In this document: piece by piece, positions 1 through 37,202 of the stretch
Numbering within the stretch: position 1 is the stretch's first letter
Layout: every line of letters starts with the position of its first letter
Origin: Salegentibacter echinorum
Lineage (GTDB): Bacteria > Bacteroidota > Bacteroidia > Flavobacteriales > Flavobacteriaceae
Direction: 5' to 3'
DNA: 37,202 bases
Assembly: GCF_900129445.1 (NCBI RefSeq)
Contig: NZ_FQVT01000022.1
Span: 1-37,202 of the forward strand
The notes under the pieces: model-generated
What the model was told of the DNA's origin: nothing
Databases searched by the model: none
Seen by the model: only the letters and a program-made list of their open reading frames with translations
Made by a program: the position numbers and the translations under genes

Positions 1-25
1 TAAACATTTCTTGTTCTTTACTCAT
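1..25 (-). CDS. Start of a leftward gene cut by the window edge
   Basis: On the minus strand an ATG at 25-23 opens a frame reading MSKEQEMF up to the window edge. A motif matching the Bacteroidota -7 consensus TAnnTTTG (TAGCTTTG, minus strand of 42-49) lies 16 bases upstream. A TTG at about the right -33 distance (minus strand of 70-72) supports a promoter there. Only eight codons are visible, so no function can be given. The start conflicts with the rightward AAA ATPase frame, which also stays open to the left edge; both cannot be fully coding. Confidence 0.4.
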
Positions 26-41
26 TGTAGTTATTTTTGAG

Positions 42-72
42 CAAAGCTATATCCAGGATTGCACTCTAGCAA
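42..72 (-). promoter_or_regulatory. Candidate leftward promoter (-7 TAGCTTTG, -33 TTG)
   Basis: On the minus strand, TAGCTTTG (42-49) matches TAnnTTTG exactly. TTG at 70-72 is about 20 bases upstream, which is the spacing used by the Bacteroidota primary sigma factor. Transcription would start near 37, about 12 bases before the ATG at 25. It lies inside the open frame of the AAA ATPase on the other strand. Confidence 0.4.
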
Positions 73-191
73 TACGTGCTTGGTGGGGTGGATACGATAT
101 AAAGAAGTTTCTGAAAGAATTTGAAGTCAGTTTTAAATCTTATTTTTTAAAAATATTTAGTGATACTACCTGGAGAGGGAATAAAAAAAGC

Positions 192-1019
192 TTGAATGAC
201 AAACTGTTTATTTTAGAGGAGAAGATAATCCTTCAAGTGGAGAATGATCGGGTATTTTTACTTTTTGAAACTATGGATGGGACGCTTCTAAAGAAAATCA
301 AAGACTTTGTTCCGAGATTTCATAAAAAGAAGCAATCTAAGCCGGAAATATGTGTGATTATTAATGACAGGCAAAGCTTAGCTACAAGAAAAATCAAGTT
401 TAAAAAGCCAGATTTAAACCTTGAAGAAAATTATGCCGATGATTTCCCTTTAGTACACCAACAAATAAAGGAACAACTAAAAAAGAAAAAGGAGAGCGGA
501 CTATTCCTCTTACATGGAAAACCCGGTACCGGCAAGAGTACTTATATTCGCTATCTCATAAAAACCATAAAAAAGAAAACCATTTTTCTTTCGCCAAGAA
601 CGGCGGGAAGCCTGGATAATGTAGAAATGACCAGGCTGTTACTGGAAAACCATAACTGTATCCTAATCATTGAAGATGCTGAAGAACTTATGGTTTCGCG
701 AAATCACCAGCGCAATTCAAACTTATCGACAATCCTAAACCTTACCGATGGAATTTTAGGCGAAAGCCTGGGAATTCAAATAATCGCAACATTTAATACC
801 GATGTTAAAAATATTGATGCCGCATTACTGCGCAAAGGTCGGCTTAAAACCACTTACGAATTTAAGCCGCTATCTGTTGCCAAAAGTGAGCAGCTTTTAA
901 AGAAAAAAGATATCGATATCCAGATAAATCATCCTATGAGCCTGGCCGAAATTTATCATTTTGATGCACAAAATAAAATTCAGCAAGAACCTGCTACAGC
1001 GATGGGATTTGCGAAATAA
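192..1019 (+). CDS. AAA+ ATPase of the classic AAA clade
   Basis: The 275-residue protein has a Walker A motif (G109-KPGTGK115-ST), a Walker B-like segment ending IIED (E161-D162), a sensor 1 Asn (N202) in TFNT, and arginine-finger residues in LLRKGR (R214, R217). This is the classic AAA module used by protein-remodelling ATPases such as BCS1 and the FtsH family; no protease or membrane segment is present. The listed start is a TTG codon. The frame remains open upstream to the left edge and encodes plausible protein from about 57 (including AIRAWWGGYDIKKFL), but has no ATG, GTG or TTG before 192. The real N-terminus may therefore be longer, begin at a rare codon, or be lost by truncation. It lies 124 bases before hsdM on the same strand, but a role in restriction is unproven. 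The final residues (QEPATAMGFAK) look like a natural end. Confidence 0.75.
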   Translation: MNDKLFILEEKIILQVENDRVFLLFETMDGTLLKKIKDFVPRFHKKKQSKPEICVIINDRQSLATRKIKFKKPDLNLEENYADDFPLVHQQIKEQLKKKKESGLFLLHGKPGTGKSTYIRYLIKTIKKKTIFLSPRTAGSLDNVEMTRLLLENHNCILIIEDAEELMVSRNHQRNSNLSTILNLTDGILGESLGIQIIATFNTDVKNIDAALLRKGRLKTTYEFKPLSVAKSEQLLKKKDIDIQINHPMSLAEIYHFDAQNKIQQEPATAMGFAK

Positions 1020-1114
1020 ATCATTAATGATCGCCTAATGTTAAAGGAACCTTTTTATTCTTTAAGATTTTATTTAGATTTACAAACAATCTGCACTACC
1101 CTACTCCGCAGATT

Positions 1115-1122
1115 TATTTTTG
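1115..1122 (+). promoter_or_regulatory. Candidate -7 promoter element for the hsdM operon
   Basis: TATTTTTG at 1115-1122 matches TAnnTTTG. Transcription would begin near 1128, leaving a leader of about 15 bases before the ATG at 1144. No good TTTG is visible at the expected -33 position, so support is partial. If used, this promoter rules out the TTG at 1120 as the hsdM start. Confidence 0.35.
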
Positions 1123-1143
1123 ACCCAAAATCAAGACCTATAC

Positions 1144-3513
1144 ATGACTCAACAAGTACACAATAAACTGGTATCTTTTATCTGGTCTATTGCAGATGAC
1201 TGCCTGCGCGATGTTTACGTTCGCGGAAAATACCGGGATGTAATTCTGCCTATGGTGGTTTTACGCCGCCTGGACGCTTTACTCGAACCTACCAAAGATG
1301 CCGTGATGGAAGAGCTGGCCTTCCAGCGTGACGAAGCCGGATTTACCGAATGGGACGAAGGCGGATTGCGTGAAGCTTCCGGCTATGTGTTTTATAATAT
1401 TAGCGATTTTACGCTTCAGAAATTACACAATACAGCCACCAATTCCCAGCAAATCCTTCAGGCGAATTTTGAAGATTACCTGAATGGTTTCAGTCCCAAT
1501 GTAAAAGAGATCATCGATAAATTTAAGCTGAAGAGCCAGATAAGGCATATGGCCAATAAGGATGTATTGCTGGATGTGCTGGAAAAATTCACTTCTCCGC
1601 ATATCAACCTTACGCCTTTTGAAAAAGAAGATCCCGATGGCAGGAAGCTTCCCGCACTTTCCAACCTGGGAATGGGGTACGTTTTTGAAGAGCTCATCAG
1701 GAAATTTAACGAAGAGAATAACGAAGAAGCGGGAGAGCACTTTACGCCAAGAGAGGTGATAGAATTGATGACGCACCTGGTTTTTGAGCCTATTAAAGAT
1801 AAACTGCCGCCGGTAATGACCATTTACGATCCTGCCTGCGGAAGTGGAGGAATGCTTACCGAAGCCCAAAATTTTATTAAGGATGAAGCAGGCCTTATAA
1901 GAGCTACCGGCGATGTGTATCTCTACGGAAAAGAGATCAACGACGAGACTTACGCCATTTGTAAAAGTGATATGATGATTAAGGGGAACAACCCTGAAAA
2001 TATTCGGGTGGGTTCCACACTTTCTACCGACGAATTTGCCGGCACCAGTTTCGACTTTATGCTTTCGAATCCGCCGTACGGAAAATCCTGGAGCAGTGAG
2101 CAGAAATATATCAAGGACGGGAAAGAGGTTATAGACCCTCGTTTTAAAATCCAGTTAAGAGATTATTGGGGAAATGAAGAAGAGGCCGATGCCATTCCGC
2201 GTTCTTCAGATGGGCAGTTGCTGTTCCTTATGGAGATGGTAAATAAAATGAAGCCGGAACACCAAAGTCCTTCCGGTTCCAGGATAGCTTCGGTACATAA
2301 TGGTTCCAGCCTGTTTACCGGGGATGCCGGTGGTGGAGAAAGTAATATTAGAAGGTATATTATTGAAAATGATCTTCTGGAAGCCATTATCCAGATGCCG
2401 AACAACCTTTTTTATAATACCGGTATTACAACCTATATATGGCTGTTGAGCAATAATAAAACTAAAGACCGAAAAGGCAAAGTACAGCTGATAGATGGCG
2501 GACAGTTATACCGAAAACTGCGGAAAAATCTTGGGAATAAAAACTGCGAATTTTCTCCTGAACATATAAATGAGATCCTTAAGAATTATACCGAAATGCA
2601 GTCGGTAAGCCGAAAGATAGATCCTGAAACCAATGCTGAAATAGAAGGCCTGGCTTCGCAGGTCTTCGATAATGAAGATTTTGGCTATTACAAGGTTACT
2701 ATTGAAAGGCCAAAAAGATTAAAAGCTCAGTTTACGACAGAAAAAATTGAAGAACTTCGCTACGATAAACAATTAAAGGAACCTATGCAATGGGCTTTTA
2801 ATGAATTTGGCGATGAGGTTTATACTAAACTGAAAGAACACGAAAAAGAGATCCTGGCCTGGTGCGAGAAAAACGACCTGAATCTAAGCAGTAAAAATCG
2901 TAAAAAACTGCTGAGTTCCAAAACCTGGAAAAAACAGAAAGACCTTCTGGAATTAGCTGAAACGCTGCATAAGGTAATTGGCGAAAAAGAATATGCTGAT
3001 TTCAATTTGTTTAAAAAAGAAGTAGATGCGAAGCTGAAAGAATTAAAGCTGAAACCCGGAGCTTCCGAAAAAAATGCAGTATTTGGTGCGATTAGCTGGT
3101 ATGATGCCGAAGCTAAAAAAGTAATTAAAAAGAAGCTAAAATTAAGCGGTGAAAAACTGAGTAATTTACTGGCGCATTTAAATTGTAAAGAAGAAGACCT
3201 GGCCCATTTTGGTTATTTCCCTTCCGGAAAGCCCGGAGAATATTTTGTTTACGAAACCGAAAGCGACCTAAGAGATTACGAGAATGTACCTTTAAAAGAC
3301 CAAATTCACCAGTACTTTTTAGAAGAAGTAAAACCTCATGTGGAAGAAGCCTGGATAGATCTTGATAAGACAAAAATTGGCTACGAGATAAGCTTTAATA
3401 AATATTTCTATCGCCATACACCATTGCGCTCCTTAGATAAAGTTGCTCAGGAGATTCTGGAGCTGGAAGAGAAGAACGAAGGTTTAATTATGGATATTTT
3501 AAACCTGGCCTAA
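1144..3513 (+). CDS. hsdM: Type I restriction-modification DNA methyltransferase subunit HsdM
   Basis: HsdM transfers a methyl group from S-adenosylmethionine to adenine N6 in the site read by HsdS, and forms the core of the M2S and R2M2S complexes. Numbered from ATG 1144, the 789-residue protein has an N-terminal helical HsdM_N region, the AdoMet-binding motif DPACGSGG (from D229), and the catalytic motif NPPY (N309-Y312), which marks N6-adenine methylases. A Lys-rich C-terminal region of about 250 residues makes it longer than the 529-residue EcoKI HsdM; such extensions are common in Bacteroidota. A longer reading from TTG 1120 exists, but ATG 1144 is preferred because it gives the usual N-terminus and because 1115-1122 looks like a promoter element. 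The stop codon directly abuts the hsdS ATG, implying translational coupling. Base composition is richer in GC than the cargo genes further on. Confidence 0.95.
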   Translation: MTQQVHNKLVSFIWSIADDCLRDVYVRGKYRDVILPMVVLRRLDALLEPTKDAVMEELAFQRDEAGFTEWDEGGLREASGYVFYNISDFTLQKLHNTATNSQQILQANFEDYLNGFSPNVKEIIDKFKLKSQIRHMANKDVLLDVLEKFTSPHINLTPFEKEDPDGRKLPALSNLGMGYVFEELIRKFNEENNEEAGEHFTPREVIELMTHLVFEPIKDKLPPVMTIYDPACGSGGMLTEAQNFIKDEAGLIRATGDVYLYGKEINDETYAICKSDMMIKGNNPENIRVGSTLSTDEFAGTSFDFMLSNPPYGKSWSSEQKYIKDGKEVIDPRFKIQLRDYWGNEEEADAIPRSSDGQLLFLMEMVNKMKPEHQSPSGSRIASVHNGSSLFTGDAGGGESNIRRYIIENDLLEAIIQMPNNLFYNTGITTYIWLLSNNKTKDRKGKVQLIDGGQLYRKLRKNLGNKNCEFSPEHINEILKNYTEMQSVSRKIDPETNAEIEGLASQVFDNEDFGYYKVTIERPKRLKAQFTTEKIEELRYDKQLKEPMQWAFNEFGDEVYTKLKEHEKEILAWCEKNDLNLSSKNRKKLLSSKTWKKQKDLLELAETLHKVIGEKEYADFNLFKKEVDAKLKELKLKPGASEKNAVFGAISWYDAEAKKVIKKKLKLSGEKLSNLLAHLNCKEEDLAHFGYFPSGKPGEYFVYETESDLRDYENVPLKDQIHQYFLEEVKPHVEEAWIDLDKTKIGYEISFNKYFYRHTPLRSLDKVAQEILELEEKNEGLIMDILNLA

Positions 3514-4845
3514 ATGGAAGTTTTAAAAGAAAAAGCACAGCTACAAAGATATACTGCTTATAAGGATTCGGGAGTAGAATGGCTGGGTGAGGTTCCGGAG
3601 CATTGGGAAAGCGTAAGAATGAAATTTCTTTACACTGATTACTCAGAGAAAAACAAGAAAGATGAAGAACTTCTTTCCGTAACGCAGGATAAAGGAGTAG
3701 TTCCGAGAAGTTGGGTTGAAAACAGAATGGTAATGCCTTCTGGAAATTTGGAGTCATTTAAGTTTATTCAAAAAGGAGATTTTGCTATAAGCTTAAGATC
3801 ATTCGAAGGTGGTTTGGAGTATTGTCATCATGACGGAATAATCTCACCAGCTTATACAGTTTTAAAACAAAGACGAAAAGATCTGGAATCGTCTTATTAC
3901 AAATACCTTTTTAAAAGCCATTCCTTCATTTCTGAACTGCAAACAAGTGTCGTTGGAATTAGAGAGGGAAAAAATATCAGCTTTAATGAACTTTCATATT
4001 CATTAATGCCCATTCCTAGACCAGAAGAACAAACCGCCATAGCCAATTTCCTGGATAAAAAATGCGGCAAGATCGATACTGCCATAACGCAAAAGCAAAA
4101 ATTGATCGAACTTTTAAAAGAGCGCAAGCAGATCGTTATTCAAGAATTGGTTACCGGTAAAAAAGTTTGGAATAAAGAAAAAAATGCCTGGATTGAGCCT
4201 GTCGAAGTCAGGGATTCCGGCGTGGAATGGATTGGGGAGATCCCGGAGCATTGGGAGGTGAAAAGACTTAAAAATGTTTGTAGAATCAATTTGAATTCAC
4301 TACCCGAAACAACACCTAAAAATTATGAATTTCAATACGTAGATATAGGGAGTGTATCTTTTGAAAAAGGTGTAACAGTAACTGAAACTTATAAATTTAA
4401 GTCAGCTCCATCTAGAGCTCGTCGAATTGCAAAAACCGGAGATACTGTAATTAGCACAGTAAGAACCTATTTAAAGGCAATCGATTTTGTTGATGAAGTG
4501 AAATCTGCTTATATATATTCTACTGGTTTTGCAGTACTTCAACCGGAGTCAATTGTTTATCCAGAATTTTTAGCATTCTTAGTTAAAAGTAATTCATTTA
4601 CTGATCAAGTAACTATTAATTCTAAGGGGATGAGTTACCCAGCTATTAATAGTACAGATTTAAGTAACCTTTTTATGGTGCATAGTGACTATGGTACTCA
4701 AAAAATGATAGTAAGATATTTTAAAGAAGAATCAGCTAAGTTGGAAAAATCCATCAATCTCAATCTTAAACAAATCGAAAAATTAAGGGAATATAAGAGC
4801 AGTTTAATAGACGCGGCGGTGACGGGGAAGATAAAGGTTTCGTAA
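3514..4845 (+). CDS. hsdS: Type I restriction-modification specificity subunit HsdS
   Basis: HsdS reads the bipartite DNA target and holds the two HsdM subunits. The 443-residue protein has the usual half-repeat layout. Each target recognition domain opens with a near-identical segment: GVEWLGEVPEHWE near residue 19 and GVEWIGEIPEHWE near residue 236. The central conserved helix follows RPEEQTAIANFLDKK (about 169-215). A second conserved helix ends the protein with IEKLREYKSSLIDAAVTGK. Recognition domain 1 (about 30-165) and domain 2 (about 250-385) are visibly more AT-rich than the conserved segments, as expected if these domains are exchanged by recombination. The ATG follows the hsdM stop with no gap. 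No inverted second hsdS copy lies nearby, so no shufflon is evident. The target sequence cannot be predicted from this reading. Confidence 0.95.
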   Translation: MEVLKEKAQLQRYTAYKDSGVEWLGEVPEHWESVRMKFLYTDYSEKNKKDEELLSVTQDKGVVPRSWVENRMVMPSGNLESFKFIQKGDFAISLRSFEGGLEYCHHDGIISPAYTVLKQRRKDLESSYYKYLFKSHSFISELQTSVVGIREGKNISFNELSYSLMPIPRPEEQTAIANFLDKKCGKIDTAITQKQKLIELLKERKQIVIQELVTGKKVWNKEKNAWIEPVEVRDSGVEWIGEIPEHWEVKRLKNVCRINLNSLPETTPKNYEFQYVDIGSVSFEKGVTVTETYKFKSAPSRARRIAKTGDTVISTVRTYLKAIDFVDEVKSAYIYSTGFAVLQPESIVYPEFLAFLVKSNSFTDQVTINSKGMSYPAINSTDLSNLFMVHSDYGTQKMIVRYFKEESAKLEKSINLNLKQIEKLREYKSSLIDAAVTGKIKVS

Positions 4846-4864
4846 TTTTAAAAAAAACTATCCA

Positions 4865-6991
4865 ATGAGCAAAACAATTAGTCGACATCTTAATAGATTT
4901 TTACTCGATCCTAATAATTATCGATTTATTGATAATAAAGATTACCGATCAGTCGAAGAAGGAGATATTTCCAATCCAAGAATTCAGGAGAGAACTTTTA
5001 ATTTATTAGCTGGCAAGAACAACGAAAATATCTTAGACCTAATAAAAAGCTTTAAATCCAATGGTATTCTAAAAGACCCTATCCAGGTAAAAGAACTACC
5101 AGATGGCAATTATTTAGTTGTAGAAGGAAATCGAAGAACTGCCGCCCTAAAACAACTGTATAGAGATTTTCAGGAAGCTAAGGATACAGGAAAAATGGAA
5201 GAAAAGGACTTCAAGAGTATTGAAGTCGTTTTAATTTCTGATGAAAGTCCGGTGGAACATTTAATTACAATGGGCATTCATCATATCAGCGGTAAAAGGA
5301 AATGGAGTCCCGTAAATCAAGCACAACTCATTCGGGATCTCGTAGAAAAATATAAAATACCTGAGGCGGATGTTTGTGATTCCTTAGCAATTACAAAACA
5401 TAACTTAAAAAGAAGCCTAAGAACTTTAGCTTTAATAGATAGATATAAGGCAAGCGATTTCGGAGATCAGTTTCAGACCAATATGTATTCGGTATTTGAA
5501 GAAATTATTAAAAATACAAAAGTAAAAGCTTGGTTACAATGGAGTGATTCTACAATGAGTCCCGAGAATTCATTAAATGAAGAAAGATTATTTCAATGGA
5601 TTTCAACAGAATATACTACTGAAGAAAATGAAATTGATGAAGAGGTAGAAATAACCAAAGAACCAATAATAACTAAAAGTCATGAGATTAGAGAATTGTC
5701 AAAATTCATTGATGATCCTGAAGCTGTGGATAAAATGGAAAACTCCAGAAGCATTACGGAAGCCTTTGCACTTAGTGATGCAGTTGGAGAGTCTAGATTA
5801 AAAAATGCTATGCAAAGCATATCTAAGGAAGTAAATACTGCCTTCCAGTTTAGTGAATATCTAAAGGATGATGATTATCAACAAATTGAACATTTAAAAA
5901 TAAAGTTAGATAGGCTTATTCCTAGTTTTAATTCAAATGCTGTTGTTTCTGCTGGATACAGTACTAAACAATATTTCTTGTCGATTTCTTCTCATTTCGA
6001 TAGTGTGGAAATTAACAAGTATAAAAAATTGAAAAACACATTTTTAAGAAAAACAGGTCGTGTAAATATAATAGCAGGAGGAAACAATAGTGGGAAAACC
6101 TCTTTACTAGAAGCGATATATTTACAAGCTAATTTAAATGATGTTCATGCCTTAATTGAATTAGAAAGAATTAGAGGCAATTTCGGTGAAGAAATACCTT
6201 CTAATTGGATTGATGAAATTTTTCAAGATGAAATAATTATTTCCTCTGTATTTAACGAAACAGAAAGTGCTCTGGAAATAGCTTATGAACAGACAGATGA
6301 ACATATTGATAAGAGTAACTACATTAAATCTATAATCTGTCAAGCTCAAGTAAAAAATGATTTTCTGGACAGTAAAATGCATCTTTATGCAAATAGAGAA
6401 CCTACTCTATATTATGATGAGGTAAAAAAACTTTGTACTGCTGCTATAAGTAGTCCGTTTCGATATACACCAAAACTTCTTGAGAGAGCTCATGCTAAAG
6501 CAATAGAAGAACAATATTTAACTAAAATCATTTCATTCATTAGAAAATATATAGATCCCAAAATACTGAAAATTGAATTGACGACAATAGATAAAATTAA
6601 GCGTTTTATGGTCTCACTTGAAAATTCTGATTTAGCTCTCGATCTCACCCAATATGGAGAAGGTGTTCAGAGAGTCTTCGAGATTGGTCTTTTAATCGGG
6701 TATTGTAAAAATGGAGTTCTCTGTGTCGATGAAATTGACAGTGCAATTCATAAAAATCTTTTAATCGATTTCACTGCTTTTATTCAAAAACTTGCAGATG
6801 AATTTAATGTGCAGGTATTTTTAACAACTCATAGTAAAGAATGTATTGATGCATTCGTACAGAATAATTACCCTGATGATAATTTGATTGCATATGCTTT
6901 GTCCAATGAGGAAGAAAGCACAAAAGCTAAATTTCTGGAAGGAAATAAACTCAAGTCTCTTGTTGAATCCATTAATATTGATATAAGATAG
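4865..6991 (+). CDS. ParB-domain protein fused to an OLD/AAA_15-like ABC ATPase
   Basis: The N-terminal part (about residues 50-130) is a ParB/sulfiredoxin-like domain with the box VVEGNRRTAAL (G88-NRR91), equivalent to the GERR nucleotide motif of ParB. A helical segment follows (about 135-195, from SPVNQAQLIRDL) that resembles the ParB HTH region. The C-terminal half is an ABC-type ATPase with Walker A AGGNNSGKTS (G405-S413), a signature-like GEGVQR, Walker B GVLCVDEID (D622, E623) and an H-loop TTHS (H656). The two ATPase halves are separated by a long insert, as in OLD-family and AAA_15 proteins. It starts 19 bases after hsdS and ends one base before a TOPRIM gene, matching the ATPase-plus-TOPRIM layout of PARIS (AriA/AriB) and other OLD-related systems. 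The inferred role is a DNA- or inhibitor-sensing ATPase that controls the TOPRIM partner. The ParB fusion is not part of canonical AriA. Base use is more AT-rich than in hsdM. Confidence 0.85.
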   Translation: MSKTISRHLNRFLLDPNNYRFIDNKDYRSVEEGDISNPRIQERTFNLLAGKNNENILDLIKSFKSNGILKDPIQVKELPDGNYLVVEGNRRTAALKQLYRDFQEAKDTGKMEEKDFKSIEVVLISDESPVEHLITMGIHHISGKRKWSPVNQAQLIRDLVEKYKIPEADVCDSLAITKHNLKRSLRTLALIDRYKASDFGDQFQTNMYSVFEEIIKNTKVKAWLQWSDSTMSPENSLNEERLFQWISTEYTTEENEIDEEVEITKEPIITKSHEIRELSKFIDDPEAVDKMENSRSITEAFALSDAVGESRLKNAMQSISKEVNTAFQFSEYLKDDDYQQIEHLKIKLDRLIPSFNSNAVVSAGYSTKQYFLSISSHFDSVEINKYKKLKNTFLRKTGRVNIIAGGNNSGKTSLLEAIYLQANLNDVHALIELERIRGNFGEEIPSNWIDEIFQDEIIISSVFNETESALEIAYEQTDEHIDKSNYIKSIICQAQVKNDFLDSKMHLYANREPTLYYDEVKKLCTAAISSPFRYTPKLLERAHAKAIEEQYLTKIISFIRKYIDPKILKIELTTIDKIKRFMVSLENSDLALDLTQYGEGVQRVFEIGLLIGYCKNGVLCVDEIDSAIHKNLLIDFTAFIQKLADEFNVQVFLTTHSKECIDAFVQNNYPDDNLIAYALSNEEESTKAKFLEGNKLKSLVESINIDIR

Positions 6992-6992
6992 T

Positions 6993-7799
6993 ATGCCTAA
7001 ATTAAGTATTGTATTATGTGAAGGACCTCATGATGTAGCTTTTATTTCTAAAATATTAAAAGCTGATCTATTCAAAAGTAAAGAGAACTTACCTATTAAT
7101 GATTATCCTCAGCCTATTTCATCCATGTTAATAAATGAGGTAAAGGAAACAAATATTGAAGAACTTAAATTCCAGGAATTAAAAAAAGCCTTGTTGCCTA
7201 GTGCCATTTTAAAGAAGGAGGAACACTTCATTTTTCTTTACGCAATTGGAGGAGATTCTAGGAAAGATATTCGTAAAGCCTTTCTTTCAACTTTGATTTC
7301 TTTTATTCCGGAAGAAGGAGAAATTGAAATTCTTCCAACGGATACAGAATTAAACTTATTATACATTTTGGATGCCGATAATTTGGGAATACCCGCAAGA
7401 ATAAATCAGATTAATGAGGAGTTGGAAAATGAGATAGGGGTAAAACCATTTAATGGAGTTGGACTATCAAAATATAAAACACTAGGATTAGGAATATATA
7501 TTTTTTCGGCAGAACATGGAGTGGGAAAGTTGGAAGATCTTTTAATGCCCCTCATGGAAGAGAATAATGAGGATATTTTTAAAGAAGCAAAAACATTTTA
7601 CAATAATTTTTATGATGTAGATCGAGATAAAAGAAAAAAAAGTGATCAAAGTAAAGCAGCAATTGGTATTTCTGGACAGCTTCAAAAAGCAGGAATGACT
7701 AATAGCGTAATAATTGGTCAGTCCGATTACATTACATCGGAAAAGATCAAAAGGAATGAGAAATGCCAAGAAATATTAACCTTTTTCAGTAAGATTTAA
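6993..7799 (+). CDS. TOPRIM-domain protein, probable nuclease partner of the ParB-ATPase
   Basis: The 268-residue protein starts with a TOPRIM motif, SIVLCEGPHDVAFISK (Glu10, Asp14), where the Glu is the family's catalytic acid. LYILDADNLG (D127-x-D129) supplies the metal-binding DxD. Between them lies an inserted region, with an acidic and helical C-terminal part after it. TOPRIM domains with this spacing occur in OLD nucleases, DUF3226 and DUF4435 proteins, including the AriB effector of PARIS, which cleaves tRNA. The ATG lies one base after the stop of the ATPase gene, so the two are almost certainly co-translated. The catalytic acids are intact, so activity is plausible. I cannot tell from sequence alone whether the target is DNA or RNA, or which TOPRIM family it belongs to. 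Confidence 0.8.
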   Translation: MPKLSIVLCEGPHDVAFISKILKADLFKSKENLPINDYPQPISSMLINEVKETNIEELKFQELKKALLPSAILKKEEHFIFLYAIGGDSRKDIRKAFLSTLISFIPEEGEIEILPTDTELNLLYILDADNLGIPARINQINEELENEIGVKPFNGVGLSKYKTLGLGIYIFSAEHGVGKLEDLLMPLMEENNEDIFKEAKTFYNNFYDVDRDKRKKSDQSKAAIGISGQLQKAGMTNSVIIGQSDYITSEKIKRNEKCQEILTFFSKI

Positions 7800-7885
7800 G
7801 TTAGGGAGTCTTAGTAGGTCTTCTATTAACATGCTCAAAATAGAAAAAGATTGAAAATAAGTAAAAACTATTTTAAAATTAATGA

Positions 7886-8479
7886 ATGACCAAAGAACAA
7901 GTTTTAATTGAAATGGATGAATGCCTCGATTGTGGCAGTGTTTCTGGTTTTGAAGAACAATTCGAAAATCTATTAAAAATTTATAACGATGAGGAAGTCA
8001 GTTTAATCCTTGCCCAATATCTGATGGAAAAATATATGCGCTTTAAAGCCGATGGCCTGGCCAGTTATATGGAAGCAGCTATCCGAATGCGGCCTAACCT
8101 GGCAATGATAAACCATCCTGAAAACCCGCTTTTTAAATTGGCGATAATTAGAGGTTCAAAAGATCTATATGATTGTTATATGGAAGAAGCTGTTTTTCCA
8201 TTTTTATCCAATGTTGTTGAGGATGAACATCAGGATCATTACTACGAATTACTGTCGGTCGCTGAGAAAATGGACGAGATGATCTTTCAGAATTACGAAC
8301 CTCGCATAAAAGGTTTGCATTATAATAGCGGTGTAAAAGGGATAGAAAGGCAAGATAGAATATCTATAAGTCAGGAAGATTATGCAATTATTGAAAATAC
8401 GATGGAAGCTTACAATTCAATTGTTGGCAGAAAAGAGATTTTGGAGGATTTAAATAAGAGAATTGAACAAATTGATTAA
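7886..8479 (+). CDS. Unrecognised helical protein inside the restriction island
   Basis: I do not recognise this 197-residue protein. It looks soluble, acidic and mostly helical, with no signal peptide, membrane segment or obvious catalytic motif. The first two thirds (SLILAQYLMEKYMRF, AAIRMRPNLAMI) read like stacked helices of a repeat or adaptor fold. Its first part is richer in GC than the flanking genes and its last third is AT-rich. It starts 86 bases after the TOPRIM gene and ends two bases before the first DUF262 gene, so it is more likely transcribed with the DUF262 pair. A possible ATG four bases earlier (7882) is out of frame. An accessory, immunity or sensor role for the neighbouring restriction genes is possible but not shown. 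Confidence 0.75.
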   Translation: MTKEQVLIEMDECLDCGSVSGFEEQFENLLKIYNDEEVSLILAQYLMEKYMRFKADGLASYMEAAIRMRPNLAMINHPENPLFKLAIIRGSKDLYDCYMEEAVFPFLSNVVEDEHQDHYYELLSVAEKMDEMIFQNYEPRIKGLHYNSGVKGIERQDRISISQEDYAIIENTMEAYNSIVGRKEILEDLNKRIEQID

Positions 8480-8481
8480 GA

Positions 8482-9939
8482 ATGGAAGAAAATTTCTCAT
8501 CATCTCCAGAGACTATTGAAAAAGACTCTCCAATGGAAATTAAAGAAAATCATGACGAGAGGCTTGAAGAAAAAATTAAAGTAACAAGTTGTTCTATTGC
8601 AGATCTTTTTCAGCTTCAAAACGTTGCCTTGCCAGGAACGAATATCTCTGGAAAACTTTCGATACCTGAATACCAGCGACCATACGTTTGGAGAAAAAGA
8701 CAATTATCGAAATTAGTTGATGATTTTTCGAAGTTTTTTAATTCTTACGAGCTCGGGGACCCCCATTATTACTTGGGTAGTATTATTATTCACCAGACGG
8801 ATGAGAATTTAAATATTATTGATGGCCAACAAAGAATTACTTCTTTATTACTCTTAGCTGAAATCCAAAACTTCTTATCAAAACCTAAAGTTACTTATTC
8901 GTCACCGCAAAGTATTTTTAGAATAAAAGAGAATATAGAATTTTTAAAATCTAAAAAGCTTCCTGCAATTAATTGGAGGCTTCTCAACGTAACTTTAGTA
9001 ATTACAGATAATGAAGATGATGCCTATACTTTTTTTGAAACTCAAAATACTGGTGGTGTAAGACTCTCAGGTGCAGATATCATTAAATCCCATCACCTAA
9101 GGGCAATAAAAGATAAGAAGTTATTAAATAATAAGGCTCAAAATTGGGAAAGCAACAGTAATGATAATACAAAATATGTCATCGAATTGCTTTGCAAAGC
9201 ACGATGTTGGAACATCGTTTTTTGGGAAAATTTTCCTTTTTACAAACACAAACGAGCAATTAAAAATAAGGTTGTAGAAAAATTCACGGAAAATACAGAA
9301 AAAGAGTCCCGCAATATATCTTTCATTCAGGCCGAAATCGAAAAAACAAATTTTCAGGAAAACATTCGCCTAACTTCTCATTTGAAATCTCTAAGGCAAC
9401 CACTCTACGATGGAGAGAATTATATCGATTTTCTAACAGAATATGTTGAAACCTATGAAGTATTATTTTTGAAAAATGAGGATTACCGAATTGATCCAAG
9501 ATTTTATGATTTTAGAAATAAATTAATAAGTGGTAAGGACGGTACAATATTTTTAAAAGAATTATTTGAAATACTACTTCTCTGCTATGTGAGTAAATTT
9601 GGATATAAGGATATTTATGAATTTTCACTGTGGACATTTCGCTATGTTTATTCTCTTAGAGTCATAAAAAAGAGAACAGTGAGAGAGGACACTATGACCA
9701 GTTTTGTAAAAGAAACTTTTATTCTTGATAAGGTATTTAGCACCTATTCGCATAGAGAAGTGATAAATATTCTTAAAAAATACTCCTATAAATTTAATGA
9801 TGAAAATTGTGGGGACAACAATGTAAAAGGAAGGTATATTCGAGGATTGGGAAAATATTTTACAATTAACTTTTCGAATGGAATCGTAACTAAAGATTTC
9901 GATAGTAAACTAAAAAAAGATATATATGGAAAAATGTAA
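8482..9939 (+). CDS. DUF262 (GmrS-like) protein without HNH domain
   Basis: DUF262 is the ParB/Srx-fold NTPase domain of type IV restriction enzymes such as GmrSD, BrxU and SspE, which use nucleotide hydrolysis to control a DUF1524 nuclease. This 485-residue protein has the family box IPEYQRPYVWRKRQL (about residues 60-74), the NTPase box IIDGQQRIT (D114-R118), and the helical sequence FFETQNTGGVRLSGADIIKSH further on. The C-terminal half is helical, and I see no H-x-x-P/N-rich DUF1524 motif in it. It probably depends on the next gene, which has that domain and whose start codon overlaps its end by 14 bases. The N-terminal 30 residues are polar and probably disordered. It may be the S-like half of a split or duplicated GmrSD system. 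Confidence 0.85.
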   Translation: MEENFSSSPETIEKDSPMEIKENHDERLEEKIKVTSCSIADLFQLQNVALPGTNISGKLSIPEYQRPYVWRKRQLSKLVDDFSKFFNSYELGDPHYYLGSIIIHQTDENLNIIDGQQRITSLLLLAEIQNFLSKPKVTYSSPQSIFRIKENIEFLKSKKLPAINWRLLNVTLVITDNEDDAYTFFETQNTGGVRLSGADIIKSHHLRAIKDKKLLNNKAQNWESNSNDNTKYVIELLCKARCWNIVFWENFPFYKHKRAIKNKVVEKFTENTEKESRNISFIQAEIEKTNFQENIRLTSHLKSLRQPLYDGENYIDFLTEYVETYEVLFLKNEDYRIDPRFYDFRNKLISGKDGTIFLKELFEILLLCYVSKFGYKDIYEFSLWTFRYVYSLRVIKKRTVREDTMTSFVKETFILDKVFSTYSHREVINILKKYSYKFNDENCGDNNVKGRYIRGLGKYFTINFSNGIVTKDFDSKLKKDIYGKM

Positions 9940-11896
9940 TCCTCTTCAATTCAAGAGTGAAATAGTTTGTCTTCAAGATCTTTCAACAGCAATATTTTCC
10001 ATTCCTACTTATCAACGTCCATATGTTTGGAAAATTGAACAAATTGATAAGCTTTTGAAAGATTGCGCTAATGCATTTTCCTTTAATAAAGATAAGGGTT
10101 ATTTCATAGGTACTATACTTACTGACAAAAAGGACAACAATTATGAGTTAATTGATGGACAACAACGGTTTACTACCTTGTGGCTTATTGCGTTTGTTTA
10201 CTATAAAAAAGGCATAGAGAGCAAAATCACAAATTTTCTTAGAGACGGTGATAACTTAAGGCTGGATTTCGAAATTAGAAAAGAGGTAAGTAATTATTTT
10301 GAATTGCTACTGGAACATCCAGATGAGGCATTGAAAAAATTTGATTCAGAAGAACTTGAAGAAAAACCTTATCTAATTAATATAATAAAAGCGGTTACAA
10401 TTATTAATGGAATATTAGAGACCCTTATAAACCCAAAGACTAAACAACTAATTGATTTTAAAGATTTTGGTGATTATTTATACACCCAGCTCAAAATTGT
10501 AAACAATATTACTCCTCAAAATGAAAAGTTTGATTTAAATAAATTATTTGCCACGGTAAATAATTCAGGAATTCAATTAGAACAAACAGATATTGTAAAA
10601 GCTAACCTGCTTAGCAAAATAAAAACAGACAAAATTTTATTCAGCAAAATTTGGGAATCATGTGAGAATATGAGTGAATATTTCGAAAGAAATGTCCGAA
10701 AAGTTTTTGCTGCTACTAATTGGAAAAACTTAAAGCCACAAGATTTTGCGGTCTACAATAAAGATATCTTTTTGTTCAAACAAGAAGAAGAAATAGATGA
10801 ATTAGCACTGGGCTATAGTATTCAAGATATCGATGAAGGAAAGGCAGATGAATTTGCTATTAATTCTCCATTGGAGGAAAAGAATAAGCAATACGAGATA
10901 AACTGTGACTCTATCCTAAATTTCGGCCAATTACTTCTTCACACATATCGAATCTACTTATACAGAAATAGAAAACCAGATTTTAATGTACCTTTTCATA
11001 TAGATCGGTTAATAAGCATTTTTAAAAACTTACAGGAAGATACAGAAGAAAATATTAAAAGTTTTTTTGAACTTTTATGGGAGGTCCGTTATGCATTTGA
11101 TTCTAACATCGTGAAATGGATAACAGATTTAGACACTAAAGAAAAACACCTAGAGTTAAGTGTCGTTACAAAAAATGATCAAAAGGAAAACTACACCTAT
11201 TTCGGTCGCAATGTAATTGAAAAATCTGAGCAGTTAATGTTGCAGAGTGTACTATATTTTACCGGTGATTATCTCCGTCAATATTGGCTCACCCCATATT
11301 TATATTTTTTACTTGTAAACAAGGAAAATGATTTGAATCAATTAGAAAAAATTGATAATCAAATGTCACTAACGAAGAAAACTGACAAGGAAGCTAGTTT
11401 CTTGTTGCTTAACCCAAACTACAACCTTTCAAGGGATTTTATTCTAAAAGATTACTTAAATGGGAATTTAGGTACTTCATTTCAACATTATTGGTTTCTT
11501 AAGCTTGAATATATTCTCTGGAAAAATTGGGAAGATCAAAAAGATCCGAAGTTCCAGAAATATAGAATTACTTCCAAAAACTCAGTAGAACATATATACC
11601 CACAAAACCCAGAGTTTGCGAAACGCCTGGAAAAACGGCATATGGATAATTTCGGAAATTTAGTATTGCTAAGCGTAAACCAGAATTCGGAATATAGCCG
11701 TAAAGCGGTAAATGTAAAGCGAGAAGAGTTTAGAAACAAAACAGGTTATGACACATTAAAATCCTACCACATATTTAATAGTTATACTGCGGAATGGAAG
11801 GAAACAACAATAGAATTGCACAAAGAAGAAATGATAGATCTATTTATAGCCCATTACGAAACTTCAAGTTTTTTTAATTCTCCTTTTCAAATTTGA
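9926..11896 (+). CDS. DUF262-DUF1524 (GmrSD-like) type IV restriction enzyme
   Basis: The 656-residue protein carries both halves of a GmrSD-type enzyme. An N-terminal DUF262 domain contains IPTYQRPYVWKIEQI (about residues 25-39) and ELIDGQQRFTTLW (D77-R81). A C-terminal DUF1524 nuclease domain contains VEHIYPQNPE (His556) and MDNFGNLVLLSVNQN (N578, N585), the HNH-like residues of this family. Known relatives cleave DNA carrying modified bases such as glucosylated hydroxymethylcytosine, or phosphorothioated DNA, or act as companions of BREX and Ssp systems. Its ATG lies 14 bases inside the preceding DUF262 gene in another frame, so the two are translationally coupled. The nuclease motifs look intact. 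It is separated by 102 bases from hsdR, which has GC-richer sequence. Confidence 0.88.
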   Translation: MEKCNPLQFKSEIVCLQDLSTAIFSIPTYQRPYVWKIEQIDKLLKDCANAFSFNKDKGYFIGTILTDKKDNNYELIDGQQRFTTLWLIAFVYYKKGIESKITNFLRDGDNLRLDFEIRKEVSNYFELLLEHPDEALKKFDSEELEEKPYLINIIKAVTIINGILETLINPKTKQLIDFKDFGDYLYTQLKIVNNITPQNEKFDLNKLFATVNNSGIQLEQTDIVKANLLSKIKTDKILFSKIWESCENMSEYFERNVRKVFAATNWKNLKPQDFAVYNKDIFLFKQEEEIDELALGYSIQDIDEGKADEFAINSPLEEKNKQYEINCDSILNFGQLLLHTYRIYLYRNRKPDFNVPFHIDRLISIFKNLQEDTEENIKSFFELLWEVRYAFDSNIVKWITDLDTKEKHLELSVVTKNDQKENYTYFGRNVIEKSEQLMLQSVLYFTGDYLRQYWLTPYLYFLLVNKENDLNQLEKIDNQMSLTKKTDKEASFLLLNPNYNLSRDFILKDYLNGNLGTSFQHYWFLKLEYILWKNWEDQKDPKFQKYRITSKNSVEHIYPQNPEFAKRLEKRHMDNFGNLVLLSVNQNSEYSRKAVNVKREEFRNKTGYDTLKSYHIFNSYTAEWKETTIELHKEEMIDLFIAHYETSSFFNSPFQI

Positions 11897-11998
11897 CTAG
11901 CCATTTGCTTGATTGTAATTACACCATAGAACCTTAAATCCCTCAAAATCAAGGAGTTTTTATTTGACTCGAATTCGGAAAACATAAATTAACCAACA

Positions 11999-14900
11999 AT
12001 GCCAACCCAAACTAACGAACAAGCCTTAGAAGCCGCCATCCAGGAAACACTTTCCGGTATTACCATAGAGAGGATCAAAGAGCAGGATCCTAATGCGAAC
12101 ATCGCAGAGGAGTCTGAGCAGTATCTTTCAGGTAATGGTTACTACATTGGTGATCCCGATGATTTTGATGCAAAATATGCCATCGATACAAGAAGGTTCT
12201 GGAGTTTCCTTGAAGAAACGCAAAAGGTGGAACTGGAAAAGCTGCAAAGGCATGGAGACTGGAAATTAAAGATCCTGGAACGCCTGGACAGGATGATCAA
12301 AAAATACGGGGTGTTGCGTATTTTAAAGAAAGGCCTGGACGTAGATGATGCACATTTTACTTTATTTTACCAGGCTCCGCTGGCCAGCAGCAGCGACCGG
12401 GTAAAAAAACTTTTTAATAACAATCAATTTAACGCTACCCGGCAATTACGATATTCTGTTGAGAATCCGCGGGAGGAGATTGATATCGTGATTTTTATAA
12501 ACGGCCTACCTGTTATTACCGCAGAATTAAAAAATCACTGGACCGGACAGAATGCTAAAGTACACGCCCAAAAGCAATACAAGTTTGATCGCGATATAAA
12601 ACAAACTTTGTTAAACTTCGGTCGATGCCTGGTACATTTCGCGGTGGATACCGATGAGGTTTATATGACCACCAAATTAAATGATGGCAATACCTTTTTT
12701 CTGCCTTTTAATAAGGGTGATAATAACGGCAAAGGAAATCCGGTAAATCCCAACGGACATAAAACAGCTTACCTCTGGGAAGAAGTGCTTACTAAAAAAA
12801 GCCTGGCGAATCTTATTCAGCATTTTGTTAGGCTGGACGGGAAAGCTAAAGATCCTTTGAACACAAGAACCCTGTTCTTCCCAAGGTATCATCAAATGGA
12901 TGTGGTACGGCAAATCATAGATCACGCCGGCAAAAATGGTGTAGGGCAAACTTATCTTATTCAGCATTCGGCAGGTTCTGGTAAATCGAATTCCATTACC
13001 TGGGCAGCATTTCAACTTATTGAAACCTATCCCGAGCTAGAAGGAATCCACGGCAGCAAAGGAATGGAAAAACCTTTATTTGATTCTGTAATCGTAGTAA
13101 CCGATAGGCGCTTACTGGATAAACAGATACGAGATAATATTAAAGATTTTTCTGAAGTCAAAAATATAGTAGCTCCCGCCTACTCTTCCAAAGAATTAAG
13201 GGAGAGCCTGGAAAGCGGAAAAAAAATCATCATTACTACTATTCAGAAGTTTCCATTTATTATTGATGGTATTTCAGATTTGAGTGAGAAACGTTTTGCG
13301 GTAGTTATAGATGAGGCGCATAGTTCACAAAGTGGTTCTGCGCATGATAAGATGAACCAGTCTATGGGGCAGCAAGTACAGGAGGAAGATGACGAAGATG
13401 TGCAGGATAAGATCATAAAAGCTATGCAGGCCAGGAAGATGCGCGGAAATGCCTCCTACTTAGCTTTTACTGCCACACCTAAAAACAATACTTTAGAGAA
13501 ATTTGGCGTAAAACAGCAAGACGGTTCCTTTAAGCCTTTTCATCTATATTCTATGAAACAAGCTATTGAAGAAGGCTTTATCCTGGATGTACTGGCGAAT
13601 TATACCACTTATAAAAGTTATTATGAAATCGAGAAATCTATAGAAGATAATCCCCTATTCGATTCCCAAAAAGCACAGAAGAAATTAAAGGCTTACGTAG
13701 AAAGTCATCAACAAACCATAGATACGAAAGCCGAAGTGATCCTGGATCATTTTATTCCTAATATCGTCAATAAGAAAAAACTTAAAGGCAAAGCAAAGGG
13801 GATGGTGGTCACGCAAAGTATAGTTTCTGCCATTCGGTATTATAAAGCTTTAAGCAGGATTCTGGAACAAAGAGGAAATCCCTTCAGGATTTTAATTGCT
13901 TTTTCCGGCTCTAAAACCGTAGATGGAATTGAATATACCGAAGCTGATATGAATGGTTTTGGTGAAAAAGATACCAAAGAAAATTTCGATAAAGACGAAT
14001 ACCGCATTTTAGTGGTTGCGAATAAATACCTTACCGGATTTGATCAACCAAAGCTTACCGCGATGTATGTAGACAAAAAACTGCAGGGTGTTTTGGCCGT
14101 TCAGGCTTTATCAAGATTAAACAGGTCGGCCGATAAGCTGGGGAAGAAAACCGAAGATATTTTTATCCTGGATTTCTTTAATTCTACCGACGATATCAGG
14201 AAATCCTTTGACCCTTTTTATACAGCCACTTCTTTAAGCGGAGCTACAGATATTAATGTACTTCACGAAATAAAAGAAACTTTAGATGAAACCGGAATTT
14301 ACGAACAGCAAGAAGTTGAACTTTTCTGTGAGAAATTCTTTATGAAAGAAGATGCCCAGAAATTGAGTCCGATCATCGATGCGGCTGCATATCGCTTTAA
14401 TACTGAACTGGAACTTGAAGATGAGGACAAAGCCGATTTTAAGATCAAAGCCAAGCAGTTTGTGAAAATTTACGGACAGATGGCGGCAATTATGCCGTAT
14501 GAGATGCTTACCTGGGAAAAATTGTTCTGGTTCCTGAAATTCCTTATTCCGAAATTGATCGTAAAAGATAAAGATGCTGATAATTTGGATGAGTTACTGG
14601 AATCGGTAGATCTATCTACTTATGGATTGGAGCGTACTAAATTAAATGAGGTTATAGGTTTGGATGCATCAGAAACAGGTTTGGATCCGCAAAATCCAAA
14701 TCCACGTGGCGCGCATGGTGAAAAGGAAGAAGACATCCTGGAAAATATTATCAGGAATTTCAATGAAAGATGGTTTCAGGGCTGGGAAGCAACGCCAGAT
14801 GAGCAGCGAATGAAGTTTATCCAGTTGAGTAAACATATTCAGCAACACCAGGATTTTCAAGATAAGGTGGCCAATAATGCCGATCAGCAAAATAGCGACC

Positions 14901-15055
14901 TCGCCCTCAAAAGAATTATTGAAGACGTGATGCGCAAACAAAGAAAAAACGAACTTGACCTCTATCGCCTGTATGCCAAAGACGATGCTTTCTATCAGGC
15001 ATTTTTTGATACGATGAAGAGGATGGTGAGTGCGGGGGAGAGTAGGAATTTTTAA
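11999..15055 (+). CDS. hsdR: Type I restriction enzyme endonuclease/translocase subunit HsdR
   Basis: HsdR pumps DNA toward the bound M2S complex and cuts at a distance. The 1018-residue protein has a PD-(D/E)xK nuclease domain (D162 in EIDIVIF, E176-L-K178 in AELKNH). Two RecA-like helicase domains follow: Walker A SAGSGKSNS (K329), DEAH box VIDEAHSSQSG (D438-H441), motif III AFTATPK, motif V VVANKYLTGFDQP and motif VI QALSRLNR. A C-terminal helical region for binding the methylase follows, ending near SAGESRNF. All catalytic motifs look intact, so the enzyme is probably active. It reads in the same direction as hsdM and hsdS but lies 7.1 kb downstream of hsdS, with five cargo genes between. 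The 102-base gap before it contains no obvious terminator, so long read-through or a separate promoter is possible. Confidence 0.95.
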   Translation: MPTQTNEQALEAAIQETLSGITIERIKEQDPNANIAEESEQYLSGNGYYIGDPDDFDAKYAIDTRRFWSFLEETQKVELEKLQRHGDWKLKILERLDRMIKKYGVLRILKKGLDVDDAHFTLFYQAPLASSSDRVKKLFNNNQFNATRQLRYSVENPREEIDIVIFINGLPVITAELKNHWTGQNAKVHAQKQYKFDRDIKQTLLNFGRCLVHFAVDTDEVYMTTKLNDGNTFFLPFNKGDNNGKGNPVNPNGHKTAYLWEEVLTKKSLANLIQHFVRLDGKAKDPLNTRTLFFPRYHQMDVVRQIIDHAGKNGVGQTYLIQHSAGSGKSNSITWAAFQLIETYPELEGIHGSKGMEKPLFDSVIVVTDRRLLDKQIRDNIKDFSEVKNIVAPAYSSKELRESLESGKKIIITTIQKFPFIIDGISDLSEKRFAVVIDEAHSSQSGSAHDKMNQSMGQQVQEEDDEDVQDKIIKAMQARKMRGNASYLAFTATPKNNTLEKFGVKQQDGSFKPFHLYSMKQAIEEGFILDVLANYTTYKSYYEIEKSIEDNPLFDSQKAQKKLKAYVESHQQTIDTKAEVILDHFIPNIVNKKKLKGKAKGMVVTQSIVSAIRYYKALSRILEQRGNPFRILIAFSGSKTVDGIEYTEADMNGFGEKDTKENFDKDEYRILVVANKYLTGFDQPKLTAMYVDKKLQGVLAVQALSRLNRSADKLGKKTEDIFILDFFNSTDDIRKSFDPFYTATSLSGATDINVLHEIKETLDETGIYEQQEVELFCEKFFMKEDAQKLSPIIDAAAYRFNTELELEDEDKADFKIKAKQFVKIYGQMAAIMPYEMLTWEKLFWFLKFLIPKLIVKDKDADNLDELLESVDLSTYGLERTKLNEVIGLDASETGLDPQNPNPRGAHGEKEEDILENIIRNFNERWFQGWEATPDEQRMKFIQLSKHIQQHQDFQDKVANNADQQNSDLALKRIIEDVMRKQRKNELDLYRLYAKDDAFYQAFFDTMKRMVSAGESRNF

Positions 15056-15082
15056 AAATTAAAAAACGATAAATAGGCATTT

Positions 15083-15814
15083 ATGGCAAAATATTTACGA
15101 ACATCGAGTATTACTGCAGAACTTGAAAATCTAATTCGAGATGCTAAAGAAAAGGTCTATATAATTAGCCCTTATTTGAAGCTTTCCGATCATATTCGAC
15201 AGCTATTAAATGATAAGGAAAGAGAGAAAGTAGAGGTAAGGATAATCTTTGGCAAACAAGAACTTGCACCAACAGAGATGGAGTACCTAGAATCTTTAAG
15301 TTATGTCCGTCTTTACTTCTTCAAAAATCTACATGCAAAATGTTATCTGAATGAATCTAAAATGATAATTGCTTCTATGAATCTATATGAGTTTTCTCAG
15401 CAACACAATCGAGAAATGGGCATTTTAATTGATACTGTAGTTGAGCACGATAGAGAGGCTTATGAAGATGCCATAAAAGATGTAGATTCTATTCTTCATA
15501 ATAGCGAAGATTTTTCTTATGTAAAAGCACCAAAACGACAGCCAAATAAGGAGGCCGAAAAAATCAAACCTAAGGAAACATCGAACAATTTTTCAAATTC
15601 TAAGTACTTAACTACAAAAGAACTTTCTAAAAAGACTGGGCTAAGTAGTAGAAAAGTCAATTCTGTATTAGTGAAAAATGAATTAATGTATAAGAAAGAA
15701 GATGATTGGTATTCAACAGAAAAAGGAAATAAGCTAGGGGCAATTCAAAAGGAAGGAGCTTATGGCAAATTTATAATATGGCCAGAAGAAATAGCAGACA
15801 ATATTCTTAAATAA
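15083..15814 (+). CDS. PLD-family (single HKD) protein with C-terminal HTH-like domain
   Basis: The 243-residue protein has a PLD-type domain in residues 1-150: a helix-strand start typical of PLDc_2 (KVYIISPYLKLSDHI), then one HKD motif, LHAKCYLNESKMIIASMNL, with H84, K86, E91 in place of Asp, and ASMN in place of GSxN. Single-HKD members act as dimers and are usually nucleases (Nuc, BfiI) or phosphodiesterases. A Lys-rich linker follows, then about 70 residues beginning LTTKELSKKTGLSSRKVN, which looks like a winged helix with a terminal domain like those of phage antirepressors. It starts 27 bases after hsdR and is probably cotranscribed. A nuclease accessory to the island is likely; the substrate is unknown. 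Confidence 0.75.
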   Translation: MAKYLRTSSITAELENLIRDAKEKVYIISPYLKLSDHIRQLLNDKEREKVEVRIIFGKQELAPTEMEYLESLSYVRLYFFKNLHAKCYLNESKMIIASMNLYEFSQQHNREMGILIDTVVEHDREAYEDAIKDVDSILHNSEDFSYVKAPKRQPNKEAEKIKPKETSNNFSNSKYLTTKELSKKTGLSSRKVNSVLVKNELMYKKEDDWYSTEKGNKLGAIQKEGAYGKFIIWPEEIADNILK

Positions 15815-15832
15815 ATCTAAAAAAAACACAGC

Positions 15833-16039
15833 ATGAAAGAAAGTATATCTATTGAAAATGTACAGCAAGTTAAGAACGTAGGAGAGTTAAAAAAAATATT
15901 GGAGAAATATTCTGATAATACAGAGCTTGTAGCTAATACTCATAATGGAGTAACTGAATTATATCTTGGTACCACGCATCCAATTGGCGATAGAGATACC
16001 GAAGATGAAACTCTACTAATATTTGGGGGCAAAGAATAG
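15833..16039 (+). CDS. Small acidic protein of unknown function
   Basis: This 68-residue protein starts 18 bases after the PLD gene, with an A-rich stretch before the ATG as is common in Bacteroidota. Residues 15-30 (VGELKKILEKYSDNTE) form a helix followed by a strand pattern, much like small phage-type proteins that begin with a predicted helix ending in an acidic turn. No cysteine cluster, membrane segment or catalytic motif is visible. I do not recognise a named family. It closes the same-strand run that begins at hsdM, so it could be a small partner or inhibitor of the PLD protein. Confidence 0.55.
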   Translation: MKESISIENVQQVKNVGELKKILEKYSDNTELVANTHNGVTELYLGTTHPIGDRDTEDETLLIFGGKE

Positions 16040-16109
16040 TAAATAGCCGATTTTCTAATTTTCCAACTATATTACACTTGGAATTAAGACTTTTCACTAG
16101 GTCAACTAT

Positions 16110-16316
16110 ATGAGCTTAGAAATCACCCACATCCAGGGCGGCGTGCGCGAATTTGAAAAAACCGGGGTTTACCCAGAATACCTGCTTTTCAACCTGCCCG
16201 GCACTAAACAAAGTTGGAGAGTGAAGGTCAAGAAAAAACCACAGACCGGTAATTTAAAAAGTAAAGAAGTGGTCGTCCATGAATACAGCTTTGACGGCCA
16301 CTTTTGTAAAAATTAG
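16110..16316 (+). CDS. Small basic hypothetical protein
   Basis: The 68-residue frame begins MSLEITHIQGG and ends with HEYSFDGHFCKN. It contains alternating hydrophobic residues typical of beta strands (YLLFNLPG, SWRVKVKKK, EVVVHEYSF) and a basic central stretch. Its composition is GC-richer than the genes before it. I know no family for it. It stands alone, 70 bases after the previous small gene and 253 bases before the sensor kinase, and could be the remnant of a larger protein. The protein-like strand pattern favours a real gene, but not strongly. Confidence 0.45.
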   Translation: MSLEITHIQGGVREFEKTGVYPEYLLFNLPGTKQSWRVKVKKKPQTGNLKSKEVVVHEYSFDGHFCKN

Positions 16317-16569
16317 AAGGGTCAATGTAGGCTTCCTTTAAAAATACAGTGTTATTTTATTGATAAATCGATTTAAACTAGAGGCTTATTTCTATAGAAG
16401 AAGCAAGAGTTGCAGTAAAAATCATTTTGCTTCCTACTAAAAACTTACTTTCAAAAATTCAGGATCTATTTTTCAAAAGAATATCTGAAGATAAAAATGA
16501 TCAAATCTTGTAGGGTAAGTTAATACTAATCCCGGTCTTTTTATAATTGCTTTTATTTATTTTCGCTTT

Positions 16570-18492
16570 ATGAATCCACGCCCCCTGCTTCATATTTTTG
16601 GTGTTCTCTCTTTCCTGCTGCTATCCTTCTGCAGCAACGAAAATATTTCTTTTGAACCTACAACCAGGAAAGATTCTTCATTTACTTATTTTGAAAAGGG
16701 AAGGAATTCCAAAGAAATCAGGGATAAAATCGCTAATTTTAATAAGGCACTTCAAAGTGTTACGCAAAAGAATGACACACTTATCCCCATTATTCTTGAC
16801 TATAAAATATATTATCACAATAGATTAAAGAAATATGATAGCTCGCTCTATTTTTCAGATTCTCTTATAAATACGGCAACTGCCCAAAATGATTCAAATT
16901 ATATGGCAACAGGGTACTACAGGAAATCTGTAGTTTTTGATTACTTAAATCGCGATAAAAAGGTCTTTGAAAATGCATTTAAAGCACGGCAACTCTATTT
17001 AAAAATTGGCGACACTGCCAAAGCCGGACGAAGGACTACTGAAATGGCCATCGCACAAAGTCAGTTAACCGATCATTCCGGGGCCCAACAAACTGCTACT
17101 GAAGCTTTAAGATATCTTGCCGCTGAGGATTCTACTTTTGTGAGCAGTGCTTATAATACCATTGCCACAGCCTACCGTAACCAGGGATTTTATATGGATG
17201 CTATAACCGAATGGAGAAATGCCCTTACCTATGCTATTTCAACCAGGGATAGCCTGAGCAACCTGAATAATATCGCGCTCGCTCTTCAGGATCAAGAAAA
17301 ATACGACGAGGCTATAAAGATTTTTAAAAATATCATCGAAAGATCCAGTTCAAAAAATATCCTTTCTAAAGCCAGGTTTATAGATAATCTAGCTTATACA
17401 AAATGGTTACGGGATTCATCAGTAAACGTTAAGGATGAATTATTGAAAGCTACCAATATAAGGCAAAAAAAAAATGACAGAAATGGCCTTTTAGCCAGTT
17501 ATGATCATCTGGGAGATTATTACCAAAATAAGGATTCCCAAATTTCAAAACTGTATGCCGATAGCTTACTGTTAACTGCCAGGGCTATTAATAGTAAGTC
17601 GGCACAGCTTACTGCTATAAAAAAATTAATTCAGCTTTCTTCTTTAGAAAAAACCAGGGAATTATCTAATCGTTACATACTGCTTAATGATAGTATAAAA
17701 GCTGAAAATATCCAGTCGAAAAATCTCTTCGCTAAAATTAGGTTTGATGAAGAACAAAAGCAAAAAGAAATTAATAACCTGGAAGCTAAAACTATAAAAC
17801 AACTACTGGAAGCCGAAGAACTTAAGAATCAAATGATCGTTCTCTCCCTTGGAGGTTTACTATTAACCGTATCGGGAGGCTTCGGTTTTTATTATTTTAG
17901 ACAAAAGCATAAAAAAGAAAAGCTACAGGAAGTTCATAAAACCGAAACGCGTATCTCTAAAAAAATACACGACGAGCTGGCCAACGATATTTACAATATG
18001 ATGAGCAGCGTGGAGCCTGTTGCTTCTTCCAACATAATGGATCAATTGGAAGATATTTATTCCCGAACCAGGGACATTTCACGCGAAAATAGCGATATCG
18101 ATACCGGAGAAAACTTTATTACTCACCTACTAAGTACACTCTCTAAAGCTACACCTGCAGGTGCCAAGCTTATTATTAACGGGGAAAACTCCATAGAATG
18201 GAAAAAGGTTTCTGCAGAAAAGAAAATAGTGATATACCGCGTGCTTCAGGAAATTATGATAAACATGAAGAAACATAGTGCAGCCGGTTTCGTTGCCATT
18301 ATCTTTTCTAAAAAAGAAAAATTTCTCCATATAAATTATTCCGATAATGGCCGTGGAAGCGAGCTTGCCACAATAAAATCTGGCAACGGACTCCGAAATG
18401 TGGAAAACCGTATTTTTTCCATAAACGGAACAATTATCTTTGATTCTGAAATAGGAAAAGGATTAAAAATAAGTATCCGGGTTCCATTATAA
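16570..18492 (+). CDS. TPR-repeat sensor histidine kinase (HisKA_3/HATPase)
   Basis: The N-terminus is a signal sequence with a cysteine at residue 21 (LLLSFCSN); F20 before it makes this an imperfect lipobox. Residues about 50-340 form helical TPR-like repeats in the periplasm. A charged coiled coil (about 375-420) leads to one membrane helix (about 423-443). The cytoplasmic part has a HisKA_3-type box, RISKKIHDELANDIY (His467), and a HATPase domain with DNGRG (D592-G596) and SGNGLRNVENR (G605). This is the NarL/DesK-like layout common in Bacteroidota TPR kinases. The N box reads MINMKKHS. The stop is seven bases before the response regulator, so the two are a pair. The signal sensed is unknown, and nothing in the sequence ties it to the defence island. 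Confidence 0.88.
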   Translation: MNPRPLLHIFGVLSFLLLSFCSNENISFEPTTRKDSSFTYFEKGRNSKEIRDKIANFNKALQSVTQKNDTLIPIILDYKIYYHNRLKKYDSSLYFSDSLINTATAQNDSNYMATGYYRKSVVFDYLNRDKKVFENAFKARQLYLKIGDTAKAGRRTTEMAIAQSQLTDHSGAQQTATEALRYLAAEDSTFVSSAYNTIATAYRNQGFYMDAITEWRNALTYAISTRDSLSNLNNIALALQDQEKYDEAIKIFKNIIERSSSKNILSKARFIDNLAYTKWLRDSSVNVKDELLKATNIRQKKNDRNGLLASYDHLGDYYQNKDSQISKLYADSLLLTARAINSKSAQLTAIKKLIQLSSLEKTRELSNRYILLNDSIKAENIQSKNLFAKIRFDEEQKQKEINNLEAKTIKQLLEAEELKNQMIVLSLGGLLLTVSGGFGFYYFRQKHKKEKLQEVHKTETRISKKIHDELANDIYNMMSSVEPVASSNIMDQLEDIYSRTRDISRENSDIDTGENFITHLLSTLSKATPAGAKLIINGENSIEWKKVSAEKKIVIYRVLQEIMINMKKHSAAGFVAIIFSKKEKFLHINYSDNGRGSELATIKSGNGLRNVENRIFSINGTIIFDSEIGKGLKISIRVPL

Positions 18493-18499
18493 TTCCAAT

Positions 18500-19165
18500 A
18501 TGTTTAAAAAAGTTTTGGTTGCAGAAGACATGGACAGCATTAACCACGCCGTGGCTGTTGTCCTACAAGAATTGGGTATTCAGGAAGTGGCACATGCCCA
18601 ATATTGTGATAAAGCCTGGCTTATGGCAAAAAAGGCGCTCAACGAAGGAAATCCCTTCGATTTGCTTATTTGCGACCTTTCCTTTAAACCCGACCATAGA
18701 GAGGAGAAGATAACATCGGGGAAAGAACTCATAGCCTGTCTTAAACAGGAAGATCCTTCCTTACAAGTTATCGTGAATTCTATTGAAGACCATCCGCAAA
18801 CGGTGAAAGAGCTATTGGAAACCGAAAATATTGATGGCTATGTTTGCAAAGACCGCAATGGATTAAAAGAACTTCATAAAGCGCTGCTTGAAGTGTATAA
18901 CGGAGGAAAGTATAATTCGCCCTCTATAGAAAAAGCACTTCAACAGAATAACCTGCTGGTATTAAACGATTTCGAAATACACATAGTAAATTATCTGGCC
19001 CTTGGATTCACTCAGGATGAAATTCAGCAGAAATTAAAAGATGAAAACATAAAACCAAGCAGTAAGAGTGCTATCGAAAAACGTTTAAAGGAATTGAGGG
19101 AGGAATTTAATGCCAATACCAATCCACATCTTATTGGAATTATGAAAGATTTGAAACTAATTTAA
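18500..19165 (+). CDS. Response regulator with C-terminal HTH, partner of the TPR kinase
   Basis: The 221-residue protein starts with a receiver domain: acidic pair E9-D10 (VLVAEDMDS), phospho-acceptor D59 in LLICDLSF, a Ser in VIVNSIED, and conserved K117 in GYVCKDRN. An insertion after D59 (KPDHREEKITSGKEL) matches a DpiB/LuxR-like receiver variant. The C-terminal part (about 150-221) has a helix-turn-helix layout, FEIHIVNYLALGFTQDEIQQKL then SSKSAIEKRLKEL, related to the LuxR/NarL type but diverged. It lies seven bases after the kinase gene and is surely coexpressed with it. Its DNA target is not visible. Confidence 0.88.
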   Translation: MFKKVLVAEDMDSINHAVAVVLQELGIQEVAHAQYCDKAWLMAKKALNEGNPFDLLICDLSFKPDHREEKITSGKELIACLKQEDPSLQVIVNSIEDHPQTVKELLETENIDGYVCKDRNGLKELHKALLEVYNGGKYNSPSIEKALQQNNLLVLNDFEIHIVNYLALGFTQDEIQQKLKDENIKPSSKSAIEKRLKELREEFNANTNPHLIGIMKDLKLI

Positions 19166-19634
19166 AACCTCTTCTGTTCCAGAAAATGAGCAAAGCAAAT
19201 AGAGTAAAAATCACTCTTCCAGAATTTTCTCTTAACCTGAATTCGACCTAAAAAAAAACACGCAACCACCCCTTCTTCAGCGAAGCTGAATTCGTCCCCT
19301 CCTTGCCAGGGATGGGAGCAGGCTTATCGGATTACTTAGTTGAATCAAAAGCGTTCCTTCCTTTTTATGCAAAGGTGGCTTCTTCTGCGATAGCCAATGA
19401 AGTCGGAAGGATAGATTTGTGATAAGATTTAAGGGAAATCAATCAGTTAAAACCGTTTTTTAAAATCTAAAAATCATTGAAACCCCTGTATATTCGAGTA
19501 TTCGTGGCAACTTTTTTAAGCTTTAAATTTGAACCTATTACGCCAATATTACCGTTTTTCAAAACTTTTGTAAGAGGTCTCGAACTGACGGTCTTTGGAC
19601 TTCAATCAAGTTAGGTCGAACTGAGGTTCCTAAT
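19166..19634 (+). other. Gene-free stretch after the response regulator
   Basis: No credible gene is seen in this 469-base stretch between the response regulator and a leftward gene. It contains a small perfect inverted repeat, TTCAGC-gaa-GCTGAA, at 19276-19290. A segment near 19493-19515 (attcgagtattcgtggcaa) resembles 33746-33764 (attcgtgaattcgtggcaa), so it carries a copy of a dispersed flavobacterial repeat. Confidence 0.5.
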
Positions 19635-20198
19635 TCATAGACTTGTAAAAGCACAAAACAGGCTAATGCCCCCGGCAACTAGAATACTGTCCTTATAGAT
19701 CCTAAAAAGTTCTGGCCAATATTGTCCCAGCATAAACATTATCGCTATTGCTATTAAGAAGATAAAAATAAACAAGTATATCAATTGCCAGATTTCACGA
19801 GGCCTGCCGTAATCATTTACAAATATGCTTTTCCAACGGAAGGGCTCTTCTCTACTTTTATCTACATAATCATCTACCTTAGTCATAAAATTTTCATTCG
19901 TTGAATCGGCGTGGTGGGCTAATTTGATCTTATTTTTCTTTACATTATTTTCAATAAGAAAGACCAGGGATTTAATTAGTTGTAAGATGCTTAACAGGAT
20001 TAGTAAGGTCGTAGAAAGTACGAACGGGGAAACCATAGAAAAAACCGCAGAATCCTTTGAATTACATCTCATTTGAGCTCTTTTGTAGGCAGCTGAAACA
20101 GCATTAATCCATTTCTTTGCCTCTAAAGTAAATGGAAAGTTTTCTTTTTCAGAATTATCCTTGAAGCTCCCATTATAGTCCTCATCAAACATTGGCAT
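19635..20198 (-). CDS. Two-helix membrane protein, function unknown
   Basis: The 187-residue protein has hydrophobic segments near residues 55-85 (FVLSTTLLILLSILQLI) and 133-160 (IYLFIFIFLIAIAIMFML), with a third weaker one at the C-terminus (SILVAGGISLFCAF). A hydrophilic loop of about 50 residues between the first two contains many Lys and Asp. There is no signal peptide and no recognised motif. It lies 217 bases from the next leftward gene, so it may have its own promoter. A small membrane protein of unknown role is the safest call. Confidence 0.55.
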   Translation of the reverse strand: MPMFDEDYNGSFKDNSEKENFPFTLEAKKWINAVSAAYKRAQMRCNSKDSAVFSMVSPFVLSTTLLILLSILQLIKSLVFLIENNVKKNKIKLAHHADSTNENFMTKVDDYVDKSREEPFRWKSIFVNDYGRPREIWQLIYLFIFIFLIAIAIMFMLGQYWPELFRIYKDSILVAGGISLFCAFTSL

Positions 20199-20371
20199 AT
20201 TAAAGATCTTAAAAGGTTAAAACCTAAAAGAATTTCAATTAGGCTATTACACCTCGAAACTATCACACATAGGCGTCAATTCAAGTCGTTTTAAATAAAG
20301 AAGGTTATAAATTCCGGATGCTCGTTTCTTTAATGTAGTTTAAGGAATCTGCATAATTTCTTATCAACGCA

Positions 20372-20394
20372 AAACCCGGAAATAATCCGGGTTT
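20372..20394 (-). terminator. Rho-independent terminator for the leftward lipoprotein gene
   Basis: A perfect inverted repeat, AAACCCGGA-aataa-TCCGGGTTT, starts 22 bases downstream of the stop of the lipoprotein gene that ends at 20416. The T tract closing the stem on the minus strand fits an intrinsic terminator. Confidence 0.75.
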
Positions 20395-20415
20395 CTAAGC
20401 AATTGAGCATTTTTT

Positions 20416-20922
20416 TTATAATTCAGAAGTACTTCTGAAACTTCGAGAAGTTAGGTCTTTTGCAATCCCAGCTTTCATCTTTAAATATTCTTCTTTTGTA
20501 ATTTCAGCAATTTCTCTGACTTTGCCATTTTTATTAAGTTTTGCGATGGAATATTCAGGCACTTTTTCGTTACTGGCAAGTGATGGATCCATTAAAGGAG
20601 TACCTTCCACAATAATTTTAGATTGACCATACAATATAGCCCACCAGGACTTTGAATAAACAACTCCATCAACTAGAGCAACCGCTCCCGGTGTTGATTC
20701 TATCGCCCTATCAATGGCTTCCTTCAAATGAGGTCTACCAAAGGGTATAACCAGGATAATATGAGCTTTATCCACGCCTTCCTTTCTTGATCTTCCCTTA
20801 GTAAAAGTACTAGCCTTAGATAAATCTACATTTTTCGTAGAAATAATAGTAAAATCTGTAATTCGATGAGCACAACTTGAAAACAGGATACAAATGAGTA
20901 GTAAAAGAGTAATTTTTTTCAT
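20416..20922 (-). CDS. Small conserved lipoprotein of unknown function
   Basis: The 168-residue protein has a classic lipoprotein signal (ILLICILFSSC), with the Cys at about residue 17. The first folded part contains TDFTIISTKNVDLS and a second conserved stretch with GAVALVDGVVYSKSWW, then EGTPLMDPSLA. The C-terminus is helical and charged. I recall similar unnamed Bacteroidota lipoproteins with this GAVALVDG and EGTPL pattern, so it is a real but uncharacterised family. It probably sits in the outer membrane. It is monocistronic, flanked by gene-free DNA and a terminator at 20372-20394. Confidence 0.75.
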   Translation of the reverse strand: MKKITLLLLICILFSSCAHRITDFTIISTKNVDLSKASTFTKGRSRKEGVDKAHIILVIPFGRPHLKEAIDRAIESTPGAVALVDGVVYSKSWWAILYGQSKIIVEGTPLMDPSLASNEKVPEYSIAKLNKNGKVREIAEITKEEYLKMKAGIAKDLTSRSFRSTSEL

Positions 20923-21351
20923 AAATATTTTAATTGAACCATTTCAATCTCAAAAATGAAGTTATCTATTTTAAAACGTGAGATTGTAACCAAGAAGTGA
21001 CTGATAAGTTTCGTCCTCAATTAACGCTTTCAGCCAACAAACCTAGCCGGTCTTAATTAAATTTCCTTACGGGTTTCCGTAAAACAGACTTCCTTATCTA
21101 CTGAAATAGAATCCGCCATAAAACTTATGCTACATTAAAAATACAGTTGCTAAACCGCAGGCGATAAAGCAATCTCATTTCATGGATTTAGCTTTAAAAC
21201 ATACAAGTGCTATATAGAGATAGCGAAATTGATTATAATTGCTTTATGCAGAAAGCAATTATGGAGAGTTACTGTTAAAATTTCAGTCGAAAATTGTGCA
21301 AATTCCTCTGGTAATTTGTAATCTAAGCAGGGCAATAAGATACAGTAATAG
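20923..21351. other. Gene-free stretch with two small hairpins
   Basis: This 429-base AT-rich stretch separates the lipoprotein gene from the pseudogene at 21352. I see no credible coding. Two inverted repeats occur: TTACGG-gttt-CCGTAA at 21067-21082, and the 11-base-pair hairpin listed at 21235-21262. Confidence 0.5.
21235..21262 (-). terminator. Perfect 11-bp hairpin downstream of the pseudogene
   Basis: ATAATTGCTTT at 21235-21245 and AAAGCAATTAT at 21252-21262 are exact reverse complements around a six-base loop (atgcag). It lies downstream of the leftward pseudogene, so it may be its old terminator. No clear T tract follows on either strand, so this is uncertain. Confidence 0.4.
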
Positions 21352-21944
21352 TTACTCCAACCAGTTCATCCACTCTTGTTGTGTAAGGAATGGCACATCG
21401 TTTCGCTCGCATACATTTATAGTGTGACCCGTGCCACCAGTTTTAGGTTTATCTAAATCATCATAGAAAAATGCGAAACTAATTGGCGGCACACCGGAAT
21501 TAGTGCCAAGCACTTTCACTGTATCACGAAGAATATAGGCCGCTTTGATGACGTACCTATTATTTTCTCCGGCCACATATTTATCTATGAGCTTTTTCAT
21601 TCTATTGTGAGATTTAGATTCATAAACTACTTCGGGCTCATTGACCAAATTAATTGCATCCAGGGATACGGTATCGCTTGCATAATTTTTATTTTTCGAT
21701 GACCTTTATAAGGCGTAATCACTTGAAGTCGGCTTGGATCAACACTTGCCACTCCTTTTGAAAAGTAAAGGTCTGATCCGTCTGCATTACCACTCCTAAA
21801 AGTAGCTTTGGGCAGCTTTTCAGCAAGTATTCTACCTAAAGCCTCCAGTTTTGGTTTATCAGTTTCCTTTACCTGGCGCTTTCCTTACAGTAAAATAATG
21901 ACAGCTGTTTGATTGTAAGTTTCTATAAACTCTGATAATCTCAT
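21352..21944 (-). pseudogene. Decayed SLOG-like Rossmann-fold gene
   Basis: Read on the minus strand from ATG 21944-21942, the frame begins MRLSEFIETYNQTAV and then meets an in-frame TAA at 21887-21885. The same frame goes on with GKRQVKETDKPKLEAL, FRSGNADGSDLYFSKGVASVD and QVITPYKGHRK. A one-base loss (or two-base gain) in the A-rich run around 21683-21697 then shifts it into the frame that continues to the stop at 21352, giving DAINLVNEPEVVYESKS and ending in FLTQQEWMNWLE. The segment SGNADGSD resembles the nucleotide-binding SGxxxGxD turn of the SLOG/LOG superfamily, and I recall intact relatives in other bacteria. The two lesions indicate a pseudogene, unless they are sequencing errors in homopolymers. 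Only the last 98 codons form an uninterrupted frame. Confidence 0.7.
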
Positions 21945-22111
21945 ATTATCTATTTGGATATACAAAAAGAGCTCCGAACGGCGACAAGAAATGACCTTTA
22001 TAAAGGAATAAAGCGCCTCCGATGTAAATTAAAACTTTGACTTTTTGAGCTGAATCACTAATATTTGGTTAATTCACTACAAACTTAATTTTTATGTTTT
22101 ACTTAAAATTA

Positions 22112-22179
22112 AAATCCGCTTCGCCCTTTAATTTTCCTTTACCCTACATATTGGAAAAATTACGGACTGAAGCGGATTT
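22112..22179. repeat. 11-bp inverted repeat spaced by 46 bases
   Basis: AAATCCGCTTC at 22112-22122 and GAAGCGGATTT at 22169-22179 are exact complements. They could be the ends of a small non-autonomous element or a long-loop hairpin. No target duplication is obvious. The flanking DNA has no coding. Confidence 0.55.
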
Positions 22180-22344
22180 ATTCTGAACATTAAACACTAT
22201 AGCAATTAACTTCGCTATTATATTTTCAAAGATGTATAGAGAATACGCCAGAGTATGACGTGAAGAAAATATTACTAGAACAATTAAATAATTTTTATAT
22301 AAAAGTAGTGTTTAAGCATCTTTAAAGGATTTATATTGCTTAAA

Positions 22345-22376
22345 GAAGCGCTCTCTGTTTAATGTGAGAACGCTTC
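22345..22376 (-). terminator. Stem-loop downstream of the PEGA protein gene
   Basis: GAAGCG at 22345-22350 pairs with CGCTTC at 22371-22376. A further TCTC/GAGA pairing inside is separated by one mismatch. It lies 20 bases beyond the stop of the leftward gene ending at 22396. The T run is stronger on the plus strand side (cttttttt), so either direction could be terminated. Confidence 0.5.
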
Positions 22377-22395
22377 CTTTTTTAATAGGCTAATT

Positions 22396-23091
22396 CTACT
22401 TTATTCTAGCTTGAAATTCTGAAATAGTATTGTTGTAACTTCTTAAAACCCTATCCCATTCTTTATATAAATGATCGCTTTTTACACTGGTCATTGCATC
22501 ACCAGATTCTTCACTTACCAATTTAACTTTAAAAGCAAGGGGATTTATAGACGACTCTTTTACAATGATTCTGGTTCTAATGGTATTTTGCTTAAAAGTT
22601 TGAAGAGACCAGGCAGTTCTTAAATAACCCGTTTCCTTATCTGTCATTTCAATAACATCAATATAATTTAAAACAATCTGGTTAATTATTTTCCAGGCTT
22701 TATCTCTGGAGGTTACATTAACAGGAATTTCAATATCTACATTTGCTATATCGGTTTGTACCGAAGCATCAAACGCATCATCATTTTTCATCTCGAAATA
22801 ATGCGTTTTAGGCGGCTTTGCCATCCCTTTTTGATTGCAGAATTCAATTTGTTCCTCTAAGTAACCTATTTTTTTAGCAGTAACGCTTACACAATCATCC
22901 TTAGGAACCAATATGCGAGCTGAGCCTTTACCAATCATTTTGCCATTTACATAAATTTCGGCATCAGATTGGGAGGTACTTACCTGGATTTTCTTTTTTC
23001 CGTAGGTTACATCGGCATGATTTGTAGCTGATACAGCAACCACCGAAAAGGTGAGAAATAAAAAAGCAAGAAATGTAATTTTAGTGTTCAT
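22396..23091 (-). CDS. Secreted PEGA-domain protein
   Basis: The 231-residue protein has a cleavable signal peptide (ITFLAFLFLTFSVVAVSA). A PEGA-type surface domain follows in residues about 33-80: it runs AEIYVNGKMIGKG, then a strand ending in KKIGYLEEQIEF, the usual repeat for binding cell-surface polymers. The C-terminal 130 residues (from VDIEIPVNVTSRDKAW) form an alpha/beta domain I do not recognise. It lies 19 bases downstream of the beta-barrel gene on the same strand and is probably cotranscribed, so the two may work in the same envelope process. Confidence 0.7.
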   Translation of the reverse strand: MNTKITFLAFLFLTFSVVAVSATNHADVTYGKKKIQVSTSQSDAEIYVNGKMIGKGSARILVPKDDCVSVTAKKIGYLEEQIEFCNQKGMAKPPKTHYFEMKNDDAFDASVQTDIANVDIEIPVNVTSRDKAWKIINQIVLNYIDVIEMTDKETGYLRTAWSLQTFKQNTIRTRIIVKESSINPLAFKVKLVSEESGDAMTSVKSDHLYKEWDRVLRSYNNTISEFQARIK

Positions 23092-23110
23092 ATAGTTTGA
23101 ATTTAATTAT

Positions 23111-23779
23111 TTAAAATGAGAAACCGATTCCGATATTAAAAGTGAGGCCGTCATAGATCATATCAAGAAAGCCACTATCTGCATCCAGGTCTAATTCCTG
23201 GTACTCTGTAGAACCATCTTCGTACTCCACACGTATAGGAAAAGTAGAAGGAAAAGGACTAAAGGCATAACCCACCTCTGGCCTAAAGTAGAAGAACCCA
23301 CCCCACTTTGCTCCAGCCTTTATATTCATCGAGCTATTTGAAAAATCTATATAACCATCACCGGGAGAGCCATTTTCATTTTCATCGTAATCAGGTAAAT
23401 TTCCTTTTAAACTATAGTTAGAATAACTAATACCGGCGTATAAACCTTTTCCGGGCTTAAAGAAATAATAGTTAATACCTCCTTCAAAATAAATGAACTT
23501 CTGCTCCATTATCTCAGCGCCTTCTTCAGTTTCAAAACCAAAATCATCAGCATCCATATTTAAATTGGTATAATCGACACTTACGGCAAATTTTCGATTT
23601 AAAACAGGAAGAACATATTCTGCATTAGCGCTTAAAATATTTGGTATACCAGATTTAACCCCAATACGAAAATGCCGTACATCCTCAAATTCGTTTTGAA
23701 TTTGCATTTGCTGAGAAAATGAAGCAGTTCCATTTAGAATTAAACAGCCAACTATAAAAAGTTTGTAAAATTGTTTCAT
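23111..23779 (-). CDS. Outer-membrane beta-barrel protein
   Basis: The 222-residue protein begins with a signal peptide (FYKLFIVGCLILNGTASFSQ). The mature part alternates hydrophobic and polar residues as in porin-like barrels, with many aromatic residues (YYFFKPGKGLYAGISYSNY, GGFFYFRPEVGYAF). It ends FNIGIGFSF, with a C-terminal Phe as expected for an outer-membrane barrel. It contains a loop rich in Asp and Glu (YDENENGSPGDG). It is the first gene of a two-gene leftward operon with the PEGA protein. Divergent to it is a LuxR-type regulator with a shared intergenic region. A role in transport or surface sensing is possible. Confidence 0.75.
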   Translation of the reverse strand: MKQFYKLFIVGCLILNGTASFSQQMQIQNEFEDVRHFRIGVKSGIPNILSANAEYVLPVLNRKFAVSVDYTNLNMDADDFGFETEEGAEIMEQKFIYFEGGINYYFFKPGKGLYAGISYSNYSLKGNLPDYDENENGSPGDGYIDFSNSSMNIKAGAKWGGFFYFRPEVGYAFSPFPSTFPIRVEYEDGSTEYQELDLDADSGFLDMIYDGLTFNIGIGFSF

Positions 23780-23810
23780 GGTGTTTTTTTAATAAAACAT
23801 TAATATTTAT

Positions 23811-23818
23811 CAAAATTA
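23811..23818 (-). promoter_or_regulatory. Candidate -7 element for the beta-barrel operon
   Basis: On the minus strand, TAATTTTG at 23811-23818 matches TAnnTTTG, with a TTG about 23 bases upstream in the right place for -33. The start codon is 32 bases downstream. Confidence 0.5.
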
Positions 23819-23850
23819 TAACCCGTTATGAAATAAGGCAATACCACATT

Positions 23851-23871
23851 TAAGGTATTTTTCATACCTTA
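23851..23871. promoter_or_regulatory. Palindromic candidate operator between divergent genes
   Basis: TAAGGTAT-ttttc-ATACCTTA is an exact 8+8 inverted repeat at 23851-23871. It lies 23 bases before the LuxR-type regulator gene and upstream of the divergent beta-barrel operon promoter. It is a good candidate site for regulation of both directions, possibly by that regulator. It could also form a weak hairpin. Confidence 0.45.
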
Positions 23872-23894
23872 CAATCGTTAAAATTTTAACTTTT

Positions 23895-24710
23895 ATGAGC
23901 ACAGAATTTAATGCCATTGCCCGCTATTGGAAACAAACCTATAGCCAGACCAGTGAAGAAATAAAAAAATATGAGCATTCGGCTCAATTTAAGAGAATGG
24001 CCGATTTTATGGCGCCGGGTAAATCTTACTATTACATCGCCAACTTCCAAAACTTAGAAATAGAAATGATTTCTAATTCGGTATGCGAATTTATTGAAAA
24101 AGACAGTGTGCCGGAAAATGGAATCGATTTTCAAGAGATTTTAGCTTTGGCTCTTCCCGAGGAAATTGAAAAAATTCAACGTAAAGAACGGGTGATAAGA
24201 GATTTTTTTATCGATTATTTACCATCCGAAAAAGTTCTGGATTATAAAGTTCTTTATACCTATGTTTTAATGGATCATAAGGGTAAGCGAAAAGTTATGT
24301 TACAGCAAGCTACCCCACTTTCTCAAGATAAACAGGGCCGCTTTGTTCATGTATTTAGCATCCATACCGATATAACTCATTTAACCAACCAAAGTGTGGA
24401 GGAGGTTTCATTTTTAAATATTCAGGGAGGTAAATCTTATCTCAATGTATGTACTAAGAATGGAAAATTTGAACCCGGGAATCACAGCATAAACACCGGA
24501 ATAGAAGAGGTATTGTCAAAACGAGAATTGGAAATTACTAAATTAATAGCTGAAGGCTTAAGTGCCGAAGAAATTGCAGAGAAACTTTTTATTTCAATAC
24601 ATACCGTTAGAACACACCGTAAAAACATCCTGAAAAGAACAAATTCTAAGAATATTGTTCAATTGGTTGCACGCACTATCGCAGCTGGGATTATTGCTCC
24701 AAGCTTATAA
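23895..24710 (+). CDS. LuxR-family regulator with PAS-like sensor domain
   Basis: The 271-residue protein ends in a LuxR-type helix-turn-helix (about residues 208-265): SKRELEITKLIAEGLSAEEI, AEKLFISIHTVRTHRKNIL, then NIVQLVARTIAAG. The first 190 residues form a PAS-like fold, with YYIANFQNLEIEMISN and VFSIHTDITHL, as in known Bacteroidota regulators with an unusual sensor domain. No receiver Asp is present. Its gene is divergent from the beta-barrel/PEGA operon, with a 115-base intergenic region holding a palindrome. This suggests it controls that operon or itself. Confidence 0.85.
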   Translation: MSTEFNAIARYWKQTYSQTSEEIKKYEHSAQFKRMADFMAPGKSYYYIANFQNLEIEMISNSVCEFIEKDSVPENGIDFQEILALALPEEIEKIQRKERVIRDFFIDYLPSEKVLDYKVLYTYVLMDHKGKRKVMLQQATPLSQDKQGRFVHVFSIHTDITHLTNQSVEEVSFLNIQGGKSYLNVCTKNGKFEPGNHSINTGIEEVLSKRELEITKLIAEGLSAEEIAEKLFISIHTVRTHRKNILKRTNSKNIVQLVARTIAAGIIAPSL

Positions 24711-24715
24711 GCAAC

Positions 24716-24751
24716 TATAGAAGGCCTGTAAAAAACAGCAAGCCTTCTATA
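24716..24751. terminator. Bidirectional terminator-like hairpin
   Basis: TATAGAAGGC at 24716-24725 and GCCTTCTATA at 24742-24751 are exact complements, with a small CTGT/ACAG stem in the loop. It lies between two convergent genes, six bases after the LuxR stop and 24 bases from the end of the leftward lipoprotein gene. Confidence 0.65.
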
Positions 24752-24774
24752 ACTATAGCTTAGCATTCTATTAA

Positions 24775-26292
24775 TTATTCTTTAATCGAAATTAGGTTTC
24801 CTTGTGAATCATAATATTCTGTTTTCAGAATATTTTCGTCCTGATCTTTATATTCTATTCGGTAATTACCGGTATCCTCTTCAATTATTTTCCATTCAGA
24901 ATAACCGTTTTCATCCCAGATCACTATTTCATATAAAAAGCCCTGATAAGTAGTTTCTGCCTTTTTAGGATCTCCATTAGGATAAAATTCTACATAATCA
25001 CTTACATAATCCCCTACTTTAATTAACAAACGTTCTAATCGTTCTTCTTCGTTATAAAAATAAGTGTCGGTGCGGTCTCTTCCTAAAAGATCGACGGTTT
25101 CCCGATGTCTTTCAATAAGTACATTATTTTCATCATAAGAATATTCCCATAGATACTCTAAAGCCTGCTCATTGTTAAATAACATAGATAAAGTCTCCAT
25201 TTCCCCAAATTCAGTATAGGTATAAGAATGTTCATAAATTACAGAGCTCTCAGATTCATTTTTGTAACGAATTTCCTTTATAAGATTTCCGCTTTCGTTA
25301 TAAATAAATACATTTTTATGTGCCAAATTGCTATTGAAATAAGAAGAAATGGCCTTAATAGATCCGTCCTCATTCTTTTCTAAATCATATTTCCAATTGG
25401 AAGAATTAGCATTGCTCCAGGAACTTAATTGTCCTTCCAGATTATACGTAACCTGGTTCATCGCTTTATTTCCCGGCTCTCCATAATTATAATACTGGGT
25501 TTCTATGTTCTTTGGCAAATTAAATTCATTATAGTTAGAATAAGTATAAGTTCTAACTATCCTGTAAGGGTGCTTTTCATATTGTATAGATTGTGATGGA
25601 TTGCCATTTTCATCAGTTTTATGTATCCATATTGATGCAGTATTGGGCAAATAAGGTTTTGCATAAATATTCCAGCTTTCAATAGTGGGAAGAAAATCGG
25701 TAAATAATAAATCGTCCGGTTCATAAGAAGTATTTAAAGAGGCAGCTAAGTGAGTTGCTGCTTCTTCAGGATAAACTGGATTTAGATCAATTCCTGTTCT
25801 TTGATTTACATCGTTAACAATCTCACCAATTACTTGAGTAATCGAACCCGAGAAATTAACGGTATCCATTTCAAGAGCGTCAACTACGGTCTGCTCAATT
25901 TTAATTCCGTTTTCGGGATCACCATCAATATCCAAAGTTTGTAGAAAAGCTGCAATGTTTTTTACCTCCTTTGATTCTAAAGTAGCATCTGAAGTAGAAG
26001 CAATAGATATTGGCGTAATTTCTTCCTGTCCTACGGCACTACCGATTTTAATATCACCTACAAAAAAGACAATTTGCTCTCCTTCTGCATATGAAAACTG
26101 TCCCTTAGCATCGGTATAACCGCTAAAAGATTCAGATTCATAGAATAAACCTTCAACCGGACTATCAAGGAAAACACCAATATGTTCCTCTGGTTGGGAG
26201 GATAAGTTTTCACCATTATCATCTGTACTACACCTCAAAAAGATGAATGCAACGATAATTAAGATTAGTGATTTTGTAATTTTATTTTCCAT
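24775..26292 (-). CDS. YD-repeat-containing surface lipoprotein
   Basis: The 505-residue protein has a lipoprotein signal (SLILIIVAFIFLRCS, Cys21). A domain in residues about 40-80, SPVEGLFYESESFSGYTDAK, matches secreted adhesin-type modules with SPVxG and TDAxG turns. The C-terminal half is made of YD-type repeats (KYDLEKNEDGSI, YNESGNLIKEIRY, YTEFGEME, YDENNVLIERHRE, EYYDSQGNLISI), a beta-rich pattern found in RHS and wall-associated proteins. There is no toxin tip. It is probably exposed on the outer membrane and bound by its lipid anchor. The -7 motif upstream is listed separately. Confidence 0.75.
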   Translation of the reverse strand: MENKITKSLILIIVAFIFLRCSTDDNGENLSSQPEEHIGVFLDSPVEGLFYESESFSGYTDAKGQFSYAEGEQIVFFVGDIKIGSAVGQEEITPISIASTSDATLESKEVKNIAAFLQTLDIDGDPENGIKIEQTVVDALEMDTVNFSGSITQVIGEIVNDVNQRTGIDLNPVYPEEAATHLAASLNTSYEPDDLLFTDFLPTIESWNIYAKPYLPNTASIWIHKTDENGNPSQSIQYEKHPYRIVRTYTYSNYNEFNLPKNIETQYYNYGEPGNKAMNQVTYNLEGQLSSWSNANSSNWKYDLEKNEDGSIKAISSYFNSNLAHKNVFIYNESGNLIKEIRYKNESESSVIYEHSYTYTEFGEMETLSMLFNNEQALEYLWEYSYDENNVLIERHRETVDLLGRDRTDTYFYNEEERLERLLIKVGDYVSDYVEFYPNGDPKKAETTYQGFLYEIVIWDENGYSEWKIIEEDTGNYRIEYKDQDENILKTEYYDSQGNLISIKE

Positions 26293-26311
26293 TTCAATAA
26301 GTTTTAAGTTC

Positions 26312-26319
26312 CAAACTTA
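26312..26319 (-). promoter_or_regulatory. Candidate -7 element for the YD-repeat lipoprotein gene
   Basis: On the minus strand, TAAGTTTG at 26312-26319 matches TAnnTTTG. The -33 position falls in the transposase remnant and reads TTTA in place of TTTG. The start codon at 26292-26290 is 20 bases downstream. Confidence 0.4.
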
Positions 26320-26337
26320 TGTTTTAATATCGCTCAT

Positions 26338-26658
26338 GTAAATACCCTCTTTGCGGTAATTTTTAATCTCACACAAAGACTTAGAGATATATTCAATAAA
26401 GCAAAATCAGTAGAAGTGGCTTATACCAAACTTGCCCACTGGCACAAAGATGTAGAGGATACAGGGTTTAAGGCTTTTAACACCATAGCCAACACCATTA
26501 CTCTTAATTACAGGTCTATTCTCAATTACTTTATCAATAGAAGCACCAACGCTTCGGCAGAATCCTTTAATGCAAAGATAAAAGCGTTTAGAGCTCAGTT
26601 TAGAGGAGTGAAAAATGTTGAATTCTTCCTATATAGATTAACTACAATTTTTGCTTAA
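26338..26658 (+). pseudogene. 5'-truncated ISAon1-like transposase remnant
   Basis: A frame runs from about 26338 through 26658 and reads as the C-terminus of an ISL3/ISAon1-type transposase: FNLTQRLRDIFNKAKS, then AYTKLAHWHKDVEDTGFKAF, STNASAESFNAKIKAF and FRGVKNVEFFLYRLTTIFA. A GTG at 26416 opens the only start-coded part, but the matching sequence begins earlier without a start. Everything upstream of about residue -30 is missing, including the catalytic DDE part, so it is dead. The left edge falls at the promoter of the YD-repeat gene. The closing sequence TTTGCTTAA is followed by no visible terminal repeat. Confidence 0.7.
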
Positions 26659-26782
26659 ACACCACATTTAGGCTTGATCCGAGAAAAGCCTCTCCTAAAC
26701 AGGAAAAGCTTTGTGCTGAAGTAGTAATAAACTCAAGCAATTCACGGATTTACCATATATTCTTACAGAGAAATTACCCCAT

Positions 26783-26808
26783 AAAAAAAGCCCCTCGATT
26801 GAGGAGCT
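26783..26808 (-). terminator. Terminator after tRNA-Asp
   Basis: On the minus strand, AGCTCCTC-aatc-GAGGGGCT is an eight-base-pair stem with one G-T pair, followed by a run of seven T. It lies 13 bases beyond the 3' end of the tRNA. Confidence 0.85.
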
Positions 26809-26821
26809 TTTTGCAATTTTG

Positions 26822-26895
26822 CGGTCTGGACGAGACTCGAACTCGCGACCCCCTGCGTGACAGGCAGGTATTCTAACCAACTGAACTACCAGACC
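26822..26895 (-). tRNA. tRNA-Asp (anticodon GTC)
   Basis: Read on the minus strand, the 74-base sequence folds as a cloverleaf. The acceptor stem is GGTCTGG/CCAGACC with discriminator G. The D arm follows TAGTTCAGTTGGTTAGAA, the anticodon stem CCTGC/GCAGG frames the loop CTGTCAC with anticodon GTC, and the T arm is GCGAG-TTCGAGT-CTCGT. No CCA is encoded. Its first 23 bases overlap the coding end of the GIY-YIG gene. A terminator follows. Confidence 0.96.
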
Positions 26896-27136
26896 AATTT
26901 TTTATCAAGCGATTGTAAAATTCGGTATTTCTTTGTTTTTTCAAAAATTTTTCCCGAAAAATCGCATCTTTTCTTGTATTAAATTTTTCAAAGTAAACTA
27001 TTTCCCAGGGAATTTTCCGACTGGTGTATCTAGATTTCCCATCATTGTGATAAAGTAATCTTCTATTTAAATCATTTGTTTGACCTATATAAAAACTATG
27101 ATCCAGTTTACTCTTTAAAATATATACAAAATACAT
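26873..27136 (-). CDS. GIY-YIG endonuclease-family protein overlapping tRNA-Asp
   Basis: The 87-residue protein has the GIY-YIG fold signature: VYI (4-6) and YIG (16-18), NDLNRRL with the catalytic Arg (R25 or R26), and an aspartate/glutamate pair ending in FREKFLKKQRN (E62 is the metal-binding Glu). It resembles the small UPF0213-like proteins common in Bacteroidota. The last eight codons (WSGSSVG plus stop) are the 5' end of tRNA-Asp read as protein, so the original C-terminus has been replaced by tRNA sequence. It lies between a broken and an intact tRNA-Asp copy, a placement known for GIY-YIG genes near tRNAs and suggestive of a small mobile element. Its activity is unknown. Confidence 0.85.
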   Translation of the reverse strand: MYFVYILKSKLDHSFYIGQTNDLNRRLLYHNDGKSRYTSRKIPWEIVYFEKFNTRKDAIFREKFLKKQRNTEFYNRLIKNWSGSSVG

Positions 27137-27154
27137 TATGAACGTGTTGTCTTA

Positions 27155-27203
27155 GTGACAGGCAATCCCGAGTACTCGGGATAACCAACTGAACTACCAG
27201 ACC
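27155..27203 (-). pseudogene. Broken tRNA-Asp copy with palindromic insert
   Basis: On the minus strand, the first 22 bases (GGTCTGGTAGTTCAGTTGGTTA) are identical to the intact tRNA-Asp. Then the tRNA's GAATACC is replaced by a palindrome, and TGCCTGTCAC (which holds the anticodon) follows. The 3' half, including the T arm and acceptor strand, is missing. It cannot fold as a tRNA. It sits 18 bases upstream of the GIY-YIG start and downstream of a good promoter. Confidence 0.85.
27165..27182. repeat. 18-bp perfect palindrome inside the broken tRNA
   Basis: ATCCCGAGTACTCGGGAT is its own reverse complement. It replaces seven tRNA bases in the D-arm/anticodon region of the broken tRNA-Asp copy. 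It could be a junction or insertion footprint, a recombinase or nuclease site, or an RNA hairpin. Confidence 0.85.
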
Positions 27204-27276
27204 GTGCTTGTTATTTAAAGACTTACAGCTCGTCTTAATTTGAAGTTCTAATAACCTCAATGCGTTATTGCGAGGG

Positions 27277-27307
27277 CAAATATACACCCGTTTTACAATT
27301 CCACAAA
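27277..27307 (-). promoter_or_regulatory. Strong Bacteroidota promoter upstream of the broken tRNA-Asp
   Basis: On the minus strand, TTTG (27304-27307) and TATATTTG (27277-27284) match -33 TTTG and -7 TAnnTTTG with exactly 19 bases between. Transcription would start near 27271, about 68 bases before the broken tRNA copy. It is probably the original tRNA-Asp promoter, and would now drive the broken tRNA, the GIY-YIG gene and the intact tRNA. Confidence 0.7.
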
Positions 27308-27343
27308 CCTTTTTTAAAATTTTTTCAGAAAAAAATTAAAGCC

Positions 27344-28276
27344 TTAGCCAAACTTTTGTCTTTCAATAAAATAGCTGGTCAAAATTTTATCAAAATTTTT
27401 ATTGATATCGGCTTCCACATAGCCAATCTTATATTTGGCACATTCCATTTGCAAATTCTCAATATATTCCTTCACTGCTTTTTTATAATCCTCCCTAATA
27501 TTGTCTGAATACAAATCTATACTTGCACCGGTTTCCACATCGGTAAAACGCCTGGGAATATTGTCGAAATCAAATTCAAATTCTCTTTTTTTATCTATCA
27601 CATGAAACAACACCACCTCGTGCCTATTGTATTTTAAATGACGCAAAGCTTCAAAAAGAGCGGTTTCATCGGTATCGGCCTGAAACATATCGGTAAAAAG
27701 AAACACTAAAGAACGCCGTTTTAGCTTCTCGGCGATTTGATGTAAAAAAGTATAGGTTTTGGTCGTTTTATGATCTTTTTTCTTTAAAATACTTTTATTT
27801 AGGGCGTCCATTAGCATATAGCGATGCCGGTCACTACCTTTTTCAGGAGCATAAAATTCAAATTCATCACTGTAAACACTAAGGCCTACTGCATCGCGTT
27901 GCCGCTTTAAAATCTGCATAATACTGGCGATAGAAAGTACCGAAAAACCAATCTTATTCAGGCTGTCTATTGCATATTTTTTCCGTTTAGGATAGTGCAT
28001 TGAAGCCGAATTATCTAAAATAAAATGACAGCGTAAATTAGTTTCTTCCTCATAGCGTTTCGCGTACAACTTATCGGTCCTGGCAAAAAGTTTCCAGTCT
28101 ATGTGCTTGGTACTTTCGCCCCGATTATAGCTTTTATGTTCGGCAAATTCCGCAGAAAACCCGTGGAACGGACTCTTATGAATTCCCGAAATATAGCCTT
28201 CAACCACCTGCCGGGCCAGTAATTCCAAGTTTCCAAAACCCGCAGCCGAATTATAAACTTCCTTCTTTACGTCCAT
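27344..28276 (-). CDS. DUF58 (MoxR-associated) vWA-like protein
   Basis: The 310-residue protein starts with the typical DUF58 segment: GYISGIHKSPFHGFSAEFAE, SYNRGESTKHIDWKLFART, and RYEEETNLRCHFILDNSASM. D88-N-S90-A-S92 gives the DxSxS metal-ion site of the von Willebrand A fold, and the fold continues with VFLFTDMF and VVLFHVIDKK. It lacks transmembrane helices in this frame. DUF58 proteins usually sit beside MoxR AAA ATPases and are thought to act with them in envelope or cofactor processes; no MoxR gene is in the window. The start ATG is 15 bases from the preceding terminator-like sequence. The function is inferred from family only. Confidence 0.85.
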   Translation of the reverse strand: MDVKKEVYNSAAGFGNLELLARQVVEGYISGIHKSPFHGFSAEFAEHKSYNRGESTKHIDWKLFARTDKLYAKRYEEETNLRCHFILDNSASMHYPKRKKYAIDSLNKIGFSVLSIASIMQILKRQRDAVGLSVYSDEFEFYAPEKGSDRHRYMLMDALNKSILKKKDHKTTKTYTFLHQIAEKLKRRSLVFLFTDMFQADTDETALFEALRHLKYNRHEVVLFHVIDKKREFEFDFDNIPRRFTDVETGASIDLYSDNIREDYKKAVKEYIENLQMECAKYKIGYVEADINKNFDKILTSYFIERQKFG

Positions 28277-28303
28277 AGCAACTAAGATACTATCCTAAAC
28301 AAA

Positions 28304-28328
28304 AAAACCCGACTCAAAGCCGGGTTTT
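28304..28328 (-). terminator. Terminator after trxA
   Basis: AAAACCCG at 28304-28311 pairs with CGGGTTTT at 28321-28328. It lies 22 bases beyond the trxA stop, and the minus strand ends in a T run. Confidence 0.8.
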
Positions 28329-28350
28329 ATACATTTTATACCGCAAGATA

Positions 28351-28668
28351 CTATAAAAGCTCATCAATAGCTTCAGCATAAGTATTTTTTGGCGCCACGC
28401 CTACCTGGCGACCTACTACTTCTCCGTTTTGGAAAATAAGCACAGTAGGAATATTTCTAACGCCATATTTGGCTGCAAATTCCTGATTCGCATCAACGTC
28501 CAGCTTTCCTACAACCGCTTTTCCGTCATATTCATTACTAATTTCGTCAATAATAGGACCTACCATTCTACAAGGTCCACACCAGGCTGCCCAAAAATCT
28601 ACCATTACAGGTTTGTCACTTTTAAGCACCTGCTCTTCAAAATTTGCATCAGTTAATTCAATAGCCAT
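28351..28668 (-). CDS. trxA: Thioredoxin
   Basis: This is a 105-residue thioredoxin of normal length, with the redox site W29-C30-G31-P32-C33, the preceding FWAAW segment and the cis-proline turn RNIPTVLIF. It reduces protein disulfides in the cytoplasm, using electrons from thioredoxin reductase. It has no signal peptide. It sits in front of the DUF58 gene with a terminator between, so it is probably transcribed alone. Confidence 0.96.
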   Translation of the reverse strand: MAIELTDANFEEQVLKSDKPVMVDFWAAWCGPCRMVGPIIDEISNEYDGKAVVGKLDVDANQEFAAKYGVRNIPTVLIFQNGEVVGRQVGVAPKNTYAEAIDELL

Positions 28669-29105
28669 AATTATTTGTTTTTAATTTCTGTTAATATCAT
28701 CAAAGTGTAAAATTAGTCAATTATTTTCGCTTTCCTTACAAGAGCCGCATTGTATTTAGTTATAGGTATATTTATGGGTTTTATTTGGCGGTTACCCCGC
28801 GCCTGTAGCGCGCGGTCGGGCTTTCAGCGCTACACGGTAGCGGCTTCAATCCCTAACCGGGGCGTTTTCAGTGGGCAGTTGGCAGTTGCAGTGTGCAGTC
28901 GCAGTAAGCAATGGATAAAGATTCTTTTTCAGGCAAGATTAAAGGTCAAACATCAAACAAAAAAAGATTGCCGCGCTCCTTCGTCGCTCGCAATGACTGC
29001 AAACATTCTAAAAACCCAATCCAAAACTGAGAAATGAGAACCCGCAACCGATATCCGCACCCCATTCCCTTTCCCCTTAGGGGAGAGGGCTAGGGAGAGG
29101 GGCTT
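28669..29105. repeat. Repeat-rich intergenic region between trxA and dnaE
   Basis: This 437-base region has no credible gene. It contains a GC-rich segment at about 28780-28868 (accccgcgcctgtagcgcgc, then gctttcagcgctacacgg and cggcttcaatccctaac) typical of a dispersed flavobacterial intergenic element. Repeats of gcagttg and gcagt occur at 28866-28910. A cttcgtcgctcgcaatgac tail at 28978-28996 resembles the direct repeats at 36169 and 36374. Near the dnaE end a ccccttaggggagagggcta segment occurs. A forward frame over 28750-29037 is composed of these repeats and is not a gene. Confidence 0.6.
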
Positions 29106-32100
29106 CTAGTTCAACTTATACATCACTTGCTCCTCCTCCAGCGTATGTAATAACTCTTGTGAAATTTTCACCTTTTGTTTTTTACTGGGCATATGCAATT
29201 TCACCTGATCTTTCATTTCATAGACCACAAAATTCAACTTATGGTCGCCACGATGCGTCCTAAACACATCCTTAAACCAATCGATCTTTTCTTCCTGAAG
29301 ATCGTCTATATTCAATTGAATAGTCAGTTTCTTTGCAAATTGGTCCATCACATCGTGCAGCAGGTAAATGTTATTAAACTGCAACCTGGGTTCTCCCTTT
29401 TTACCGGTTTCCTTATTGGTCCAACCTTCCTTTACAAAAACCTTTACGTGTACGAAGGAGTTGGGAACTAAAAAATGCCTGAATTTCAAATATTCTTCCC
29501 CAAACATCCTAAATTCATAAGTATCTGTATAATCTTCTATAGTGAACATAGCCCAGCCTTTCCCCATTTTAGACACCCGGTGCTGCACATCGCTTATCAC
29601 TCCGCCAAAGGTAATATCCCTGTTTACACATTTTTCTAAATCCTGGAATTCGCCGAGTTTCCCATTGCAAAAATACTCCATCTCATATCTAAAATCGTCC
29701 AGCGGGTGACCCGAAATATAAATCCCAACAACCTCACGTTCCCGTCTTAGTTTTTCCATAGTACCCCATTCTTCACAAGGCGGCACCACAGGTTCGGGAA
29801 TTTGCACTTCACTGGCATCTCCAAAGAGGCTTACCTGCGAAGAGTTTTCATTCTCCTGATATTTCGCGGCATATTTTATCACTTTTTCCAAAAAGGTAAT
29901 GCCATCACCTTCATCGTGAAAATATTGTGCGCGGTGGGTCACGCCAAAACCGTCAAATCCGCCGGCCAGTGCCAGGTTTTCAAAAGCTTTTTTATTGGCT
30001 GCCCTAAGGTCTATACGCTTGGCCATATCGAAAATAGAGCGATAAGGTCCCGCGTTGGATTTTCGGTTTTCCACAATAGTTGCTACCGCACCGGCACCAA
30101 CTCCTTTAATGGCTCCCATCCCAAAACGGACTGCATTATTTTTATTTACCGAGAATTTATAAAAGGATTCATTTACATCTGGACCAAGCACTTCCAACTT
30201 CATCCGCTTGCACTCTTCCATAAAGAAGGTCACCTGCTTGATATCGTTCATATTATTGGAAAGCACCGCGGCCATATATTCAGCTGGATAATGAGCTTTT
30301 AAATAAGCCGTTTGGTATGCAATCCAGGCATAACAGGTGGAGTGCGATTTGTTAAAAGCATAGGCTGCAAAGGCTTCCCAGTCTTTCCAAATCTTTTCCA
30401 ACACATCCCGTGGGTGCCCTTTTGCTTCCCCGCCATCTAAAAACTTCGGTTTTAATTCTTCTAGCAAAGCGAAAATCTTTTTACCCATCGCTTTACGAAG
30501 TACATCGGCTTCACCTTTACTAAAGCCAGCCAGTTTTTGCGAGAGCAACATCACCTGCTCCTGGTACACCGTAATTCCATAAGTTTCCTGCAGGTATTCC
30601 TCCATTTCAGGCAAATCGTAAGAAATATCTTCATCCCCGTGTTTCCTGGCAATAAAGCTGGGAATATATTCCATGGGACCGGGACGATACAAGGCATTCA
30701 TCGCAATAAGATCGTCAAACACCGTGGGTTTTAGATCTTTCATGTGCTTTTGCATTCCGGGGGATTCATATTGAAAAATCCCTACGGTTTCCCCGCGCTG
30801 GAAGAGTTTATAGGTTTCTTCATCATCCAGCGGAAAATCATCGGGCACCAAATCTATATTATGCCTGCCTTTTACAATTTTTACCGTGTCTTTTATAAGA
30901 GTTAGGGTTTTTAAGCCCAGGAAATCCATTTTTAGCAGGCCTGCATCTTCAACTACCGAGTTATCGAACTGCGTCACATACAGATCTGAATCTTTAGCCA
31001 CCGAAACCGGCACATAATTCGTTATATCACTTGGCGTGATAATCACCCCACAGGCGTGAATTCCAGTGTTCCGCACTGAGCCTTCCAGCACCCTTGCTTT
31101 ATTCACTGTTTCGGCTTCCAGGTCTTCTCCTTCAGAAATATTTAAAAGTTCATTGACTTTTTCTAAATCTTCACTCCTAAATTTTTGTTTCAGCTGTTTT
31201 TCATCCATCCCGAAAATTTTTCCGAGTTTGGACATGGTTGGGATCAATTTCGAAATCCTATCGGCATCCCCCAACGGCAAATCCAGCACCCTGGCCGTAT
31301 CCCGAATGGAAGATTTGGCGGCCATAGTACCATAAGTGATAATTTGTGCCACCTGGTTGGCGCCATATTTTTCGATCACGTAATCCATTACCCTTCCCCG
31401 GCCTTCATCATCAAAATCGATATCAATATCGGGCATACTCACACGATCGGGGTTTAGGAAACGCTCAAAAAGTAAATCGTATTTTATAGGATCAATATTG
31501 GTAATTCCCAAACAATAGGCCACAGCACTACCTGCCGCCGATCCCCGGCCTGGGCCCACCGAAACATCCAGATTTCGGGCTTCCCTAATAAAGTCTTCCA
31601 CAATAAGGAAATACCCGGGGTAGCCGGTATTCTCAATTACCGAAAGTTCAAAATTAAGCCGCTCGGCGATTTCCGGGGTTACTTCCCCATAACGTTCTTT
31701 TGCCCCCAGAAAAGTAATGTGTTTTAAATAGGCATTTTCCCCACGCTTCCCGCCATCATTCTCATCTTCGGCTACCAGGAATTCATCGGGAATAGTAAAA
31801 GCAGGCAGCAATACATCCCGCGCCAGCTCAAAAGGTTCAATTTTATCTACTATTTCCTGAACATTACTAATGGCTTCCGGTAAATCTTTAAAGAGATTTT
31901 TCATCTCTTCACCACTTTTAAAGTAATATTGATCATTGGGTAAACCATATCGATAACCGCGCCCACGACCAATTGGCGTGGCCTGCTTTTCACCGTCTTT
32001 AATACACAGTAAAATATCATGCGCGTTGGCATCTTCCCGGGCGCAATAATAGGTGTTGTTGGAGGCAATTAATTTTACATCGTGTTTTTTTGCAAAATCT

Positions 32101-33497
32101 ATCAACACCGGATTCACCCTGTCTTCATCCTCCTGATTATGACGCATCAACTCGATATACAAATCGTCGCCAAAGGTTTCCTTCCACCACAATAAAGCTT
32201 CCTCTGCCTGATTTTCACCAACATTCAGCACTTTACTCGGCACCTCCCCATAGAGGTTTCCCGTGAGTACAATTACATCTTCTTTATACTGCTCAATTAC
32301 TTTCTTATCTATTCGCGGCACATAATAAAACCCATCTGTATAGGCTTTAGAAGACATCTTTGCCAAATTGTGGTAGCCATTTTTATTTTTGGCCAACATC
32401 ACCACCTGGTACCCGTTATCCTTTCGGGATTTATCAAGATGATTTTCGCAAACAAAGAATTCACAACCCACAATTGCTTTTAGTTCAGGGGCTTCTGCCG
32501 GTTCATTGTTGGCTAAAGCTGCTTCATTTTTTTCTTTAATTGCTTTATTATAATCCCCAACTGCTTTTACAAAGTGAAAAGCACCCATCATATTTCCGTG
32601 ATCGGTAAGCGCCACCGCTGGCATATTTTCTTTCCCGGCCACATTTACCAGGTCTTTTATGCTTATGGTTGACTGCAATACCGAAAACTGAGAATGGTTG
32701 TGCAAATGAGAGAATGGAATCTCATCTAATTTCTCGAGGTTCTCCTGAATCTCTTCGGTTGTAATTTCTTCGGAAGGCTCTTGTTTTTGAAGCTTCTTTC
32801 TTATTTTATCGGAAGCTTTTTTAAGATTAATATGCTTTAAACCGATAAGTTCAATAGGCTGCGGATTCTCCTCTGAAAATTTCTCAAAATAATCGCCTGG
32901 CACATCCAGTTCTTCCACAGTAAAAACCCGCTGTCTAATTAGCTCCAGAAAACAACGTGTAGTAGCCTCTACATCGGCAGTAGCGTTATGTGCTTCTCCA
33001 AAAGGCTCATCGAAAAGATGTTCGTGCAACTCGGTTAAGGTAGGTAGTTTGAATTTTCCTCCCCTTCCACCGGGAATTTTACACAGGTTTGCGGTAACTT
33101 CGGTACAGGTATCTAAAACCGGTAATTCCTGCAGGGTATTTTCAAAATTCTCCCTATGGAATTCGGCGCCCATAATATTAAGGTCAAACCCTACATTTTG
33201 GCCAACCACAAATTTCGTTTTATCTAAAGCTCTCTGAAATTTCTCCAGCATCTCGCCCAGAGGAACCCCGTCTTGGGCAGCAAGCTCAGTAGAAATTCCG
33301 TGTACTTTTTCGGCATCGTATGGAATATTAAACCCTTCGGGCTTAACCAGGTAATCCTCACTTTCTATAAGCCGGCCCATCTGGTCGTGCAATTGCCAGG
33401 CAATCTGGATACATCTTGGCCAGTTATCAGAATCGGTTAAAGGAGCATCCCAACGTTTTGGAAGTCCGGTAGTTTCAGTATCAAAAATGAGGTACAT
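29106..33497 (-). CDS. dnaE: DNA polymerase III alpha subunit with N-terminal exonuclease
   Basis: This is the replicative polymerase catalytic subunit. The 1463-residue protein has an N-terminal DEDD 3'-5' exonuclease domain (D6 and E8 in FDTETTG, residues 1-190) of the DnaQ type. The DnaE part follows: the PHP domain (HLHNH from H264), the polymerase fingers and palm with GRGSAAGSAVAYC and the catalytic DIDIDFD (D690, D692, D694), RPGPMEYIPS, a helix-hairpin-helix region, an OB fold (ITFGGVISDVQHRVSK) and a C-terminal tail. This fused proofreading form is known from flavobacteria and is not an error. The start is ATG 33497-33495. It is unlinked to other replication genes in the window. Confidence 0.96.
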   Translation of the reverse strand: MYLIFDTETTGLPKRWDAPLTDSDNWPRCIQIAWQLHDQMGRLIESEDYLVKPEGFNIPYDAEKVHGISTELAAQDGVPLGEMLEKFQRALDKTKFVVGQNVGFDLNIMGAEFHRENFENTLQELPVLDTCTEVTANLCKIPGGRGGKFKLPTLTELHEHLFDEPFGEAHNATADVEATTRCFLELIRQRVFTVEELDVPGDYFEKFSEENPQPIELIGLKHINLKKASDKIRKKLQKQEPSEEITTEEIQENLEKLDEIPFSHLHNHSQFSVLQSTISIKDLVNVAGKENMPAVALTDHGNMMGAFHFVKAVGDYNKAIKEKNEAALANNEPAEAPELKAIVGCEFFVCENHLDKSRKDNGYQVVMLAKNKNGYHNLAKMSSKAYTDGFYYVPRIDKKVIEQYKEDVIVLTGNLYGEVPSKVLNVGENQAEEALLWWKETFGDDLYIELMRHNQEDEDRVNPVLIDFAKKHDVKLIASNNTYYCAREDANAHDILLCIKDGEKQATPIGRGRGYRYGLPNDQYYFKSGEEMKNLFKDLPEAISNVQEIVDKIEPFELARDVLLPAFTIPDEFLVAEDENDGGKRGENAYLKHITFLGAKERYGEVTPEIAERLNFELSVIENTGYPGYFLIVEDFIREARNLDVSVGPGRGSAAGSAVAYCLGITNIDPIKYDLLFERFLNPDRVSMPDIDIDFDDEGRGRVMDYVIEKYGANQVAQIITYGTMAAKSSIRDTARVLDLPLGDADRISKLIPTMSKLGKIFGMDEKQLKQKFRSEDLEKVNELLNISEGEDLEAETVNKARVLEGSVRNTGIHACGVIITPSDITNYVPVSVAKDSDLYVTQFDNSVVEDAGLLKMDFLGLKTLTLIKDTVKIVKGRHNIDLVPDDFPLDDEETYKLFQRGETVGIFQYESPGMQKHMKDLKPTVFDDLIAMNALYRPGPMEYIPSFIARKHGDEDISYDLPEMEEYLQETYGITVYQEQVMLLSQKLAGFSKGEADVLRKAMGKKIFALLEELKPKFLDGGEAKGHPRDVLEKIWKDWEAFAAYAFNKSHSTCYAWIAYQTAYLKAHYPAEYMAAVLSNNMNDIKQVTFFMEECKRMKLEVLGPDVNESFYKFSVNKNNAVRFGMGAIKGVGAGAVATIVENRKSNAGPYRSIFDMAKRIDLRAANKKAFENLALAGGFDGFGVTHRAQYFHDEGDGITFLEKVIKYAAKYQENENSSQVSLFGDASEVQIPEPVVPPCEEWGTMEKLRREREVVGIYISGHPLDDFRYEMEYFCNGKLGEFQDLEKCVNRDITFGGVISDVQHRVSKMGKGWAMFTIEDYTDTYEFRMFGEEYLKFRHFLVPNSFVHVKVFVKEGWTNKETGKKGEPRLQFNNIYLLHDVMDQFAKKLTIQLNIDDLQEEKIDWFKDVFRTHRGDHKLNFVVYEMKDQVKLHMPSKKQKVKISQELLHTLEEEQVMYKLN

Positions 33498-34063
33498 GGG
33501 CTGTAAAAATTACGTATTTATCTGATTTTCAGTATTAAAATTCAGCTGAGAAAATGTCTGAAAAGAGGATAAAATTACATATATTTTAGCGTAGGCTCAA
33601 GTTAATTTTCAAGCATTTATTAACGGATTAATATTAGGGGATTTACAGTCCTTAAACCATACCACGCCGGCTTTTTAATTCTTAGAATAAGCCAACCGGT
33701 TCATCAACATTGCTGATTTTTAATCCTACCAGGTTTTAAAAAGTATTCGTGAATTCGTGGCAAGAAATTGAATTCATAAAGAAAAACCTCACAGAATCCG
33801 TAAAGACGGCAAACTGTGAGGTTTAATACGAACACTAAAAACTACTACTTCAATCAAACATCTGCTCGTATTTATTAAATGACCCTAGTTTAATAAAGCT
33901 ATTGTTTTTCAAATGTACTGTCATTCCGACGTAGGAGGAATCCATTTTCTATTCTAATAGAGATTCTTCACTCCGCAAGCTGTGTTCTGAATGACAAATT
34001 AACACCATACTAAACTATAGGCATAAATTCTAATACCAAAAAAACCAGGTATTGAGAGTGTTC
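33498..34063. other. Gene-free stretch upstream of dnaE with dispersed repeats
   Basis: No credible gene is present in these 566 bases. Repeat copies include attcgtgaattcgtggcaa (33746-33764, also near 19493) and a ctgtcattccgacgtaggag segment at 33919-33938, a common dispersed repeat type. The nested hairpin at 33784-33824 is listed separately. Confidence 0.5.
33784..33824 (-). terminator. Nested hairpin terminator
   Basis: AAACCTCACAG at 33784-33794 and CTGTGAGGTTT at 33814-33824 are exact complements; between them is a smaller CCG/CGG stem. On the minus strand a TTTTTCTTT run follows, so it fits an intrinsic terminator. It is 240 bases beyond the PA2169 gene, so the transcript may contain a long 3' part or an unannotated small RNA. 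Confidence 0.6.
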
Positions 34064-34510
34064 TTAATTTGAAAGTTCTAACCCCTTCATTTTATTAAGA
34101 GAAGCCACAATTTGATTTTTTTGTTTCAATAATAAATTTGCCGTAGACGCCGGGATTTCGGGATCTTTAAGCACCTCTTCATACTCCTGGGCTGCAACTT
34201 TCTCCCCTCTTACGGCTTCTTCAAGTGCTGCTTCATCCTTGTTTGCCGAGAGGGTGGTTTTTAAATTCATCCAGGTACGATGGGCATCACCAGCCAAACT
34301 GGAACTTTTATCAGGATTTTGCCCGAAATTGCGAATTTCAGTTTCAAGCGCGTGGCCAAAATCGTATCGCTCCTGAGCTCTTTCCATAAAAAAAGCTCTC
34401 AGTTGCGGATCCTGGGCATTTTCTGCAGCATATCTATACCCCTTCTCGGCATCATAATTCTTCTCCAGTAAAGCATTTAATTTATTCGAAACTTTTTCAG
34501 AGTAACCCAT
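34064..34510 (-). CDS. PA2169-type (DUF2383) four-helix protein
   Basis: The 148-residue protein is made of four long helices: NKLNALLEKNYDAEKGYRYA, then DPQLRAFFMERAQERYDFGH, then TWMNLKTTLSANKDE with EAVRGEKVAAQEYEE, and a final helix ending LNKMKGLE. This pattern, with a ferritin-like Glu/Asp helical layout, matches the PA2169/DUF2383 family of stress-related proteins. No signal peptide is seen. It is monocistronic. A role in stress or metal handling is only a family-level guess. Confidence 0.85.
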   Translation of the reverse strand: MGYSEKVSNKLNALLEKNYDAEKGYRYAAENAQDPQLRAFFMERAQERYDFGHALETEIRNFGQNPDKSSSLAGDAHRTWMNLKTTLSANKDEAALEEAVRGEKVAAQEYEEVLKDPEIPASTANLLLKQKNQIVASLNKMKGLELSN

Positions 34511-34903
34511 ATTTATATTTTCTAATTACAGTAAAATATTCCGATGCATACCCAAAAGCCTTTTTATAAGAAAATTATCCAGGATTTAAGCAGGCATCAG
34601 AATTTTAAACCTTGATTATCCAGTAGATAAAGATAATATGCCTGTCCCATAGCAGCAACGTGTTTAACAGGCTTTAGCACTTATTAACTGCTTTTAACAG
34701 CGGCGGGATATTTTCTAATAAAATCATCCTAATTTTATTATTTTCAGTATAGAATTGTCCAGTTCCTTGTGGCTTGCTTCCCCAAAAATTTCTATTTTTT
34801 ATACTGTAATAAAAATTCTTCCAACCACTTGTGAATTAGAAAAATATAATATCTTTGCAGCCTTATTAATAATCGGGGTCGGGTACCCCACAATTTAAAT
34901 TTT
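34511..34903 (+). other. Intergenic region with the rpsP promoter and leader
   Basis: These 393 bases hold no gene. The right end carries the promoter at 34829-34857 and a leader with a small GC-rich hairpin, GGGGT-cgggt-ACCCC (34875-34889), 14 bases before the rpsP ATG. The rest is AT-rich. Confidence 0.6.
34829..34857 (+). promoter_or_regulatory. Promoter of rpsP-rimM
   Basis: TATCTTTG at 34850-34857 matches TAnnTTTG. TTG at 34829-34831 is about 18 bases upstream, close to the -33 position. Transcription would begin near 34864, leaving a 40-base leader that contains a GGGGT/ACCCC hairpin (34875-34889). Confidence 0.7.
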
Positions 34904-35482
34904 ATGTCTGTAAAATTAAGATTACAACGACACGGTAAAAAAGGAAAACCTTTTTTCTGGATTATTGCCGCAGATGCGCGTGCAAAAAGAGATGGTAAAT
35001 ACTTAGAAAAACTAGGAACTTACAATCCAAACACCAATCCTGCTACCATCGAATTAGATGTGGACAAAGCGGTAGAATGGTTAGATAACGGTGCTCAGCC
35101 TACAGAAACGGCACGTGCTATCCTTTCTTACAAAGGTGCAATGCTTAAGAAACACCTTGCCGGTGGCGTTAAAAAAGGAGCTTTAACCGAAGAAGAAGCC
35201 GAGAAGAAATTCCAGGCCTGGGTTGAAGAAAAAGAAGCTAAAATTGCGGCTAAGAAAGATAACCTGACCAAAGAAGAGCAGGAAGCCAAAAAGAAGGCTC
35301 TTGATGCTGAAAAAGAGGTAAACGCAAAGCGTGAAGCTGAAGCAAAAGAAGCCGAGGCGGCAGCTGCTGCTGAAGCTGAAGGTGCGGCAGTAACCGAAGA
35401 GGATGAACCTGAAGCTAATGTGGAAAAGGAAGTTGATCAAGAGACTGCCAAAGAAGCAAAAACCGAAGAGAAAAAAGGCTAA
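34904..35482 (+). CDS. rpsP: 30S ribosomal protein S16 with long charged C-terminal tail
   Basis: The first 80 residues (MSVKLRLQRHGKKGKPFFWI, then RDGKYLEKLGTYNPN) are canonical S16, which helps assemble the 30S subunit body. The remaining 110 residues are a Lys/Glu/Ala-rich tail, mostly helical (EEEAEKKFQAWVEEKEAKI, then AKREAEAKEAEAAAAAEAEG), so the protein is 192 residues against about 82 in E. coli. Extended S16 tails occur in Bacteroidota. The function of the tail is unknown. It begins an operon with rimM, 12 bases upstream. Confidence 0.97.
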   Translation: MSVKLRLQRHGKKGKPFFWIIAADARAKRDGKYLEKLGTYNPNTNPATIELDVDKAVEWLDNGAQPTETARAILSYKGAMLKKHLAGGVKKGALTEEEAEKKFQAWVEEKEAKIAAKKDNLTKEEQEAKKKALDAEKEVNAKREAEAKEAEAAAAAEAEGAAVTEEDEPEANVEKEVDQETAKEAKTEEKKG

Positions 35483-35494
35483 TACGAATTAACG

Positions 35495-36022
35495 ATGACT
35501 AAAGACGAATGTTTCTTCTTAGGAAAAATCGTTGGTAAATTTAGCTTTAAGGGAGAAGTGCTAATTAAATTAGACACCGATGTCCCTGAAATGTACACAG
35601 AAATGGAATCAGTACTCATTGAATATAATGAGAACCTGGTTCCATTTTTTATTGAACGCAGCTCGCTACAAAAAAGCAGCCTGCTTAGAGTGAAATTTGA
35701 GGATATTGAGACAGAAGAAGACGCTGAAGACTTAGTTGGCGCCTTCACCTACCTGCCACTTACTATGCTTCCCAAACTGGAAGATGACCAGTTCTACTTT
35801 CACGAGATTATAGGATTCCAGGCTATAGATACAAACCACGGCAATATTGGCGAAATCACTTCGGTAAACGATAGCACCGCCCAGACTCTTTTTGAAATAA
35901 AAAAAGACGGAAAAGAAATCCTAATCCCCATTAACGACAAGTTTATCGAAAAGATAGACAAACCAAACAAAACCATCCATTTATCTACTCCCGAGGGCCT
36001 TATAGACCTGTATCTTGGATAA
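35495..36022 (+). CDS. rimM: Ribosome maturation factor RimM
   Basis: This is the 16S rRNA-processing and 30S-assembly factor that binds S19. The 175-residue protein has the RimM N-domain (FFLGKIVGKFSFKGEVLIKL) and the C-terminal PRC-barrel (DQFYFHEIIGFQAIDTNHGN, then EILIPINDKFIEKID). Its size and order after rpsP are normal. In many bacteria trmD and rplS follow; here neither does, and the next sequence is repeats and a leftward toxin-antitoxin pair. Confidence 0.97.
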   Translation: MTKDECFFLGKIVGKFSFKGEVLIKLDTDVPEMYTEMESVLIEYNENLVPFFIERSSLQKSSLLRVKFEDIETEEDAEDLVGAFTYLPLTMLPKLEDDQFYFHEIIGFQAIDTNHGNIGEITSVNDSTAQTLFEIKKDGKEILIPINDKFIEKIDKPNKTIHLSTPEGLIDLYLG

Positions 36023-36462
36023 TTGATGTGATAATGCGGTAATTCGGGAGTCGTTAATTCGAGAGTCGGGAGTCGGGAGTCCAAATTTAAAACCTTTATT
36101 TGATTCTAAACTATCGCATGTATAATGACCCAAAGCCTGGCGATAGCCGACCCAAACTAACCAACCATCATTGCGAGGAGCGTAGCGAAGTGGCAATCTG
36201 ATGTCGATGTTGGTGATATGTTGAAGTGATAATACGCTTATGCGGTGATTCGGGATTCGTTGATTTGAGATTTCGAAAGGAGATTGCTTCAGTTGCCAAA
36301 AAAGCAACTTCGCAATGACATCATCACATAACTCGTAGCTCGGCGACAGCCGACCAAAATTACAACGATCGTCATTGCGATGAGCGTAGCGAAGTGGCAA
36401 TCTGGTGTTGATTTGGTAATGAGATAATACAGTAATTCGAGAATACATTACTTTAAAAAACC
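36023..36462. repeat. Intergenic region with imperfect direct repeats
   Basis: The 440-base region between rimM and the toxin gene holds two close copies of a repeat: cattgcgaggagcgtagcga then agtggcaatctg (36169-36200), and cattgcgatgagcgtagcga then agtggcaatctg (36374-36405). A partial inverted copy (caacttcgcaatgacatcat) lies at 36304-36323. Short tracts such as gagtcgggagtc also repeat near 36060-36080. This is a dispersed flavobacterial intergenic repeat. The leftward frame across 35981-36448 is built from these repeats and is not a gene. Confidence 0.65.
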
Positions 36463-36786
36463 TTAATCAAATTGAAAAATCATACGATATATAGCTAATA
36501 ATTCCTGCTTTTCTAAAGTGGTTAGACTTCCTAATTTGCCTTTAATTAGCACTTTCTCTAAAGTACAGATTTTAGTAGCTTTTATGACCGAAGTTTTTTT
36601 TAGCTGATTATATTTAGAAGGATCAATACGTAATTCCAGTGAAGTAGGTCTAATTATTTTTGAAGTGATAAAAGCTGCAAGAACATCTAATTTGTCCACA
36701 TAAAGGATAACGGCCGGTCTCCTCTTACTTCCTTTTAAATTTGTAAAAGGAAAAGAAACCAAGACAATATCTCCCTGCTTCATCAA
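36463..36786 (-). CDS. PemK/MazF-family endoribonuclease toxin
   Basis: The 107-residue protein starts with the MazF/PemK segment QGDIVLVSFPFTNLKGSKRRP, with the conserved Arg-Arg-Pro of the PemK fold, followed by AVILYVDKLDVL and a C-terminal helix (LEKQELLAIYRMIFQFD). Family members cut mRNA at specific short sites. The gene overlaps the upstream antitoxin by four bases (ATGA), the classic toxin-antitoxin coupling. The first two codons are both ATG, so the exact start is 36786 or 36783. It is likely silenced by the paired antitoxin. Confidence 0.85.
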   Translation of the reverse strand: MMKQGDIVLVSFPFTNLKGSKRRPAVILYVDKLDVLAAFITSKIIRPTSLELRIDPSKYNQLKKTSVIKATKICTLEKVLIKGKLGSLTTLEKQELLAIYRMIFQFD

Positions 36787-37007
36787 TACTTCTCGATTAA
36801 ATCTTCATCATTATAAAGGTCTTCTTCTTCCTCTAAAAAACTAAATGTCTCAGACTTACCCGCATATTCCTGCAACTCTTCCTGCAGTTCTTTATTTTCA
36901 TTTTTTTGGATCAGAAACTCAACATAATCAGACACTTCCCTCAATCTCCACTTTGGAAGTTTGGCCAAATTCGTAAACGTTTTTTCTAAAATTGCCTGCT
37001 TTTTCAT
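36783..37007 (-). CDS. Antitoxin of the PemK/MazF-like module
   Basis: The 74-residue protein precedes the toxin and overlaps it by four bases. Its N-terminal half is helical (ILEKTFTNLAKLPKWRLREV, then SDYVEFLIQKN), like DUF2281-type antitoxins. The C-terminal half is very acidic (SFLEEEEDLYNDEDLIEKY), the part expected to wrap the toxin. The order, antitoxin first with an ATGA overlap, supports a type II module, although a clear DNA-binding motif is not seen. Confidence 0.8.
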   Translation of the reverse strand: MKKQAILEKTFTNLAKLPKWRLREVSDYVEFLIQKNENKELQEELQEYAGKSETFSFLEEEEDLYNDEDLIEKY

Positions 37008-37121
37008 AGCACATAATTTGTCTTAAATATACAAAATTAGATGATGCGATAATATGGTGAAGCGGGATTCATTGATTTAAAAAGAGATTGCTTCAGTCGT
37101 TCCTCCTTATCATTGACGTAT

Positions 37122-37202
37122 TTATGTAACCAACTGTTTTTCAGAAAGTTCATATCCGAGTTTTCTTGCTATTTTCAAGATATTTCGTTGTTTTTGTTCG
37201 AC
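37122..37202 (-). CDS. C-terminal end of a gene entering from the right edge
   Basis: On the minus strand a frame runs from the right edge to a TAA at 37122-37124, ending with NILKIARKLGYELSEKQLVT. The residues are helical and basic and have the look of a conserved C-terminal end, perhaps of a transposase or other DNA-binding protein, but the family cannot be told from 26 residues. It is read toward the toxin-antitoxin pair. Confidence 0.4.
   Translation of the reverse strand, partial: VEQKQRNILKIARKLGYELSEKQLVT

Follow-up and report, generated by a model that had tools for sequence, protein, structure and literature searches.

The type I restriction-modification (RM) operon of Salegentibacter echinorum carries a gene for a ParB-bearing ABC ATPase followed by a gene for a TOPRIM-type protein, which raises the question of whether this pair is a new kind of system that guards the restriction enzyme, or an anti-phage module in its own right that lies in the operon as cargo. 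The DNA is a 37,202-nucleotide stretch of contig NZ_FQVT01000022.1 (the window). The gene order was hsdM, hsdS, M38A, M38B, a 197-aa ORF, two DUF262 proteins, hsdR and a PLD-type protein, and the + strand gene run spans 192-15814. The features of the locus are as follows.

1120..3513, + strand: hsdM, type I methyltransferase subunit (family and PADLOC profile matches)
3514..4845, + strand: hsdS, specificity subunit (family and PADLOC profile matches)
4839..11985, + strand: exchangeable hsdS-hsdR slot (bounds set by comparison with the relative G504)
4865..6991, + strand: M38A, ParB-like module fused to an OLD/AAA_21-type ABC ATPase, 708 aa (PDLC04607, E=1.7e-280)
6993..7799, + strand: M38B, DUF3226 TOPRIM-type protein, 268 aa (PDLC04615, E=2e-83)
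7886..8479, + strand: 197-aa ORF inside the hsdS-hsdR slot, no family assigned by profile searches
8482..9939, + strand: DUF262-DUF7834 protein, GmrS-like half of a type IV doublet (Pfam; compare PMC12373910, seen in excerpt)
9926..11896, + strand: DUF262-DUF1524 protein, GmrSD-like half of the doublet (family match)
11999..15055, + strand: hsdR, type I restriction subunit (family and PADLOC profile matches)

A first-pass annotation of this DNA had given the ATPase/TOPRIM pair at 4865-6991 and 6993-7799 on the + strand with a 1-base gap, and these coordinates and frames proved correct. Its placement of the pair between hsdS and hsdR also held, but three further genes (7886-11896) separate M38B from hsdR. 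For the 197-aa ORF among them, a search of 296 phylum genomes returned no relative besides itself, and the slot of one congener (G553) encodes a protein 67% identical to it.

The first-pass annotation had also suggested a new subtype and called for a profile search against catalogued defence systems. This search placed the pair in the PADLOC family PDC-M38. PDLC04607 (PDC-M38A, 715 positions) matched residues 3-708 of M38A over model positions 8-714, and PDLC04615 (PDC-M38B) matched the adjacent M38B, so that both window genes match over their full length. PDLC04607 already spans the ParB-bearing protein end to end, whereas each of the four further M38A models among the listed matches has 362-383 positions and could not accommodate the ParB part. 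Membership in a catalogued ParB-bearing system was one of the outcomes that the first-pass annotation had named as speaking against its proposal. The idea of a new subtype was therefore dropped and a new family rejected, with the reservation that PDC-M38 is itself only a candidate. Its source is presumably the preprint of Payne et al. 2024. PMC12988326 attributes the PDC families to a "guilt-by-embedding" study, which PMC12255303 cites as well. In the literature searched, which took in few subscription papers and no bioRxiv, we found no mention of 'PDC-M38' or 'DUF3226', and searches for ParB with TOPRIM, PARIS, BREX or phage defence returned no description of a ParB-ATPase fusion.

We compared the pair with other known systems. 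AriA models matched the generic ATPase region of M38A only (E 1.8e-18 and 5.2e-14), far more weakly than PDC-M38A did, and no AriB or AriAB model was among the nine PADLOC matches of M38B at E<=1, in a library that we take to contain an AriB model. Membership in PARIS was rejected, since M38B matched no Ari model. Triggering by Ocr-type proteins and tRNA cleavage are further hallmarks of PARIS. PARIS (AriA/AriB), which is class 4 OLD according to an excerpt of PMC10568477, shares with the window an ABC ATPase and a TOPRIM protein on adjacent genes, and an excerpt of PMC12839542 reports it with BREX; the window pair differs in having a ParB module and a DUF3226 partner. OLD proteins and Gabija likewise combine an OLD-type ABC ATPase with TOPRIM, but on a single chain (PMC10568477, in the same excerpt) instead of two genes, and no match to a GajB/UvrD-type helicase was found among the ten genes scanned at the locus. 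PD-Lambda-5 has a related ParB-like N-terminus (PDLC03998 against M38A residues 1-120, E=3.2e-8) and also occurs between hsdS and hsdR, at locus L102, but its partner is a D12 adenine methyltransferase, and no ABC ATPase or TOPRIM was recognised in the L102 interval. PrrC is a single-chain anticodon nuclease with an effector domain unrelated to that of M38B. Together with EcoPrrI it offers a further likeness, an effector gene within a type I operon (PMC12707154, seen in excerpt).

To follow the pair beyond the window, relatives were collected by a two-row alignment scan, which gave 55 loci on genome contigs and 1 on viral contigs, 56 besides the window; the genome scan used two peptide patterns, each taken from the ParB N-terminus, so the set is ParB-bearing by construction. 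The viral locus (L080) lies on a contig with a phage tail gene, and a single-protein scan of the viral contigs found none. A plasmid tblastn search returned 122 records, none with 80% query coverage, and the best 30 of the 122 matched the ATPase half only. Counting the window, 52 of 57 loci had the M38B gene next after M38A, with the contig ending inside M38A in the other 5, and the gap between the two genes was -4 to +6 nt in 44 of the 49 measured. For alignment, we used 52 M38A sequences of at least 690 aa (window included; L067, L069, L070, L075 and L077 were left out, also of the tree) and 45 M38B sequences. A second tree added 17 of 19 ParB-less ATPases, those of at least 290 aa, and a single branch (SH-aLRT 99) split the 52 fused from the 17 unfused proteins. 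These results bear out the earlier description of a real ParB fusion and a real ATPase/TOPRIM pair, and the branch is consistent with a single fusion event. M38B was present at 2 of the 19 ParB-less loci.

The domains and motifs of the two proteins map to the window as follows.

4865..5239, + strand: ParB-type N-terminal domain of M38A, residues 1-125, boundary approximate (TIGR00180, conservation, PDB profile, hhalign)
5126-5137, + strand: GNRR motif in the ParB-type N-terminal domain (G88-N-R-R91)
5309..5452, + strand: ParB-type helix-turn-helix, residues ~149-196 (hhalign to residue 190; modelled helices 149-162, 167-174 and 178-196)
5921..5956, + strand: low-confidence linker from ParB module to ATPase, residues 353-364 (the sole listed segment with pLDDT <50)
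5990..6988, + strand: ABC ATPase domain of M38A, residues 376-708 (family matches, conservation, model, structure search)
6077-6100, 6728-6733 and 6830-6832, + strand: Walker A, Walker B and H-loop of the ATPase domain
7020-7034 and 7371-7379, + strand: E10-D14 and D127-D129 motifs of M38B (alignment of 45 M38B)

The ATPase half of M38A matches AAA_21/AAA_15 (Pfam). Its Walker A, Walker B and H-loop are intact, in agreement with the first-pass annotation, and K411, D622, E623 and H656 were each present in 52/52 full-length M38A (window included). The structure model of M38A (pLDDT 88.5, pTM 0.53) gives no reliable domain arrangement; the nearest PDB entries to the modelled ATPase were retron I-A, Rad50, SMC/cohesin, PtuA and OLD ATPases. 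Single-sequence PDB searches gave nothing useful. M38B belongs to the DUF3226 family. The TOPRIM residues noted earlier as intact are also conserved, with E10 and D127 in 45/45 and D14 and D129 in 44/45 M38B. A search with the M38B model (pLDDT 93.4) gave weak fold matches, the best being PH0156 (2p62, E=1.7e-4); lower in the ranking came entries of unrelated proteins and, at E=0.11, an OLD TOPRIM. A PDB search with the 45-row M38B profile found no sequence at E<=1.

ParB proteins are DNA-segregation clamps, and we assessed the ParB-like part of M38A by several searches. Single-sequence searches gave weak matches to ParB_N (E=1.9e-4, 21.8 bits, below the 26.3 cut-off) and TIGR00180 (E=2.1e-9, 37.4 against a cut-off of 58.45). 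By hhalign, a profile of 26 relatives aligned clearly to a chromosomal ParB profile, built from the organism's own genome and 8 kin, with a probability of 93.5 and E=2.2e-7; the alignment ran for 160 columns and took in the helix-turn-helix. In a PDB search with the 26-row ParB-module profile, all 7 sequences at E<=1 were ParB/Noc-type, each of them weak individually (E 0.011-0.13). The GNRR ParB box first noted on the ATPase is thus present, and G88-N-R-R91 is invariant in 52/52 full-length M38A, but "box" is too small a term for a module of about 350 residues. DPNN at residues 15-18 is invariant in the M38A alignment as well, but it was part of the search pattern and is less informative. GERR and ENxxR are the CTP-site motifs of ParB, and the E-N of the latter has a role in CTP use. 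In M38A, hhalign aligned this E-N with H140-I141 (H in 52/52, I in 51/52), and G143 was found in 52/52. Given this alignment, ParB-type clamp behaviour is not to be assumed for M38A. ParABS systems pair ParB with ParA and with parS sites; among the listed profile matches of the ten genes scanned at the locus, none was to a ParA-like family, and no operator-like repeat was recognised in the two window stretches inspected (1-1200 and 4700-8600).

The ParB module also occurs without the ATPase, at 12 places in 10 of 395 phylum genomes. At 10 of these 12 places a co-directional gene of 276-341 aa lies downstream; three of the ten partners had a Pfam match (Mrr_cat, D12 methyltransferase and Eco57I) and seven had none. 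One copy stands beside an Mrr-like restriction enzyme and one forms PD-Lambda-5 A+B.

We investigated whether the relatives are also embedded in restriction genes, an association whose absence from other genomes the first-pass annotation had named as evidence against guarding. It was present in 11 of the 56 other loci. The pair follows hsdS in four of them, with hsdR next in L032, L035 and L074 and up to the contig end in L069. Six have it within or next to BREX genes: between pglX and pglZ (L026, L051, L058, L073), after pglX up to the contig end (L056), or between pglZ and brxL (L078). In one (L039) it lies beside a type IIG-like methylase. Among loci flanked by 3 kb of sequence on either side, RM/BREX genes were seen in 9/31 and none were found in 22/31, by a detection that used references from the same loci and may miss other RM types. 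The large neighbours scanned (chosen ORFs) at loci without RM/BREX were mostly ordinary genes, and a Ppl-like defence gene lies near one unnested pair (L036). Given the 22 loci and these mostly ordinary neighbours, location provides no uniform evidence of defence. On the M38A tree, where the label 'none' includes short-flank loci, switching between 'none' and 'RM/BREX seen' took 9 changes, and supported branches force at least 7 of these; a number as low arose in 76 of 500 shuffles, and clustering is weak. These changes indicate that RM/BREX embedding has been gained or lost repeatedly, short flanks being counted as 'none'. RM/BREX genes were seen at 0/19 ParB-less ATPase loci versus 11/56 ParB-bearing loci (Fisher p=0.03), a comparison not relied on as flanks differ and ancestry is shared.

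We also surveyed the contents of the hsdS-hsdR interval in relatives of this operon, as the first-pass annotation had proposed. An HsdR search of 149 family genomes (own included) gave 14 others, and a DNA search of 15 congeners (own included) gave 3 with hsd matches, a fourth congener, G400, having a 30-base match only. M38AB was in the interval of 0/17 relatives of this hsd operon. In the gene names below, we take Tmt to stand for Tiamat and Nsn for Menshen. Tiamat-type TmtA occupied the slot in 3/17 (G504, G402 and G553), the last two having additional candidate genes. Nsn genes of Menshen type were there in 3/17 (G480, G552 and G498, the last identified through NsnC and Pfam), and DUF262 pairs in 2/17 (G434 and G472, the latter by its resemblance to the window's own pair). 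Similarity or Pfam matches were the sole basis for naming G472 and parts of G498 and G402. Single relatives (1/17 each) had SoFic (G492), an RmuC-like protein (G541), a HATPase protein with small ORFs (G463), small ORFs (G453) or an ORF with a weak PDC-M15A match (G497), and 4/17 had no ORF of at least 110 aa (G454, G446, G524 and G522). Compared with G504, whose cargo is TmtA, HsdM is 93% and HsdR 92% identical versus 35% for HsdS, and DNA identity is 97% over 4771-4838, breaks sharply at 4838 and resumes with the next match from 11986. By these comparisons, the hsdS-hsdR interval is an exchangeable slot for varied genes, and an excerpt of PMC12255303 proposes that in other bacteria, too, this site may be a hotspot.

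These surveys bear directly on the proposal that the pair guards the restriction system, with M38A sensing anti-restriction proteins or loss of the RM complex and unleashing M38B, in the manner of PARIS or PrrC. The proposal stands as far as type I RM and BREX operons of other genomes also contain the pair, on scattered tree branches, and as far as analogy carries it: excerpts describe PrrC in a type IC locus and PARIS answering Ocr (PMC12707154), and PARIS-like OLD-ABC/TOPRIM pairs with BREX (PMC12839542). It fails on consistent linkage, as 22 of the 31 well-flanked loci have no RM, BREX or type IIG-like gene found, no relative of this hsd operon has the pair in its interval, and the slot also accepts unrelated systems. 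Guarding was therefore rejected as a general role, and we consider it unlikely as the explanation of the pair; at the nested loci the pair may nevertheless act as a guard, as the parallels with PARIS and PrrC would allow (excerpts of PMC12707154 and PMC12409363). The location itself may instead reflect cargo in a recombination hotspot, with shared promoter and transfer accounting for co-location and no functional link to HsdMSR. The contrast between conserved HsdM/HsdR and divergent HsdS, the two homology breaks, the Tiamat- or Menshen-type genes of congeners and the proposed hotspot elsewhere all favour this account, which by itself does not explain recurrence in the middle of BREX, unless BREX operons are hotspots too. 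We judge it slightly favoured; it concerns location and is compatible with the explanation we prefer for the pair.

A different role for the ParB module, as a repressor or expression gate of the operon instead of a phage sensor, would agree with the ParB homology of its helix-turn-helix and with the long + strand gene run. The fusion is, however, retained away from RM/BREX genes (e.g. L025 and L071), and repressing an RM operon is thus not its general role. Moreover, the few inverted repeats listed for 1-1200 and 4700-8600 of the window included none that looked operator-like. We regard this role as very improbable.

The explanation we prefer, and hold to be probable, is that M38AB is an autonomous two-gene anti-phage module, the ParB-bearing branch of PDC-M38, with a ParB-type sensor and a TOPRIM effector. 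In its favour count the full-length PDC-M38 matches, the conserved catalytic motifs, the tight coupling of the two genes, the structural likenesses of both models, the ParB homology, the ATPase-free ParB module beside an Mrr-like enzyme and in PD-Lambda-5, the recurring position in type I RM and BREX operons, and the other defence genes in the slot of relatives. Against it stand the many well-flanked loci away from RM/BREX genes, the alignment of the ParB E-N with H140-I141, the pTM of 0.53 and the weak TOPRIM fold matches. We infer a defence role, and M38A would act as the sensor, its ABC ATPase half holding the TOPRIM nuclease M38B inactive. The ParB N-domain and helix-turn-helix of M38A would contact DNA, probably in a nucleotide-dependent manner; infection may alter this DNA- or nucleotide-bound state, so that M38B is freed or activated. 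Activated M38B would then cut nucleic acid, either DNA or tRNA, and so arrest phage or cell. Here the module would be cargo in the exchangeable hsdS-hsdR slot. A more specific mechanism, which we put forward tentatively and doubt at present, would make M38A a ParB-type DNA clamp or DNA-bound switch on an OLD-type ATPase that reads entering phage DNA and releases the nuclease; the ParB module would then be an interchangeable sensor for several effectors, namely TOPRIM via the ATPase, the Mrr-like nuclease and the PD-Lambda-5 adenine methyltransferase.

The pair is catalogued as a candidate, so it is a good experimental target and not a wholly new kind of system. What would make the module unusual is its ParB part, if this were shown to sense DNA or nucleotides. 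Reading the hsdS-hsdR contents of relatives, as in the slot comparison, is a simple route to more defence modules. If nuclease-based immunity here does use the ParB module as its sensor, this would provide a testable link between ParB-type DNA or nucleotide sensing and phage defence, and could account for ParB-like proteins that adjoin restriction genes.

We found two DUF262 proteins encoded in the exchangeable slot between hsdS and hsdR (8482-11896), one of which also carries DUF7834 and the other DUF1524. This doublet resembles GmrS/GmrSD, a type IV restriction system made up of two genes that is described in PMC12373910, where DUF262 is termed homologous to ParB_n. Because of this homology, the two DUF262 proteins together with M38A, the ParB-like module joined to an ABC ATPase, make three ParB-related proteins within a single RM operon.

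The slot also contains a 197-aa ORF (7886-8479) that belongs to no known family. A protein with 67% identity is encoded at 6564-7151 of locus L159, in the corresponding slot of a congener, where its gene precedes that of TmtA. In the 596-4237 stretch of this congener locus, hsdM is read in two frames, of 369 aa and 408 aa, and between hsdM and hsdS sits a gene for SoFic. After the window's hsdR lies a gene for a PLD-like protein with a winged-helix end (15083-15814), which gave a weak DrmC-like match and is retained in congener G553 with 90% identity.

A BREX locus (L026) encodes a 1498-aa DpdF-like helicase (13779-18275) between pglZ and M38B, the TOPRIM-type partner of M38A. The M38AB pair was also detected on a viral contig (L080), downstream of a phage minor-tail-type gene, and this position suggests that the module may also be carried by phages or prophages and could travel on them.
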